A stretch of 64,000 nt of DNA, from the NCBI GenBank assembly GCA_016790075.1, contig JAEUPP010000079.1, forward strand, positions 145,885-209,884, given 5' to 3'. The notes under the pieces are model-generated. The model made no database searches. It was not told the origin of the DNA and worked only from the letters and a program-made list of their open reading frames with translations. Shown here in pieces: positions 1 through 64,000 of the stretch; position 1 is the first letter of the stretch, and every line of letters starts with the position of its first letter. This stretch comes from Rhodanobacteraceae bacterium. Lineage in GTDB: Bacteria > Pseudomonadota > Gammaproteobacteria > Xanthomonadales > Rhodanobacteraceae. Position numbers and translations under genes: made by a program.

Positions 1-2
1 GC

Positions 3-662
3 ACTCACAACCAGATGGCGCCGTCCAGCGACTTCATCGCGCAGGCCTTCCTGCCGCAGCTGGCACGCATGGGCGCGAATGTGGTGATGACAGTGGAGCG
101 GCACGGCTTCTTTCCCGCCGGTGGTGGCCGCGTCGAGGTTCAGGTCACACCCGCGGCGCTGACGCCGTTGCAGCTGCACGAACGTGGCGAAAGCCGCGGT
201 ATTGATGCAACCGTGCTGCTGCGCAGCCTGCCCTCGCATATCGGTCTGCGCGAGCTCGACACCACTGCACAACAACTGCCGCTGACCAGCCGCGCCCTGC
301 GCGATCTGCCCGGCGGCGCCGGGCCGGCCAATGCGCTGGTGCTGACGGCGACGTTCGAGCAGGTCAGTGAGGTCATCGTCGGCCTCGGCGAGCAGGGCGT
401 CAGCGCCGAGACGGTGGCGAGCTCGGCCACCGACGAACTGCGCACCTACCTCGCGCATGGCGCGCCGGTGGGTACGCATCTGGCCGATCAACTGCTGCTG
501 CCACTGGTGCTTGCCGGCGGCGGAAGTTATGTCACGGGCCGGCCTTCGCTGCATCTGGAAACCAATGCCGCCGTGATTCGCGCGTTCGGTGCCGCTGAGG
601 TGGAGATCCGGCCTGACGACAGCGATCCGCAACGGCGCTATCGCGTCAGCGTTGCTGTCTGA
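3..662 (+). CDS. rtcA: RNA 3'-terminal phosphate cyclase, 3' part (5' end outside window)
   Basis: RtcA converts RNA 3'-phosphate ends to 2',3'-cyclic phosphates using ATP. The reading frame is open to the left edge, and the first codons read THNQMAPSSDFIAQ, a conserved internal RtcA segment, so the true start lies before the window and the ATG at 15 is internal. The segment GTHLADQLLLPLVLAGGG near the C-terminus contains the histidine that forms the covalent AMP adduct in this family. About 219 residues are visible of an expected 340. It converges on the hydrolase gene downstream. Its usual partners rtcB and rtcR are not visible; they could lie to the left. Confidence 0.93.
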   Translation, partial: THNQMAPSSDFIAQAFLPQLARMGANVVMTVERHGFFPAGGGRVEVQVTPAALTPLQLHERGESRGIDATVLLRSLPSHIGLRELDTTAQQLPLTSRALRDLPGGAGPANALVLTATFEQVSEVIVGLGEQGVSAETVASSATDELRTYLAHGAPVGTHLADQLLLPLVLAGGGSYVTGRPSLHLETNAAVIRAFGAAEVEIRPDDSDPQRRYRVSVAV

Positions 663-686
663 GCCAGGCTGTTACCGCCACGCAGG

Positions 687-705
687 CACGCGCGGCCGGC
701 GCGTG
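687..705. terminator. GC-rich hairpin between convergent genes
   Basis: A perfect 7-bp inverted repeat (CACGCGC, loop GGCCG, GCGCGTG) followed by GTTGTATT lies between the stop codons of rtcA and the hydrolase. It could terminate rtcA transcription, but the trailing T tract is poor. Confidence 0.4.
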
Positions 706-712
706 GTTGTAT

Positions 713-1606
713 TCAGGGTGCGGCCAGGGCTGCGTGAATCCGCCGTGCTACCTCGGCGTCCTCGAGGTAGCCGGCGATGCCGTGGCGGTTGTCAGTGAAA
801 TTGTTCACATCTGTCTTGTTTTCAATAGCCGGTTCGACGCGGAAATTGTCTGCATCCAGCGGATAGAGCGCGACGACGTCGCGCGGATCCATGGCGTTGA
901 ACCAGGCGCCGACGTATTGCGGATGTTTGATGGGCTGCAGCCGGCGCCGGATAGCAGTGATCGCCAGTGGTGAGCCCAAGGTCACGAACAGCGGCACCTG
1001 CCAGCGCGCATGGGCCGGCTTTTCCTTGAGTATCTTGTACCCGACGACGGTGCCCAGCGAGTGGCTGACGACCACGGTCGGTCTGTCATCGACCATGGCC
1101 GCACGCACGCCCTCGTCGATCACGTCCGTGATGTTGCGGTTGTACAGGTATTCCGCTACGTCTTCCGTCGCCAGCGCAATGCTCAGTTTGCTCGCCTTCG
1201 GCACTTTCCGGTCCAGCGCGATCAGGATTTTCTGCACCCATTCCCAGTTCTGTACACCGCGTTCCCGTATCTGCGCCGCATCGACGGCCGCAATCTCGTC
1301 CCGGGTAATTTCCCGGGATTCGGCAACTTGCTCCAGCCAGTCGACCGCGAACTGGCGCTGGTCAGCCGGCAACGAGGTGCCGCGCATGATCACGCTCGCC
1401 ACCTGGTCCTGCGGCACGCCTTCGACACGATCAAACAACGCCTGGCCGTAGTACGGAAAAGCGATGTCGCTTTCGGCGATGGGCAACTCAAGCCCGCTCT
1501 TGGCCATGCCCTTGCGCAGGGATTCCACCCAGGCGTCCTTGAGCTCCTGCGGATCCTTGTTTTCCTGTGCCCGGCCGTGAATCAGCACTAGTCGACGCGT
1601 TGCCAT
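713..1606 (-). CDS. alpha/beta-hydrolase, partner of the caspase-like protein
   Basis: A 297-residue protein that begins with a hydrophobic strand ending in a His-Gly (RLVLIHGRAQ, residues 5-14). It has a nucleophile elbow SHSLG around Ser183, as in lipase/esterase alpha/beta-hydrolases, and no signal peptide, so it is probably cytoplasmic. I chose the ATG at 1606 because GGAG sits about 9 bases upstream and the fold starts there; a longer frame to 1672 adds an unlikely Arg-rich extension. The start overlaps the 3' end of the caspase gene by 19 bases, so the two are probably translationally coupled. The substrate cannot be told from sequence. The catalytic acid and His are not assigned with confidence. 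Confidence 0.75.
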   Translation of the reverse strand: MATRRLVLIHGRAQENKDPQELKDAWVESLRKGMAKSGLELPIAESDIAFPYYGQALFDRVEGVPQDQVASVIMRGTSLPADQRQFAVDWLEQVAESREITRDEIAAVDAAQIRERGVQNWEWVQKILIALDRKVPKASKLSIALATEDVAEYLYNRNITDVIDEGVRAAMVDDRPTVVVSHSLGTVVGYKILKEKPAHARWQVPLFVTLGSPLAITAIRRRLQPIKHPQYVGAWFNAMDPRDVVALYPLDADNFRVEPAIENKTDVNNFTDNRHGIAGYLEDAEVARRIHAALAAP

Positions 1607-3369
1607 GGCGATGCTCCTCTGAAATAGGTCGAACGCAGCCGGTCCACTCCGGCGGCGTCGAATTGGGTCCACAGGGAGTCCAGCAGATACGGCTGCAGGG
1701 CTTCACCGTCCTGGGCCAGGCGCACCCGCTGGGTGTGCAGGTAGACCCAGCCCTGGGTCAGCAGCGGAAACAGTCCGAATACCTGATCCGGCGCTGTGGC
1801 CAGGCCCTCGTTGAGCACGCCGGCCAGCAGCGCGACATCAAATAGCGAGGCACCCAGGTCGCTGCGCAGGTAGCCGTGCATTTCCCGCAGATGGGCGTGG
1901 TCACGGCAGTCACGATAGGCATAGGCGGCGTAGACCGCGAGCGCGGGGTCTACGCCCTTGAGCAGCTGCATGCGCCGAGCGAGCAACGCCGCATCGTCAC
2001 CTTCGAGACGGAACGCACCGTTACGGCTGGCCGCTGCAGCAACCTGGCGCAACGTCTGCAGTTCACGTGCACGCCGCTGGTAGTCAGCTGCACGCCAGGT
2101 ATTGGCCGAGGGTTCGTAGGCCAGATCGATGAACTCGCCGTCATCGAACTTCAGCGCGCCTACGAAACCGGGAATGGCCGGCACCACAACCCCGGCACCG
2201 TTGTCGAGCACCAGCAGTACGACGGGGCGGCCCTGTTGCGGGCTTACCCGTATCACGTCACGCGCCGGACCAAGCTGCTCGACGCGTGCCCCCAGTGCGA
2301 AGACTTCACGTGCACGCATGCCGCGCAGCTTCAGGCCGCATTGGGTCTCGAATTGACTCGGGCCTGCTGCATCGGTAACCGAGAGGAGCTCGGCAACGGT
2401 ATCGGGCTGGCGCAAGGCCAGTGCAACCAGTGATGTCGACGAGGCACGCAGATTCACCGGCAGCGTCGGTACCACGATAGCGCTGGTGTTGGATGCGCCC
2501 CGGCTGCCGAAACCAAAACTCGTACCTGGCCCCGTAATCACCGACGTATCCGCGGGTTCCGGCTCCGGCCCGTCAGGCCGGCCGACACGACGCGCAAGCC
2601 AGGCATCCGGATCGGAGGTGATGCGCGCGTCGGGAACCTGCACGATGGCCTTGGCGAGATTGCGGTCACGTATCGTGCGCGAGACCGCCCGGCCGAGATG
2701 ATCACGCAAGCGCCGCGGGCGTATCAGCCCAATTTCGTCGCCTTGCTCGCGTACCCAGTCAATCACATCGGGCGCCTCAAACTCCAGCGCCTTCTTTAGC
2801 GCATCGGTATACAGCGCCGTGAATCCCGAAGCCGCATCGGCATCATTGCTGACTTCAAACGCCGGGCGCCCCAGTGAAGCACCAAAGAACAGATCAACCG
2901 GTTTTTCGGTACCACTGGGCTCTTCGTTGGCAAAGATGCCGCTGCCGCTGACGTTCTGCAGCCCTATGCTGCCCGCTGCCGTGCGGCAGGCGTCGGAGAT
3001 AAAGACGACATGCGGCACGCCGCAGTAATACGCCTGCTCGACACTGATCGTCACGCTGATGACTTCATGCGCACGCGCCGGCGCGTCGCTGAGCAGCCAG
3101 CATTCGTGCCGGGCGACGTTGATCCCATGCCCGGCGAAGTAGACGAACAGCTGCTCGACGTCCCCGGGTTTGAGCACGTCGGCAATCGTGTCGAAGACCT
3201 GGGTGAATGTGACCTTGGCGCCTCCGGCATCCGTCAGTAACTCGCGCCGTTCGAACTTCTGCGCGCTGGCCCAGCCGTCATACAGGCGCTTTGCTCCGGC
3301 GGCCGCATCCTTCAGCGGGGTGAGACCACCAGCCCTGTCGACACCGATAAACACCGCCGCCTTGGCCAT
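1588..3369 (-). CDS. caspase-family (peptidase C14-like) protein
   Basis: A 593-residue protein. Residues 1 to about 250 form a caspase-like fold with the catalytic dyad visible as His81 in YFAGHG and Cys128 in ISDACR. The rest (about 250-593) is unrecognised, perhaps a sensor or substrate domain. There is no signal peptide or clear membrane segment. The ATG at 3369 has GGAGA 6 bases upstream; the ORF extension to 3414 is unsupported. It is first in a two-gene operon with the overlapping hydrolase gene. Bacterial caspase homologues act in proteolytic signalling and in some defence systems; the role here is open. Confidence 0.85.
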   Translation of the reverse strand: MAKAAVFIGVDRAGGLTPLKDAAAGAKRLYDGWASAQKFERRELLTDAGGAKVTFTQVFDTIADVLKPGDVEQLFVYFAGHGINVARHECWLLSDAPARAHEVISVTISVEQAYYCGVPHVVFISDACRTAAGSIGLQNVSGSGIFANEEPSGTEKPVDLFFGASLGRPAFEVSNDADAASGFTALYTDALKKALEFEAPDVIDWVREQGDEIGLIRPRRLRDHLGRAVSRTIRDRNLAKAIVQVPDARITSDPDAWLARRVGRPDGPEPEPADTSVITGPGTSFGFGSRGASNTSAIVVPTLPVNLRASSTSLVALALRQPDTVAELLSVTDAAGPSQFETQCGLKLRGMRAREVFALGARVEQLGPARDVIRVSPQQGRPVVLLVLDNGAGVVVPAIPGFVGALKFDDGEFIDLAYEPSANTWRAADYQRRARELQTLRQVAAAASRNGAFRLEGDDAALLARRMQLLKGVDPALAVYAAYAYRDCRDHAHLREMHGYLRSDLGASLFDVALLAGVLNEGLATAPDQVFGLFPLLTQGWVYLHTQRVRLAQDGEALQPYLLDSLWTQFDAAGVDRLRSTYFRGASPWQRVD

Positions 3370-3591
3370 AACGTTCTCCGAAGGTCGGCCCGCGCCTAGG
3401 AGCGCTGGCCACAAGTCCGTTCGTCCACGTTTCGCAATGTGCCGGGCATGGTACGCCAGCTTCGCTCACGGGGGTGAACGTCGCCGGCGCAAGAATCGTC
3501 TTTTCGTTTTTCCCGCCGCAAACCCGTTCCATGACCAGGCTCTGGCGCTGCGGTTGCCGCACCACCTCAGCTCGCCAGGCCTGAACGCGTA

Positions 3592-5418
3592 TTACGGCAG
3601 TGCGAGGTGACCCGCCTCCAGCGCCTTGCCCAGGCCCCGCGGGGTGGTTTCGATGACGGCGTCCGCGGGAAGCTCTGTCTTGCCCTCCAGTTGCGCCCAG
3701 ACCTGATCAAGGGCGCGGTAGACATAGGGCAACAGCGGCAGATAGACCGCACCGTACTGCGGCAGACCAAGAAAGGCATCGAAATGCTGCACGTGGCGGA
3801 CCTGCCAGTAGCGCAGATCAGCGCCAGCGGCTCTGGCGGCGGCGACATAGGGTGCACTGCTGAATGCCGCTGGCACCAGGCCGTCGTCAAGGCCGTGCAC
3901 GACGATGACAGGCAGTCCTTTGCGTGGCAGTCCGGCGCGCGTGGCCACAATGCCCTGCTTGACTCGCCGGGCAGCCGCCTCGTTGCCAGCCCATAACGCT
4001 CGCAGACAGTTCAGCGCCGTCTGCGGTTCTGCCGGATCGGCGACACGAAGGCTGATACCAGCGCCTGGCGGTATGCCACTCGCGTCTGACCACCAGGCAG
4101 CACGTTCGGCTGGAGTGCTTGCGCGAGTGCTGCCGTCGCTGTTCAGCGCGGAAAAACCGGCAATGCAGGGCTCCTCGCCGGCAGCGTAACGGCCATAGGC
4201 GGACGCATAGGTCGCGGCCACCGTGCGCCATAGATCGAACGTGACACTGATCGCACCAGCGCGCAGCGCAGCATCGGTCCAGCCGCTGGCACGCAATGCG
4301 TCGTAGGCCGCGGTTTGCCGTGTGCCGAGATCGTCGCCACCGATCAATCCAGCTGCCGCCGCCGCCGCACAGCGCTGATCGATATCGGCGACGGCCGGCA
4401 GACCGAGCTTGGGCAGCGCACAAGGCATCAGCAAGGCCGCTTCGGTCGCATAGTCGAACAGCGGACGCGCCGCTGAGCCCTCGCTGTAGATATTGGGCTC
4501 CCCGGCGACCACAGCGCGCAGCCAGTCACCATCGAGTTCGGCCGCGCGCAGCACCGCGCCGCCGCCGTTGGAAATGCCGACGGCGATCACACGCGTGTTC
4601 TCGAACGTGAACGGTGCGTGCTGGGGCAGGGCGTGATTCAGCGCATGCAGGCCGTATTCGGCCGCCTGCTTCACGTGCAGGCCCCAATCGGCTTCGGGGT
4701 TGTCCTTGGAGTGGGCGTGCTTGAATGCAATACCTGCTACGGCATTGCTGTCGGGCTTGAACGCGAGCGCCTCATCGTCCTTGCCCAGCGTACCGTCGAT
4801 ACGCACGCCGCGGCGCTGCGCAAGGTCGTAATAGTCCGTGCCGGCCCCCTTGTCGGTATAGGCAACGGCGCAGCCTTTTGGCAGCGCCCAGGGGGCGGCC
4901 ACCGCGATCGCCCCGTAGACGCCGCGTGAACCCGACGAAGCCGTAACAACAAGACAGCGCCGGTTACTGTCGAACGTATCGGGAATCTGGGTGAGCACAC
5001 GGTGCGGCTGCGTTGCGCCGGGCACGGTCGCGAAGGCCTGGTACTCGCGCCCCGGAATATCGGGCAGTGAACCGTATACCGTGCCGAAACCACCGGCGGG
5101 GGTGAGATCGGCAATCCCGCGCCAATTGCTCCAGATTGCCCGGCGGCGCAGCTCCGTCGGCGTCGGTGCTTCCGCATTGGCGAATGCCGGCGGCGCCATT
5201 GAGCGCAGGCCTGCAAGCCCCAGGCCGGCGCTGAGCAGATCGTCGCCGTTGCGATGCTCGCTCACGCGCTGGACTTTGAACATGGCGGTCTTCTCCGCGG
5301 CACTCAGCGGCGCCGGCTTGGCAGCGGATACGGTCGGCAGCGACGGCGTCTGGCTGCAGGCGGTGAGCAGCGCTGCCAGCGCTGGTGCCACAGCGCGCAG
5401 AATCGAGGTGATGGTCAT
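3592..5418 (-). CDS. 3-hydroxybutyrate-oligomer hydrolase, putative lipoprotein
   Basis: A 608-residue protein of the D-(-)-3-hydroxybutyrate oligomer hydrolase family, which cleaves soluble 3HB oligomers from PHB breakdown to monomers. The N-terminus MTITSILRAV is followed by a hydrophobic stretch and the lipobox LLTAC (Cys21), so it is likely membrane-anchored in the periplasm or outer membrane. The nucleophile motif GISNGGG lies near residue 283, and the segment VVTASSGSRGVYGAI is typical of the family. The ATG at 5418 starts the signal peptide; no strong ribosome-binding site is seen. It is divergent from the 3HB dehydrogenase gene, whose substrate it would supply. Confidence 0.88.
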   Translation of the reverse strand: MTITSILRAVAPALAALLTACSQTPSLPTVSAAKPAPLSAAEKTAMFKVQRVSEHRNGDDLLSAGLGLAGLRSMAPPAFANAEAPTPTELRRRAIWSNWRGIADLTPAGGFGTVYGSLPDIPGREYQAFATVPGATQPHRVLTQIPDTFDSNRRCLVVTASSGSRGVYGAIAVAAPWALPKGCAVAYTDKGAGTDYYDLAQRRGVRIDGTLGKDDEALAFKPDSNAVAGIAFKHAHSKDNPEADWGLHVKQAAEYGLHALNHALPQHAPFTFENTRVIAVGISNGGGAVLRAAELDGDWLRAVVAGEPNIYSEGSAARPLFDYATEAALLMPCALPKLGLPAVADIDQRCAAAAAAGLIGGDDLGTRQTAAYDALRASGWTDAALRAGAISVTFDLWRTVAATYASAYGRYAAGEEPCIAGFSALNSDGSTRASTPAERAAWWSDASGIPPGAGISLRVADPAEPQTALNCLRALWAGNEAAARRVKQGIVATRAGLPRKGLPVIVVHGLDDGLVPAAFSSAPYVAAARAAGADLRYWQVRHVQHFDAFLGLPQYGAVYLPLLPYVYRALDQVWAQLEGKTELPADAVIETTPRGLGKALEAGHLALP

Positions 5419-5642
5419 GCGCCAACCGTACCAAGGTGCAGCGACTCGGCTATCGTACTTTCGTACCAGGCCGGCGCGGGAGTCGCCTGCTAAGGTGGCC
5501 ATTCGACGGGTGACCGAACGGTTTCGCTGCCTTTCAGCTCGCTGCTCCACTGCATCCGCAGCGCGCCGGAGCGGAGCGGTGATCGCCCTGCCGCAAAGTA
5601 ACTAACGCATCACCACACCAGGCTGGACCACGGAGTATTGCA
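5419..5642. promoter_or_regulatory. divergent promoter region, oligomer hydrolase / bdhA
   Basis: A 224-base divergent intergenic region that must hold the promoters for both 3HB genes. GGAG about 9 bases before the bdhA ATG is a plausible ribosome-binding site. I found no confident -35/-10 pair or operator. Confidence 0.5.
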
Positions 5643-6407
5643 ATGACCCAACGCTGCATCCTGATCACCGGCGCCGGCAGTGGCATCGGCGCCGGCATAG
5701 CCACGGAGCTGGCCGCAGCCGGACATCATCTTGTATTGACCGACCTGGAGCGCAGCGCGGTCGACGCGGTGGCGGCGCAGATCCTCGCTGCCGGCGGCTC
5801 GGCCGAAGCCCTCGCACTGAACGTTACTTCGGACGACAGCGTCGCGGCCGCACTGGCCGCCGTGACCCGGCCCGTCGACGTGCTGATCAACAACGCTGGC
5901 CTGCAACACGTGGCTCCGCTGGAGGAATTTCCCGTAGACAAATGGGATTTCCTGGTCCAGGTCATGCTGGTCGGTGTGGCGCGGCTGACCCGTGCGGTAT
6001 TGCCCGGCATGCGCGAACGCGGCTTTGGCCGTATCGTGAATATCGGTTCCATCCATTCGCTGGTGGCCAGCCCGTTCAAGAGTGCCTATGTCGCGGCCAA
6101 GCACGGACTGGTTGGCTTCTCGAAAGTCGTCGCACTGGAAACCGCAAGCACGGACATCACCATCAACACTATCTGCCCGACCTACGTGAAGACGCCGCTG
6201 GTCGACAAGCAGATCGCCGATCAGGCACGCACACGCGGCATTCCGGAGTCACAGGTCGTCAGCGACGTGATGCTCAAGCCCATGCCCAAGGGCGTGTTCA
6301 TCGGCTTTGACGAACTCGCCGGCATCAGCGCGTTCCTGATCTCGACCGCTGCGCGCAATATCACCGGCCAGACGATTACCGTCGACGGCGGCTGGACCAT
6401 ACAGTAG
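5643..6407 (+). CDS. bdhA: 3-hydroxybutyrate dehydrogenase (SDR family)
   Basis: A 254-residue short-chain dehydrogenase that oxidises (R)-3-hydroxybutyrate to acetoacetate with NAD+. Visible motifs are the nucleotide-binding TGAGSGIG (residues 9-16), the NNAG motif, the catalytic Ser in NIGSIHSLVASPFKSAY with YVAAKHG, and the C-terminal TGQTITVDGGW. The IHSLVASPFKSAYVAAKHG segment is characteristic of 3-hydroxybutyrate dehydrogenases rather than 3-ketoacyl-ACP reductases. Length is normal. It is followed after 14 bases by the response-regulator gene, with which it may be cotranscribed. Confidence 0.93.
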   Translation: MTQRCILITGAGSGIGAGIATELAAAGHHLVLTDLERSAVDAVAAQILAAGGSAEALALNVTSDDSVAAALAAVTRPVDVLINNAGLQHVAPLEEFPVDKWDFLVQVMLVGVARLTRAVLPGMRERGFGRIVNIGSIHSLVASPFKSAYVAAKHGLVGFSKVVALETASTDITINTICPTYVKTPLVDKQIADQARTRGIPESQVVSDVMLKPMPKGVFIGFDELAGISAFLISTAARNITGQTITVDGGWTIQ

Positions 6408-6421
6408 CCCCGCGCAGCGCC

Positions 6422-7081
6422 ATGCCCTGTCTGCTGATCGCCGACGACCATCCCCTGTTCCGTGCCGCATTGCGCAGCGCCGCCGTCGATGCGGTTGCGG
6501 CGCTGGAGGTGCGTGAGGCCGATTCGCTGGACGGTGTCCTGGCCACACTGGAGCGGGAGCCGGATATCGATCTCGTGCTGCTCGACCTGCATATGCCGGG
6601 CAATCACGGCCTCGCTGGACTGGCTGCCCTGCGCGCGCAGCATCCAGGCGTAGCCGTCGTCGTTGTTTCAGCCAATGACGATCCGCAGGTAGTACGCCGC
6701 GCACTCGACCACGGTGCGGCAGGTTATCTGCCCAAGAGTGCCGGTCTCGACGAACTGCGCGACGCAATCCGCAGCGTACTGGCCTGCGAACAATGGCTGC
6801 CGACAAACCTGCGCAACAGTGTTGCGCGGGCGCCCTCTTCAATACGCGACACGCATCTTGCGGCCCGGCTGGCAAGCCTGTCGCCGCAGCAGTTTCGCGT
6901 GCTGACGCTGGTTGCCGAGGGCCTGCTCAACAAACAGATCGCCGATCGCCTCAATGTGCAGGAACGCACCGTCAAGGCCCACCTGACCGCAATCTTCGAT
7001 CGCCTCGGCGTGCGCAACCGCACTCAGGCCAGCGTGGTGCTGCGTGAGCTCGAGCTCAGCGATCCGGCGAGGCGGCTCTGA
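6422..7081 (+). CDS. NarL/LuxR-family response regulator (CrbR/ErdR-like)
   Basis: A 219-residue response regulator. The receiver domain has the acidic pair ADDHP near the N-terminus, phospho-acceptor Asp55 in LLDLHMPG and a Lys in GYLPKSAG. A LuxR-type helix-turn-helix occupies the last ~65 residues (SPQQFRVLTLVAEGLLNKQIA, VKAHLTAIFDRLGV). It converges with a kinase carrying a symporter domain. That pairing matches CrbS/CrbR (MxtR/ErdR) systems, which in other gammaproteobacteria control acetate and short-chain carbon use. Here the neighbours suggest control of 3-hydroxybutyrate catabolism; that target is inferred. Confidence 0.85.
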   Translation: MPCLLIADDHPLFRAALRSAAVDAVAALEVREADSLDGVLATLEREPDIDLVLLDLHMPGNHGLAGLAALRAQHPGVAVVVVSANDDPQVVRRALDHGAAGYLPKSAGLDELRDAIRSVLACEQWLPTNLRNSVARAPSSIRDTHLAARLASLSPQQFRVLTLVAEGLLNKQIADRLNVQERTVKAHLTAIFDRLGVRNRTQASVVLRELELSDPARRL

Positions 7082-7208
7082 GCGGTGCAGACAACACTGT
7101 TTGCGCGCTATCCGGTGCCGGTCGGAATCAGGGTCGCTCTGGCTCGGCCGCCGTGATCAGCTATCGCGAACAAGCACCGGGTACTTCTCGCGGTTTTGCG
7201 CACACGCC

Positions 7209-7225
7209 GAGGTGCCGGGCACCTC
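7209..7225. terminator. hairpin at the 3' end of the kinase gene
   Basis: GAGGTGC and GCACCTC form a perfect 7-bp stem with a 3-base loop that overlaps the kinase stop codon, between two convergent genes. There is no U tract, so terminator function is uncertain. Confidence 0.3.
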
Positions 7226-10200
7226 AGCGCGCCATCGTCGCTACCAGTACCCGATCAAGCACCGACTTCAACGCCAGCGGTTTGATGGGTTTGATCAGCA
7301 GCGGCAACCCGGTCTCTGCCACGGTTCTGCGGGTTGCATCGCCGCTGTCGGCGCTGAGGATCAGCGCGGGACGCGGGGCGAACTGCTTGCACAGGCGTTG
7401 GTAGAGCGCAACGCCGGTATCCCCGTCGTCGAGATGGAAGTCGAACAGCCAGAGATCGGTTTCGCCCTGCCCAAGTTGCTCCCTGGCTTCCGCGTCACAG
7501 GCTGCGGTGCCCACCGCGCAACCCCAGCCCTGCAGCAGGCGCTGCAGCGCTTCCCGCGAGACAGCGTCGTTGTCGACGACGAGTACGCGCAGGCCACATA
7601 GACGTGATACAGGTTTGCTATCACCCGCACCGTCACGCACAGGACTTGGCACGCGCGGCAGCGTGATACCGAAGACCGTGCCATGGCCAACACGGCTGCG
7701 CAGCGTCAACGGCGCATTGAGCAGCTGCGCCATGCGTTCGGCGATGGCAAGGCCCAGCCCCAGGCCTACGCCGGCCGCATCGTCGCCGCGGCGGAATTCT
7801 TCGAAGATGACGCGCTGCTGTTCGGGTGTTATGCCAGGGCCGGTATCGTGCACCACGACCTGCAGCGACGTACCGCGGCGGCGCAAGCCCAGCACTATGC
7901 GGCCCTGTGCGGTATAGCGCACCGCATTGGCGAGGAAATTCTGCAGCACGCGGCGCAGCAGCTGGGGATCGCTGCGTACCCAGGCTCCACTCCGGTGATA
8001 ACGCAAGGTTAGCCTCCGCTCGGCTGCGAGCGCACGGAACTCCGAGGCAAGCGGATCGAGCACGTCCGTGAGCGGAAACTCGCGCAGCTGCGGTGTCAGT
8101 CCGCCGGCTTCGAGCCGCGACATATCGAGCAGGCCGGTCAGCAGATCCGTCGTCGAATCGAGTGCGCCCCGTGTCTGCGCAACGAGTTTGCGCGGTTCCG
8201 GCGCGGTGATCTGCTGCGCCAGCGCATCGGTGAACAGGTGGGCTGCATGCAGGGGCTGCAACAGATCATGGCCGACCGCGGCGAGAAAACGGCTCTTGGC
8301 TTCATTGGCGCGCTCGGCTTCGTGCTTGGCCTGTTGCAGCAGACTGGTGCGCTCGGCAACGCGCTGCTCCAGGGTTTCGTTGGCCCGCATCAGCGCCGCT
8401 TCGGCATGGCGGAATGCGGTCACGTCGGTGAAGGTCGCCACAAAACCGCCGCTGGGCATGGGGTTGCCGCGGATTTCAATGATGCTGCCGTCGGGAAACA
8501 CACGTTCGGACAGATGCGGTGTGCCAGCGCGCATATGCTGTAGCCGGCGCTCCAGCGCCGCGTCGGCGTGGTCGCGATGTGGCAGGCGCTGCAGCGCCCA
8601 GGCTGCGAGTTCGGCCACAGGCGCGCCGACGCGCAACATGTTTTCAGGAAAACAGAACAATTCCACATAGCGCCGATTCCAGGCTACAAGGCGCAGCTGT
8701 GCATCGACCACGCTGATGCCCTGGCTCATGTTCTCCAGCGCCGCTTCGAGCAGGCGCTGGTTGAAGCGCAGCTCCTGCGAGACCTCGCCGACGATGGCCG
8801 CCACGGTTTCCAGTTCCGCCGCGGCTTCGCGTTGTGCGGCATCGAGCAGCAGGCGCGCTGAGGCGCTGCCCAGCACAGCGGCAAGTTCATGCTCGACGCT
8901 GGCCTCGATCGCCGCCGGCACAGCACCACGTGCCGGCGCTGCGCGCAACAATTCATCAAGACGCGACTCGGACAGGAAGCGGCGGCCGGCATTGCGCAAC
9001 GCGCGTTGATCAAAGCCGAGCTTTTCACGCAACGGGCCAGGCCGCCACGCGGCCAGTGCGAACGTAATCAGCGTGCCCACGAACAGGCTGGCACCCACGG
9101 CGCGGCCCAGACGGCTCCAGCCAGTGAGTCCGAACAGGGCGTCGGGCGCCAGCCAGGGCTGACCGTATATCCCGTGCTGCAGCCAGTCTGGCTCGACGCC
9201 GCGCACCTGTGCAGCGAGCGGCAACAGCAAGGCCCAGCACCAGGTCGCGAACCCTGCGGCAATGCCTGCGATAACCGCCCGCGGTGGCGTCTGCGGCCGC
9301 CATACGGCAAACGCAAGCGCCGGGGTCAGGGTTGCCAGCGCCGAGAACGAGACAGCACCCACATCAGCCAAGGCTTCGTTGCCGGCGATAAGCCGGTTAT
9401 AAGCCCAGGCCAGCAGCATGATCATCGCGATGCCCACGCGGCGCAGCAGCAGCACCGTGCCACGCAGATCGCCGCCTTCGCGCGACCACGCCGTGCGCAG
9501 CAATCCAGGCGCCAGCCAATGGTTGCCTATCATCAGACTCAGGCTCAGCGTACTGACGACGATCATCCCCGTCGCTGCGCTGAGACCGCCGAGAAATGCG
9601 AGCAGGGCCAGCCCCTCCTGCCCCTGCGCCAACGGCAGCGCCAGCACATAGAGATCCGACGACAGGCCGCTGCCGCCCAGCAGTGTATCCCCGGCCTGGG
9701 CCAGCGGCAGCAGGGGCAGCGCGATCAGCAACAGATACAGCGGAAACAGCCAGCGCGCCGTGCGTACATGGGTCTCGTCACGGCACTCGACCACGCCAAT
9801 ATGAAACTGATGCGGCAAAGTGAACATGGCCAGCGCCCCGAGCAGCACCAGCGGCAGGAAGCCACCGGCGGTTGCGCGCGGCGGTGGTGCCGCGATCTGC
9901 TCCGGGAGATCCAGCCCGAACAGCACAAAGGCGCCAAGAGCCAGCATGGCCGTCAGTTTGAACAGCGACTCAAATGCAATCGCGAGCACAATGCCGCGAT
10001 TATGTTCGGCCGCGCTCACGCGCCGCGTACCGAACAGCATGGCGAACAGTGCCATGGCCAGCGCGACGTAGAGCGCGCCGTCCTGCCACAGCATCTGCGG
10101 CGCTGTAGCCGGCGAACGCGTCAACACCGCGTAGCTCATGGATACAGCCTTGAGCTGCAGCGCGATGTAGGGAATCAAGCCAAGCGCGGCGACTACGGTC

Positions 10201-10553
10201 ACGCTGGCGGCCACGCCCGAACTCTTGCCCAGGCGGGTGGCGATCAGATCCGCCAGCGAGGTCGCGTTCGATGCACGCGCCAGACGCACCAGTTTCACCA
10301 GTGCGATCGCGGCGAAGGCATACAGCGCGATGGTGCCGATAAAGGTCGGCGGCAACGGCCAGCCATAACGCGCGGCCTGTGTGACCGTGCCGTAGAAAGT
10401 CCACGATGTGCAGTAGACCGCCAGCGACAACGCGTAGACGTAAGGCCAGCAACGCACCAGCCCGGCAGGCCGGCGCTCGGCGTAGAGCGCAACGCCAAAC
10501 AGTGCTGCCAGCCAAAGCAGCGCCGCCAGCACGACGGTGCCCGCACTCAACAT
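7224..10553 (-). CDS. solute-symporter-domain hybrid sensor histidine kinase (CrbS/MxtR-like)
   Basis: A 1109-residue membrane protein. Residues 1 to about 500 form a multi-pass sodium:solute symporter-like domain (TM-rich, starting LSAGTVVLAALLWLAALFG). Then come a PAS domain (about 610-720, ALENMSQGISVVDAQ), a HisKA helix with the phospho-acceptor His near 760 (AVGHDLLQPLHAA), an HATPase (NFLANAVRYT, DTGPGI, GLGLGLAIAE) and a C-terminal receiver (VLVVDNDAV, LFDFHLDDGDTG). The ATG at 10553 has AGGCAGGA upstream. The architecture equals CrbS/MxtR kinases and CbrA relatives. It probably senses transport of a short-chain acid and signals to the LuxR-type regulator at 6422. Confidence 0.9.
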   Translation of the reverse strand: MLSAGTVVLAALLWLAALFGVALYAERRPAGLVRCWPYVYALSLAVYCTSWTFYGTVTQAARYGWPLPPTFIGTIALYAFAAIALVKLVRLARASNATSLADLIATRLGKSSGVAASVTVVAALGLIPYIALQLKAVSMSYAVLTRSPATAPQMLWQDGALYVALAMALFAMLFGTRRVSAAEHNRGIVLAIAFESLFKLTAMLALGAFVLFGLDLPEQIAAPPPRATAGGFLPLVLLGALAMFTLPHQFHIGVVECRDETHVRTARWLFPLYLLLIALPLLPLAQAGDTLLGGSGLSSDLYVLALPLAQGQEGLALLAFLGGLSAATGMIVVSTLSLSLMIGNHWLAPGLLRTAWSREGGDLRGTVLLLRRVGIAMIMLLAWAYNRLIAGNEALADVGAVSFSALATLTPALAFAVWRPQTPPRAVIAGIAAGFATWCWALLLPLAAQVRGVEPDWLQHGIYGQPWLAPDALFGLTGWSRLGRAVGASLFVGTLITFALAAWRPGPLREKLGFDQRALRNAGRRFLSESRLDELLRAAPARGAVPAAIEASVEHELAAVLGSASARLLLDAAQREAAAELETVAAIVGEVSQELRFNQRLLEAALENMSQGISVVDAQLRLVAWNRRYVELFCFPENMLRVGAPVAELAAWALQRLPHRDHADAALERRLQHMRAGTPHLSERVFPDGSIIEIRGNPMPSGGFVATFTDVTAFRHAEAALMRANETLEQRVAERTSLLQQAKHEAERANEAKSRFLAAVGHDLLQPLHAAHLFTDALAQQITAPEPRKLVAQTRGALDSTTDLLTGLLDMSRLEAGGLTPQLREFPLTDVLDPLASEFRALAAERRLTLRYHRSGAWVRSDPQLLRRVLQNFLANAVRYTAQGRIVLGLRRRGTSLQVVVHDTGPGITPEQQRVIFEEFRRGDDAAGVGLGLGLAIAERMAQLLNAPLTLRSRVGHGTVFGITLPRVPSPVRDGAGDSKPVSRLCGLRVLVVDNDAVSREALQRLLQGWGCAVGTAACDAEAREQLGQGETDLWLFDFHLDDGDTGVALYQRLCKQFAPRPALILSADSGDATRRTVAETGLPLLIKPIKPLALKSVLDRVLVATMAR

Positions 10554-10654
10554 GGTCCTGCCTCGCGGAAACGACGCCGCATGGTAGCGCGCAGCCGGCG
10601 GTCAACAGGAAATGTGGTGAAGGAAAACTCCGTCAGCCGGCGGCGCGCAGCGGA

Positions 10655-12904
10655 TCAGAAATCGTAACGCGCACTGAGCGTGTATTGCCGCGGCGGCCCG
10701 TAGAAGCCGGTGAGTACGCCGAGCACAGGAATGTTATAGCCGGTAGTGCGGTATTCCTTGTTGGTCAGGTTGCTGCCCTGCAGCGCCAAGGTCCAGTCGG
10801 GATTGACCTTCCAGATCACGCCGGCATTGAGCAGGCCATAACCATCCTGTCGAATGGCCGGACTCAGGTCGGTCGTCGGCCAGACCTCGCCCTGATAGCT
10901 ATAGCCAAGCCGCGTGGCGAGACTGCCGCCGCTGGCAAGCTCGCTGCGATATTCCAGATTGACCGCGCCGGAGAAGCGCGGTGCATTGGTGAATTTCTGC
11001 TGGCTCGCGACATCGATTCCACGCGAGAGGAAGTCGTCGTACTGGGCGTCCAGCCAGGCCAGGTTGCCGCTAAGTACCCAATGTTCGTTCGGTAACCACT
11101 GGTATTCCATTTCCAGGCCCTGGATATGGCCCTTGCCGGCGTTGGTGAAGTCGCCGAAGAAAGCGTCGTCCACGCCATCGCCGTTGCTGTCGTAGGCGGT
11201 GAATACGGACAGCTGAATGTCCTCGTAAACGTTATAGAAATAGGCGAAATTCAGAAACAGGCTCTGCTCGGCAAGAGCCATCTTGGTGCCCAGCTCGAAG
11301 CTGTCGACCTGTTCGTCGTCGAAGGGCTCAGCCGAACGCGGCACGGCGACGGAATTTGCGCGTATGTTGAAGCCGCCGGACTTGAAGCCGCGTGAGGCAG
11401 ACCCGTATAGCATGACCTCGTCGTTGAGCCGGAAGTCGAGCGCAAGCTTGGGCGACACGTTGCTGAAATTCACCGTGCGATTGAAATTGGCAACGGTCGT
11501 GGTCGGCGTGGTGAAGGTTGCGTCGGTATAGCCCCGGTTGAGCACGATGGCATGCTTGTCCTCGTCGGTCCAGCGCGCACCGAGGTCCAGTGACAGGCGA
11601 TCGGTGAAATCGAATGTCCAGTCCGCATAGGCGGCCAGACTGTCGGTAAACACGGTGCCTTGCGTGTCGCCAAACGAGGCGTTGAAAAAGTTGTTGCGCA
11701 CCTGGCCACCGGCTTCGCCATCAAAGTGGTAGAGGCCCATGACCCCGCGTGCCATGCCGCCGCCGTCGTAGTTGGCCTGCAGTTCGTGCGTGGTCTGTTC
11801 GTCGCGATAGAACGCTTTCACATCGGCGATCTTGTTCGGCAACGTGTCGAAGTCGATGTTGGTCTCGGTATCGGAATCGCGCCGCGCAAGGACGTACTTG
11901 AATGCCCAGGAGTCGGTCGCGCGCCAGTTCGCTGTCGCCGACAGTCCTTTCATCTGCGTATCGTTGATATTGGGCATGCCGGCGCGAATGTCGTAGCGAT
12001 CGTCCAGCGGCGTCAGTGCTGGAGCGAAGCGGTTCGGGGCCAGCATCCTGGCGCCGCGCACGCCGGACTGGTCATCCATCCAGTCGAAGGCAATGCCGAG
12101 GTCGAAGCGTTCGCTGAGATCTGCACCCAGCGAGGCGCGGAACGCATTGATTTCCTTGTCGCTGACCGGCGCGCCGTTGGTCCGGTTCTCACCGAAGCCG
12201 TCGCGGTTGAGGCTCGCGACGGCGAGCCGCGCACGGACCGGACTGTCCTCGCCGCCGACCGGTCCGGCGATCGCACCTTTTGCGTCCAGCTGACCGTAGT
12301 TGCCAACCGTGAGCTGGGCATAACCTTCGGCCTGTTTGGGCAAACCCCTGGAAATATATTTGATCGCACCGCCTATGGTGTTCTTGCCGTACAGCGTACC
12401 CTGCGGTCCACGCAGCACCTCCACCCGCTCGACATCAAACACGTCGAGCAGTGCTCCTTGTGGGCGCGCGATATAGACATCATCGAGATAGATGCCGACG
12501 CCGGGGTCGACGCCCCAGAGCGGATCGGACTGACCAACGCCGCGAAGATAGGCAGTAACGGTGCTGCTGGAGCCGCGCGCGGCGTAAATCGTGAGATTGG
12601 GCACCTGGGCGTCGAGATCGCTGATGTCCTCGACATTGAGCTTTTCCAGTGCGTCCGCCGTGAACGCGGTGACCGCGACCGGTACATCCTGCAGGGTTTC
12701 CTCGCGCTTGCGCGCGGTCACGGTGACGCGGTCCAGTGTGGTCGCCGCAGCATTGCCTGATTCACCCTCACCGCTTGCTGCTGGTGCCTGGGCTGCGACC
12801 GCAGGTTCCGCTACCACGTCGCTCTCATCGCTGGCCCGGACCGTCGCCGCCGCAAGCACACTGACTATCGCCAGCATCAGACCATTTCGCTGCATCCGCT
12901 TCAT
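10655..12904 (-). CDS. TonB-dependent outer-membrane receptor
   Basis: A 749-residue protein with a signal peptide (MKRMQRNGLMLAIVSVLAAA then an Ala-rich cleavage region). The plug domain has a TonB-box-like TLDRVTVTARKREE segment and the motifs NLTIYAARG, GVGIYLDDVYIARPQG and VEVLRGPQGTLYGKN, and the beta-barrel ends in the typical terminal aromatic (LSARYDF). AGGAGGGG lies 6 bases before the ATG at 12904. This class is common in Xanthomonadales, Caulobacter and sphingomonads for carbohydrate or lipid uptake. Divergent pairing with a GntP permease inside a 3HB locus suggests uptake of 3HB oligomers. The ligand is inferred, not shown. Confidence 0.93.
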   Translation of the reverse strand: MKRMQRNGLMLAIVSVLAAATVRASDESDVVAEPAVAAQAPAASGEGESGNAAATTLDRVTVTARKREETLQDVPVAVTAFTADALEKLNVEDISDLDAQVPNLTIYAARGSSSTVTAYLRGVGQSDPLWGVDPGVGIYLDDVYIARPQGALLDVFDVERVEVLRGPQGTLYGKNTIGGAIKYISRGLPKQAEGYAQLTVGNYGQLDAKGAIAGPVGGEDSPVRARLAVASLNRDGFGENRTNGAPVSDKEINAFRASLGADLSERFDLGIAFDWMDDQSGVRGARMLAPNRFAPALTPLDDRYDIRAGMPNINDTQMKGLSATANWRATDSWAFKYVLARRDSDTETNIDFDTLPNKIADVKAFYRDEQTTHELQANYDGGGMARGVMGLYHFDGEAGGQVRNNFFNASFGDTQGTVFTDSLAAYADWTFDFTDRLSLDLGARWTDEDKHAIVLNRGYTDATFTTPTTTVANFNRTVNFSNVSPKLALDFRLNDEVMLYGSASRGFKSGGFNIRANSVAVPRSAEPFDDEQVDSFELGTKMALAEQSLFLNFAYFYNVYEDIQLSVFTAYDSNGDGVDDAFFGDFTNAGKGHIQGLEMEYQWLPNEHWVLSGNLAWLDAQYDDFLSRGIDVASQQKFTNAPRFSGAVNLEYRSELASGGSLATRLGYSYQGEVWPTTDLSPAIRQDGYGLLNAGVIWKVNPDWTLALQGSNLTNKEYRTTGYNIPVLGVLTGFYGPPRQYTLSARYDF

Positions 12905-13061
12905 CACTGCCCCTCCTGCCGGGTGCATGTAGTCAGCGGACTTGCCGCCGGTGGCCGCAAGGCTAGGCTGCGCTTGCGCGGCGCGGCATCGTACCTTCGG
13001 ACAATGGGCCGTGCGCGGAGGCTTCCCGACACTCGCTGCGTCAGGCGTACGGAGCCAGGGA

Positions 13062-14465
13062 ATGTCGTTACTGATTGTGTTGGCCGCGCTGAGCTTTCTG
13101 ATGTGGATCGCCTATCGCGGCCACAGCGTGATCCTGTTCGCGCCGGTCGCTGCGCTCGGCGCGGTGCTGCTGACCGACCCAACGCTGGTCGCACCCATGT
13201 TCACCGGCCTGTTCATGGACAGGATGGTTGGTTTTATAAAGTTATATTTCCCGGTTTTCCTGCTGGGCGCAGTTTTCGGCAAGCTGATCGAGGTGTCGGG
13301 TTTTTCCAAGGCCATCGTCGCCGCGACGATACGGCTATTCGGTGCAGACCGTGCGCTGCTTTCCATCGTCGCCGTCTGCGCGCTGCTGACTTACGGCGGT
13401 GTGTCCCTGTTTGTCGTGGTGTTTGCGGTCTATCCGTTCGCCGCCGAACTGTTTCGCCAGGGCGACATTCCCAAGCGCCTGATCCCGGGCACCATCGCGC
13501 TGGGTGCGTTCACCTTCACCATGGATGCGCTGCCTGGTACGCCGCAGATCCAGAACATTATTCCGTCGGCCTTCTTTGGCACGAATGCCTGGGCCGCGCC
13601 GGTACTCGGCAGCATCGGCGCCGTGTTTATCCTGGTCCTGGGACTCTGCTATCTCGACTGGCGCCGCCGCGCCGCGCGGGCAGCCGGCGAAGGTTATGGG
13701 GATGCAGCCAGCCTGCAGAACGAACCGGCCGCGTTTGGTGGCGGCACACTGGCACACCCGCTGATCGCACTGCTGCCGCTGCTGCTGGTCGGCGTAAGCA
13801 ACAAGCTGTTCACGCACCTGATTCCGCACTACTACGGCAGCAGGCATGAATTCCTTCCCGCCGCACTGGGCAAGGCAGCTCCGGTGGTGCAGGAAGTATC
13901 CAAGGTCGCGGCAATATGGGCAGTCGAGGGCGCTCTCCTCGTCGGCATTGCCAGCGTGCTCGTGCTTGCGTGGAAGCCGGTCACGGCAAGCTTTGCCGAA
14001 AGCTCGCGCAGCGCCATCAGCGGCGCCCTGCTGGCGGCGATGAACACAGCATCGGAATATGGCTTCGGCGCCGTCATCGCAGCATTGCCGGGATTCGTCA
14101 TCGTGGCCCAGTCCTTGGCCACGATTCCGAACCCGCTGCTCAACGAAGCCGTCACGATCACCGCACTCGCCGGCATCACCGGTTCGGCTTCCGGCGGCAT
14201 GAGCATTGCGCTGGCAGCCTTGTCGGAAACCTTTATCGCCAACGCCAACGCCGCGGGTATTCCCATGGACGTGCTGCATCGCGTCGCAGCCATGGCCTCG
14301 GGCGGCATGGACACCTTGCCGCATAACGGCGCGGTCATCACCTTGCTGGCCGTGACTGGCCTCAGTCATCGCCAGGCCTACAAGGACATCTTCGCGATTA
14401 CGCTGATCAAGACCATCGCCGTGTTCATCGTCATCGCGAGCTACTACGCGACGGGGTTGGTGTAG
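13062..14465 (+). CDS. GntP-family permease, probably for 3-hydroxybutyrate
   Basis: A 467-residue polytopic inner-membrane protein of the GntP gluconate/organic-acid permease family, with about 12 hydrophobic segments and family segments such as TYGGVSLFVVVFAVYP, MDALPGTPQIQN and ASGGMDTLPHNGAVITLL. GGAGCCAGGG precedes the ATG at 13062; the ORF extension back to 12942 is unsupported. In Pseudomonas a GntP homologue lies next to bdhA and is annotated as a beta-hydroxybutyrate permease, and the same association here supports that substrate. It is divergent from the TonB receptor, giving an outer- and inner-membrane uptake pair. Confidence 0.88.
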   Translation: MSLLIVLAALSFLMWIAYRGHSVILFAPVAALGAVLLTDPTLVAPMFTGLFMDRMVGFIKLYFPVFLLGAVFGKLIEVSGFSKAIVAATIRLFGADRALLSIVAVCALLTYGGVSLFVVVFAVYPFAAELFRQGDIPKRLIPGTIALGAFTFTMDALPGTPQIQNIIPSAFFGTNAWAAPVLGSIGAVFILVLGLCYLDWRRRAARAAGEGYGDAASLQNEPAAFGGGTLAHPLIALLPLLLVGVSNKLFTHLIPHYYGSRHEFLPAALGKAAPVVQEVSKVAAIWAVEGALLVGIASVLVLAWKPVTASFAESSRSAISGALLAAMNTASEYGFGAVIAALPGFVIVAQSLATIPNPLLNEAVTITALAGITGSASGGMSIALAALSETFIANANAAGIPMDVLHRVAAMASGGMDTLPHNGAVITLLAVTGLSHRQAYKDIFAITLIKTIAVFIVIASYYATGLV

Positions 14466-14590
14466 GGTGGGTCTTGGCCCACCGATATGAGGGCAGATTT
14501 GCTGCCGGGATGATCATGGCAGGGTGCCGTGTTTCGATCGCCGGCCGTGGTAGCGGATGCACCGCGACGGTGGGCTGAAGCCCACCCTAC
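14463..14590. repeat. REPIN-like pair of inverted palindromes
   Basis: Two palindromes in opposite orientation: GGTGGG..CCCACC at 14466-14483 and GGTGGGC-TGAA-GCCCACC at 14569-14586, with outer arms GTAGGGTGGG and CCCACCCTAC. Related palindromes occur at 45133-45154, 45294-45311 and 46066-46084. The layout resembles REP/REPIN elements mobilised by RAYT transposases. It also fills the gap between two convergent genes and may terminate both. Confidence 0.65.
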
Positions 14591-14601
14591 GTGACTTTTT
14601 G

Positions 14602-15555
14602 TCAAACGACTTGTCGCTGCGGTTTCAGCTGCGCCGCCAGCATCACGCCGGCAACGAGCAAGACGATACCGGCCAGCGTCCAGGGCGCTGGCAGCGTACT
14701 GCGCAGCACATAGGCATAGGCCAGCGCGGCCAGCGTTTCAAACACGATGAGCTGACCGGCTATCGCCGTCGGCAGGCGCTGGCTAGCCTGGTTCCAGCAC
14801 AGGGTGCCCAGCCACGAAGCAAACAGGCCTATCGCCGCCATCAGCAGTACAAAACGCAGCGGCTGCGGTCCCAGCGGCATGGTGAAATCCGCCGCGATCC
14901 ACGGCATTGCGATCCAGACCAGGACATAGCCCAGTGCCGCCAGCGGCAACGTGACCAGGCCTTGCGCGGTGGCCCAGACGCGCGCGGAACGATCCGGATG
15001 CGCACGCAGCCAGTCGGCGTTGCGCAGCGGATACCAGGTCCAGCACACGACCGCTGCCAGCGCAAGTAACGCACCGATTACGTAGCGGCTCGAATCGGCC
15101 GTGTGATCGGCGCGCAATGCCGCGAACTCGGCCTGATTCACGCAGGCCACGCCGAGGGCGATCAGCAGCAGCGGCGGGGCAAGCTGGCGCCAGTGCAAGC
15201 GTCCATCGCGTTGTGCATTGCGCCGGTTGGCGGCGATTGCGATGACTACCGGCAAGCTGCCGACCAGCATGGTCGGCAGCGGAGCTCCCGCACGCTGGAT
15301 CGCCGCCGCAAGACAAACGTAGTACAGCAGATTGCCGACCGCCGAGAGTTTCAGCGCCTCTATCCAGTCGCTGCGCTGCAGGCGGCGCAACTCGCCGCGA
15401 TCGAACCAGGCCAGCGGCAGCGCAATCAGGCCGAAGGCCAGATAGCGCGCGACTGACAGCAATGCTGCCGGATAGTCGGGCAGCAGCAGCGGCCCGATAA
15501 AGACCATGCCCCAGAACAGACCCGCGACCAGCGCGTAGAAAATACCGATAACCAT
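14602..15555 (-). CDS. EamA/DMT-superfamily transporter
   Basis: A 317-residue inner-membrane protein with ten predicted hydrophobic segments in two EamA repeats (first begins GIFYALVAGLFWGMVFIGP; second ends LAGIVLLVAGVMLAAQLK). DMT transporters export metabolites, often amino acids or purines. It lies 47 bases after the AraC-type regulator on the same strand, a common regulator-exporter pairing. That regulator in turn follows the NRPS gene by 28 bases, so a role in product or precursor export is possible, but this is only positional. Confidence 0.85.
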   Translation of the reverse strand: MVIGIFYALVAGLFWGMVFIGPLLLPDYPAALLSVARYLAFGLIALPLAWFDRGELRRLQRSDWIEALKLSAVGNLLYYVCLAAAIQRAGAPLPTMLVGSLPVVIAIAANRRNAQRDGRLHWRQLAPPLLLIALGVACVNQAEFAALRADHTADSSRYVIGALLALAAVVCWTWYPLRNADWLRAHPDRSARVWATAQGLVTLPLAALGYVLVWIAMPWIAADFTMPLGPQPLRFVLLMAAIGLFASWLGTLCWNQASQRLPTAIAGQLIVFETLAALAYAYVLRSTLPAPWTLAGIVLLVAGVMLAAQLKPQRQVV

Positions 15556-15602
15556 GGGCGCAGCCTGCCGTGGCAGGCTGCTCTGGTCTTGTCGCAGATT
15601 GC

Positions 15603-16427
15603 TCAGCGGCGCAGCTGGCGCTGGTAGCGCGCCGGTGTCACGCCGTAGCGCTGCGCGAACGCTCGTGTCAGATGCGCTTGATCCGCGAGTCCGCAGGCCG
15701 CCGCCACCTGAGCCGGCGCCGTGCCGGCAGCGAGCTGCCGCTTGGCCTGCTGCAGGCGCAAGGCCATCAGCATCTGCTGCGGTGTCGCGTGATAGTGCGC
15801 GCGGAAGCGGCGCAGGAAGTGAAATGGACTCAGATTGGCTACAGCGGCCAGCTGCTCCAGCGTCAGGCGTTGCGACAGATTGGCGCGCAGGAATTCCACC
15901 ACGCGCTCAAAACGCGGCACACCTTCCGCAGCTTGCGGCCGCGGCCGGCGCGCATGCGGCGCGAATTCGTGCAAAAGCTCCAGCAGCAGGCTGTCGAAGG
16001 CCAGCGGCGAGTGCGCCTGCCAAAGCCGTTGCAGCAGCGCGGTCACGCGCCGCGCGCGCGGCGCGTCCGTCTGCACGGCGCGGTCAAACCACCAGTCGCG
16101 CTCACCGCTGATTTCAGCCGCCACCTCCGCATCGAGATAGATCATGCGATAGCACCAGCCGGCCTCGGTTTCCGCACGGCCGGTATGCAGCTCGTCCGGA
16201 TTCATCAGCACCAGCGAGTCCGGCGGGGCGAGATGATCACTACCGCGCAGGCGGAAACGTTCCACGCCGCGCTCGATCGCACCCAGTCCGAAGGCGGCAT
16301 GGGTATGCGGCTCGAAGGCATGACGCACGATATGTGCGCGATAGAGCTCCACGCCGCCGCGATGCGCCGGATGAAGAAACTCAGCGCTGTCGGCGGCAAA
16401 CTCAAAACTGGCGGGGACTCCCTGCAT
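15603..16427 (-). CDS. AraC-family transcriptional regulator
   Basis: A 274-residue regulator. The N-terminal cupin-like sensing domain (HIVRHAFEPHTHAAFGLGAIE, then PDSLVLMNPDELHTG) is followed by two AraC helix-turn-helices (residues about 175-274; LTLEQLAAVANLSPFHFLRRF and ACGLADQAHLTRAFAQRYG). This layout is that of AraC regulators paired with EamA or LysE exporters. It starts 28 bases after the NRPS stop codon, separated by a strong hairpin, and precedes the EamA gene. Confidence 0.9.
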   Translation of the reverse strand: MQGVPASFEFAADSAEFLHPAHRGGVELYRAHIVRHAFEPHTHAAFGLGAIERGVERFRLRGSDHLAPPDSLVLMNPDELHTGRAETEAGWCYRMIYLDAEVAAEISGERDWWFDRAVQTDAPRARRVTALLQRLWQAHSPLAFDSLLLELLHEFAPHARRPRPQAAEGVPRFERVVEFLRANLSQRLTLEQLAAVANLSPFHFLRRFRAHYHATPQQMLMALRLQQAKRQLAAGTAPAQVAAACGLADQAHLTRAFAQRYGVTPARYQRQLRR

Positions 16428-16444
16428 GGCGCCAGCTTGCCATA

Positions 16445-16470
16445 GCCGCGCCGCTTCAGCGCGGCGCGGC
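16445..16470. terminator. strong hairpin spanning the NRPS stop codon
   Basis: GCCGCGCCGC (16445-16454) and GCGGCGCGGC (16461-16470) form a perfect 10-bp GC stem with a 6-base loop; the NRPS stop codon (16456-16458) lies in the loop. It may act as a terminator or attenuator between the NRPS and the AraC gene, though no U tract follows. Confidence 0.45.
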
Positions 16471-19400
16471 CTGCAGCCCCTCGGCGAGCGCGGCCGCCGT
16501 GCCCGTGATAAACGGCGGCGTCATCATCGAAAAGTGGCAGCCGTCCACCTCGTGCACGCGCAGCGCGGAAAGCGGCAATACACGTTCCCAGCCGCGGTAT
16601 GCCTGCATGGCCGGAAAGTCGCAGCGCTGCGCCTTGATCAGATCCACACGCAGATGCAGCGGCCGCGCCGCGTAACGCCGTGCCGCCAGCGCATAGATTT
16701 CGTGCCGCGCCAGACATTCCTGCTGCCGCGCCGGTTCCAGCGCGGCGACATGCAGCGGCGTTTCAGCAAAGTCTGCCGGCCGCTCGTCCGTCGTGGGTTC
16801 ATCGAAACGGTAGTAGCTGTCGATAAGGCCGAGATAGTCGACCTGTTCACCCGCGTCGACCAGCCGCGTCGCCAGTTCGTAGGCCAGCAGCCCGCCAAAT
16901 GACCAGCCTGCGAGGCGATATGGGCCGTGTGGTTGCCGCTCGCGCAGGACTCGCAACAGATGCTCGGCGAGTAGTGAGATGGAAGCACTCTCTTCGTCTT
17001 CTTCGACCGTGGTCGCGAGTCCATAAAGCGGGACATCATCAGGGAGATGCGGCGCAAGCACATGCGCATAAAGCACGAGCCCGAACCCATCGTGGCAAAG
17101 AAACAACGGTGACTCTTTGCCCTGTGACCGTATCTCAACTAGCGCAGAACGGGTCTCGACTTCATGCCGCTGCAACAGGTCCGCCAGACTGTGTATCGTC
17201 GGACATCTAAAGATGTCGGCAATATCGACGTGCAGACCGTCCATTTCTAAACGTCTGCATAGTCGCAAGGTCAGCAGCGAATGCCCACCGATTGAGAAGA
17301 AATTGTCGCCTCGGCCTACGTCCTGGCGACCCAACACATCATGCCAAGCAGCCGCAACGCGCTGCTCCAGTGCTCCTTGCGGTGCGGTATCGGTGAGGGT
17401 TGCCACGTGGGCTGCCTCGGGCGCGGGCAACGCATTGCGATCAAGCTTGCCGTTCGAATTCAATGGCAGTTGATCCATGCGCACAAACAGTGCCGGCACC
17501 ATATAGTCTGGCAGCACCGCTGCCAGATGTGCGCGAAGCATGAGCGCATTGACTCCTTCGGTAATCGATGCCGCAACCCAATAGGCGACGAGGACAGCCT
17601 CACCGTTTACGTCACGTCGCAACGCAACGGCGGCCTCGGACACATCTGGGAACCGCACGAGATGGCTTTCGATTTCGCTGAGCTCTATCCGGAAACCTCG
17701 CAGCTTGATCTGCGCGTCGTTGCGCCCAAGAAAATCGATTTCGCCATTCGGTAGCCAGCGCGCTTGATCGCCGGTCTTATACATATGCTCGCGCGTATCG
17801 TTGGCAAACGGGTCGGGCAGGAACCGCTCCGCGTTTAGCGCAGGTCTGTTGAAATACCCGCGCGCGACCGGAGTGCCGCCAATATAAAGTTCGCCGGTTA
17901 CGCCCGGCGGAACCAGCCTATGTTCGGCGTCAAGTACATAGAGTCGACAATTGTCGATCGGTCTACCGATAGGAACGCGAGCTGCTCCATGATTGGGGCT
18001 GCAACGGTGCCAGCTAACATCTATCGACGCCTCAGTTGGTCCGTAGAGATTCTGAATCTCCACGCCGGGCAATTTCCGCAAACAGTCTTCGACAACGGCG
18101 GGTGGCAACTCTTCACCACTGCAGACCACGTAACGCAGGTGTGGAAAGTCGAGCGTTCCGCGCTGTGCCAAGAACAGATGCAACATTGATGGCACGAAGT
18201 GCAGGATTGTTACGCGTTTTTCACGCATGACCCGAGCTATGCGCTCCGGATCACGGTGACTGTCCTGTTCTGCCAGGACTAGCCGTGCACCACAGATTAG
18301 CGGCAGGAAGACCTCCCAAACCGACACGTCAAATCCGAGTGCGGTCTTTTGCAGGACGACATCGGCCGGCCCAATCGAGAAATGACGCTGCATCCAGGTC
18401 AGGCGGTTTACTATCGATCGGTGTTGAAGCATGACCCCTTTGGGTAGCCCCGTCGAACCGGAGGTGTAGATGAGGTACGCCAGTTCGGTTGAGTCCTGGG
18501 TCACGACGGACTCTTGCAGCGATGACTCCGCCATCGCTGCCATAACGTCGATGAGCAAGGGAATGGTCGCAAGAGTCTCCAGCGAAGGAATTTCGCCGGC
18601 GTGCAGCAGCCATTTCGGCTTGCAGTCGTCAAGAACATGAATCTTGCGTGCATCCGGATGTGTTGTATCTAATGGTACGTATGCGCCTCCCGCTTTCAAA
18701 ATAGCCAGCACAGCAACAATCATCGGCATACTTCGAGAAATGTGAACCGCTACGAAAGAGCCCGAGCGAACACCGGCCATGCGCAGATGACATGCGAGGC
18801 GATCGGCGCGTTCCTCAAGTTGCGCATAGGTCAATTGCTCAGGGCCACTTTCGAGTGCGACGGCGGAAGGAGTTGCCTGCGCCTGTTTGCGTACTAGGTC
18901 GTGCAGACAGCAGTCATGCGGAAAATCACGCGCAGTGTCATTCCACTCTACCAGCACCCGATGACGCTGGTCCGACGACAGCACGTCGATGCAGTCAATG
19001 GTCGGATCTGCTCCGTTGACGACACAGCTGAGTATGGTAAGCCAATGATCTTTGTAGCGTTCAATCGTTTCTACATCGAATAACGCCGAAGCGAATTCGA
19101 TGCCGCCGTGAATTCCGTCGACCGCGTCTGCCAGGTTGAGGGATAGGTCGAATTTCGCGTGCCGTGGAACGCAATCGTGCAGCAAGCTCGCGGTCGCTCC
19201 ATGAAGTAGCGGCACGTCTGTCACTCCGCCTTGCCACGCAAACATCACTTGGAAAATCGGATTGTAAGCAAGGCTGCGCGTTTCGCAGACTGACTCGACG
19301 ATCTTCTCGAACGCGATGTCCTGGTGCTGCTGCGCCTCCAGCGAGCAGCGTTCAACGCGCTTGAGCAGCTCCGACAGATGCGGCGTTCCCGATAGGTCGA

Positions 19401-22400
19401 GACGCAGCGGCAACGTACTCACGAGCAGGCCGATCAACGGCTGTGCCTCGGGTCGCGAACGGTTCGCGCTAGGCGTACCAACGACAATGTCAGCCTGGGC
19501 GGACAACCGGGAAAGCAGCAATGCCCAACTTGTTAGTAGCACGACAAATGGTGTGGTGCCGAAGCGGCGCGCCGTCGCACGCACACGCGCCGAGAGGGTT
19601 CTGTCGAGGCGGCAGGAAACAAACGCGCCGCTGAAGTCTTGCTGTGTCGGCCGCACGCGATCAGCTGCGAGTTCGAGCAGTGCAGGTGCGCCATGAAGCT
19701 TCGCTCGCCAATACGACGCCAGGTGCTGTGTATGTCGTGCGCTTGCCTGGCGTTGAGCGAGTGCCCAGTCGGCGAATTGCCATGTAAGAGGCGGTAACGT
19801 GGCTGCAACGCCGGCTGCGGCGGCGTTGTAAAGCGCTGCAAAATCTTGCAGCAACACCCTCGTCGACCACCCGTCACTTACAATGTGATGCATTGCGAAG
19901 AGCAGGACGTGACTCTCGTCGGACTCTGCGTACACGCAGACTCGAAACAGAGGCCCGCTTTCCAGGTTGAAGTGACGGTCTGTTTCATCCTCAATGAAAT
20001 CTTGCAGGCCGGTTGCGTAGTCCGCGCTGTGTGAAGCACGACGGATAGCGACGGCGCAGGCACGCGGCGGGAGAACGCGCATTTTGGGACGGCCGTCATG
20101 TTCAGTGAACACAGTGCGTAGCGATTCGTGGCGTTCGAGCAGTCCATCAAGGCTGCGCGCAAGTGCCGAACCGCTGAGATGGCCGTGGAGGCGCAGACCA
20201 AATACGATGTTGTAAGCTGCGGCTGCACCAGGCAGTTTGCTCAAAAACCACAACCCTTCTTGCTCGAATGAAAGACTCCCTCTTTCCGTGCTGATCGGAG
20301 CTGAGGGTTCGACCGCATCCGCGGGGCCTGCGCGTTCCAATAGTCGCGCGAAGTCACTGAGTACAGGATGTGCAAACAAGTCAGGCAGAGTTGCTTCAAT
20401 GGTCAATGTCCGGCGTAACCGCGCCAGAACCTGTACCGCAGCAAGAGAGTGACCGCCAAGCTCGAAGAAGTGAGCGTTTGCTCCGGGTGGGGAACAACCC
20501 AAGACGTCGCTCCAGATTTCAGCGAGCAAGGTCTCTATATGCGTGGACGGAGCAACGAATTCGTGTTCGACCGATTCATCGATGAGAGGTAGCGCGCTGC
20601 GATCGACTTTACCGTTTGGCGTCAATGGCAGACGTGGAACGACAATGAATTGTGCTGGCACCATGTAGTCCGGCAACAGGCGTCCGAGCGCAGCAGCGAG
20701 TTCCCGCGTTTTTCGAGTCTCATTTGCGAGCTGCATCGGAATATTGGTCGAGGCGCCAGGCGGTTCGGTCCGCCCAGTAAGCAATCGGTCGTGGCACTTT
20801 ATTAGCTCCGCGGCCTTCGCTATCAGCAGATGGAAGCGGCCTTCGCGGTCGGACCCCAACCAACTAGCTTCAGCGCAGTAGCCGTGGCTCTGCAATTGCG
20901 CCACTGCTTCGGCTGGGCTCAGCCGCAGTTGGCAATCACTGGACGTACCATCGACGAGCTCGTTTCCGATATTCTCGATCACCGCAACGAGTGTAGAGTC
21001 GTCCGCAAGTGCGTCCAGCGCTCTCGCCAGCGTCGTTGGATCACCGGAGGCATCGAAGTAACGCGCATGCGCCAAGAATGGCTGCGCACTGTGTAGAACG
21101 ACATCGTAACGGTAAGTAGTAAGTTCGTTACGGTTCTCACTCGTCTTTGGTAATACCTGAATTTCTGAAACTCGCTGTTGCTCGACCAAGGCGCGGAAGT
21201 AGCCCGGCGCGACGAGAAGCTCTTTTTCACGACGCAGCGACTCGTGAGCAGCCCTGTCGAGTTCGCTGACCGATGCCGACGGCGCAGCGTAGCGGCTCTT
21301 TGAACGATGAAAATGCTCGGCAAGCAGTAGATTACGAACATCGCCGATGAACACGCGCCCACCAGCTGCGAGTCGTGCCAATGCTGCGTCAACTACATGG
21401 TCTAGATAGAGCTGATCCGGAAAGTACTGAATCACCGAGTTGATGATGATGGTGTCGTACAAGTCGGAACCGAAGCGATCCGTCTCATCAGCGCGAGCCT
21501 GAATCAGCTCGACTCCGGCGATGCGCTCTCGTTCAACTTTGCGCTGGAGATTGGTCAGCGCCTCGTTCGAAAAGTCGACTCCCACATAACGTGCGCAATC
21601 GCGTGCGAGGGCCAATAACAGCAGACCTGATCCGCAACCGATCTCCAGTACTCGCTGTGGTTGCAGCGCGCGTATGCGATCCACGGTCTGGTTCTGCCAG
21701 TCACGCATCTCGGCAATAGGAATCGGATCACCTGTGAAACTGCTATTCCAGCCACCAAAATCGAACAGTACATCGGGATCAGGAGCGCAGTAGTTCTCGT
21801 CGTACAGTCGCTGCCACTCATTCAGCCGAGATTCTTCGTCCGTATTGTTGTTGGTAAGGCTGACGTAGGCGACGAGTCGTGATGACGCAGGTAAGCCTGC
21901 AGCGACCACAAAAGCTTCACGTACGGTCGGTAGTGCAGTGAGGCAGGCTTCCACTTCACCCAACTCGACACGCATACCGCGCAGCTTGATCTGATCGTCA
22001 GCACGCCCCAAAAACTCGATACGCCCGTCTGTGAGTCGCCGTACCCGATCACCTGTTCGGTAAAGGCGAGCGCCGGAATCGGAAGCAAAGGGATCGGCAA
22101 CGAACATACGCGCTGTCAATTCAGGAAGCCCGAAGTATCCATTCGATATTCCGGCTCCACCGAGATATAACTCACCAGCTACACCGGCAGGTTGTGGTTG
22201 CATCAATGTGTCGAGAACATAAGCGTCTGTGTTTGGAATCGGGCGTCCAATTGTGATCGGACCAGTGCTTTCGACAGTGTCGAATGTCGCAACGACACTG
22301 GCCTCAGCTGGCCCGTAGAGGTTCAACAGCCGAAAACCGCACTGTGTCGGCGCGTGACGGGTCAGGCGGGCTCCGCCGGTAGCCAGTACACGCAACGTTG

Positions 22401-25400
22401 CTGGGAAAAGTCCTTGCGCCAGTGCGATTTCCGCAAGTGGCGTAGGCAGCATGCTGCTGTGGAATGGCTGCTGCGACCACCATTGAAGCAGCGCGTCGCC
22501 GTCGCGCGATGCCTCGACTGGAGAAAGGACGAGCGTTGCGCCCGCGCACAAGGTCGGCCAGATGTCGATTACGCTCGCATCAAACGCGAGGCCGCAGACT
22601 CCGGATGCTAGACGGCCTGGTGCAAGATCAAGCTCGTCAACGAGCCAGTCAACGAGGTTACCGAGCCCGCGATGCGTGACTGGAATACCTTTTGGGCGCC
22701 CGGACGAACCTGACGTGTAGATGACATAGGCAACTTCACCCTGTCGATTGGTTACTTCTGTCTGCGTTGCAGCTGACGGATCAATCCGAACACGTCCGCC
22801 GCGCGTTAACGTTGCAGGCGCTTTGTCCGTTGCTACGAGTGCACGAGCAGCGCAATCGTCGAGCATCTGTACCAGGCGAGCTTCTGGCAGCGCCGGGTCC
22901 AGCAACAAATAGGCGGCGCCGGTCTTTAACACAGCGAGCAAAGCAACAATGAGGTCGATGCTGCGCGGAAGATGAATGCCGACTCTATCCTCCGCGCATA
23001 TTCCGAGATCAATCAGTGCACCAGCGAGATTCACTGCGCGCGAGTTGATCTCAGCATACGTTGCACTGTCGTTGCGATGGCAAACGGCGACAGTGTGAGG
23101 CAGCAAAAACGCGTTTGCTTCTATGCGGTCATGAACCGTTTGCGGATCAGCACAGCGCCGCTTGCCGCATGATTCGTCTACTATTCGCTGCTTTTCAGCG
23201 GCATCGAGCAGCGGCAGTCGATTCAGTGTCAAAGAGCTATCGGTGACAAAAGCCGCCAAAAGGGTTTGCCAATGCCCAAGATAGCGTTCGATAGTGGTGC
23301 GGTCGAACAGGCTTTTTGCATACTCGATGCCGCCGCTGAGCCCGTCATCGGACTCCCACAGATACAGGGTAACGTCGAATTTGGCGCTTTTTCCGCTACG
23401 CAATAGCTGTTGTGAAACGACTAAACCGTCGAGTGCTACGGTAATCGGCGCAACGCTCTGCCACGCTAATGCGACCTGGAATAGTGGTGTATAGGCGGCG
23501 CTACGCTCTGGCTTCAATGCTTCGACGATTTGCTCGAAAGGAAGCTCGTGATGTCGCTGAGCCGCAAGCACTTCGTCGCGGCAACGCAAAACCAGCGAAT
23601 GAACTGTGGGGTCGCCACTCAGGTCAATCCGCAATGCGAGTGTGTTGGCGAAAAAACCAATCAGTCTTTCGGTTTCTTCATGGTTTCTGTTGGCTACCGG
23701 CGCGCCGACAACCAGATCGGTTACACCAGACAGCCGTGATAGCAGTGCTGACCAGCTCGCCAGTACAGCGACAAACAGCGTTGTTCCTGCCTGCTCAGCA
23801 ACTGCGCGAAGTCGTTCAGTGGTTGATGACGAAATCGCGCACTCGACGAAGTCGCCGCTAAAATCCTGCAGCGGAGCGCGCGGGCGGTCAGTTGGCAGTT
23901 CAAAAAGCGCCGGCGCGCCAGCGAGCCTCTCTTTCCAATAACGCGCATGATGCGCGAGCTGGCTTTCGGTGAGGTGATGCCTTTGCCAAATTGCATAGTC
24001 AGCATACTGAATCGGCAAGGCCGGTAGCGGAAGTGGCTCATGTCGCAGGGCGGCGGAGTAATGCATCTGCAGCTCACGTTGGAATAACGTGAGCGACCAA
24101 CCGTCACATGCGATGTGATGCACTGTGATCGCAAGTACATGGTCCTGCTCGTCGACGCAGATTAACGCTGCGCGCAGCGGCGGATCCGACGCTAGATCGA
24201 AACGTATATCAATCTGTGCGTCGATTGCAGCACGCAGTGCGTCTTCGTCGTCACCGTCGACGCTGACTTCGGACAGCAAAGGCATGCTTGGCGCGGCGGG
24301 TAATATCTGCTGGTATGGCTCGCCATCAATAAGCGGAAATACGGTGCGCAGCGCTTCATGACGCAGCAGTATCGAGCTAAACGCTTGCTGCAGTGCCTCT
24401 TTGTCCACGGGCCCGAAAATCCGCAGCACTAGTGGCATATGGTACGCACGACTCGCATCAGTGCTGGTCTGCGCAATGAACCAAAGTCGCTGTTGTGCGA
24501 ATGACAGCGGTATTTGCGCACCTGGCTCTCGTTCTCGCGGCGCCGGCAACGGGGGTGCTTCGCTTTGGGCCACAACAGCGGCGAAATCAACGAGGATAGG
24601 ACGAGCGAACAGCTCGGCAACACCGACTTCGATGCCAAGTCGTTTTCGAAGCCACGCGACTACCCGAACGGCGAGTAGCGAATGACCTCCAATGCGGAAA
24701 AAATCGTCATGGCGATCAATCGTCCTGCCATCAAGCAGCTCGCTCCAAATTGCAGCGACGTCGCGCTCGACACCGGATCGAGGTATTTCCCGGAGCGGTC
24801 GCTCCGCTATCGCCGGTGGTGGTAGTGCATGCCGATCGAGCTTTCCGTTGGCATTCGCCGGCAACCGGTCGAGCGTGACATAGATACTCGGAACCATGTA
24901 ACTCGGAAGAAACTGCAGCAGATGCTCGCGCAACGTGGCGGCTAGTGAGGTTTTTGCGCCTTCATCCGAAGGACATGGTGCGCAATAAGCAACAAGATGC
25001 TGTTCTGTACCAACGCGACGAAGCGCCACTGCAGCATCCGTAATCTGCGGATGTTCACGCAATTGTGTCTCTATTTCGGCAAGTTCGATCCGGTGACCAT
25101 GGAATTTAATTTGCCCATCGTTGCGCCCAAGATGATGCAATATCCCAGACTCGTCCCAGCGAGCCAGATCACCGCTACGGTACATGCGTTGCCCCGGCAC
25201 AAAGGGGTCGCACAGGAAACGTTCGCGCGTGAGTTCATTGAGTCCAACATATCCGTGAGCAACACCTTCGCCAGCAATATAGATCTCGGCCGTAACTCCA
25301 ACAGGAACCGGTTGGCCCGCTTCGTCGAGTAAGTAGATTCTCGTATTGGCAAGCGGTCTGCCGACGGCTTCGATAACGTCCAGTCCGACAGCATTTCGTT

Positions 25401-27819
25401 GTACGCGATGCAGCGTGGACCAAACAGTAGTTTCGGTAGGACCATAAACGTTCCACAGTGCTGCGACGCGTTCCGCGATGCGTAGAGCTAATTCGCGATG
25501 AAGTGGTTCGCCACCGCTAAGGGCGCGCAAGCCGGGTTCACCCGGCCAGCCGGAATCAAGCAGCATCCGCCACGTAGTAGGCGTTGCCTGCATGATGTTG
25601 ATGGCCGACCTGCTCAGAACTCGTGCAAGTTGGCCCGGGTCATAGGCGGCTTCGCGATCGGCCACTACGACGCACGCAGCCTGCATCAGCGGAAGAAAGA
25701 GTTCGAGTACCGCAATGTCAAACCCGATTGTGGTCAGCGCAAGCACGCGATCATCTTCGCGCAAGTCGAGTGCTTCGCTCATCGCTAGCAGCAGGTTCAT
25801 CACGCTGCTGTGCTTGACAATGACCCCCTTGGGCAAGCCTGTCGTTCCAGAAGTATAAATGACGTAAGCAATGTCATCTGGGTGCGGCAGCTGTGGCAGC
25901 CCCGAGTATTCCTGACTGAGCAGCAGCAACTCATCAATGTTCAACACGAGGGCAGTGTCGGCGACGACATTGATAGCGATGTCGTCGCGACAGAGCAGGG
26001 CTGAAACGCCGGCATCATTGATGATGAAGTCCCGTCGTGCGGATGGCAGCTGCAAATCGACTGGCACATAAGCCGCACCGCAGCGCATTGTTCCGAGCAT
26101 GGCCGCAAGCATTGCCATGCCGCGTTCTATGCAAATTGCTACAGTATTTCCTTTTCCAATGCCGCGTCCTGCCAACTGAGCAGCCACTCGAGACGTCGCC
26201 ACGTCCAGTTCTGCATAGCTCCAGCGCTCGTTTCCGTGCTCGACCGCGATAGCCGATGGCATTCGCTGCGCGTGATGGCTTAGCTTGTCGATGATCGTGA
26301 GCGATGGCAGTGGAACGGTTGTAGCGTTCCATTCGACTAGCGCGCGGTGCCTCTCATCTGCCGTAAGTAGATCGACTGAAGACAATACTCGATTTTCATC
26401 AACGCAAAATGCTTCAAGTATTCTTATCCAGTAAGAAATAAACCGGTCTATGCTTGGTCTGTCGAATAATGAGCTTGCATACTCAGCGCCGATAGTAATT
26501 TCACCGGCGCTCTCCCATATCAACAGCGCGATGTCTAGTTTGGCTGGGACGTTAGTAACGGTGCCGCCGTACAAGGCCAGTGGAGATGCTTGCTGAGGCA
26601 GCATGGCTGCAGTAGAGCTGTACTTTGCAATCAATCGATCGAGTGGATGCACCGCTAGTTCCGCAAACGAAATAGCTTCGTGCGTAGCGCCGTACCAGTT
26701 CAGTAGTGTTTGAAACAGCGGGTTATAGGACAGGTTTCTTTCGACGTTTGCTGCATCAACTATGCGGTCGAATGACAGGTCTTGTTGCGCTGCCGCAGCG
26801 CGCAGGCTTGCCGCAGTTCTTGCTACAAATTCCGCGATCGTTGAGTCGTTTTCGGCTGCTGTGCGCACGGGTACAGTTCCGACGAAGCAGCCGATGACGT
26901 CACGATACTCCGCGACGGTACGTCCAGATGTCGACACGCCGACTACGCTTTCGCTCCGTGCGTTAAGCCGTTGGAGCAGTGCCGCCCAGCCCGCAAGCAA
27001 CACACCAAACAAACTCGCGCCGAGGCGATGGGCCAGCGCGCGCAGCCGTAGCGTCGAAGCTGCATCTATCCGAGCGTGTGTGAAGTCGCCAGCAAACTCA
27101 TGTTGTGCTGCGCGTGGCCGATCGCTCGGCAGTGATGATTGAAGCGGCGCCCCTTGCAACTCGATTCGCCAGAACTGCTCTTGCTGTCGTAAGCGCTCCG
27201 ACCAGTCATCCCGGCTTTGATGGATGACGACGTCGCGGAACGTTCGCGCAGGAGTGTGCCGAAGCGGCCTCCCTTCGACTAGATCGATATAAGCAGCACC
27301 AAAATCACGCAGAAACAACTGCAGCGATGTACCGTCAAAAATCACATGGTGAACGTTGACGAGCAGTACATGATGATTCTGGCTACGCTTCAGCAGCTGT
27401 GCGCGAATTAGTGGACCGCTGCCAAGGTCAAACGGTGAGAAAAAAGCATCGTCGATCAACGCATCAATCGCGCGTTGATCGGCGGTCGTAAGATCAAGCA
27501 AGTCGAGCTGGGGGATGGACGCTCTATCATCGAACCGCAACTGCGGTTCGCCGTCAGCTTCTTCAATGCGCAGGTAAAATACATCGCGACACTCGCATGC
27601 CGCCCGGAATGCGTGCTGAAGCGCCGCAGGGTTCAACTCCCCCCGTAGCTGCAGCCCGGTCGAAATCACGTAGGCCGATGATGCTTGGGAGCTCAGTCCA
27701 GACAGAAACCAGATACGCCGTTGCGCGTGCGCTAACGGCATTTTGAGAGGGAGTGAACTAGCTGGATTTGTGCCCTGAGTGCGGTGCGTTTCTGTACCGC
27801 CCTGGATGAGCTCTGTCAT
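16456..27819 (-). CDS. trimodular non-ribosomal peptide synthetase with embedded methyltransferase and thioesterase
   Basis: A 3787-residue NRPS with domain order C1 (about 30-480), A1 (513-993), T1 (Ser near 1043), C2 (1106-1540), A2 with inserted methyltransferase (1570-2406; SAM motif EIGCGSGLL near 2060, insert about 2000-2345), T2 (near 2456), C3 (2515-2955), A3 (2973-3466), T3 (near 3512) and a type I thioesterase (3545-3787, GWSFG). All three C domains keep HHxxxDG (HHVIFDG, HHIACDG, HHIVSDG) and all T domains keep GGHSL. Aligned to GrsA from memory, the A1 code reads DILQLGVVWK (close to Gly), A3 DVWHVSLIDK (Ser), and A2 DAIMAGLVVK (unassigned). The leading C domain and the lack of an upstream module suggest N-acylation of Gly or input from an enzyme elsewhere. 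GGGGGGGAT precedes the start. No MbtH or phosphopantetheinyl transferase is visible. Confidence 0.95.
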   Translation of the reverse strand: MTELIQGGTETHRTQGTNPASSLPLKMPLAHAQRRIWFLSGLSSQASSAYVISTGLQLRGELNPAALQHAFRAACECRDVFYLRIEEADGEPQLRFDDRASIPQLDLLDLTTADQRAIDALIDDAFFSPFDLGSGPLIRAQLLKRSQNHHVLLVNVHHVIFDGTSLQLFLRDFGAAYIDLVEGRPLRHTPARTFRDVVIHQSRDDWSERLRQQEQFWRIELQGAPLQSSLPSDRPRAAQHEFAGDFTHARIDAASTLRLRALAHRLGASLFGVLLAGWAALLQRLNARSESVVGVSTSGRTVAEYRDVIGCFVGTVPVRTAAENDSTIAEFVARTAASLRAAAAQQDLSFDRIVDAANVERNLSYNPLFQTLLNWYGATHEAISFAELAVHPLDRLIAKYSSTAAMLPQQASPLALYGGTVTNVPAKLDIALLIWESAGEITIGAEYASSLFDRPSIDRFISYWIRILEAFCVDENRVLSSVDLLTADERHRALVEWNATTVPLPSLTIIDKLSHHAQRMPSAIAVEHGNERWSYAELDVATSRVAAQLAGRGIGKGNTVAICIERGMAMLAAMLGTMRCGAAYVPVDLQLPSARRDFIINDAGVSALLCRDDIAINVVADTALVLNIDELLLLSQEYSGLPQLPHPDDIAYVIYTSGTTGLPKGVIVKHSSVMNLLLAMSEALDLREDDRVLALTTIGFDIAVLELFLPLMQAACVVVADREAAYDPGQLARVLSRSAINIMQATPTTWRMLLDSGWPGEPGLRALSGGEPLHRELALRIAERVAALWNVYGPTETTVWSTLHRVQRNAVGLDVIEAVGRPLANTRIYLLDEAGQPVPVGVTAEIYIAGEGVAHGYVGLNELTRERFLCDPFVPGQRMYRSGDLARWDESGILHHLGRNDGQIKFHGHRIELAEIETQLREHPQITDAAVALRRVGTEQHLVAYCAPCPSDEGAKTSLAATLREHLLQFLPSYMVPSIYVTLDRLPANANGKLDRHALPPPAIAERPLREIPRSGVERDVAAIWSELLDGRTIDRHDDFFRIGGHSLLAVRVVAWLRKRLGIEVGVAELFARPILVDFAAVVAQSEAPPLPAPREREPGAQIPLSFAQQRLWFIAQTSTDASRAYHMPLVLRIFGPVDKEALQQAFSSILLRHEALRTVFPLIDGEPYQQILPAAPSMPLLSEVSVDGDDEDALRAAIDAQIDIRFDLASDPPLRAALICVDEQDHVLAITVHHIACDGWSLTLFQRELQMHYSAALRHEPLPLPALPIQYADYAIWQRHHLTESQLAHHARYWKERLAGAPALFELPTDRPRAPLQDFSGDFVECAISSSTTERLRAVAEQAGTTLFVAVLASWSALLSRLSGVTDLVVGAPVANRNHEETERLIGFFANTLALRIDLSGDPTVHSLVLRCRDEVLAAQRHHELPFEQIVEALKPERSAAYTPLFQVALAWQSVAPITVALDGLVVSQQLLRSGKSAKFDVTLYLWESDDGLSGGIEYAKSLFDRTTIERYLGHWQTLLAAFVTDSSLTLNRLPLLDAAEKQRIVDESCGKRRCADPQTVHDRIEANAFLLPHTVAVCHRNDSATYAEINSRAVNLAGALIDLGICAEDRVGIHLPRSIDLIVALLAVLKTGAAYLLLDPALPEARLVQMLDDCAARALVATDKAPATLTRGGRVRIDPSAATQTEVTNRQGEVAYVIYTSGSSGRPKGIPVTHRGLGNLVDWLVDELDLAPGRLASGVCGLAFDASVIDIWPTLCAGATLVLSPVEASRDGDALLQWWSQQPFHSSMLPTPLAEIALAQGLFPATLRVLATGGARLTRHAPTQCGFRLLNLYGPAEASVVATFDTVESTGPITIGRPIPNTDAYVLDTLMQPQPAGVAGELYLGGAGISNGYFGLPELTARMFVADPFASDSGARLYRTGDRVRRLTDGRIEFLGRADDQIKLRGMRVELGEVEACLTALPTVREAFVVAAGLPASSRLVAYVSLTNNNTDEESRLNEWQRLYDENYCAPDPDVLFDFGGWNSSFTGDPIPIAEMRDWQNQTVDRIRALQPQRVLEIGCGSGLLLLALARDCARYVGVDFSNEALTNLQRKVERERIAGVELIQARADETDRFGSDLYDTIIINSVIQYFPDQLYLDHVVDAALARLAAGGRVFIGDVRNLLLAEHFHRSKSRYAAPSASVSELDRAAHESLRREKELLVAPGYFRALVEQQRVSEIQVLPKTSENRNELTTYRYDVVLHSAQPFLAHARYFDASGDPTTLARALDALADDSTLVAVIENIGNELVDGTSSDCQLRLSPAEAVAQLQSHGYCAEASWLGSDREGRFHLLIAKAAELIKCHDRLLTGRTEPPGASTNIPMQLANETRKTRELAAALGRLLPDYMVPAQFIVVPRLPLTPNGKVDRSALPLIDESVEHEFVAPSTHIETLLAEIWSDVLGCSPPGANAHFFELGGHSLAAVQVLARLRRTLTIEATLPDLFAHPVLSDFARLLERAGPADAVEPSAPISTERGSLSFEQEGLWFLSKLPGAAAAYNIVFGLRLHGHLSGSALARSLDGLLERHESLRTVFTEHDGRPKMRVLPPRACAVAIRRASHSADYATGLQDFIEDETDRHFNLESGPLFRVCVYAESDESHVLLFAMHHIVSDGWSTRVLLQDFAALYNAAAAGVAATLPPLTWQFADWALAQRQASARHTQHLASYWRAKLHGAPALLELAADRVRPTQQDFSGAFVSCRLDRTLSARVRATARRFGTTPFVVLLTSWALLLSRLSAQADIVVGTPSANRSRPEAQPLIGLLVSTLPLRLDLSGTPHLSELLKRVERCSLEAQQHQDIAFEKIVESVCETRSLAYNPIFQVMFAWQGGVTDVPLLHGATASLLHDCVPRHAKFDLSLNLADAVDGIHGGIEFASALFDVETIERYKDHWLTILSCVVNGADPTIDCIDVLSSDQRHRVLVEWNDTARDFPHDCCLHDLVRKQAQATPSAVALESGPEQLTYAQLEERADRLACHLRMAGVRSGSFVAVHISRSMPMIVAVLAILKAGGAYVPLDTTHPDARKIHVLDDCKPKWLLHAGEIPSLETLATIPLLIDVMAAMAESSLQESVVTQDSTELAYLIYTSGSTGLPKGVMLQHRSIVNRLTWMQRHFSIGPADVVLQKTALGFDVSVWEVFLPLICGARLVLAEQDSHRDPERIARVMREKRVTILHFVPSMLHLFLAQRGTLDFPHLRYVVCSGEELPPAVVEDCLRKLPGVEIQNLYGPTEASIDVSWHRCSPNHGAARVPIGRPIDNCRLYVLDAEHRLVPPGVTGELYIGGTPVARGYFNRPALNAERFLPDPFANDTREHMYKTGDQARWLPNGEIDFLGRNDAQIKLRGFRIELSEIESHLVRFPDVSEAAVALRRDVNGEAVLVAYWVAASITEGVNALMLRAHLAAVLPDYMVPALFVRMDQLPLNSNGKLDRNALPAPEAAHVATLTDTAPQGALEQRVAAAWHDVLGRQDVGRGDNFFSIGGHSLLTLRLCRRLEMDGLHVDIADIFRCPTIHSLADLLQRHEVETRSALVEIRSQGKESPLFLCHDGFGLVLYAHVLAPHLPDDVPLYGLATTVEEDEESASISLLAEHLLRVLRERQPHGPYRLAGWSFGGLLAYELATRLVDAGEQVDYLGLIDSYYRFDEPTTDERPADFAETPLHVAALEPARQQECLARHEIYALAARRYAARPLHLRVDLIKAQRCDFPAMQAYRGWERVLPLSALRVHEVDGCHFSMMTPPFITGTAAALAEGLQAAPR

Positions 27820-27882
27820 ATCCCCCCCGATTGTCGCGAGTCAGAAGCACTCAAGTGCGCTGGGGTAGGTATGGCCCAGCAT

Positions 27883-29775
27883 CTAGTTCCTTATGCCGTC
27901 AAGTACCGATTCTGTAATTTGCTGTCTATCAGTAGGGTGCGGTCTCAGAGATCCGTCCTCGAATACAGCGACACGATCGCGACCACAGAGCTTCGCTTTG
28001 TACATCGCGTTGTCGGCGCAGGCGAGCAAATGGTTTAGCTCATAGCCAGCTTTCTTGGTTGAAGCGACGCCGAAGCTTGCCGACACCAGAAATTCACCGA
28101 GTACGCCGTCAGTGGCCGAAACAGTCACCGCTTTTCTCAATTGCTCGGCAAGGGAAACGGCTACCTGCTCGTTGGAGTCCGCAAGGAGAATTGAAAATTC
28201 CTCGCCGCCTAGCCGCCCAAAATGAGGATTAGAGCCTAAATATGATCTGCATGCAGCAGCAACCTTCCGGAGAACGTCGTCACCTGCCGCATGTCCGTAA
28301 CGGTCGTTAATCAGCTTGAAGTAATCGAGGTCGAACAAGATGGCCACGGCTTCCTTGTTGTTGCGTCGACATTCTTCTAGTGAGCGCATCGACAGCTCAA
28401 GGAACCGCGACCGGTTGGCGATCCGCGTGAGGCTGTCGCGCTCCGATAGCGTTCGGAAGTAAATTTGTCTACGTTTCGTATAGAACGCCCATAGAAATAC
28501 AAGAAGCAAGCCCGATATTAGCAGCGCAATATAAAGACGACTTGTTTCTGCTGCCTTTGCGCCTAGATCCTGTCGCAGCTGCAGAACCTGGTTCTTCTTG
28601 TTTAATGCTTCGATTTCCAATCGCGAAGCGAGTGCGCGATGCTTGGCCATTTGATAAGCCAAGGAGCGGGTTGTCTCATCATCCAGGCTCTGCCGATAGG
28701 CTTCGGCGTACTTTTCGTGGAATCCAAGTGCAGTTCTTGGATCGTCTCTTCTGACAGCAATTTGATAGAGCAATCGATAGGCGCCGATAAGGGAGTCAGT
28801 GACTTCGTTTGGCACGCGCTTGTCGATCGCACGCAATGCATAGCTGTGTGCTCTGTCAATTTCACCCAGGTGCCAATTGGCTTCGGCGAGGATGATATCG
28901 AATTCGGAAATCACCCGGAGATAGCGGGTGTTTTGCACTTCGTCGTAGTGGCGGTTGAGCAAATCAATCGCCTCGCTGTATCGCCCAGTATCAATGTACT
29001 GTTGCGCCTGAAAACCGCGAATGATATTCGCGAACACTACCTCACGGTGCTGATTGCATATCTGGAGCCCGAGTCGAATTTCTTCACCGTCTGCCTGTAG
29101 CTTTTTGAGCTTGTACAGAGACTCCACTCGAAGTTCGCGCGCAATGCATTCGCCACGAAGGCCCTCGCGCTCCCTTAGCAGCGTAGTACTGTAGTCGAGC
29201 CCGAGTTCATACTGGCCTGCCTGATTGTTCAGCAATGCCGCCGCGTGAAGTCCTTGCTCGCGAGCCAGAGGATCGGTCGTATTCGCCATCTGTCCCACTA
29301 GCAGGTCGAGGTGTGTATACGCCTCGAGGTAACGCTGCGCAATGCTTAGATTGCTAATCATGCTAGCCGTCGCTCGAAAGCGAAGCACGGGATCGTCAGA
29401 ATTACTGACGACTGAGTTGTATAGCGGAATCGCGGCGTCATAGTCACCTGCGTAGCCACGCTCCCACCCTCGCAGATAGTTCAGGTATTGAACTTGCGGC
29501 TTCGTAAGAGTGCTTTGCTGCTCGCCGATAGATTGAACCATCCGGAGAAATTCCGGATAGTTCGAACTCTTTAGCGTGTCAGCCGTGTGCAGCTGCTGGT
29601 CGATGTCGATCGTTTCCGCCACGACAATCCTACTGACGGTGCAAAACACCGCCAGCAGGATAGCTACAGCGTAAAGGCCCGATCGCAGGCAGTAAGAATC
29701 CGCGCCGAGCTGGCGAGTGCCTTTAACCAGCGGCACACGCAGATCGCAGCATGCTGGAGCGGATTTCCTCGTCAT
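27883..29775 (-). CDS. membrane diguanylate cyclase with TPR-like periplasmic domain
   Basis: A 630-residue protein. An N-terminal signal anchor (around residues 33-52, LYAVAILLAVFCTVSRIVVA) is followed by a TPR-like helical region to about 400, a coiled coil, a second membrane segment (IALLISGLLLVFLWAFY near 420) and a C-terminal GGDEF domain with intact GGEEF and DYFKLINDRYGHAAGD. It should make c-di-GMP from GTP. The RxxD inhibitory site upstream of GGEEF is absent, so simple product inhibition is not expected. The ATG at 29775 lies inside the preceding small gene (53-base overlap); a GTG at 29736 would overlap less. It ends 63 bases before the NRPS start. Confidence 0.9.
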   Translation of the reverse strand: MTRKSAPACCDLRVPLVKGTRQLGADSYCLRSGLYAVAILLAVFCTVSRIVVAETIDIDQQLHTADTLKSSNYPEFLRMVQSIGEQQSTLTKPQVQYLNYLRGWERGYAGDYDAAIPLYNSVVSNSDDPVLRFRATASMISNLSIAQRYLEAYTHLDLLVGQMANTTDPLAREQGLHAAALLNNQAGQYELGLDYSTTLLREREGLRGECIARELRVESLYKLKKLQADGEEIRLGLQICNQHREVVFANIIRGFQAQQYIDTGRYSEAIDLLNRHYDEVQNTRYLRVISEFDIILAEANWHLGEIDRAHSYALRAIDKRVPNEVTDSLIGAYRLLYQIAVRRDDPRTALGFHEKYAEAYRQSLDDETTRSLAYQMAKHRALASRLEIEALNKKNQVLQLRQDLGAKAAETSRLYIALLISGLLLVFLWAFYTKRRQIYFRTLSERDSLTRIANRSRFLELSMRSLEECRRNNKEAVAILFDLDYFKLINDRYGHAAGDDVLRKVAAACRSYLGSNPHFGRLGGEEFSILLADSNEQVAVSLAEQLRKAVTVSATDGVLGEFLVSASFGVASTKKAGYELNHLLACADNAMYKAKLCGRDRVAVFEDGSLRPHPTDRQQITESVLDGIRN

Positions 29776-30007
29776 CGTCTTGTTTTTTCTCCGGCGCGTC
29801 GTCTTCGGCCGGAGCCATGCCGCATATGACGTTTGCCCTCGCGCCTAGCAGTTGCTCAAGTCGCTGCTGATCTCGGGCGATCAGCGCGTCGCTGAGTTCC
29901 GGAGTCAGTTGCTCCCGCTGCACGGCGTTGCTTAGCTCGACCGCAGAAGCGCGAATTAAGCGGCTGTCGCGACCTACACGCTCAAGAAAGTCAATAACTT
30001 TGGACAT
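29723..30007 (-). CDS. putative split-borosin precursor peptide
   Basis: A 94-residue peptide starting MSKVIDFLERVGRDSRLIRA (ATG at 30007, AAGGGG 7 bases upstream). Residues 4-54 look like a small helical recognition domain (LTPELSDALIARDQQRLEQLL) of the kind seen in SonA-type borosin precursors, which as I recall share FxxxxG-D and LT-x-E/Q plus D-x-x-x-L spacing. A short hydrophobic stretch A58-N-V-I-C-G-M64 follows where the SonA core is methylated, then an acidic tail. It overlaps the GNAT gene by 17 bases and lies one gene after a borosin-type methyltransferase. A Nif11/NHLP-type leader is the main alternative family. Length and context fit a RiPP precursor; the modification is inferred. 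Confidence 0.72.
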   Translation of the reverse strand: MSKVIDFLERVGRDSRLIRASAVELSNAVQREQLTPELSDALIARDQQRLEQLLGARANVICGMAPAEDDAPEKKQDDDEEIRSSMLRSACAAG

Positions 30008-30569
30008 GACTAACCCCTTGGTGACTGTTGCAGGTTTCAGAAGTGGCACGGAACCGCACGAATAGGCTCATTGATGCCGCAGCTCCCTCGGCAGCAGGCC
30101 TGACCAACGAGAAACCAGCGAGGCGAGCGACGCGCGCCGCGGCGAGATTGTCAGCACTAGCACGTCCGTAAAGACGGGCCAAGCCAAGCTCCGAGAACGC
30201 CCACGAAGCAACAGCTTCAAGGCCTTCGCGTGCCGCACCAGTCGCGTGTGCTCTCCGCCGTAGAATCAATCCAATTTCTGCGCACCGTTCACTTAGGTCG
30301 ATGTCCCTAAGTGCGCAGATTCCGGCGCTCCAATTTGTTGCTCCATGAACAAGACTGAAGTAGATATGGCGCGGTGGCCGGTCGTGCGAGGCCACAACCG
30401 CGGCACGAAAACTTCGCTCTGCCTGTTCGCGCTGCAATGCCATACCAACGTGTCGCATTAGCCGCACATCCGTGTACAGCTCGCAGTAGAGCGACTCATC
30501 GTTCGCGGCTAACGGCGCGATACGCAACGACCCTGCTGTAGACGAGCACGTAGTAGTGGCGACGGTCAT
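29991..30569 (-). CDS. GNAT acetyltransferase (RimJ/RimL type)
   Basis: A 192-residue GNAT-fold protein with the RimL-like layout: an N-terminal substrate segment (SLRIAPLAANDESLYCELYTD), a core beta-alpha region with CAEIGLILRRRAHATGAAREG (acetyl-CoA pyrophosphate loop) and the C-terminal RASADNLAAARVARLAGF. Its ATG overlaps the methyltransferase stop codon (ATGA), and its 3' end overlaps the precursor start by 17 bases, so the three are translationally coupled. That makes it a candidate tailoring enzyme of the borosin product or a self-protection enzyme. The substrate is unknown. Confidence 0.85.
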   Translation of the reverse strand: MTVATTTCSSTAGSLRIAPLAANDESLYCELYTDVRLMRHVGMALQREQAERSFRAAVVASHDRPPRHIYFSLVHGATNWSAGICALRDIDLSERCAEIGLILRRRAHATGAAREGLEAVASWAFSELGLARLYGRASADNLAAARVARLAGFSLVRPAAEGAAASMSLFVRFRATSETCNSHQGVSHVQSY

Positions 30570-31363
30570 GGGTAGCCTATTGCTGCGTCCAACTCATCCA
30601 ACCGCTTACGCACAACCAGATTCGGTTCAAGCTCGCGCGCCGGCGGCAGTACTACCGTAGCGTGGAGATCAATGTCAGCGGTGACCAGACCCGCGATCGT
30701 GGTGTGTTCGATACGGGGTGCGTGGATAGGCAGGGTGGCGACCTTGTAGATGATTGCCGCATGGTCACGCGGGTAGTCCTGGGTCAGCACGTCGACCAGC
30801 ACTTCGCGATAGGCGGCCGGTGTCGAGAAACGTGCCAGCGACTGGTCGCCGGCAATACCGACCTGCCAGAGCACCAGATATGCCGAGGTATCAATCCGGC
30901 GCCGGTAGAACATGAACTGGCTGGCTTCAAAATGCTGGCAGCCGACGCGGCCGGGATCAATGCCGAGGTCGGCATAAAGGCAGTCTTCGGCCGAGATCCC
31001 GGGATCCATGTGAGCGGCGTAGCCTTCCGCCCGCGCCAGCGTAATCGCGCGATGCGGCGGCAGGGCGAAGACGCCGGGGTGGCCGTAAAAGGCGCCGACG
31101 ACTTTCTTGCCAGCGCGAACCTCACTCAGCATGGCCTCGACCATGTGCTCGTAGGTACGCAGCCGCGACAGGCCCTCACGATAGTAGGGCTGCAGGCTGC
31201 GTACGTCCGCGTGCAGGCTCTGTAGCCAGAGCTCAACGACGCCGTCGGACACGCCGGCAAAAACGACATCAGCCTGTTCAATGTAACTGCGTGCGAGCGG
31301 GCTCAAGTGCGAGCCCAAGGTCATGCCCAGGCCCACACAGACCAGACTGCCCTTGTGCGCCAT
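30566..31363 (-). CDS. borosin-type peptide backbone alpha-N-methyltransferase (tetrapyrrole methylase superfamily)
   Basis: A 265-residue SAM-dependent methyltransferase. It begins KGSLVCVGLGMTLGSHLSPL and carries YYREGLSRLRTYEHM, GAFYGHPGVFALPPHRAI and GISAEDCLYADLGIDPG, which closely follow the catalytic domain of OphMA and the bacterial split enzyme SonM. Tyr60/Tyr61, Arg67, Tyr71 and Tyr93 match the catalytic Tyr/Arg set reported for these enzymes (numbering compared from memory). It lacks a fused precursor at its C-terminus, as in split borosins, and the candidate precursor is two genes downstream. GGAGGGGAGC precedes the ATG at 31363. No cobalamin or haem genes are nearby, so a tetrapyrrole substrate is unlikely. 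Confidence 0.9.
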   Translation of the reverse strand: MAHKGSLVCVGLGMTLGSHLSPLARSYIEQADVVFAGVSDGVVELWLQSLHADVRSLQPYYREGLSRLRTYEHMVEAMLSEVRAGKKVVGAFYGHPGVFALPPHRAITLARAEGYAAHMDPGISAEDCLYADLGIDPGRVGCQHFEASQFMFYRRRIDTSAYLVLWQVGIAGDQSLARFSTPAAYREVLVDVLTQDYPRDHAAIIYKVATLPIHAPRIEHTTIAGLVTADIDLHATVVLPPARELEPNLVVRKRLDELDAAIGYP

Positions 31364-31870
31364 GCTCCCCTCCGTCCGGTCCGTCCGCCCCTGCTGCGTG
31401 CTATTGCCGCGCCGGAACGTACCGCTGAAGACGGAACTTATTCGCAACCGGTGCAGCGCATCAAGTGCGAAGTTGTTGCTTCGTGCGAAAAGATCGGATT
31501 CTCCTCTGCAACGCCGATGTGTTTTTCACCGGAAAAGGGTACTGGCCAGTATGACTATGGCGGCCCTTGGGCTGCTCGGATCGGCTGGTGTCCCAGGGCT
31601 GGTGGGTGTCCCAGGGCTGGTGGGTGTCCCTGGGCTGGTGGGTGTCCCTGGGTTGGTGGGTGTCCCAGGGTTGGTGGGTGTCCCAGGGTTGGTGGGTGTC
31701 CCAGGGCTGCCCCGTGGACTGTCCTGGACTGGTGGACTGAGAAGCCCTGCGAGGTATTGCCAAATGGTTGCGAGAGGCGATCAGCCTTACCGGCGAGTAA
31801 CAACATTTGTGCCTGAGAGTAGGGGCACGAATGCGGCATCATGCCGTCCATTCTCACCGCGGTATGGCCA
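31364..31870. promoter_or_regulatory. divergent region between borosin operon and LysR gene
   Basis: About 500 bases without a credible gene. It must carry the promoter of the borosin operon (leftward) and of the LysR gene (rightward); LysR proteins often control the divergent neighbour. It also contains the 18-bp tandem repeat at 31587-31709. ORFs crossing it are repeat-derived. I could not identify a confident promoter or LysR box. Confidence 0.5.
31587..31709. repeat. 18-bp tandem repeat, about seven copies
   Basis: Units of the form GGTGTCCCAGGGCTGGTG are repeated head to tail about seven times with single-base variants (cccaggg/ccctggg, gctggt/gttggt). The period is exactly 18 bases. 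There are no spacers, so it is not a CRISPR array. Confidence 0.9.
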
Positions 31871-32800
31871 ATGAGCCGTCAGTTTGATGACCTTATGCTG
31901 GGCAGCATCGAGCTGTTCTGCCTCAGCGTCGAGCACGCCAGCTTTACCGCCGCTGCGACGGCGGCTGGTTTGACTCCACCGGCGGTAAGCCGTGCCATAG
32001 GCCGTCTTGAACAACGGCTGGGCGTGCGCCTGTTCACGCGTACGACGCGGCAGATCCATCTTACCGACGCAGGGCGCGTCTACTTCCAGCAATGCCGCCA
32101 GGCATTGAATCAGCTGATCGATGCGGAACGCGAAATCGGCGGCCAGCAGCTCGTTCCCTCGGGCAACTTGCGCATCAGCATACCCACGCCGCTGGGCCAC
32201 TGCCGCATCTTGCCAGTGCTGCCGGCGTTCCGTGCACGCTATCCGAATGTGCAGCTCGATGTGCATGTCAGCGACCGCAATGTCGACCTGACGGCTGACG
32301 GTTACGACCTTGTCGTGCGTGGACGCACGCCGCCGGATTCGAGCTTCGTTGCGCGAAAGTTGCTGGACGCCGAGCTGGTCGTTATCGCGACACCGGCCTA
32401 TCTCGCGCAAGCGGGAACGCCAAAGACCCTGGATGATCTGGCCAGGCACGAGTGCCTGCAGTTCCTTCTGCCTCGCAACGGCCAGCCAGTACCCTGGCTG
32501 TTTCGCGAGCACGGCGCTGACCTGGAACTGCCGACTCGGGGCGGCATAGCCTGCGCAGAGCACTTGCTCGCCGCCGTCACGCTTGCGCGTCATGGCGGAG
32601 GCCTGCTGCAGACCTATCGCTTTATTGTTGAGAACGATATCGCGCGCGGCGATCTGGTGGAGGTACTGCGCGACTACGGCGGGCGCTCACGACCGTTCTC
32701 ACTGATCTACGCTGGCGGTCGTCATATGCCGCTATGTCTGCGCGTGCTTATCGATTTTTTGCTGGCCGCGTTCGGCCAAGGCGCGTCAACAACGGCCTGA
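31871..32800 (+). CDS. LysR-family transcriptional regulator
   Basis: A 309-residue LysR regulator. The N-terminal winged helix-turn-helix (IELFCLSVEHASFTAAATAA, SRAIGRLEQRLGVRLFTRTTR, TDAGRVYFQQC) is followed by the effector domain (LRISIPTPLGHCRILPVLPAF ... GYDLVVRGRTPPDSSF, YLAQAGTPKTLDDLARHECL). The ATG at 31871 places the usual 9-12 residues before the first helix; ATGs at 31841 and 31895 are alternatives. It is divergent from the borosin operon with about 500 bases between. The effector is unknown. Confidence 0.9.
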   Translation: MSRQFDDLMLGSIELFCLSVEHASFTAAATAAGLTPPAVSRAIGRLEQRLGVRLFTRTTRQIHLTDAGRVYFQQCRQALNQLIDAEREIGGQQLVPSGNLRISIPTPLGHCRILPVLPAFRARYPNVQLDVHVSDRNVDLTADGYDLVVRGRTPPDSSFVARKLLDAELVVIATPAYLAQAGTPKTLDDLARHECLQFLLPRNGQPVPWLFREHGADLELPTRGGIACAEHLLAAVTLARHGGGLLQTYRFIVENDIARGDLVEVLRDYGGRSRPFSLIYAGGRHMPLCLRVLIDFLLAAFGQGASTTA

Positions 32801-33256
32801 TTCCTGTCACCCAGCGAGCTCTTCGATTCCGCGCTAACGCGTTCGCGCAGAACCGTGCACCTCACCACGGGTACTGGCTGCCACGAAGGAGATCGGGAAA
32901 TCCGGGTAGAAGCTCCGGGCGGCGTAAGAGCCTGGACATGCGCGAGATCCGGAGATCCGGGACACGCAGAAATTCTGCGTGAGCTCGACATTCCGGACAC
33001 CCAGCAGAGACCAACCCCCAAGACTGGGAGACCGGCGAAACAGGGACGGCGAAATTGGGACACCCAAGAAACCTCGGAGTGCGGGGGCGGACCAGAAAGC
33101 CAGTGAGGGCGGGACAGGTGAGGGCGAGGACACGCACCGAGATCCGCAAGATCCAGCGCAGTTTCTCGGCGGATTCTGCGGATTCTGGACATCCACGAGG
33201 ATGCAGCAAGCTACCGCCAGTGCCGGCCGCCGCCGGGGCGGCGGCCGGCACTAGCC
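32801..33256. other. gene-free purine-rich intergenic region with hairpins
   Basis: No credible gene. It contains a perfect palindrome CACGCAGAA-A-TTCTGCGTG at 32963-32981, several imperfect direct repeats (gagatccg, ggattctg) and four copies of a GGACACsC core (near 32961, 32993, 33055 and 33126) that recurs elsewhere in the window. The short ORFs here show no protein-like composition. Confidence 0.5.
33219..33252. terminator. very stable hairpin just beyond amtB
   Basis: A perfect inverted repeat: the left arm starts AGTGCCGGCCGCC and the right arm ends GGCGGCCGGCACT, giving a stem of about 16 bp with a minimal loop, located 5 bases past the amtB stop codon. It probably ends the glnA-porin-glnK-amtB transcription unit. 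Confidence 0.6.
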
Positions 33257-34672
33257 TCAGCGGTCGTAGGCCGATTCCCCATGCGAAGTAATGTCGAGTC
33301 CCTCGCGCTCCTCGTCGGCTGCTACGCGCAAGCCGCCAGGGGCCAGGCTCGCAAGCTTGAAAGCAATAAACGCGACCACCGCCGACCAGAGCACAGTGAT
33401 GACGATGCTGGTGCTTTGTACCAGTAGCTGCGCCGCTATCGAATACGAATCGCCAACCTTGTCAGCGACGTAATCGTAAACACCCGTGCCGCCCAGCGAC
33501 GGTGCGGCGAATACGCCGGTCAGCAACGCACCGACTATGCCGCCGACGCCATGCACGCCGAACACATCCAATGCGTCGTCGGCGCGCAGCAGCCGCTTCA
33601 ATCCGGTAACGCCCCAGAGGCAGGCCAGGCCGGCGACAAATCCAATGGCAAGCGCACCGCCGAGGCCGACGAAACCAGCTGCCGGTGTGATACCAACAAG
33701 ACCGGCGACTGCGCCCGATGCCGCGCCCAGCATGGATGGCCTGCCCTTGCTGATCCACTCGCCGGCGGTCCAGGCCAGTATCGCCGCACAGGGCGCAATC
33801 AATGTGTTGACGAAGGCCAAGGCAGCCGTGCTGTTGGCTTCAAGTGCAGATCCCGCGTTGAAGCCGAACCATCCCACCCAGAGGATGGCTGCCCCAGTCA
33901 TGGTCAGTGCGAGGTTGTGCGGTCGCATCGCCTCGTGACCATAGCCTATACGCTTGCCGACCAGCCAGGCGCCGACGAGAGCCGCGACTGCGGCATTGAT
34001 ATGCACTACTGTGCCGCCGGCAAAATCAAGCGCCCCTTGCCTGAACAGGAAACCCGAGCCCGCTGTTGCCGCAGCCCCGGCCGCGGCATCGGTAAATGCG
34101 TCCGGGCCAGGCCAGAACCAGACCATGTGTGCAATGGGTATATAGCTAAACGTAAACCAGACCACGGTAAACACAAGCACAGCGCTGAAGCGGATACGTT
34201 CGGCGAATGCGCCGACGACGAGCGCGCAGGTGATGCAGGCGAACGCGGCCTGAAACGCGAAATAGCCTAGCTCTGGCACGACTACCCCCTTGGAAAAGGT
34301 TGCCGCATTTGCTTCGGGCGTGAGTCCGCGCATCAGCAGTCGGTCGAAGCCGCCGACGAAGGCATTGCCGGAGGTGAATGCAAGGCTGTAGCCGTACAGG
34401 CTCCAGAGTACGGCGACCAGCGCGAACACGAGCACACATTGCATCAGCACCGACAGCATGTTCTTGGACCGCACCAGGCCACCGTAGAACAGGCCGAGTC
34501 CGGGCAACGTCATGAAAATCACCACCGCGGTGCAGACCAGCAGCCAGGCCGTATCGCCCTTGTTCGGTGCGGCTGCGGCTTGCGCGAACAGGTCGGGAGC
34601 AAATCCGCCGAGCAAGACCGCGGCGGCGAGAGCGTGACGCGTGGCGGTGCGTGGAGTGGAATTCAAATTCAT
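33257..34672 (-). CDS. amtB: ammonium transporter AmtB
   Basis: A 471-residue protein with a signal-like N-terminus (ALAAAVLLGGFAPDLFAQA) and 11 transmembrane helices. Family segments include TLPGLGLFYGGLVRSKN, the pore-region FAGGTVVHINAAVAAL, LWVGWFGFNAGSA and DALDVFGVHGVGGIVGALLTG (the second pore His). It conducts ammonia across the inner membrane and is blocked by GlnK, whose gene lies immediately upstream. I chose the ATG at 34672 because GAGGGAAG lies 6 bases upstream; an ATG at 34687 overlaps the glnK stop codon and is possible. Confidence 0.95.
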   Translation of the reverse strand: MNLNSTPRTATRHALAAAVLLGGFAPDLFAQAAAAPNKGDTAWLLVCTAVVIFMTLPGLGLFYGGLVRSKNMLSVLMQCVLVFALVAVLWSLYGYSLAFTSGNAFVGGFDRLLMRGLTPEANAATFSKGVVVPELGYFAFQAAFACITCALVVGAFAERIRFSAVLVFTVVWFTFSYIPIAHMVWFWPGPDAFTDAAAGAAATAGSGFLFRQGALDFAGGTVVHINAAVAALVGAWLVGKRIGYGHEAMRPHNLALTMTGAAILWVGWFGFNAGSALEANSTAALAFVNTLIAPCAAILAWTAGEWISKGRPSMLGAASGAVAGLVGITPAAGFVGLGGALAIGFVAGLACLWGVTGLKRLLRADDALDVFGVHGVGGIVGALLTGVFAAPSLGGTGVYDYVADKVGDSYSIAAQLLVQSTSIVITVLWSAVVAFIAFKLASLAPGGLRVAADEEREGLDITSHGESAYDR

Positions 34673-34683
34673 GATGTCTTCCC

Positions 34684-35780
<1,097 letters not shown>

Positions 35781-36167
35781 AGGGGTGATTCCCGTTCGTG
35801 AGTTGGTTGCCGCAGCGCCGCAGCGCAACGGTGGCGATCCGTGCCGGTCCACTCCGGGTATCCGAGGCTGTTCCGCCCCTGGGTTCCGTCCACGCCTGGC
35901 TCGCGGCGAGAACAGACCGTAGCGCCGCATCCTGCGGCCAGCAGGCAAGGCTTCGCGCAAGCCCGCCTGCCCCCTTCCCGAACGCCGTGCGCCCTGCACG
36001 GCTTGTTGCATTATTAACTTATAATTTTTTTATACTTCCAGTTCTTGCGGTGCGTCCGCCGCAGCCGAAGATCGCGACACTACTTGCCGCGATTTTCACT
36101 GCTGCGACGGACCAGGCTTTGTGACACCGGGCCTAAGCCCAGTCTGCGCCTACTTTGTCGGGCCGCC

Positions 36168-37577
36168 TCAGATCGCGTAGTACATCTGGTATTCGAGCGG
36201 ATGCGTCGATGCGCGGAACTTGGTGACTTCCTGCATCTTCAGTTCAATGTAGGCGTCGATGAAATCATCGGAGAACACACCGCCCGCCTTGAGGAAATCA
36301 CGATCCTTGTCCAGCGCGTCCAGCGCCTGGTCGAGGCTGTGACAGACCGTCGGGATGTTCTTTTCCTCTTCCGGCGGCAGGTCGTAGAGATCCTTGTCCA
36401 TAGGCGCGCCGGGGTCGATCTTGTTCAGGATGCCGTCAAGGCCGGCCATCATCAGCGCGGTGAAGGTGAGGTAGCCCGAGTTCATCGGATCAGGGAAGCG
36501 GATCTCGATGCGGCGTCCCTTGGGATTGGTCACGAACGGAATACGGCAGCTTGCCGAACGGTTGCGCGCCGAATAAGCCAGCATGACCGGCGCTTCAAAA
36601 CCGGGCACCAGGCGCTTGTAGCTGTTCGTGGTCGAATTGGTGAACGCGTTGATCGCCCGCGCGTGCTTGAAGATGCCGCCGATGTAGTACAGCGCTGTCT
36701 GCGACAGGCCGCCGTAAAGGTCGCCAGAGAACAGGTTCTGGCCGCTCTTGGACAACGACTGGTGCACGTGCATGCCCGAACCGTTGTCGCCGACGATGGG
36801 CTTGGGCATGAAGGTCACGGTCTTGCCGTTCTTGTGCGCGATGTTGCGGATCACGTACTTGAGTATCGCCAGCTCATCCGCCTTCTTCACCAGCGTGTTG
36901 AAGCGCGTGCCGATTTCGCACTGGCCGGCGTTGGCGACTTCATGGTGATGCACCTCGACGACCTGGCCCAGCGCTTCCAGCGCCAGGCACATTTCGGCGC
37001 GCAGATCTTGGAAGGAGTCGACCGGCGGCAGCGGGAAGTAGCCGCCCTTCACTCCCGGACGCAGACCCGAATTGCCTTCTTCATAGCGGTACTTCGAGCT
37101 CCAGGCAGCTTCCTGTGACTCGATTTCATAGAACACCTTGCCCATATCGTTCTGCCAACGCACCGAGTCGAAGATGAAGAACTCGGGTTCGGGACCAAAG
37201 AACGCGGTGTCAGCCAGGCCTGTGGACTTCAGAAAGGCCTCGCCACGCTTGGCGATGGAACGCGGGCAGCGGGAATAGGCCTGCATGGTGCTCGGCTCCA
37301 GCACGTCGCAGGTAATGGCCAGGGTCTTGTGGGCGAAGAACGGGTCGAGCACGGCCGAATCGGCATCCGGCAGCAGCACCATGTCGGATTCGTTGATCCC
37401 CTTCCAGCCGGCGATCGACGAGCCATCGAACATCTTGCCGTCTTCAAACGTGCTGGCGTCGATGGCATGTGCTGGGAACGTCACATGGTGCTGGGTGCCG
37501 CGCATATCGGCAAAACGCAGATCGACGAATTCAATGCCTTCGTCCTTGATGAGCTTGAGGACCTTGTCGACGGACAT
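36168..37577 (-). CDS. glnA: glutamine synthetase type I
   Basis: A 469-residue glutamine synthetase that makes glutamine from glutamate, ammonia and ATP. Start [20 protein letters not shown]. Visible motifs are [17 protein letters not shown], the ATP-binding [25 protein letters not shown] and the adenylylation site LYDLPPEE (Tyr near 397). Length is typical of the adenylylated GSI-beta class. A sigma-54 promoter and NtrC site lie upstream, so expression should rise under nitrogen limitation. The porin, glnK and amtB follow on the same strand. Confidence 0.97.
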
Positions 37578-37618
37578 GGAGCTGACACCTGTGTGGGGAA
37601 GGAGAGTGAGGTTGCTAT

Positions 37619-37634
37619 GGCAAGTGCTGTGCCA
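37619..37634 (-). promoter_or_regulatory. sigma-54 promoter of glnA
   Basis: On the minus strand the sequence TGGCACAGCACTTGCC matches the -24/-12 consensus TGGCACr-N4-TTGCw except for the last base. It is placed about 42 bases before the glnA start, so transcription would begin near 37608. Confidence 0.85.
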
Positions 37635-37696
37635 TCGCAGCAATTTAATATTAATCAATCAGTTATGTGAATTTCGGAATTCCCGCATTGAAGTCA

Positions 37697-37713
37697 TGCA
37701 CCGAAATGGTGCA
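37697..37713. promoter_or_regulatory. NtrC binding site upstream of glnA
   Basis: A perfect dyad TGCACC-N5-GGTGCA, the NtrC enhancer consensus, lies about 65-80 bases upstream of the sigma-54 promoter. A TGCACC half-site follows at 37729-37734. Confidence 0.85.
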
Positions 37714-37802
37714 ATCGGCCGGGCATCTTGCACCAAGAGAGAGCCTTCTCGGGCTGGTGATGCGTAGTTCGGCGCGCGAAAGCCGCCAGCATCTTCTTGT
37801 CC

Positions 37803-37889
37803 CGGTTCGTCGATTGATTGGTTGTGCGTGTCCCAATCCGTGCGTCACGGTTCGTCGATTGATTGGTTGTGCGTGTCCCAATCCGTGCG
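37803..37889. repeat. 42-bp direct repeat, two copies with period 45
   Basis: Identical 42-base units at 37803-37844 and 37848-37889, each beginning CGGTTCGTCGATTGATTGG and ending CCCAATCCGTGCG. The unit contains GTGCGTGTCC, which recurs (either strand) in other gaps of this window. Confidence 0.9.
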
Positions 37890-37904
37890 GCAACTTGACC
37901 TGGT

Positions 37905-38089
37905 TCAACGCGGACAGCTCGTCCGCGAAAACTCGCAGGCCGCGGTTCTCTGCCGACGGCAACGGGATCACCTTCCATTCGACGCGTGGCGATCTCGTCG
38001 ACAGCGATGGCAATGGCCAGTTTTCCGACATCTTTCTCGTCCACAGCCATGACCGGCTGTTTGCGCACGATTTCGATCCGGCGCACTGA
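37905..38089 (+). pseudogene. remnant of a PD40/beta-propeller-type protein
   Basis: The frame ending at 38089 contains SADGNGITFHSTRGDLVDSD followed by GNGQFSDIFLV, typical of PD40/WD40-like propeller repeats (FSADG ... DLV..D.NG..DIFL). Nothing upstream in frame resembles the rest of such a protein, only the 42-bp repeats. It looks like a decayed 3' fragment. Confidence 0.45.
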
Positions 38090-38177
38090 CCGTAGGCGGA
38101 AGCCGTAACGCCGGCAACCCCGCCACGGTCCACACGCGGTGACGGACCCCTCCGTCACCGCAGCGTGGTGCAAGTCT

Positions 38178-40613
38178 TCAGAACGGCAGCTTCAGATTCG
38201 GATCGAGCGCGTGCAACTGGCGCCGGAATACTTCCTGGATGCGGGAAAGCGCCTGCTCGTTGTCGGCATCGAAACGCAGTACGAGAACAGGCGTTGTGTT
38301 CGAGGCGCGTACCAGGCCCCAGCCGTCCGGCCAGTCGGCGCGCACGCCGTCGATCGTTGTGACGCGGGCGCCCTCGAAACTTGCCCGTTCGCGGAAGCGC
38401 TCGATGAAGCGATAGTGCTCGCCTTCGTGCATTTCGACCTTGAGCTCCGGTGTGCTCGTACCTTTCGCCAGGCTGTCGAAGATCTGCTGGGGGTCGCGGC
38501 CTTCCAGGTCACCGGCAAGGATTTCGAGCAGGCGCGCGGCGGCGTAGATCCCGTCGTCGAAGCCATACCAGCGTTCCCTGAAGAAGAAATGCCCGCTCAT
38601 TTCGCCGGCGAGTTCGGCGTCTGTCTCGCGCATCTTCGCCTTTATCAGCGAATGCCCCGTTTTCCACATGATCGGGCTGCCGCCATGCTTGAGCACTTCC
38701 GACTGCAATTTTCCGGTGCATTTGACGTCGTAGATGATCGTCGCGCCCGGGTTGCGCACCAGCACGTCTTTTGCGAACAGCATCAGCACGCGGTCGGGAA
38801 AGATCACTTCGCCGGTCTTGGTCACCACGCCCAGACGGTCGCCGTCGCCATCGAAGGCGAGACCAAGATCCGCGCCGACCTGCTTTACGGTCAGGATCAG
38901 GTCGCGCAGATTGCGCAAGTCCGACGGGTCGGGATGGTGGTTCGGAAATTCGCCATCGACATCGCAATACAACGGCATGACCTCGCAGCCTATGCCTTCA
39001 AGCACGGCTGGCGCGATCAGTCCCGGCACACCGTTGCCACAATCAACCACCACGCGCAGGCGTCCGTCGACCTGGACGTCGCTGGTGACGCGATCGATAT
39101 AGTCGGCCTTGACGTCCATGGTCTGCAGCGTGCCGCTGCCGCTGGTGAAGCGGTTCTCGGCGATGCGCGCATATAGCGCCTGGATAGCCTGCTCGGCCAA
39201 GGTTTCTCCGCCCAGAACGATCTTGAAACCGTTGTAATCCGGAGGATTGTGGCTGCCGGTAACCGAGACGCCCGAGCCGGTATTGAGATGGTAGGTCGCG
39301 TAGTAGACCAGCGGGGTCGGAACCTGACCGATGTCGATTACGTTCATGCCGGCCTGGCGCAGGCCTTCGATAAGGCCGGCCATCAGATCAGGGCCGGACA
39401 GGCGCCCGTCACGTCCGACGACTATCTCAGACAGACCACGTTCGACGCCTTCGCTACCGATCGCGCAGCCGAGCTGGCGTGCAATTTGGCGGTCCAGCGT
39501 CTTGCCGACTACACCGCGGATGTCGTACGCCCGGAAAATGCTGCGGTCCACAAGCAGCTGCGGCGCGGCCGGTCGCGGCGGTGCGATGCCCTGAGCAGCC
39601 GCTGGTGCGGGTCCACGTGGCATACGCGCGGGGCGCGCCTCGACGTTGAGCACTTCGGCCATGGTGACTTCCGGTTCTTCCTCGCCGCGCTTGACCAGCC
39701 TGCTGCGCAGTTTGGCCATGCCCTCATGCCAGCCGACGGTGCGTAGCCACAGGCCAAGGGCGGCTGCGACGCCACATACCAGGGCCAGAACCAGCGGCAA
39801 CCACGGGTTATCCGAAACAAGCACAAACAACTGTGGCCGCAACTGCGCAACACGGAAAGCGGTGCCGGCTACCGGTAGACCCAGGTCGGGTACGGCGCCG
39901 GCGGTGCCGCCGGAACCCACGGCAAACAGCACCAGATCATTGGGGTTACCGGTGCCCTGGCGCAGTTCAAGGCGCCCCTCGCCGATACCGGCCTTGGCCA
40001 ATTGGTCGAACACCGGCTGCATAGGAAGTGCGACCCAGGCGACAGCGACACCTTGGGTGCCAGCCTTGACCGTCTCCGCAAAAGTAACCATGCGACCGCT
40101 CTTGCCGATGACGACCGACTGTGCGTCAGCAACGCTGTTCTGTGCCTGGATCAGTTGCGCGGCTTTTGCGTAACCAAAGGTGCGCAGGTCAGAACCCAGA
40201 ACCTCGTTGAGTTCGGCGCTGAAAAAATAGGCTTCGGTCACTTCGGGCAAGGCACTGCGCAATGCTGTGATTGCGGTTTCGCGCTGCGCTGGATCGCCGC
40301 TTTGCAGTGGCTGCAACACGGCCGGCGAATGCAGTGTCGCGGAAATCCGTTCGCGCATGCCGCGAATGACGTCGGCAAGGTTTTGCGCCTGGGCCTGCCG
40401 CTGTGTTGCAAGGTGGTTCAAGGCTGACTGTTCGCGCCATACCTGCACCATTTGCCAGGCAAAAAATAGCGATGCAGCCGCCAGCAGGGTTGCGGCCGAA
40501 ATCGGCAGCAGCCGGCGCCAATCCAGCGTTGGTATCGCCAGACGGCGTTTTGCTGGCGCATCGGTTTCGCCAGCCGCTGTGCTGGGGGCCGCATCGCGCT
40601 GCTTCTTCTTCAT
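38178..40613 (-). CDS. algC: phosphomannomutase/phosphoglucomutase with membrane-anchored N-terminal domain
   Basis: An 811-residue protein. The C-terminal ~455 residues are a full AlgC-type mutase interconverting hexose 1- and 6-phosphates for exopolysaccharide and LPS precursors: FRAYDIRGVVGKTL, the phosphoserine loop SVTGSHNPPDYNGFK, the metal loop FDGDGDRLG and the sugar loop GEMSGHFFF. The N-terminal ~350 residues carry a membrane helix (LLPISAATLLAAASLFFAWQ) and an extracytoplasmic region absent from the ~460-residue classical enzyme. I chose the ATG at 40613 because it has GGAG about 10 bases upstream. It follows dut and coaBC on the same strand, as in pseudomonads. Confidence 0.93.
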   Translation of the reverse strand: MKKKQRDAAPSTAAGETDAPAKRRLAIPTLDWRRLLPISAATLLAAASLFFAWQMVQVWREQSALNHLATQRQAQAQNLADVIRGMRERISATLHSPAVLQPLQSGDPAQRETAITALRSALPEVTEAYFFSAELNEVLGSDLRTFGYAKAAQLIQAQNSVADAQSVVIGKSGRMVTFAETVKAGTQGVAVAWVALPMQPVFDQLAKAGIGEGRLELRQGTGNPNDLVLFAVGSGGTAGAVPDLGLPVAGTAFRVAQLRPQLFVLVSDNPWLPLVLALVCGVAAALGLWLRTVGWHEGMAKLRSRLVKRGEEEPEVTMAEVLNVEARPARMPRGPAPAAAQGIAPPRPAAPQLLVDRSIFRAYDIRGVVGKTLDRQIARQLGCAIGSEGVERGLSEIVVGRDGRLSGPDLMAGLIEGLRQAGMNVIDIGQVPTPLVYYATYHLNTGSGVSVTGSHNPPDYNGFKIVLGGETLAEQAIQALYARIAENRFTSGSGTLQTMDVKADYIDRVTSDVQVDGRLRVVVDCGNGVPGLIAPAVLEGIGCEVMPLYCDVDGEFPNHHPDPSDLRNLRDLILTVKQVGADLGLAFDGDGDRLGVVTKTGEVIFPDRVLMLFAKDVLVRNPGATIIYDVKCTGKLQSEVLKHGGSPIMWKTGHSLIKAKMRETDAELAGEMSGHFFFRERWYGFDDGIYAAARLLEILAGDLEGRDPQQIFDSLAKGTSTPELKVEMHEGEHYRFIERFRERASFEGARVTTIDGVRADWPDGWGLVRASNTTPVLVLRFDADNEQALSRIQEVFRRQLHALDPNLKLPF

Positions 40614-40634
40614 CCGCTGAACTCCGTGCATCGA

Positions 40635-41090
40635 TCAGGTAATGCCCGAGGAACCAAAACCGCCCGTGCCGCGCTCGGTCGGCTCGAACGCATCGACGAT
40701 GCGGAAGGCAGCGTGGGCGACGGGAAGGAAGACAAGCTGGGCAATGCGATCGCCCGGCGCGATGGTAAAGGCCTCATCCGATCGGTTCCAGCAAGAAATC
40801 ATGAGCGGGCCCTGGTAATCCGCATCGATCAAGCCCAAGAGATTGCCAAGTACGATGCCGTGGCGATGGCCGAGGCCCGAGCGCGGCAAGATCACCGCAC
40901 AGTAGTTGCGATCCCGCATATGGATCGCGAAACCCGTCGGTATGAGCTCGGACTGCCCCGGCTGCAGCACCAGCGCCTGGGTCAACGCGGCGCGCAGGTC
41001 AAGTCCGGCCGAGCCTGCCGTCGCATAGGAAGGCAATGGGATCTCCGCGCCGATACGCGGGTCGAGAATCCGCAGATCCACGTCGATCAT
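40635..41090 (-). CDS. dut: deoxyuridine 5'-triphosphate nucleotidohydrolase
   Basis: A 151-residue trimeric dUTPase that hydrolyses dUTP to dUMP. All five motifs are visible: [39 protein letters not shown] and the C-terminal [11 protein letters not shown]. It overlaps the coaBC stop codon by 4 bases and is followed by algC. Confidence 0.97.
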
Positions 41091-42319
41091 GCGCTTGCCA
41101 CCCCGGCAGTGGCTTCGCGCCGCTCCAGGCGCTGCGCAATGATATCGACCAGCTGGTGTGCAAGTTCGCGCTTGGGTGCGGTCGGCAAGTGTATCGTGCC
41201 ATCGGCGGCAATCAGGGTCAGGCTGTTGTCATCGACCTCAAAACCGAGCCCGCCGCCAACCAGGTTTGCCGCGATCAGGTCGAGGCGCTTGCGTTCGAGT
41301 TTTGCCCGCGCATGGGTTTCAAGATGCTCGGTTTCCGCGGCGAAACCGACCAGCAGCGGCCGTCGCGGCAGCGCTGCGACTTCGGCAAGGATGTCGGGGT
41401 TCTGCGTCAATTCCAACGTCATCCCGCCATCGTCACGTTTCTTGATCTTGTGCCTCGCAACTTCCTGTGGCCGGAAATCACCGACAGCCGCGGCTGCGAC
41501 AAAGACATCAGCCACCGCTGCCGCCGCCATCACGGCCGCATGCATCTGGCGTGCGCTGCGCACGTCGATACGGTGTACCCCGGCTGGAGTCGCAAGGTGG
41601 ACGGGACCGGCTACCAATGTCACCGCCGCGCCGGCTTCGGCCGCTGCGGCCGCAATCGCAAAGCCCATGCGGCCCGAACTGCGGTTGCCGAGAAAACGTA
41701 CCGGGTCGATATCTTCGTAAGTCGGGCCTGCGCTGACCAATACCTGGCGCCCTGAGAGGGAGCGAGGGCGCCTGGTACTCGCGAGTGCCTGGACAAGCTC
41801 GTCGGCTTCGAGCAACCGGCCTGCGCCAACCTCGCCACAAGCCTGCGAGCCCGCGGCGGGCCCGAATACGCCAATTCCGCGCGAGCGCAGCAGGGCGAGA
41901 TTCGCCTGTGTCGCCGCGTTGGCCCACATTTGCTGATTCATCGCCGGTGCCACGTAAACCGGCGCTGCACTCGCGAGGCACAGCGTCGTCAGCAGATCGT
42001 CGGCCAGACCGTGCGCGAGGCGGGCGAGAAAGTCCGCGCTGGCCGGTGCAATCAGAATATCTTCCGCCCAGCGCGCCAGTTCAATGTGCCCCATGGCGGC
42101 CTCGGCACTCTCGTCCCAGAGGCTCAGTCGGACAGGATGACCGGACAGCGCCTGGAACGTCAGCGGGGTGACAAACCGCGCCGCGTTTTCGGTCATCGCG
42201 ACGCGCACCTGTGCGCCGGCCTCCGCCAGGCGCCGCACCAGTTCGGCGGCCTTGTACGCGGCTATACCCCCTGTCACGCCCAGCAGCACCCGCCTGCCGG
42301 CCAACTCTGTCAGAGCCAT
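41087..42319 (-). CDS. coaBC: bifunctional phosphopantothenoylcysteine decarboxylase/synthetase
   Basis: A 410-residue Dfp protein of coenzyme A synthesis. The N-terminal flavin-dependent CoaC half shows [18 protein letters not shown], His in [10 protein letters not shown] and APAMNQQMW. The C-terminal CoaB half shows [20 protein letters not shown] and the KIKKRDDGG segment. It is first in the coaBC-dut-algC run and divergent from radC. Confidence 0.96.
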
Positions 42320-42437
42320 CAGAAATTTCCCACCCTTTTATCCGCCGATAGCTTACGGGAAAGCCCGCTCACTCCGCGCGCGGACTGCATCACTAACCGG
42401 CTAGGCTGGGAGGGCATGGATTGCGGACGGAGAACTT

Positions 42438-43109
42438 ATGAATATCAGTCATTGGCCTGTGGAAGATCGCCCGCGCGAGAAACTGCTCGAACGCGGTGCC
42501 GCTGCGCTGTCGGACGCCGAACTGCTCGCAATTTTTTTCGGCAGCGGCAGCCGCGGGCAGACCGCGGTCGACCTTGGGCGGCGGTTGCTGGCCGACGCGG
42601 GCAGCCTGCGGGCGCTCTTGGTGCGTACTGAGCCATTGCCGCGTATCCGCGGCCTCGGAGTCGCCAAGTCGTGCCGCCTGTACGCCATGTTTGAAGTGGC
42701 GCGGCGCTGCCTTGGCCAAGAGCTCAAGCGCAACGAGACTCTGCGCACGCCGCAGGATTCCGCTGCATTTCTGCGTGCACGCATGCGCGACTATCCATTT
42801 GAAGTCTTCGCCGTTGTATTTCTCGACAACCGGCACCGCGTTATCGCCTTTGAGGAAATGTTCCGTGGCACGATCGACGGCGCCGCAGTACATCCGCGCG
42901 AGGTCGTCCGCGCCTGCCTGCGCCACAATGCCGCTGCGGTGATATTCGCGCACAACCATCCCTCGGGCGTGGCCGAACCCAGTGAGTCGGACCGTGCGAT
43001 CACGACCGAACTGCGCGAGGCGCTAGGCCTGGTCGGCGTTCGCGTGCTCGACCATTTTGTCGTCGGCGCCGACGCGCCGGTGTCACTGGCCCAGCGCGGC
43101 TGGCTGTGA
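42438..43109 (+). CDS. radC: RadC-family JAB/MPN-domain protein
   Basis: A 223-residue protein with an N-terminal helix-hairpin-helix region ([20 protein letters not shown]) and a JAMM metalloprotease-like domain with the metal motif [14 protein letters not shown]. Length is typical. The historical DNA-repair role is doubtful for the family. Divergent from coaBC, a conserved arrangement in proteobacteria. Confidence 0.95.
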
Positions 43110-43200
43110 TCCCCGCGGCTGGCGCCGAGTGCAGCGACAGCTAGCGTTGACACGGCGCTGACATATACTGCAGTTCGCTTGGTGGAGGGCCTGGCCGCAC

Positions 43201-44274
43201 GTGATACTGCCGTTCCCACGCGAGTTTTCCGACGACGCTGCCGAACGCTCCATACCGGACGTGGCCCAGGCGCGGCGCCTGCTGGCTACGCTCGCCCCGG
43301 GACTCGCTATCGCACTGGCGCAGCGCCGCCGCGCGCTGGCGCCCATCACCTCGGACTGCGCCGCCGAACGCGTGGCCCGGGCTGAGGCCGCCGTGGAACT
43401 TGCCTATGCCCGTCTTGCCCTGCGCCACGGTAGCTGGGGCGACGATTTCCACGCGTATCACAACGAACATCACATTCTGGAAATTTTCGACAGCCGCATT
43501 GCGCAGCTAATGCAGCAGGTGGGCCTGCACGCCTTGAGCCTCGACGACTGGCTGCTGCTGGGGCTGTTTGCCGCCTGCCACGACCTGCGCCAGCGCGAAG
43601 CGGTGCTCTACAGCGCCGGTGTCGGCAGCAACGAGCGAGCGAGCATCGAGGAGGGCTTGCGCATCCTCGACCTCGCCGGTTTCGATCGTTCCCGCGACAT
43701 CACCTACTACATCGGGCTCGAACTCACGATCGCCGGATCCACGTTCGATGCCCGACCACCGGCTCAGGACTGGGAATACAACTCGGTCGACCTGGTGCAA
43801 GGTGGTGGTGCGCTAGCGTCCAAGCTCGATGCCAAACTCGACAAGCATGTGCCGGGCTGGCGCGATGACCGGGCCTTGCAGCACGCGCTTGAGCTCGCCC
43901 TTGTCGCGGCCGACCTCGATACCGCCAATGTCGCTGAGCCGTTTACGCGATTCGTCGAAACCGGCCTGCGCCTATGCCAGGAGCGGGAGATGCGCTGCCA
44001 CCGCGAAACCGGCGATGACAACTCGGCCATGCCGGTATACGCCTTCCTGACCGACGGCCAGGAGCGTTTCTTCTTTGAGCTGCACCGCTTCAACTCCGAA
44101 CTCGGCCGCGAAGCGTTTTCCGCTGCCAAGCAGGCCAATGCGCAGCCGCTGCGCGCGTTGACGATGGCGCTGCGCGCGCGGATGGCTGTGAACGGCAAGC
44201 CCGCCAACGGCGACGCCGTCATCGACGCCATGCGCGAGCTGGCGCGCGATTTCCAGTCACGCGGCCTGAGCTAA
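43201..44274 (+). CDS. HD-domain-like protein of unknown function
   Basis: A 357-residue soluble protein starting at a GTG with a GGTGGAGGG tract upstream. It has candidate metal ligands in HD-phosphohydrolase order: YHNEHH (86-91), CHD (126-128) and AADLD (about 236). No second domain is recognised and no signal peptide is seen. HD-fold enzymes often hydrolyse nucleotides or cyclic nucleotides. It lies between radC and folE on the same strand with wide spacing, so it is probably its own unit. Confidence 0.6.
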   Translation: MILPFPREFSDDAAERSIPDVAQARRLLATLAPGLAIALAQRRRALAPITSDCAAERVARAEAAVELAYARLALRHGSWGDDFHAYHNEHHILEIFDSRIAQLMQQVGLHALSLDDWLLLGLFAACHDLRQREAVLYSAGVGSNERASIEEGLRILDLAGFDRSRDITYYIGLELTIAGSTFDARPPAQDWEYNSVDLVQGGGALASKLDAKLDKHVPGWRDDRALQHALELALVAADLDTANVAEPFTRFVETGLRLCQEREMRCHRETGDDNSAMPVYAFLTDGQERFFFELHRFNSELGREAFSAAKQANAQPLRALTMALRARMAVNGKPANGDAVIDAMRELARDFQSRGLS

Positions 44275-44364
44275 AAAGCCTCGGATACGGCAATCCAGCC
44301 TACAATCGCCGCTCCCTGACCGTTGCGTGTCCCAGCCCTGCTGCGTATTCCCATAATCCGGTCC

Positions 44365-44445
44365 ATTGGGCTTTCCGGGTGATCAGAACCTGCGGTACTA
44401 AGCGATCACTCTTCACCCAGCCCGTTGGGCGTTCAAAACCACATT
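44365..44445 (+). promoter_or_regulatory. possible structured RNA leader of folE
   Basis: Nested complementary segments lie 30-105 bases before folE: GGGCT (44368-44372) with AGCCC (44419-44423), and GGGTGA (44377-44382) with TCACCC (44413-44418). An alternative pairing is GTGATC (44379-44384) with GATCAC (44404-44409), and a competing GCCC-GTT-GGGC hairpin lies at 44420-44430. Tetrahydrofolate (THF-II/folE motif) riboswitches are known before folE in proteobacteria; identity with that class is not established. Confidence 0.35.
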
Positions 44446-44470
44446 CAGGCTAGCTCCGAGGTTCCCCTAG

Positions 44471-45064
44471 ATGGCAGACGAATCCTCCAATCCCGTCGAT
44501 CGCGCTGAAGCAGAAGCAGCAGTGCGTACACTGCTGCGCTGGGCAGGCGAGGATCCGCGGCGCGAAGGGCTGATCGATACGCCGCGTCGTGTCGTCGATG
44601 CCTATCGCGACTGGTTTTCCGGTTACAGCGAAGATCCCGCCGAGTACCTGCGCCGCACGTTCGAAGAAGTTGCGGGCTATGACGAACTGATCGTGCTGCG
44701 CGACATCGAGTTCGAATCCCATTGTGAACATCACATGGCGCCGATCATTGGCCGCGCCCATGTCGGCTATCTGCCCACCAACAAGGTCGTGGGCATCTCC
44801 AAGCTCGCCCGCGTCGTCGAAGGCTTCGCGCGCCGCTTCCAGGTGCAGGAAAAGATGACGGCGCAGATCGCGCATTGCATTGAAGATGTGCTCAGGCCGC
44901 GCGGCGTTGGCGTGGTCATCGAGGCTGCGCATCAGTGCATGACCACACGCGGCGTGCACAAGACCGGCGTGTCGATGACGACCAGCCAGATGCTCGGCGT
45001 GTTCCGCGACGACGCACGCACTCGCGCCGAATTCCTGCAATTCGTCATGAGCCCCCGGCGTTGA
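44471..45064 (+). CDS. folE: GTP cyclohydrolase I
   Basis: A 197-residue enzyme that converts GTP to dihydroneopterin triphosphate, the first step of folate synthesis. Zinc and catalytic motifs are visible: [40 protein letters not shown] and [14 protein letters not shown]. Length and end are normal. A possible regulatory leader precedes it. Confidence 0.97.
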
Positions 45065-45132
45065 GCTGAAATCGGGCAGACCTCAGTGCCACGTGCCTGG
45101 CTGCAACCGTGTGCCATTGCGTTCAGACTCGT

Positions 45133-45311
45133 ACGGTGGGTTCAAACCCACCGTCACGAAAGCGAGCCTGCTGCGGCCGCGATCGGTTGCCTGTGCAGCA
45201 TGCCGGTGGGTTGAAGCCGCCTCACAACGGCCCTGCCGGTTCACAACCCGAGTTTGTGCGACCACCCGGAGCGTGGTCGCAAATACCACATAGGGTGGGC
45301 CTCAGCCCACC
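45133..45311. repeat. cluster of REP-like palindromes
   Basis: A perfect palindrome at 45133-45154 (ACGGTGGGTT-CA-AACCCACCGT), GCGACCAC-N7-GTGGTCGC at 45258-45280, and GGTGGGC-CTCA-GCCCACC at 45294-45311. The first and third share the GGTGGG/CCCACC core with the element at 14463. No gene is seen between folE and the acetyltransferase gene. Confidence 0.7.
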
Positions 45312-45345
45312 GTCCGATCATTCGCGGATATTTATAGACGGCCTC

Positions 45346-45813
45346 TCAGGTCAACGCGACAAACGGCCGTGCATACATGTGGTAGTGCTCCTGCGCCATG
45401 CCAAGTGCGGCATAAGTGCGCTGGGCGCGCGCGTTCTCCCATTCGACGTACAGACGCAGCCCAATAACGCCTGACGTAACGCGCGCGTCAGATTCAACCT
45501 GGGCGTACAGTGCGCGGAAGACCCCGTGACGGCGCGCGTCGGGCAGCACATAGACACTTTGTATCCACCACCAGTCGCCCTCGCGCCAGTCACTCCATTC
45601 AAACGTGACGAGCAGGCTGCCGACCACGCGGCCCCGATGTTCGGCTATACGATAAAAGCCACGGCGTGCATCGGCGAATACCGCAGCCACACCGCGCGTG
45701 AGGCGTTCCCGATCCAGTTGCTTGTTTTCGGTTTCCAGCGCCATCGCCGCGTTGGCATCGACGAGAAACGCAAGATCATCAAGTGTGGCGGCACGGATAT
45801 GGATGTCGGTCAT
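45346..45813 (-). CDS. GNAT-family N-acetyltransferase
   Basis: A 155-residue GNAT protein. Order of elements: substrate helices (IRAATLDDLAFLVDANAAMA), WWWIQSVYVLPDARRHGVFR (beta4 and acetyl-CoA loop, R-x-x-G-V-F), and GLRLYVEWENARAQRTYAALGM (beta5-alpha4). AGGA lies about 7 bases before the ATG at 45813. The substrate is unknown and the gene stands alone between repeat-rich gaps. Confidence 0.85.
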   Translation of the reverse strand: MTDIHIRAATLDDLAFLVDANAAMALETENKQLDRERLTRGVAAVFADARRGFYRIAEHRGRVVGSLLVTFEWSDWREGDWWWIQSVYVLPDARRHGVFRALYAQVESDARVTSGVIGLRLYVEWENARAQRTYAALGMAQEHYHMYARPFVALT

Positions 45814-46065
45814 GCGATCCTGCTCGGCTGGCAACAATAAGTAGTGGCGCAATTATCGACGCCCGGAACAAGAATGCGGTCTGGCGTCGGCCCGATCTCG
45901 AAAAATCTAGCGCAAAGCACTGTTCGTCTGCGCCTGTTGCGTCGGTGCCGCCATCTCGCATTACTCTCGATCATCTGCCAAGGACGGTTGCCGCAGTGAA
46001 TACTCGCCTGCTTCCCGGCGCGGCATGCCGGTTCCAGCCCGCGGTGGCCGGTACATCGGCGAGGC

Positions 46066-46084
46066 TGGGCTGAAGTCCAGCCCA
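46066..46084. repeat. REP-like palindrome
   Basis: TGGGCTG-AAGTC-CAGCCCA, 7-bp stem, just beyond the ntrC stop codon; related to the GGTGGGCTGAAGCCCACC element at 14569. It may also serve as ntrC terminator. Confidence 0.55.
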
Positions 46085-46096
46085 AGAGACCCGTGT

Positions 46097-47494
46097 TCAC
46101 GGCTGCCGCTTGCGTGAACTGCCGAGTTTCCGCGTCAAGGTATTGCGGCCGACGCCCAGGGCTTCCGCCGCATGCTGGCGATGGCCGCCATGGGCTGCCA
46201 GCGCGGCGTCGAACAGCACACGTTCGAGTTCAGCCAGCGCCGCCGCATGCAAGTCGCCGCGGCCACGCGCGAGTTCCGCATCAGCCCACTGGCGCAACTG
46301 GTGGGTCCAGCCTGCTTCATTGGTAACTGCCGGTGCGCGCTCGAACGGCAGATCCTCGGCACGGACCTCACGGCCCGGCGCCATCACCGCAAGGCGCCGG
46401 CACAGGTTTTCGAGTTGCCGTACATTGCCCGGCCAGGCGAACTTTTGCATGACTGCCAGCGCCTTTGGCGACCAGCGCTTTGCGCCAATCTTGAGCTCCT
46501 CAGCCGCGCGCGCGAGAAAGTGCTCGGCTAGCAACGCAACATCCTCGGGGCGTTCGCGCAAACTGGGCAAGTGGACATTCACGACATCAAGGCGATGCAA
46601 CAGGTCGGCGCGGAACTCACCACGCGAAACCTTGGTTTCGAGATCCTGATGAGTCGCCGCGATGACGCGGACATCAGCCCGGATCAATTCGCGGCCACCG
46701 ACGCGGTAGAACTCGCCCTCGGCGAGTACACGCAGCAGGCGTGTCTGCAGCAGCAACGGCATATCGCCGATCTCATCGAGGAACAGAGTGCCGCCGTCAG
46801 CCTGCTCGAAACGCCCGGCATGGCGCCGTGTTGCCCCGGTGAAGGCACCCATCTCGTGACCGAACAGCTCCGACTCCAGCAGCTCAGAAGGAATCGCCGC
46901 GGTATTCAACGCCACGAACGGACGCAGCGCACGCGCGCTATGAGTATGCAGCGCACGTGCGACCAGTTCCTTTCCGGTACCCGTTTCGCCGGTGATCAGC
47001 ACATTGAGGCCACTTGCCGCGACGCGGCCTATGGCGCGGAAAACTTCGCGCATTGCCGGCGAACGGCCTATGAGTTCGGTGTCCCGCGGCGGTGCGCGCG
47101 CGGGCGGCGCGGGCAGGGCGCTGCGCCGCTGGGCCAGTGCACGCTGCGCCGCTGCTACTGCCTGATCCAGATCAAAGGGCTTGGGCAGATAGTCAAATGC
47201 ACCATGCCTGTAGGCAGCAGCCGTGGTCGCGATGTCGGTATACGCACTCATGACGATAACCGGCAGTTGCGCGTGGCGCGCATGCAACCGCTCCAGTAGC
47301 TTGAGGCCGCCTTGTCCCGTCATGCGCACGTCGGTAAAGAGCAAATCCGGCACTTGTTCCTCGATGTGCGACAGCACACTTTCCGCGTCCTCGAATTCCG
47401 CAACCTGTAGTCCTGCGTCGCGCAGTGCCGCGGCAAGCACGAACCGTACGCCGCGATCATCATCGACCAGCCAGACCAGTGCGGCATCAGCCAT
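46097..47494 (-). CDS. ntrC: nitrogen regulation response regulator NtrC
   Basis: A 465-residue sigma-54 activator. The receiver has LVDDDRGV and phospho-acceptor Asp in FTDVRMTG. The AAA+ domain has Walker A GETGTGKE, the sigma-54 contact loop GAFTGA, Walker [12 protein letters not shown] and the arginine region [12 protein letters not shown]. The C-terminal Fis helix-turn-helix ends [20 protein letters not shown]. The start at 47494 overlaps the 3' end of ntrB. Its likely target, the perfect TGCACC-N5-GGTGCA site before glnA, lies 8 kb away. Confidence 0.95.
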
Positions 47495-48491
47495 GCAGTT
47501 CTCCATAGGGCAGCAGCAGGGTGAAAACGGTCTCGCCGCTGCGGCTGCGATAGTTCAACGCGCCACCGTGTTCCGCAGCAATTTCACGGCACAGCGCAAG
47601 ACCAAGACCGCTGCCGCTGGCGCGTCCGCTGACCATCGGCAGAAACAGGCTGTCAGCAAGCTCCGGCGCTACGCCGCCGCCGTTGTCGATCACATCAACG
47701 CGCAGGGCGAGTTTGACGACGCGGTCGTTGATCCGGGCCGAATGTTCCGCACGGCTGCGTAGCGTGATGCGGCCAGCGCCGGCTTCCAGCGCGTTGCGTC
47801 CAAGATTCAGGAACACCTGCAATAGCCGGTCCGCATCACCGGGAAGACCCGGCAAACTCGGATCGAAGTCGCGCAGCACGGTTGCCTGGCCTTGCGAGGC
47901 GAGCAGTACGGCAACACGTTCCAGCACCTCATGGATGTTGACCAGCGCAAATGCCGGGCCCGCCGATCCCTGCAACAGGCGGTTGGCGAGCTGGGTGAGC
48001 CGGTCCGCCTCGGCGATGACGAGACCGGCCAACTCCTTGACCCCGTCGTCAGCGACACGCCGGGTGATCAATTGCGCAGCGCCACGCAATCCGGCCAGCG
48101 GATTTTTCACCTCGTGGGCAAACCCGCGCAGCGATTCGGACAGCTGCGCTGTGGCACCGCTGCTGCTGGGCGCCAGCACGTGCACTTCGAGCAGTGCCCC
48201 ACCCGCCGCAAGCGGGCTCAGGGTCAGGTCAACGGCGACAGCCTCCCCTGTCACCGTGCTCAGCGCGAAATCACGCAACTGGACGACCCGTTGCTCGGCC
48301 AGTACACGCCGCAGCGCCTCGACCAGCTCGGGCCGATCCGGCACCAGCGAGGCCAACGTCATCCCTTCCAGCCGCCGTGTGCCCAGACCAAGCAGCTCGC
48401 ACAGCGCCGGGTTCGGCATCTGCAGCTGCTGCTGTGCGTCCACACAGGCCGCGGCAGTACTGAGTTGGAGCCAAAGCGTCGCAGGGTCCAC
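47487..48491 (-). CDS. ntrB: nitrogen sensor kinase NtrB
   Basis: A 334-residue cytoplasmic histidine kinase. A PAS-like N-terminus (MPNPALCELLGLGTRRLEGM) is followed by the H-box SLRGFAHEVKNPLAGLRGAA, the N-box LNLGRNALEAG, DNGGGV and GSGLGLALC. It is controlled by PII proteins such as GlnK and phosphorylates NtrC, whose gene overlaps it by 8 bases. The start is a GTG at 48491 with no strong ribosome-binding site. Confidence 0.94.
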   Translation of the reverse strand: MDPATLWLQLSTAAACVDAQQQLQMPNPALCELLGLGTRRLEGMTLASLVPDRPELVEALRRVLAEQRVVQLRDFALSTVTGEAVAVDLTLSPLAAGGALLEVHVLAPSSSGATAQLSESLRGFAHEVKNPLAGLRGAAQLITRRVADDGVKELAGLVIAEADRLTQLANRLLQGSAGPAFALVNIHEVLERVAVLLASQGQATVLRDFDPSLPGLPGDADRLLQVFLNLGRNALEAGAGRITLRSRAEHSARINDRVVKLALRVDVIDNGGGVAPELADSLFLPMVSGRASGSGLGLALCREIAAEHGGALNYRSRSGETVFTLLLPYGELHG

Positions 48492-48980
48492 GGATTGCTG
48501 CAGGTTGGGGCAGATGCACCATCATAGGGCGGATCGCTGTCTTTGGTCTGTCCGAGTCTGCTTGGCATCCGGAACGGTACCGGCGCGAGCTGAAGCAATA
48601 GGCGTCTCGAACTTCAGCGCAACAAGTGCCATTGAAGCGTTCGACGAAAGCGATATGCCGAGCCCCTGATCCGGCAGAGCGTTTGCGCGACGACCTGGAC
48701 GATGCGGTTGCAGGGCTTGGCCTGGAGCACGATACGGGGGCTGCCCGCGCCTATCTTTCGCTCAATGAGAAAGTGACCAGCTACTGTGTCTGGCACTGCG
48801 GTCGAAAAGTGCGTGTCCTCGCATCGCTCGCATCGAATGAGGAAGTAAGCAGCTACCGGGCCTGGCATCGAGGCAAAAAGGTGCGTGTCCTCGCGTTGCC
48901 CCCTTCCTGGGGTCGCCTTCGAGTCGTTGCCGGGTTTTGTTCGGCCCTGCCGCGCGGCACTGCACGATTCGCCAGGGGCT
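48492..48980. other. gene-free region with a duplicated 72-bp unit
   Basis: No credible gene. Two imperfect 60-base units start at 48764 and 48836 (period 72), each beginning AATGAG/AATGAGG and ending GTGCGTGTCCTCGC. A 131-codon frame spans them but looks repeat-derived. The region holds the ntrB promoter on its left side, not identified. Confidence 0.6.
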
Positions 48981-50750
48981 TCAGCGCTGTTCCAGGCGCG
49001 CCAGCTCTATGCAGGCGCTGAGCCGCAATGAATTGGGGTATGGCGGGTCGACATGGCAGGGCGTTGTTTTCTCGCCCAGGCGCGCGCCGAGCAACAGGGC
49101 ATACTCGGCGAAATAGGTGTCCTTGACTCCTTCCATGCGCGCGCGTTCCAGCTGCCGCGCAGCCGCCGCACGATCACCGTCCGCCAGCGATTGCCAGGCG
49201 CGTAGCAGTTCTGCGTTGCCGGCGAAATCAGATTCCGGACCGAACGCCTTGGCAATGGATTCGGTGTCGCGCGGTGAGGCGATGCCAAATTGCAGAGCCG
49301 TGATCTGCAGGGCTGCTTGCTCCCAGCTGGGCAGGGCTGCTTCAAGAGCATCCGCCAGGTAGCTTCGTGCCAACTCGCGCTCGCCAGCCTGGGCCGTAAC
49401 GATGGCAAGGAAACCGAGATAACCGGCGCGGCACGCGATCTGTTTCCCGGCGCAGCGTGGGAGCAGACGCGTAAAGCGTTCACCGGCGTCGCTGTGGCCG
49501 CTGGCATAGGAGGCCAGTGCAGCGAGTTCGGCCATGCGGGCTGCGTTGTCATAGGCGCGTTCGCCATCAGCGAGCGCCTGCGCGCGGTCGGCAGCCAGAA
49601 TGGCTTCGTCCCAGTGTTTGCCCGCATAGGCCAGGCGCGCCTGCACATAGGCTTCGAGCATGGGCGCATTGCGCAGCCGCCCCGCGGCCAGCTCCGCTTC
49701 GACGGCGTCAATATCGCCGAGGCTTGCACGATCACTGAGCACGTAGACAAGGACGCCCGGTCCCGGTTTGTCCAGCGGCACGCGACGATAAGCAGCCAAT
49801 GCCGTGGCAAAGGCGCGCCGAGCCATATGGTAGTGCGCCAACGCAAACTGCATGCGCCACGCGTTTGGCCGCAGGTCGAGCATCGCGTCGCGGAGCTGAC
49901 GCACGCGCTCGTCTCTCTCGCGCAGGTGGTAGGAGAGTTCGACCAAAAGTCGCGTATAGGCGGGAGTCTGCTCGCGCACGCGAGTGCGCGCGATTTCCGC
50001 CCACTGTTCGGATTCCGCCAGTCCCCCGCCCAAGTACATCGCAAGCAAGGCCGGGGCGACCGGCGACTGGGTGTCCAGCATGGCCACCTGCTGCAGCAGT
50101 TCGCGTGAGCGGCCTTTGTCGGCCGTTTGCTCGGCCGCCAAGGCCAGACGCAGTAGCTCGGCGGTATCGTCGCGGCTTGCGTCGAGGTCGCTTGCATACA
50201 GTGCGTATTCGCTGCTGATCAAGGGATCGTGCAGAACCCTGGCGAGCAAGAGTGCAGCGGCTACGGCGACAAGCACGATGAGCAGCCCTATGCGCCAACG
50301 CCGGGGCGCGGTTGCCTGCCTGGTGTCAGCTACCGGCGTCGGCAATACCACGTCCGGAGCGGCGGCGACGGGAGTATGCAACTCGGGCTCGGCGGCGAGC
50401 TCGACGCGTAGTTCCGCATCCAGGCGGATACCGCCCCGGCGCACGGTCCTGATGGCATCGGCGGCGGAACCCAGAGCACCGCGCAGGCGCCAGATCAGTT
50501 GAGTCAGCGCCGCATCACCGATGTCCTGGCCGCCGGGCCAGAGCCGGTCGAACAGTACCGCGCGGGGTACCAGCGTGCCGTTTGCCTCGCAGAGCATGAC
50601 GAGCAAGCGGAACGCGAGCGGCTGGCAGGCGACTTCGACCTCGTCGACCGACAACTGCTGACGGCCAACATCGACGGTTACGTTGCTGAACCGATAGACC
50701 GGCGCCGTGCTGACGTCACCGGACGCCGGCTCGGAGTAAGGCAGGTTCAT
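48981..50750 (-). CDS. CadC-like membrane transcriptional regulator with helical-repeat C-terminus
   Basis: A 589-residue protein. The N-terminal OmpR-type winged helix (residues about 20-110: FSNVTVDVGRQQLSVDEVEV, PRAVLFDRLWPGGQDIGDAA, IRTVRRGGIRL) is followed by a linker, one membrane helix (WRIGLLIVLVAVAAALLLARVL, near 170-192) and an extracytoplasmic TPR-like region. This is the ToxR/CadC layout, in which DNA is bound directly from the membrane. It is divergent from three paralogous secreted-protein genes, its likely targets. Confidence 0.88.
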   Translation of the reverse strand: MNLPYSEPASGDVSTAPVYRFSNVTVDVGRQQLSVDEVEVACQPLAFRLLVMLCEANGTLVPRAVLFDRLWPGGQDIGDAALTQLIWRLRGALGSAADAIRTVRRGGIRLDAELRVELAAEPELHTPVAAAPDVVLPTPVADTRQATAPRRWRIGLLIVLVAVAAALLLARVLHDPLISSEYALYASDLDASRDDTAELLRLALAAEQTADKGRSRELLQQVAMLDTQSPVAPALLAMYLGGGLAESEQWAEIARTRVREQTPAYTRLLVELSYHLRERDERVRQLRDAMLDLRPNAWRMQFALAHYHMARRAFATALAAYRRVPLDKPGPGVLVYVLSDRASLGDIDAVEAELAAGRLRNAPMLEAYVQARLAYAGKHWDEAILAADRAQALADGERAYDNAARMAELAALASYASGHSDAGERFTRLLPRCAGKQIACRAGYLGFLAIVTAQAGERELARSYLADALEAALPSWEQAALQITALQFGIASPRDTESIAKAFGPESDFAGNAELLRAWQSLADGDRAAAARQLERARMEGVKDTYFAEYALLLGARLGEKTTPCHVDPPYPNSLRLSACIELARLEQR

Positions 50751-50777
50751 GCGCGCAAAACCAGATGGCAGGCGGCA

Positions 50778-50798
50778 GTGAGGTTGCGGAGATGTTGC
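50778..50798 (+). promoter_or_regulatory. 21-base element shared by two of the secreted-protein genes
   Basis: A 21-base sequence starting GTGAGGTTGCGG and ending GATGTTGC, about 80-100 bases before the first paralogue, is repeated identically at 53967-53987 before the third. It could be a binding site for the divergent CadC-like regulator or a duplicated leader. Confidence 0.5.
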
Positions 50799-50879
50799 CG
50801 TGAGGACATCGGAAGCATGGCCCTAGCAGCATCCATCGCTATCAACCGGGTCGATCCGGTGCCTTTCGAGGATGCGCAT

Positions 50880-52250
50880 ATGGGTATGAGCAACATGGCG
50901 GGACCGAGCTTGCGGCAGTGGGTTGGACGCGCCGTGCTCGGCGTCGGCGCGAGTATAGCAGCGGCCAGTTGTTGCTCCGCCGCGTCCAACCCGATTGGTC
51001 TGGCATTCGATCCAGATTTCGGTTCGGGTGGGTTTTCGGAATTGCCATTGCATGTCAGTGCTGACAAGACCTCGTCGATAGTGCCCATCGGCGTCATACA
51101 TCTGGACACAAGCGGCGGCTATATCGCTGCCTCGCTGCAACAGGTGAATAACCTGCCGCGCATGGTGCTTACGCGCTACACGGAAGCGGGTGCGCTGGAC
51201 CTGAGCTGGGGTAGCCAGGGCAGCTCCATGCCGGCGTTACCGTCGCCTTACGTGGGGGGAAATGGGTCGCCCGACGCGATTCGCCTTGTCGCCGGCAGCG
51301 AGAATGGCCAGGACATCTTCTATCTGGCGTTCAGTCTGCCCAACGGCGCAAATTTTTTTGTGGGTGTTGCGAAATTCGTCGCCAGCGGCGCGTTTGACGC
51401 CAGCTTTGGTTTCGGCGGTTATGCGGCGTCATCCTTGCCGGTCAGTGCACCCGGCGGTCTGCTCGAACTGCGTGGAGCAGCGTTCACTCGGGTCTTTGGT
51501 CTGCCGGTATTGGTTGTTATCGTCGCTGCGGCGAACAACCGCCTGGTGTTCAGCCGCGCGCATGGCAGTGGAGCAGCGACGCTGTCGGACCAGGGCGGCG
51601 GTTCGTCGATCCAGTTCGGCAACTCGCCCAACATTCTGCAAGTACGTACCAACGGGCCTAACCATATCGAGCTGGTCGGCAATACCGGCAACGAAGCGCT
51701 CTATGCCGACTACGATGCCGGTACGCTGACGCTGGTCTCGCGGACCTTCCGCTTCCCCTGCGCCAATGGCAGCACCGCATCGGCCATTGATGCGATCGAG
51801 CGTCCAGCCGGCTGGAACGGCGATGTACTGGTCATGGGGCGTACTGCCTGCATTACCGAGGGCGCCACGTCGGTTGTCGCCCGCATGGCGAATATTGCGA
51901 CGTCGCCCAACCCGGTCTGGCTGGCGCAGACGGAAGTGGGAAGCCTCTGCACGCCGGGCGGCATGACGCTGTGCACCGGCGTCATGCTCGCCTATTCGGA
52001 CGCCAGGCCTGGCATCGCGATCACCATGACGCCACGGAACAAACTCGTCCCGGTCAATACCGTTACGGGCAGGCCTATGGCGGCAACGCCGGTCAACGCG
52101 TTGAGCGGGCAGTTCTATGCGCAGCACTCGTCGTATCGCGGCCTGGTGTTCCGCTATCCGCGTCTGGTCGGTTTTGGTCTTGACGTTGCGGCTCGCAAGG
52201 GACTGGCTGGGCTGTTTGTCGATGGCTTGTTTATCGACGGGTTTCAGTAA
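50880..52250 (+). CDS. secreted delta-60-repeat-like protein, paralogue 1
   Basis: A 456-residue protein with a signal peptide (MSNMAGPSLRQWVGRAVLGV...SCCSA) before mature SNPIGLAFDPDFGSGGFSEL. Motifs DLSWG and DASFGFGGY match delta-60-type repeats of secreted proteins. It ends GLAGLFVDGLFIDGFQ. The two genes that follow are paralogues that share LVAGSENGQDIFYLAFSL-like, RTNGPNHIE and RPAGWNGDV segments. I chose the ATG at 50880 because GAGG lies about 11 bases upstream; 50886 and 50817 are alternatives. The function is unknown. Confidence 0.8.
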   Translation: MGMSNMAGPSLRQWVGRAVLGVGASIAAASCCSAASNPIGLAFDPDFGSGGFSELPLHVSADKTSSIVPIGVIHLDTSGGYIAASLQQVNNLPRMVLTRYTEAGALDLSWGSQGSSMPALPSPYVGGNGSPDAIRLVAGSENGQDIFYLAFSLPNGANFFVGVAKFVASGAFDASFGFGGYAASSLPVSAPGGLLELRGAAFTRVFGLPVLVVIVAAANNRLVFSRAHGSGAATLSDQGGGSSIQFGNSPNILQVRTNGPNHIELVGNTGNEALYADYDAGTLTLVSRTFRFPCANGSTASAIDAIERPAGWNGDVLVMGRTACITEGATSVVARMANIATSPNPVWLAQTEVGSLCTPGGMTLCTGVMLAYSDARPGIAITMTPRNKLVPVNTVTGRPMAATPVNALSGQFYAQHSSYRGLVFRYPRLVGFGLDVAARKGLAGLFVDGLFIDGFQ

Positions 52251-52485
52251 GCAAGCCGGACCGGCGCAGCCTCCGGCACGAACCCGTCGTGGCCCTGATG
52301 ATTGGCCTCGTCGCGCGCTTCGTCGGACGCCGGTCCGTGAAATTGCGCTGTAGCGAGCTTGCGTAGTGCTTGATGCGAAGACTTTCGCGACGGCGCCCGA
52401 GCAGGGTTCTTCATCGCGGGCCGGGTCTAGCCGGCATATGTCGAGGAAATTCAGTGTGGAAATTGCAAAGAAAAGAACTGCAGTC

Positions 52486-53817
52486 ATGTGGCAAAGGATG
52501 AGGCGGTTGGTACTTGGCGTCGCCACGTGCCTGGCTGCCATCGACTCTGGCAATGCCGCATCCAATCCGATCGGCCTCGCGTTCGACCCGGGCTTTGGCG
52601 TCGGCGGGCACATCCAGCTACCGCGATATCCGACCGCCGATGCAAGCACGACGGTTACGCCGCTTGGTGTGATCCATCTGGACGCGCGTGGGGGCTATGT
52701 CGCGGCTACGTTGCAGCGAGCGGGTAACGAACCGCGCATCGTGCTCACGCGTTATACCGAATTGGGCGGGCTGGATACGAGCTGGGGCAATGGTGGAAGC
52801 CTGATGCCGGCTTTGCCCTCGCCCTATGGCCCCGGCAACGCGGTCCGTCTGGTTGCCGGCACGGAAAATGGAGACGACATCTTCTATCTCGCCTTCAGCC
52901 TGTCCAGCGATTCCATTGCCTTTTCTGTCGCCGTTGCGAAATTCACGGCCAGCGGCGCCTTCGATGCCAGTTTTGGATTCGGCGGGTATGCCGTATCGTC
53001 GCTACCGTTCAGTGCGCCGGAAGGTTTGCGCGAATTGCGTGGGGCCGCGTTCACGCCGGTATTCGGACTGCCGGTACTCGTGGTCGCTGTCGGAGCGGCG
53101 AACAACCGTCTCGTATTCAGCCGCGCGCACGGCAGCGGAACCGCCGCATTGTCAGATCAGGGTAGCGGTTCGTCGCTGGCGTTCGGCTTTCCGCCGCAAG
53201 TTCTGCAGGCGCGAACGAATGGACCCAACCACATAGAGATCGTCGGCAGTATCGGTAACGAAGCGTTCTACGCTGACTATGATGCCGGCGCGCTGGTTCT
53301 GAATTCCCGCACCTTCCGCTTCCCCTGCACCGGCGGTACGACGGCTTCGGCCATCGATGCGATCGCCCGTCCGGCAGGCTGGAACGGCGATGTTCTGGTC
53401 GCGGGGCGCTCGCTTTGCGTAGGTCAGGGCCGTGTTTCCACCGTCGCTCGCGTTGCCAACATTGCGCTCGCGCCGAGTGTGGTCTGGCACGCCGATACCG
53501 AAACTGGAGCGAGCTGCTTGCCCGGTACCGCGGCGACCTGTCCGCAAGTCATGCTTGCCTATTCGGACAGCTACCCCGGCGTGGCGATTACAGCGACTCC
53601 GCTGAAGAATCTCGTGCCGGTCGATATTGTGGCGGGGACACCGATGGCGGCAACACCGCTCGGCGCACTCGACGCGCAAATTACGGCGGAGCCCTCGTCT
53701 TATCGTGGCATCGTGTTCCGTTATCCGCGCCTGGTCAGCTTTGGCGTGAAGTTTCCCAGTGTTCAGGGGCTGGCCGGGCTGATTGTCGATGGCTTGTTTA
53801 TCAACGGATTCCAATAG
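52486..53817 (+). CDS. secreted delta-60-repeat-like protein, paralogue 2
   Basis: A 443-residue paralogue of the preceding gene: signal MWQRMRRLVLGVATCLAAID, mature SNPIGLAFDPGFGVGGHIQL, DTSWGNGGSLM, DASFGFGGYAVSSLPFSAP, and the C-terminal GLAGLIVDGLFINGFQ. The start could be 52438, giving a longer basic n-region. It lies 235 bases after paralogue 1, so it may have its own promoter. Its 5' flank lacks the 21-base element. The function is unknown. Confidence 0.8.
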   Translation: MWQRMRRLVLGVATCLAAIDSGNAASNPIGLAFDPGFGVGGHIQLPRYPTADASTTVTPLGVIHLDARGGYVAATLQRAGNEPRIVLTRYTELGGLDTSWGNGGSLMPALPSPYGPGNAVRLVAGTENGDDIFYLAFSLSSDSIAFSVAVAKFTASGAFDASFGFGGYAVSSLPFSAPEGLRELRGAAFTPVFGLPVLVVAVGAANNRLVFSRAHGSGTAALSDQGSGSSLAFGFPPQVLQARTNGPNHIEIVGSIGNEAFYADYDAGALVLNSRTFRFPCTGGTTASAIDAIARPAGWNGDVLVAGRSLCVGQGRVSTVARVANIALAPSVVWHADTETGASCLPGTAATCPQVMLAYSDSYPGVAITATPLKNLVPVDIVAGTPMAATPLGALDAQITAEPSSYRGIVFRYPRLVSFGVKFPSVQGLAGLIVDGLFINGFQ

Positions 53818-53966
53818 AAGCGCTGATCCCGGTGCCTACGGAAAGGCCTGGTGCGTGCCGGCGGCGAGACGGCGATGTCTGCTCTCGTTTCAATCGCCAT
53901 ACGAGAACGGTTCTCCAACGGGGTCAGCTGTCTTCAATGTGGCAGCGTTGCTGATGTAGCGCGGTG

Positions 53967-53987
53967 GTGAGGTTGCGGAGATGTTGC
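53967..53987 (+). promoter_or_regulatory. second copy of the 21-base element
   Basis: Identical to 50778-50798 and placed at a similar distance (about 80 bases) before paralogue 3. Confidence 0.5.
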
Positions 53988-54069
53988 AGTAGAGGCAAGG
54001 AAGTCTGTCTGGACGCAGTCTCCGGCCAGGTGCACCGGGCTGTACCGGTGTCTGTCGGGGGACTTGTGT

Positions 54070-55476
54070 ATGGAAGGGGCGACGGTGTTTGCAGCGAGTC
54101 TGCGCAATGGGTTGAGCCGGTTGATAGTCGGCGTTATGGCATGGGTCGCAGTGGCCGGCTCCTGCTTCGCCGGCAGTAACCCCATCGGACTGGCTTTTGA
54201 TCCGGGCTTTGGTACGGCCGGGTTTTCCACCATTCCGTTGCAACCGGTAGCTGACGCTGGCTCGAGCGCTGTTCCGATTGGGGTGATTCATCTGGCTGTT
54301 GGCGGCGGCTACGTGCTGGCCTCACTGCAGCGCGTGAGCTCGGTATACCGCATCGTGCTGACGCGTTATACCGAAGCGGGCATGCTGGACACGAGCTGGG
54401 GGGTTAACGGCAGCCAGATGCCTGCATTGCCGTCGCCCCATGTGGATTTTGGTTTCATCAGCGGAAACGAAACCAATACCATGCGCCTCGTGGCAGGTAG
54501 CGAGAATGGTCAGGACATCTTCTACCTGGCATTCAGCCTGCGCCAAGGTGTCGACGATTTTTCGGTTGCCGTAGCAAAATTTGTTGCCAGCGGGGCTTTC
54601 GACTCCAGTTTTGGCTTTGGCGGCTATGCCGTCTCAAAGTTGCCCAACAGCGCCCCCGGCGGCCTGGACAGGTTGAGAGGTGCAGCGTTTACCCTGGTGT
54701 TCGGACTTCCTGTCCTGGTGGTTGTTGTCGAAGCGCCGGGTAATCGCCTGGTATTCAGCCGTGCTCATGGCGCTGGATCAGCCGCACTGTCGGATCAGGG
54801 TGGTGGATCGTCCGTGTTGTTCAGTAGTTCTCTGACCATCACCCAGGTGCGCACGAACGGGCCGAACCACATTGAGCTGGTCGGCCGCCTCGGTACCGAG
54901 GCACTTTATGCGGACTACGACGCAGGGACACTTGCCCTGAACTACCGAACCACCGTCTTTCCATGTCCGTTCAGTACGGCCGGCTCGGTGATTGACGCGA
55001 TCGAGCGCCCTGCGGGCTGGAACGGTGACGTGCTGGTTGCGGCACGTGCGGACTGTCCGACGGTGGGAATTGTCTCGCTGGTTGCACGCATAGCCGCTGT
55101 GGCGACCGCGCCGAACATGGTCTGGTACGCCAGTACCGGTACAAACGACGCATCGTGCACCATCGCGACCACCCCGCTGCCGTGTCTGCCCGCCATGCTG
55201 GCCTATTCGGCAAATTATCCCGGCGTGGCGATTACCAGGACTCCCAATTCGCGACTCGTACCGGTCGATGTCATCAATGGCAGAGCGATGGAGGCGACGC
55301 CGTTCAGTGCACTCAGTGTCGACGGGTCGATCGTTCCGAATTTTTCGTCCTATCGCGGCACTCTGTTTCGCTATCCGCGCCTTGTTGGGTTTGGCCAGTT
55401 AGCCGGCTCGGGCACCGCGCAATACGGTATTGCCGGTTTGTTTGTCGATGGTTTGTTTATCAATGGGTTCAACTGA
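54070..55476 (+). CDS. secreted delta-60-repeat-like protein, paralogue 3
   Basis: A 468-residue third paralogue: signal MEGATVFAASLRNGLSRLIV...GSCFA, mature SNPIGLAFDPGFGTAGFSTI, LVAGSENGQDIFYLAFSL, DSSFGFGGYAVSKLPNSAP, RTNGPNHIELVGRLGTEALY, and the C-terminal GIAGLFVDGLFINGFN. A TTG at 54064 closer to GGGGGA is an alternative start. It carries the same 21-base upstream element as paralogue 1. The function is unknown. Confidence 0.8.
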   Translation: MEGATVFAASLRNGLSRLIVGVMAWVAVAGSCFAGSNPIGLAFDPGFGTAGFSTIPLQPVADAGSSAVPIGVIHLAVGGGYVLASLQRVSSVYRIVLTRYTEAGMLDTSWGVNGSQMPALPSPHVDFGFISGNETNTMRLVAGSENGQDIFYLAFSLRQGVDDFSVAVAKFVASGAFDSSFGFGGYAVSKLPNSAPGGLDRLRGAAFTLVFGLPVLVVVVEAPGNRLVFSRAHGAGSAALSDQGGGSSVLFSSSLTITQVRTNGPNHIELVGRLGTEALYADYDAGTLALNYRTTVFPCPFSTAGSVIDAIERPAGWNGDVLVAARADCPTVGIVSLVARIAAVATAPNMVWYASTGTNDASCTIATTPLPCLPAMLAYSANYPGVAITRTPNSRLVPVDVINGRAMEATPFSALSVDGSIVPNFSSYRGTLFRYPRLVGFGQLAGSGTAQYGIAGLFVDGLFINGFN

Positions 55477-56116
55477 TTCTTTTCATTGAAATTTGTGGAG
55501 AATATTCACAGGCGGGTTCCTGTCGTCAGAGGCAGGGCTCCGCTTTGCCCGGGCGTAGCATCCTGAGGCGGGTGATGCGGGGCAGCTGACTCGGCGTGCC
55601 TGGATCTTGGAGTCCAATTCTGCAAGCAGTGCTTTTTGGTGTACTGCGCGCTCAGCCGGGCAATGAATGCCGCCGGCGAGAGGTGGTGGACGAGGGCAAG
55701 TCGCGAGCCATGCCGCGACCAAACGTTTGACGGCCTGTACGAGTTGATCTTCAGGCTTGGCATAAAGCCGGCTTGGCACAAAGAATGCGCAGGCTGTTGT
55801 CCAGGCCGCCATCGACACTGAACACCGGCCCCGGGGCCTGAAGCCCACCGACGTGTTCGGCAAGTCCGCCGCAGATAGGCCGCAATCGGGATCACCCGAT
55901 CGATCCGGGCCGCGCCAATGAGGCCGCAGCTATTCGCTGGATGGCCGGGGATGGATGGCCGCGGACACGCAGGATACGATCTCAAGTTCCCGGCAGGCTG
56001 AGGGGTTTCTGTGCTCACGTCCGTCTGGTAGTCCAGGCAGGTTCCGGGACCAGCGGAACAGGCCCTGATAGCGCCGATGAAACTCGAGTGAATCCAGCCT
56101 AGCCAGGCATCCGTTT
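55477..56116. other. gene-free region before the sigma factor
   Basis: About 640 bases with only short, overlapping frames on both strands that resemble no protein I know. No clear repeat or RNA gene. It must contain the ECF sigma-factor promoter. It could be decayed coding sequence, but no family is recognisable. Confidence 0.45.
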
Positions 56117-56689
56117 GTGCCCAATGATCTGACCACTGCTGAACTGAAGGACTGGTTGCGCCGTTCGCGCAACGGAGATCCGGGCGCCGAACACCGCATC
56201 GCCGAGGCGTTATACCCGTCGTTGAAGTCGATTGCGCAACGCTGCCTGCGGCCGCTGGCGCATCGCCTTTCGCTGCGGGCGACTGATCTGACCCACGAGG
56301 CCTATCTGCGCCTGGTTGACCAGCGTACCGACTGGCACGGGCGTGCGCACTTTCTCGGCATAGCGGCTCGTGTCACGCGGCGTGTGCTGATCGAGCTGAT
56401 TCGCGAACGCCAAGCGGAGAAGCGCGGTGCCGGTATCGATTTTGTCCGCCTGGAGCTGGAACCCGACCCCGGCACCGACATCGCGCAGGAAAGCCGTATT
56501 GACTGGCTGCAGCTGGAACAAGCGCTGCAGCAACTGGAAGGGCGAGATCCGATTGCCGGCCGGGTTGTCGAGTTGCGCTACTTTGGCGGGCTCAATAACG
56601 ACGAAGTCGCCGACGTGCTCGACATCGGTGTGGCTACCGTCGTACGCCACTGGAAGTTCGCCAGAGCCTGGCTGCACCGGCGTTTGTAG
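56117..56689 (+). CDS. ECF sigma factor
   Basis: A 190-residue ECF-type sigma factor. Region 2 (ATDLTHEAYLRLVDQRTDWH, FLGIAARVTRRVLIELIRER) and region 4 (VVELRYFGGLNNDEVADVLD with a helix-turn-helix ending ATVVRHWKFARAWLHRRL) are both visible. The start is a GTG. It precedes a Ser/Thr kinase gene by about 40 bases. Sigma factors of this ECF group typically lack a classical anti-sigma gene and sit beside such kinases, which are thought to control them. Confidence 0.88.
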   Translation: MPNDLTTAELKDWLRRSRNGDPGAEHRIAEALYPSLKSIAQRCLRPLAHRLSLRATDLTHEAYLRLVDQRTDWHGRAHFLGIAARVTRRVLIELIRERQAEKRGAGIDFVRLELEPDPGTDIAQESRIDWLQLEQALQQLEGRDPIAGRVVELRYFGGLNNDEVADVLDIGVATVVRHWKFARAWLHRRL

Positions 56690-56730
56690 CGGCCTTGCCA
56701 GCCCGTCAATGCCCCAAGGACTTTGTACCC

Positions 56731-59421
56731 GTGAGCACTACCTTTTCCACCCGGCAGTGGCAGCGCCTTCAGTCGCTGTTCGAGCAGGCCGAACAGCTGG
56801 ACACCGCAGCGGCAGCCGCCTTCATCGCGGCACATCGCGGCGAGGATGAGCGCGTTGCCGATGCACTCGCCTCCATGCTTTCGGCCAACCGGCAATGGGC
56901 CCGCCGTACTGATGCCGCGGTCGCCGCACTCAGCCTGGCGGCAACGCCCTCGGCGAGCGGAACGCGGCTGGGTGCATTCGAGCTGCTGGAGGAAATCGGC
57001 CGGGGCGGCATGGGTGTGGTGTACCGCGGCGAACGTGGCGACGGCCGCGTGCAGCAGGAAGTCGCTATCAAGATCCTGCATACCGGCGGCCTGGATGAGC
57101 ACACCCGGGCACGTTTTCAGCGCGAACGCGAAATCCTCGCCGGGTTTGACCATCCCGGCATTGCCCGCCTGCTGGATGCGGGCGAGAGCAGCCGCGGCGA
57201 GCCTTACTACGTCATGGAGTATCTGCGTGGCCTGCCGGTCGATGCGCATTGCGACCGCTATCGCCTGAGCATAGCCGAGCGCCTGCGCCTGTTACGCAAG
57301 ATCTGCGATGCAGTGCAGTACGCACATTCCAAGCTGATCCTTCATCGCGACATCAAGCCCAGCAATATCCTTGTCGACGAACACGGTGTTCCCAAACTCA
57401 TCGACTTCGGCATAGCCAAGCCGCTGGGCAGCAGCGACACGCTTGAGGTACAACAGACCATCGATCAGCAGCGTTACTTTTCGCTTGCAAACGCCGCCCC
57501 CGAACAGATCCGCGGCGGCGTGGTATCAGTAACCTGCGATGTCTATCAGCTGGGCGCACTGCTGCACGAACTCGTTTGCGGCAGCCCGCTGTTTGCACTT
57601 GCCGGTACAACGGTGTCGGAGCTGGAGCGCAAGATCCTCAACGTCGTTCCGGACGCGCCCAGCCAGATCGCTGAATCAGCCGCCGAAGCAGTATTGCAGG
57701 CACGGCGCACGGGTTCTGCCAAGGCACTCGCAGCCCGCCTGCGTGGTGACATTGACGTCATCGTGCAGCGCGCCGTGCGCAAGGAGCCGGAACAACGTTA
57801 TGCCTCGGTAGAGCAGCTGGCGCAGGATATCGACCACCATCTGCAGGACAGGCCGATACGTGGCAGACAGGGCGACCGGCGCTACCGGTTTGCGCGTTTT
57901 GTCCGACGTAACCGGCGCGCCATCGCCGCCACCGGGGCCATCGTTGCCGCGGTCATTGCTTTCGCGATAACCCTGCTGCACCAGGTGAACCAGACTGCGG
58001 CCGAACGTGATCGCGCGGTCAATGCGAGCCGCAGCGCCGAGGCCGTGACCGAGTTCCTGTTGACCGTGTTTCGTTCCGGCGATCCCGCCGTCGCCAAGAA
58101 AGCCGACCTGCCTATCGGTCAGGCCTTGGCCCATGCACAAAAAACCCTCGACACGAAACTCGCCGACGAGCCGGCTATCCGCGCCCGTATCAGCGGCGCC
58201 CTGGCGACGATCTACAACAGCCTTGGCGAATTCCGCACCGCCGCGCAGCTGAGTACGCAGTCGCTGGCGCTGCTCGAGACGACGCCGGGCATAGAACCCG
58301 AGGCGCTGCTCGCCGAACTGCGGCAGAACATCGACATCCTGCTCAGTGATTCCCAGTTCGACAAGCTGCAGCCGCAGCTGGACAAGCTGCAGGCGCTGGA
58401 GGCGAAGCTGCGGCCCGGCCAGCCGCTGCACTGGCGCACACGATTGCTCGCAGCAACCGTGCACTGGCAGACCGACATCAAAGAAGCCTGCCGCCAGGCG
58501 GAGACGCTAGTCGATGAAACGCTGGCTTCTGCCGAAGCCGATCCGGAAGCGTTTGTACGTACCCTGCTCTATACCAGCCGCACCTGTCGTGTCGGCGGCG
58601 AGGCCGGTTCCGCGCGCACGCTCGAACGTGTTGTGCAAGCCACCGATCTTGTACGCCGCCGCATGGACGCGGACGAAGTCATCTTGCTGGACCTGCGCTT
58701 AGCCCAGGCGACTTCGCTGCGGCGGCTGCGCCGCAATGACGAAGCGATCCCAATGATCGAAGAAGTCGCGCGCGAAAGTGCGCGTATATACGGCGAAAAT
58801 TCGCTGTCCGAAGCCAATGCCCTGCTGATCGCAGGCGGCGCCTACAACACCACCTACAACTTCGCGGCCGCCCTGAAAGTGCTGCAGCGCGCGGAGGCCA
58901 TCTACGCACATATCCATCGCGACGCGCCCAATGGTGATATCGCCGTTGTCGCCTTTCAGCTCGGCACGGCTTACGACTACGGCAAGATCGACGCCGAAGC
59001 CGCACTGAAGTGGTATGCAAAAGCCTATGAAGTTGGCCAGATCGCATTCGGTGTGGAGTCCGGCAATGTCGGTGCGTTTGCGGCGGATTACGGCACCTTG
59101 CTGCGCCGGCGCGGCGATTTCACAGCGGCCGAACCGGTGCTGCGCAAAGCTGCCCGGATCACGCCGCTGGACAGCCCCATCGGCAACGGTTTTATGTCAC
59201 GCCTGAACCTCGGCATCGTGCTCGCTCAGCGTGGGCAATGGGATGAGGTCCGCACGCTCGTGGCCGAATGCGAAAAGGCCGACGCCGAGTTCCGCGAAGA
59301 TCCGGAATTCAAGGCTGACTGGGAGGCATTGCGCACGGCGCTGGCCCAGCAGAATCGCAAAGAAACAACACGATCCGCAGCCCCTCGCAATCCTCCCGGC
59401 GGTGGCGCGCAAAAAAATTGA
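56731..59421 (+). CDS. Ser/Thr protein kinase with TPR-like C-terminal domain
   Basis: An 896-residue protein starting at a GTG (MSTTFSTRQWQRLQ; AAGGAC about 11 bases upstream). The Hanks-type kinase domain (about 85-360) has GRGGMGVVYRG, VAIKIL, the catalytic loop HRDIKPSNIL and DFG. One membrane helix (RAIAATGAIVAAVIAFAITLL, near 400-420) is followed by a long helical TPR-like extracytoplasmic region to about 880. It is probably cotranscribed with the upstream ECF sigma factor and likely regulates it by phosphorylation. The ligand of the outer domain is unknown. Confidence 0.92.
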   Translation: MSTTFSTRQWQRLQSLFEQAEQLDTAAAAAFIAAHRGEDERVADALASMLSANRQWARRTDAAVAALSLAATPSASGTRLGAFELLEEIGRGGMGVVYRGERGDGRVQQEVAIKILHTGGLDEHTRARFQREREILAGFDHPGIARLLDAGESSRGEPYYVMEYLRGLPVDAHCDRYRLSIAERLRLLRKICDAVQYAHSKLILHRDIKPSNILVDEHGVPKLIDFGIAKPLGSSDTLEVQQTIDQQRYFSLANAAPEQIRGGVVSVTCDVYQLGALLHELVCGSPLFALAGTTVSELERKILNVVPDAPSQIAESAAEAVLQARRTGSAKALAARLRGDIDVIVQRAVRKEPEQRYASVEQLAQDIDHHLQDRPIRGRQGDRRYRFARFVRRNRRAIAATGAIVAAVIAFAITLLHQVNQTAAERDRAVNASRSAEAVTEFLLTVFRSGDPAVAKKADLPIGQALAHAQKTLDTKLADEPAIRARISGALATIYNSLGEFRTAAQLSTQSLALLETTPGIEPEALLAELRQNIDILLSDSQFDKLQPQLDKLQALEAKLRPGQPLHWRTRLLAATVHWQTDIKEACRQAETLVDETLASAEADPEAFVRTLLYTSRTCRVGGEAGSARTLERVVQATDLVRRRMDADEVILLDLRLAQATSLRRLRRNDEAIPMIEEVARESARIYGENSLSEANALLIAGGAYNTTYNFAAALKVLQRAEAIYAHIHRDAPNGDIAVVAFQLGTAYDYGKIDAEAALKWYAKAYEVGQIAFGVESGNVGAFAADYGTLLRRRGDFTAAEPVLRKAARITPLDSPIGNGFMSRLNLGIVLAQRGQWDEVRTLVAECEKADAEFREDPEFKADWEALRTALAQQNRKETTRSAAPRNPPGGGAQKN

Positions 59422-59522
59422 TCGAGTACAGCGCTGGAACACGCGTCCTTGCCTACCAGCCCGGGCCCTCTCTTGAAGTCCCCAGGGCTCGCATTACCAC
59501 AGGCGCTATCTTCGAGGACGTT

Positions 59523-62500
59523 ATGCAGGACTCACACGACATTTACCCGGCACCCTGCCGGGCAGCGGGCTTTTCGCCTCCGCCGCTAACCCTTATCCCC
59601 GCAAACTCCCGGCGTGGGTTTGTTGCGGGGCTGCTGTTGCCTGCTCTCGCAGCGCTGTTGATGCCGCTGTCGTGGAGTCCAAAGACCCAAGCGCAGACCT
59701 CGCCGGTACTACCCAACGATTTCTGCTTTTCCTACCAGAACCTCTGGCAGTGCTACCCCAGCATGCCGCAGGCCATGGCCGGCATGAAGGCAGCGCTGCC
59801 CGCCAGCTACCGCAACGTCATTTTCCCCAAGACGCCCTATCCTACCGGCCAGATCGCCTGGGACACCGGCCTGGAAGAGTGGCGAGTCGATTTCTACGTA
59901 CCGGATCAGCCGCCAGAACACACGTTTCCGCGAGGCTATTACCAGGGCTGGCGCGGCGCTCCGGATGTCTGCCCATCGGCGGGCGACCCCCTGTACCCGC
60001 ACCTGTGCAAGACCGAAGACGGTGCGACAGAAGCGTTGTATGGGTACATGGTCAATACCTACCCACAATGCACCCACGTCCGCCTTAACTATGCCAATTC
60101 GTGGGCAAGTCCGTTCGCCCGGATCAGTGCCTACAACTGGACCAGCCGCTACGGGGTTATCAGCTACACCAATCCCAACCTGCCGCCTGCCGGCAACCGG
60201 AAATACGAATACACGGTGCAGTGTCCGGGATGGAATCCGCCTGGCCCGGTGACACGAGAGATCAATCTGAGTTCGCAGCAGACCTTCCTGTGCCCGGAGG
60301 ATTTCAAGCCGGTTGAAGGGTATGGCGCCGCACAATATTCCAACGGCGGCGCATTGCCGATCATCAGTAGGGCACTGTGCCGCGCCGGGACGATGCCATA
60401 TATCGTCTACAAGGAACGCCAGACCGCAAGCTGCCCAGCGGGCAACTCGCCTGGTCCCTGCCATCCGGCGACTGGCGACAAATCACGCAACGAAGTCGAT
60501 TTCGCGTTTGCTGGCGTAGCATTCACGCGCTACTACCACTCGCTGCACCAGACCGGAACCATACCGGCATTCGCACCGGGCTGGACGCATACCTTCAGCG
60601 ACCGCGTGCTCGATGGCGGCTCGACCAATATGCGCATTATCCGCAGCGACGGCAATGTCGAGTATTTCCTGCCGCTGGGCAATAACGAGTACAAGTCCAG
60701 CCAGACCACGCGCAAGAAGCTGGTCAAGCTCAGCGACGGCTACCGCATTTACGACGAAACCGGCAAAGTGCTTTTTTTCAATACCGCCGGCCGCCTCGTA
60801 CGACAGGAACGCTCGCTGTCTGGCTTGCTGGCTATTGATTTCAGCTACGACGGCGACAAGCTGGTACGCGCGCAGGATCAATCTGGCCGCACACTGCACT
60901 TTGTATACACCGATGGGCGCCTGTCCAGCATCACCTTGCCGGACGGCCGGGTGGTCGAATATCACTACGATGCCAGCACCAACTTCGAGCGGGCTACTTA
61001 TCCCGATGGCAGCAGCAAGCGGTATCACTACAACGAGGCCGGACTGTCGCTGGCCAACGATCCCCATGCACTGACCGGCATCACGACGGAAAATGGGCTG
61101 CGCTACTCGACCTACGGCTACAACATCAACGGCCGCGTGACGCTGAGCCAGCGGCACAAGGGCGACGGAACCTTCGTCGAGAAAACGACGGTCGACTATT
61201 CCAACCCGCAGCAGCCGGTGGCAACCCTGCCGTATGGTGAAGTCGTCACCTATAACCTGACGCCCGAGCGCGCGTATACGCGCATCACCGGAATGACCAG
61301 CAGCCGTGGTAGCTACTATGCCAATTACACGGGTAGCGGATCGGGGGCAACACTGGTCGGATACACCGGCGGCCGGACCACGCGCTACGTCTTTACCGAG
61401 AGCTATGAAAGCGAACGCTACGAAGCCTATGGCACGCCCGACGAACGCAAGTTTGTGACGGTGCGCGACCCTGCCTACCGCACGACCTCGCGGGAGATCC
61501 AGACCAAGTCGGGTACCAGCTATGTCACCAAACAACGCCATAGCTATACCTACAACAGCCGCGGGCAGATGCTGACGGCCAGCATTACCGATCCCGCCAG
61601 CTCGGCCTCCCGTACGACCACACTGGCCTATTGCGAACAGACCGATGTCAGCGCCGGCAGCTGTCCGCTGGTCGGTTTGCTCAAGTCCGTCGACGGTCCG
61701 CGCAGTGATGTCGTGGATGTCACGACGTTTGCCTACCGTGCCGCCGACGAAGCCAGCTGTGCCAGTTCGCCCTTGACCTGCCAGTACCGCAAGGGCGACT
61801 TATGGACAGTCACCAATGCACTGGGTCATGCGACGGAAGTCCTCAAGCTGGACGCCAGCGGCCGGCCACAAAGCGTCCGGGACGCCAACGGTGTGCTGAC
61901 CGATTTTGAATATGACATGCGCGGCCGCCTTACCGCACGCAAGCAGCGCGGGGCCGATAACAGCGGTGAATCCGACGACCGCATTCTCGGCATCGAGTAC
62001 TGGCCTACCGGCCTGGTCAAGCAGATCACCCAGCCCGATGGCTCGTATACCGCCTATGACTATGACGATGCACATCGCCTGACGTCGATCCGCGACAACG
62101 CCGGCAACCGCATCGAGTACACGCTGAGCACCGCTAGCCAGCGCATCAAGCAAGAAACCAAAGACCCCAACGGTGTGCTGAAGCACAGCCTGAGTCGCAC
62201 CTACACCACGCTGGATCAGCTGCAAAGCCAGATCGATGCCTATGGTCGCGCGACTACCTTCAGCTACGACGTCAATGAAAACCCGGACCGCGCTACCGAT
62301 GCACTGAGCCGCATCTCCGACAGTGATCATGACGGCCTGGATCGCCTCAAGCGCGTGTTGCAGGACGTCAGCGGTATCGCCGCTGAAACCACGCTCGGTT
62401 ATGACGCGCTGGACAATGTAACTCGCGTGACTGATCCCAAAGGACTGGACACGCTCTATACCTACAACGGCCTAGGCGATCAGACCCAGCTGCAAAGTCC

Positions 62501-64000
62501 GGATACGGGCACGACCACGTATAGCTACGACGAAGCCGGCAACCTGGCCAGCCGCATCGATGCCAACGGCAAGTCCATCAGCTACCGCTATGACGCGCTG
62601 AACCGGCTCAAGATGGTCGACTATGCCGCTGCGGTGCCCGATGAAACATTCGCTTACGACGTTGCGATGGGCGACTGTCCTACGGGCGAGAATTTCAATA
62701 TCGGCCGCCTCGGCAAGATGAATGACGAAAGCGGCAGCACGACCTTCTGCTACAACCGCTTCGGTGATCTGGTGCGCAAGGTACAGCGCACCAGCAGCAA
62801 GACCTTTACCCTGCGCTGGAACTACGCGGCCACTGGTCGCCTGCAGTCGATGACCTATCCTGATGGCAGCGTGGTCGACTACGTCTACGACGTCCATGGC
62901 CGGGTCAGTGAAATCGGCGTGACGCCGCTGCGCAGCAGCCGCGAGGTGCTGATCAGCGCTATCGCTTATTACCCCTTCGGTCCCGTGGCCCAGTGGACCT
63001 TTGGCAATGGCCGCACACTGACCCGCAGCTATAACCTGAACTACCAGCCTTATTCGGTGCAGGACACTGCGGCAGGTGGTCTGAGCCTGGGTTACGAGTT
63101 CGACGCCGTCGGTAATCTCAAGCGCCTGCGCAATGCCGATCAGGCCGATCCACCGGCCCGCATTTACGACTACGACGGCCTCAATCGCCTGACTGAAGCC
63201 AAGGACGCGGCGAATGTCATCTGGCAGAACTACAGCTACGACAAGACCGGCAACCGCTTGAGTGCTGGCCTGACCACAGCCACAACCACGCAGAGCTGCC
63301 CCCAGGGACAGGGCGGCCCCTGCACCACCGGAACCCAACTGGTGTGGTCGTCGTTTGCCTATGCCTATGCCAACGGATCACATCATCTGCTGTCAGCCGG
63401 CGACGGCGCGCAGCGCAGCTACGATGCCGCGGGCAATCTGTCCACGGTCACGCCGGTAGCGCCGGTCACGCCGCGCGCCATGGTCTCGCGTAACTATGTA
63501 TACAACGAGGCGGGCCGCCTGGGTTCGGTCACCAGCACGGGCGTGTTGCAGGCCACATATCGCTACAACAGCTACGGCCAGCGCGTCTATCGCCAGACAC
63601 CGACCGGCACCGTGTACACGTTGTACGACCAGGCCGGACACTGGTTAGGCGACTACGATACCAACGGCGCTGCCTTGCAGCAGACGATCTGGCTCGGCGA
63701 TCTGCCAGTCGGCGTACAGGCCAGAATGCCTGGTGGCGCAACCCAGTTGCACTATATCGAAGCCGATATGCTGGGTACGCCGCGTGTCGTGATCAATCCG
63801 CAGCGCAATGTGGCGGTATGGCGCTGGGATCTGACCAGTGAAGCCTTTGGTGACAGCGAACCGAATCAGGATCCGGATGGTGACGGCAACTGGTTTGTGT
63901 TGGATATGCGGTTCCCGGGGCAGCGGTATGACGCGCCAAGTGGGCTGAACTACAACTACTTCCGTGACTATGAGGCGTTTACTGGGCGGTACTCGCAGAG
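59523..64000 (+). CDS. Rhs/YD-repeat protein, 3' end outside window
   Basis: An open frame of about 1492 codons running off the right edge, starting MQDSHDIYPAPCRAAGFSPP with GAGGA 8 bases upstream. A signal-like hydrophobic segment (GFVAGLLLPALAALLMPLSW) is followed by a Cys-containing N-terminal region, then YD repeats from about residue 400 (YNGLGDQTQLQSPDTGTTTY, YDALNRLKMV, YDKTGNRLS). It reaches the Rhs core end GQRYDAPSGLNYNYFRDYEA. In this family a variable, often toxic, C-terminal tip and an immunity gene follow; both would lie beyond the window. Confidence 0.93.
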   Translation, partial: MQDSHDIYPAPCRAAGFSPPPLTLIPANSRRGFVAGLLLPALAALLMPLSWSPKTQAQTSPVLPNDFCFSYQNLWQCYPSMPQAMAGMKAALPASYRNVIFPKTPYPTGQIAWDTGLEEWRVDFYVPDQPPEHTFPRGYYQGWRGAPDVCPSAGDPLYPHLCKTEDGATEALYGYMVNTYPQCTHVRLNYANSWASPFARISAYNWTSRYGVISYTNPNLPPAGNRKYEYTVQCPGWNPPGPVTREINLSSQQTFLCPEDFKPVEGYGAAQYSNGGALPIISRALCRAGTMPYIVYKERQTASCPAGNSPGPCHPATGDKSRNEVDFAFAGVAFTRYYHSLHQTGTIPAFAPGWTHTFSDRVLDGGSTNMRIIRSDGNVEYFLPLGNNEYKSSQTTRKKLVKLSDGYRIYDETGKVLFFNTAGRLVRQERSLSGLLAIDFSYDGDKLVRAQDQSGRTLHFVYTDGRLSSITLPDGRVVEYHYDASTNFERATYPDGSSKRYHYNEAGLSLANDPHALTGITTENGLRYSTYGYNINGRVTLSQRHKGDGTFVEKTTVDYSNPQQPVATLPYGEVVTYNLTPERAYTRITGMTSSRGSYYANYTGSGSGATLVGYTGGRTTRYVFTESYESERYEAYGTPDERKFVTVRDPAYRTTSREIQTKSGTSYVTKQRHSYTYNSRGQMLTASITDPASSASRTTTLAYCEQTDVSAGSCPLVGLLKSVDGPRSDVVDVTTFAYRAADEASCASSPLTCQYRKGDLWTVTNALGHATEVLKLDASGRPQSVRDANGVLTDFEYDMRGRLTARKQRGADNSGESDDRILGIEYWPTGLVKQITQPDGSYTAYDYDDAHRLTSIRDNAGNRIEYTLSTASQRIKQETKDPNGVLKHSLSRTYTTLDQLQSQIDAYGRATTFSYDVNENPDRATDALSRISDSDHDGLDRLKRVLQDVSGIAAETTLGYDALDNVTRVTDPKGLDTLYTYNGLGDQTQLQSPDTGTTTYSYDEAGNLASRIDANGKSISYRYDALNRLKMVDYAAAVPDETFAYDVAMGDCPTGENFNIGRLGKMNDESGSTTFCYNRFGDLVRKVQRTSSKTFTLRWNYAATGRLQSMTYPDGSVVDYVYDVHGRVSEIGVTPLRSSREVLISAIAYYPFGPVAQWTFGNGRTLTRSYNLNYQPYSVQDTAAGGLSLGYEFDAVGNLKRLRNADQADPPARIYDYDGLNRLTEAKDAANVIWQNYSYDKTGNRLSAGLTTATTTQSCPQGQGGPCTTGTQLVWSSFAYAYANGSHHLLSAGDGAQRSYDAAGNLSTVTPVAPVTPRAMVSRNYVYNEAGRLGSVTSTGVLQATYRYNSYGQRVYRQTPTGTVYTLYDQAGHWLGDYDTNGAALQQTIWLGDLPVGVQARMPGGATQLHYIEADMLGTPRVVINPQRNVAVWRWDLTSEAFGDSEPNQDPDGDGNWFVLDMRFPGQRYDAPSGLNYNYFRDYEAFTGRYSQ

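Follow-up and report, generated by a model that had tools for sequence, protein, structure and literature searches.

The four-gene operon described here in a Rhodanobacteraceae bacterium probably encodes a split-borosin pathway of type IV that is coupled to a dedicated c-di-GMP sensor and whose product would be a signal. The genomic coupling of the precursor, the methyltransferase and a sensor diguanylate cyclase is strong. The operon lies in a window of 64,000 nt, by which we mean the whole stretch of DNA analysed (assembly GCA_016790075.1, contig JAEUPP010000079.1, positions 145,885-209,884 of the forward strand; GTDB lineage Bacteria; Pseudomonadota; Gammaproteobacteria; Xanthomonadales; Rhodanobacteraceae). 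All four genes are encoded on the minus strand of the window, and their features are as follows:

30566..31363, minus strand: predicted type IV split-borosin alpha-N-methyltransferase, ATG start, 265 aa (Pfam, PDB search, active-site alignment)
29991..30569, minus strand: GNAT acetyltransferase (Acetyltransf_3), 192 aa (Pfam, 7.6e-20)
29723..30007, minus strand: putative borosin precursor, 94 aa, with binding domain, short hydrophobic core and acidic tail (SonA profile match, Foldseek)
29840..30007, minus strand: putative borosin-binding domain, precursor residues 1-56 (alignment with SonA 1-~55; pLDDT)
29807..29839, minus strand: probable core, precursor residues 57-67, RANVICGMAPA (inferred from the aligned SonA core position)
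27883..29775, minus strand: sensor diguanylate cyclase with signal peptide, TPR domain, membrane helix and GGDEF domain (Pfam, gene order); 630 aa counted from the first ATG, although the true start may differ
28462..29613, minus strand: TPR-like sensor domain, predicted periplasmic (alignment, AlphaFold2, Foldseek)
27973..28440, minus strand: GGDEF domain, cyclase residues 446-601 (Pfam)

An earlier note on this DNA had described the methyltransferase, the GNAT and the small protein without stating a strand; the three genes lie where it placed them, on the minus strand, and overlap as it reported, through an ATGA junction between methyltransferase and GNAT and by 17 bases between GNAT and precursor. 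That reading omitted the cyclase gene next to the precursor, the ORF of which overlaps the precursor by 53 bases if read from its first ATG. Looking for riboswitch control, we found no Rfam family that reached its gathering threshold in window positions 26000-34000, and the only riboswitch in 16 of 80 related loci was of the cobalamin type, on the opposite strand in L059.

The methyltransferase and the 94 aa protein almost certainly form a type IV split-borosin pair, judging from sequence comparison. The earlier note had called for homology and structure searches of both proteins, and these led from the methyltransferase to SonM (E 2.9e-78 in a PDB search) and OphMA (E about 1e-50), and from the precursor to SonA. 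The enzyme carries the three motifs that had been read in it (YYREGLSRLRTYEHM, GAFYGHPGVF and GISAEDCLYADL), and the residues proposed for its active site, Tyr61, Arg67, Tyr71 and Tyr93, align to SonM Tyr58, Arg67, Tyr71 and Tyr93 and are kept in 132-133 of the 134 rows of the methyltransferase alignment. Identity to SonM is 54% over 201 aligned columns, and the position of SonM Glu173 is occupied by Asp, as it is in 116 of the 134 rows. The absence of a fused precursor or clasp is borne out by the 265 aa ORF with its one TP_methylase domain. It is hardly conceivable that the enzyme is a stray tetrapyrrole methylase beside an unrelated small protein: such a reading could appeal to the Pfam name of the sole domain above cut-off (TP_methylase, 4.9e-19) and to weak NCBIfam matches to YabN and cobalamin enzymes, far under cut-off, but it is opposed by the SonM match, the catalytic residues, the SonA-type precursor and the fact that all 25 PDB matches at E<=0.01 are borosin enzymes. 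None of these 25 is a cobalamin or sirohaem methylase, and that identity was rejected.

The SonA-like recognition domain that had been ascribed to the 94 aa protein was recovered in two ways. The protein matched SonA at E 1.6e-6 as a profile (0.53 as a single sequence), and SonA chains made up the top eight Foldseek matches to its model, with weak E-values (best 0.51); pLDDT in this model is 83-90 in blocks across residues 1-50. Residues 57-67 are the probable core, as judged from their alignment with SonA.

The gene for the sensor cyclase directly follows that of the precursor in 78 of the 80 loci fetched by methyltransferase, with a median gap of about 32 bp between the precursor and the point at which the conserved part of the cyclase is estimated to begin. 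The same order was found in all 16 further loci (15 SonM/SonA-like loci of Shewanella and a second Colwellia locus), where the cyclase profile matched over nearly its whole length at E 1.3e-108 or better. In the reverse test, a precursor was detected upstream in each of the 30 best cyclase loci, the window included, although it is apparently frame-broken in L144; ten of these loci lacked a methyltransferase within the 1.5 kb of flank that was fetched. Among 20 hand-picked cyclase loci of lower rank, 14 had a precursor and in 6 none was recognizable, and the reversed-ORF control for precursor detection yielded 0 of 2330. Exceptions are L109, which has a methyltransferase and a precursor with no cyclase, and L103, which has a cyclase with no detected precursor. 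Around the distant methyltransferases of L197-L200 (32-39% identity), neither the precursor nor the cyclase profile matched within the fetched 7.7-11 kb.

Among 197 genomes of the window's family, 126 carry both methyltransferase and cyclase, 67 carry neither, two were scored as methyltransferase only and two as cyclase only, counts that are not independent events because the genomes are related. Both methyltransferase-only genomes carry a fused TPR-GGDEF-methyltransferase protein behind the precursor, a fusion also present in three more genomes of the same genus (five in total), and with fusions counted the cyclase profile is matched in 128 of the 128 methyltransferase-bearing genomes. Across the class, the methyltransferase was found at 1e-3 in 8 of 274 genomes (one of them the window's, a further four matching at 2.3e-21 or better and three weakly), the precursor profile matched in 2 of 274 (the window's own and one weak), and the sensor profile at E<=1e-10 was likewise confined to 2 of 274, one being the window's own. 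Functional coupling of the borosin pair to the cyclase is, in our judgement, very likely. Among the papers listed by our literature searches on borosins and GGDEF or c-di-GMP we saw no report of a cyclase link, which may nevertheless have been published elsewhere.

The earlier note had regarded the GNAT as an unusual partner, which the related loci do not support: it lies near the methyltransferase on the same strand in 66 of 80 loci and is fused to it in 3, or 69 of 80 altogether. Its profile finds SpeG-type enzymes first (2.5e-15) and also MccE (3.7e-7), and the family is highly divergent, with a variable acetyl-CoA loop. Both the MccE match, though it stands behind SpeG, and this divergence would suit an MccE-like acetyltransferase that serves self-protection rather than precursor tailoring. 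We consider this role improbable, given that the fusion to the methyltransferase suits a shared substrate and that there is no sign of a toxic product. Where the locus has a GNAT, 69 of 76 precursors carry a core Cys, against 10 of 17 where it has none, an association confounded by the relatedness of the loci.

GNATs are known in RiPP tailoring or immunity, and the match to MccE would also fit a borosin natural product of the usual kind, whether toxin, metallophore or something else, with the cyclase regulating its production or sensing an unrelated cue in an inherited gene order. Fungal borosins are described as natural-product pathways (PMC8429565). We nevertheless find this quite unlikely for the present operon. 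Three loci (L201, L202 and L203) hold a precursor-cyclase pair with no methyltransferase in the 9-10 kb fetched, and 5 of the 80 loci hold two precursor-cyclase pairs, both of which associate the cyclase with the precursor, not with the enzymes. Moreover, apart from the four kinds of gene in the operon itself, the most widespread protein family on the same strand reaches only 23 of 80 loci, and the flanks are otherwise not conserved. With a TPR-GGDEF gene that is nearly constant, the cluster is more likely to be a module for signalling than the source of a tailored natural product.

The cyclase contains a GGDEF domain (Pfam, 5.3e-36) with an intact signature, GGEEF, and by sequence should make c-di-GMP. 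TPR matches were weak and under cut-off, and the AlphaFold2 model of the TPR domain is all-helical, with a mean pLDDT of 93.7; two cysteines are invariant across 34 aligned sequences. Among the profile-matched ORFs with a GGDEF start motif (those without it, many of them cut at locus ends, being excluded), a hydrophobic N-terminus was found in 73 of 84 and a helix ahead of the GGDEF domain in 82 of 84. The highest Foldseek TM-scores among the matches listed for the TPR model were those of RapF (0.58) and a phage Rap (0.57), both peptide-bound; NprR scored 0.47-0.50. The lowest E-values among the matches listed belonged to eukaryotic LGN chains, and an APC/C subunit gave a TM-score of 0.56. The predicted fold is similar to that of Rap peptide-pheromone receptors but also to those of other TPR proteins, and TPR folds are alike in general.

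Rather than giving rise to a released peptide, the precursor could act as a protein. It would then be a small partner in the cytoplasm, and its methylation state, as sensed by way of the docked methyltransferase, would control the cyclase from the inner side of the membrane. The fusion of cyclase and methyltransferase, which places both enzymes side by side, presumably in the cytoplasm, would agree with this, as would the acidic tail retained after the core in many precursors (Lys-rich in L036 and L037) and the lack of an evident exporter: a scan for ABC ATPases close to the cluster found one in just 2 of the 80 loci. However, such a partner would have no need of a predicted periplasmic TPR domain, which is the locus-specific part of the cyclase, and core-like units are repeated behind the binding domain in some precursors. 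Released peptides often come from repeated core units. On balance, we hold a purely cytoplasmic role to be unlikely.

A further gene family deserves mention. A gene for a pepsin-like protein, related to the shewasins (bacterial pepsin homologues, PMC4814920), precedes the methyltransferase gene in 23 of the 80 loci; according to the same source, shewasin D is mainly cytosolic. The cluster in the window has no such gene, whereas its genome has one on another contig. As a gene co-occurring with the cluster in the window's family, the pepsin homologue was rejected (7 of 197 genomes). We infer a link between pepsin homologues and borosins.

In the signalling mechanism that we favour, the methyltransferase would, by analogy with SonM, dock the binding domain and methylate the hydrophobic core at its backbone amides (residues 58-64 or thereabouts). 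The core would then be released, in some relatives perhaps through the shewasin-like pepsin homologue, and would often be acetylated by the GNAT. Once in the periplasm, the peptide could be bound by the TPR superhelix, altering GGDEF output, and the product would be no antibiotic but a signal, or would report that it has matured. The product is most likely a ligand or partner of the dedicated cyclase, with export, binding and c-di-GMP output as presumed steps; that the peptide is specifically the ligand of the TPR domain has, in our estimate, slightly less than an even chance. More tentatively, type IV split borosins of Gammaproteobacteria may in general be N-methylated signals, each sensed by a periplasmic TPR-diguanylate cyclase of its own, the gene for which comes next. 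If so, a single methyltransferase can act for several precursor-receptor pairs per genome, backbone methylation gives protease resistance and perhaps passive membrane passage in the absence of an exporter, receptor, cyclase and methyltransferase are one protein in one genus, and Rap/NprR peptide signalling has a Gram-negative counterpart with c-di-GMP as its output.

A bacterial borosin product is reportedly the subject of a paper later than the first description of the type IV pathways. When type IV borosin pathways were described, none had yet been tied to a final natural product, according to PMC8429565. The near-constant link to a c-di-GMP sensor, up to the fusion of cyclase and methyltransferase, gives these pathways a testable function and suggests that their peptides, whose purpose has so far been obscure, are signals. 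Such coupling would connect the modification of peptides with signalling through second messengers, and a possible role is offered for bacterial pepsin homologues.

Among known systems, SonM/SonA of Shewanella oneidensis (PMC8429565; PDB 7LTC and others) is likewise built of a separate methyltransferase and precursor, and shares the active-site residues and the binding domain with the window. In SonM/SonA-like loci of other Shewanella species the sensor cyclase adjoins the precursor, as it does here, and both kinds of locus, SonM/SonA-like and window-like, coexist in the 16 Shewanella genomes searched. Unlike SonM/SonA, the window has a GNAT between methyltransferase and precursor, and its core holds a Cys and is followed by an acidic tail. 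OphMA and the other fungal fused borosins have a homologous methyltransferase domain to which the precursor is fused, whereas in one genus considered here it is the diguanylate cyclase that is fused instead.

The receptors of the Rap/NprR/arbitrium group (RRNPPA) have a TPR superhelix of similar size (Rap TM up to 0.58). In known RRNPPA systems the peptide gene adjoins the receptor gene, and the precursor gene stands beside that of the putative receptor in 78 of our 80 loci. RRNPPA receptors are cytoplasmic regulators of Gram-positive bacteria and their phages; in contrast, the putative receptor described here is a membrane-bound diguanylate cyclase whose TPR domain is predicted to be periplasmic, and its peptide is predicted to be backbone-methylated.

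Four genes lie in succession on the minus strand of the window:

30566–31363, minus strand: methyltransferase gene, first in order
29991–30569, minus strand: GNAT gene, second in order
29723–30007, minus strand: gene for the small protein (precursor), third in order
27883–29775, minus strand: sensor-cyclase gene, fourth in order, taken from the first ATG (the real start may differ)

The cluster described in the earlier note holds as regards its junctions, an ATGA overlap between the methyltransferase and GNAT genes and one of 17 bases between GNAT and precursor, while its gene list omitted the fourth gene, whose ORF, counted from the first ATG, overlaps the precursor by 53 bases. All four genes probably form a single operon. 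The closest named relatives by methyltransferase (89%) are two Lysobacterales MAGs and Tahibacter caeni. An 18-bp tandem repeat (6.8 copies, 31587–31709) lies upstream of the methyltransferase gene, and just past the cyclase gene is an ORF of 3787 aa (16456–27819, minus strand) that, judged by eye, looks like a non-ribosomal peptide synthetase and has a methyltransferase-like segment inside it.

The sole Pfam domain above the cut-off in the methyltransferase was TP_methylase (4.9e-19), and all 25 PDB matches at E≤0.01 were borosin enzymes, among them SonM of Shewanella oneidensis (2.9e-78) and the fungal fused borosin OphMA (about 1e-50). The SonM residues Tyr58, Arg67, Tyr71, Tyr93, Phe99, Glu146, Trp166 and Gln167 are matched by identical ones in the window's enzyme, and each is conserved in 132–134 of the 134 rows of an alignment in which some genomes are counted twice. 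The small protein matched SonA at 0.53 as a single sequence; with a profile built from 70 relatives, SonA ranked first (1.6e-6). Using its predicted structure (mean pLDDT 76), SonA chains were the top eight Foldseek targets, with weak E-values (best 0.51) and a TM-score of 0.74 to the best target. On every sequence feature tested, the methyltransferase and the small protein, which the earlier note had proposed as a split-borosin pair, are a type IV split borosin with predicted backbone methylation.

The precursor consists of a binding domain, a short hydrophobic stretch (RANVICGMAPA) and an acidic tail. In a same-genus relative (L005:2867–3286), the binding domain is followed at the C-terminus by four K(D/E)EEEIR-type repeats with variable residues after them, resembling a multi-core precursor; doubled CLLVP units (L014) and repeated ALMPxFS-like units (L227) occupy this position in other loci.

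Among loci derived from genome contigs, 98 encoded a methyltransferase relative, and the best 80 were kept. A same-strand GNAT of the same protein family as the window's lay within 1.7 kb of the methyltransferase, downstream in 39 loci and upstream in 27, and was fused to it in a further three, all confirmed by Pfam; the other 11 of the 80 had no GNAT of this family within 1.7 kb. With 66 of 80 loci carrying it nearby and three more as a fusion, the GNAT is a usual partner of the methyltransferase rather than the unusual one first supposed. Its family is divergent in sequence; SpeG-type enzymes were closest to the GNAT profile, and MccE also matched. Two fusion loci, from Steroidobacter and Povalibacter (L036 and L037), have precursors ending in long lysine-rich tails, which are possible acetylation targets; the precursor of the third (L102) has no such tail.

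The new point is the cyclase. The 80 loci include relatives of Tahibacter, Rhodanobacter, Dyella, Luteibacter, Lysobacter, Pseudoxanthomonas, Steroidobacter, Povalibacter, Rheinheimera, Arsukibacterium, Alkalimonas, Shewanella, Colwellia and Alteromonas. A cyclase homologue was present in 79 (none was found in L109), and the precursor was directly followed by the cyclase in 78 (no precursor was detected in L103), with gaps of −9 to 97 bp (median 32), measured up to where the conserved part of the cyclase is estimated to begin. Five loci each contain two precursor-cyclase pairs. Since the window's genome has 29 GGDEF matches in 5.6 Mb, a chance cyclase neighbour is unlikely.

Among 197 genomes of the window's family, sensor-domain and methyltransferase searches each matched 128: 126 genomes had both, two only the methyltransferase, two only the cyclase and 67 neither (Fisher 1.3e-47, a statistic that ignores relatedness). 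Genomes with neither occur within four genera (g1, g9, g17 and g26) whose other members carry both. Of the cyclase-only genomes, G059 has a borderline match (5.8e-4), and G179, a draft of 86% completeness, has precursor and cyclase. Both methyltransferase-only genomes carry a fused sensor-GGDEF-methyltransferase; therefore, the sensor-cyclase accompanies the methyltransferase in every one of the 128 genomes, fused in five and matching at 1.7e-13 or better in 123 (counted by score). Outside, the sensor family is rare, reaching 1e-10 in two of 274 class genomes, one of them the window's own.

In the reverse direction, the best cyclase matches yielded 30 loci, the window included, and each had a precursor directly upstream, one of which (L144) is apparently frame-broken. 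Ten of these loci lacked a methyltransferase within the 1.5 kb of flanking sequence fetched, as did three of the ten (L201–L203) when refetched at 9–10 kb. At 20 hand-picked lower-ranked cyclase places, a precursor was present in 14 and not in six, and a methyltransferase lay within 7 kb in four. Given such pairs distant from a methyltransferase, one methyltransferase probably serves several of them. Four distant methyltransferases (32–39% identity, L197–L200) had no cyclase or precursor match nearby, so the cyclase link belongs to this branch and not to all borosins.

The cyclase begins with a hydrophobic segment, followed by a helical domain that matches TPR weakly, then a membrane helix and finally a GGDEF domain (Pfam 5.3e-36, motif GGEEF). 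Among 84 cyclase ORFs bearing the GGDEF motif, 73 have the N-terminal segment, a signal peptide or first helix, and 82 the helix before GGDEF, and the TPR domain is therefore predicted to be periplasmic. Aligned sensor domains (n=34) share two invariant cysteines. In Foldseek with the all-helical sensor model (mean pLDDT 93.7), TPR chains of eukaryotic LGN ranked first when sorted by E-value; the best TM-scores among the 50 matches listed were to RapF (0.58) and phage Rap (0.57), each with peptide present. An APC/C subunit (0.56) and Rap (0.55) came next, and NprR gave 0.47–0.50.

Five observations indicate that precursor and diguanylate cyclase are functionally linked: their genes are adjacent, the pair is sometimes doubled, it also occurs away from a methyltransferase, cyclase and methyltransferase are present or absent together, and the two can be fused. 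In the simplest mechanism, the modified precursor core would act as a ligand of the TPR domain. The weakest step is how it would pass the inner membrane, since an ABC ATPase was found near the cluster in only two of the 80 scanned loci; that backbone methylation aids passive passage is a guess. The main rival is a cytoplasmic regulatory role for the precursor, which is supported by the fusion of cyclase and methyltransferase. The fusion ORFs, 829–893 aa long, combine a signal peptide with TPR, GGDEF and borosin methyltransferase domains and occur as six copies in five genomes (L214–L218) of one genus of the window's family, namely the two methyltransferase-only genomes and three others. A SonA-like precursor precedes each copy, GGDEF and TP_methylase were found by Pfam in 5/5 (one copy per genome), Tyr71 is missing in one of six, and L217 has a methyltransferase fragment besides the fusion.

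The commonest further same-strand neighbour family was a pepsin-like protease, encoded upstream of the borosin genes in 23 of 80 loci, of which 16 are from Shewanella:

L044:1719–3323: pepsin-like aspartyl protease (shewasin type)
L098:2173–3444: pepsin-like aspartyl protease (shewasin type); 21 other loci likewise

The window's genome has one pepsin-like gene, on another contig (L111). Shewasin D of S. denitrificans is described as mainly cytosolic, its in vivo function not being established (PMC4814920). Cleavage of the precursor by the pepsin homologue would be a guess.

Compared with SonM, the window's methyltransferase is 54% identical over 201 aligned columns and has Asp at the site of SonM Glu173. 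A term search found GGDEF, cyclase and c-di-GMP nowhere in the main text of PMC8429565, the paper on SonM. Each of the 16 Shewanella genomes searched, S. oneidensis not being among them, encodes a second methyltransferase, 48–53% identical to the window's; 15 of these 16 loci were fetched, together with a second Colwellia locus. The precursors of the 15 Shewanella loci are SonA-like, judged by eye. The window's sensor domain alone reached 1e-5 by BLAST in only four of the 16 loci, and the one run through Pfam (L181) has GGDEF and TPR. In each of the 16, a precursor gene precedes that of a cyclase whose match to the cyclase profile spans nearly its full length (1.3e-108 or better).
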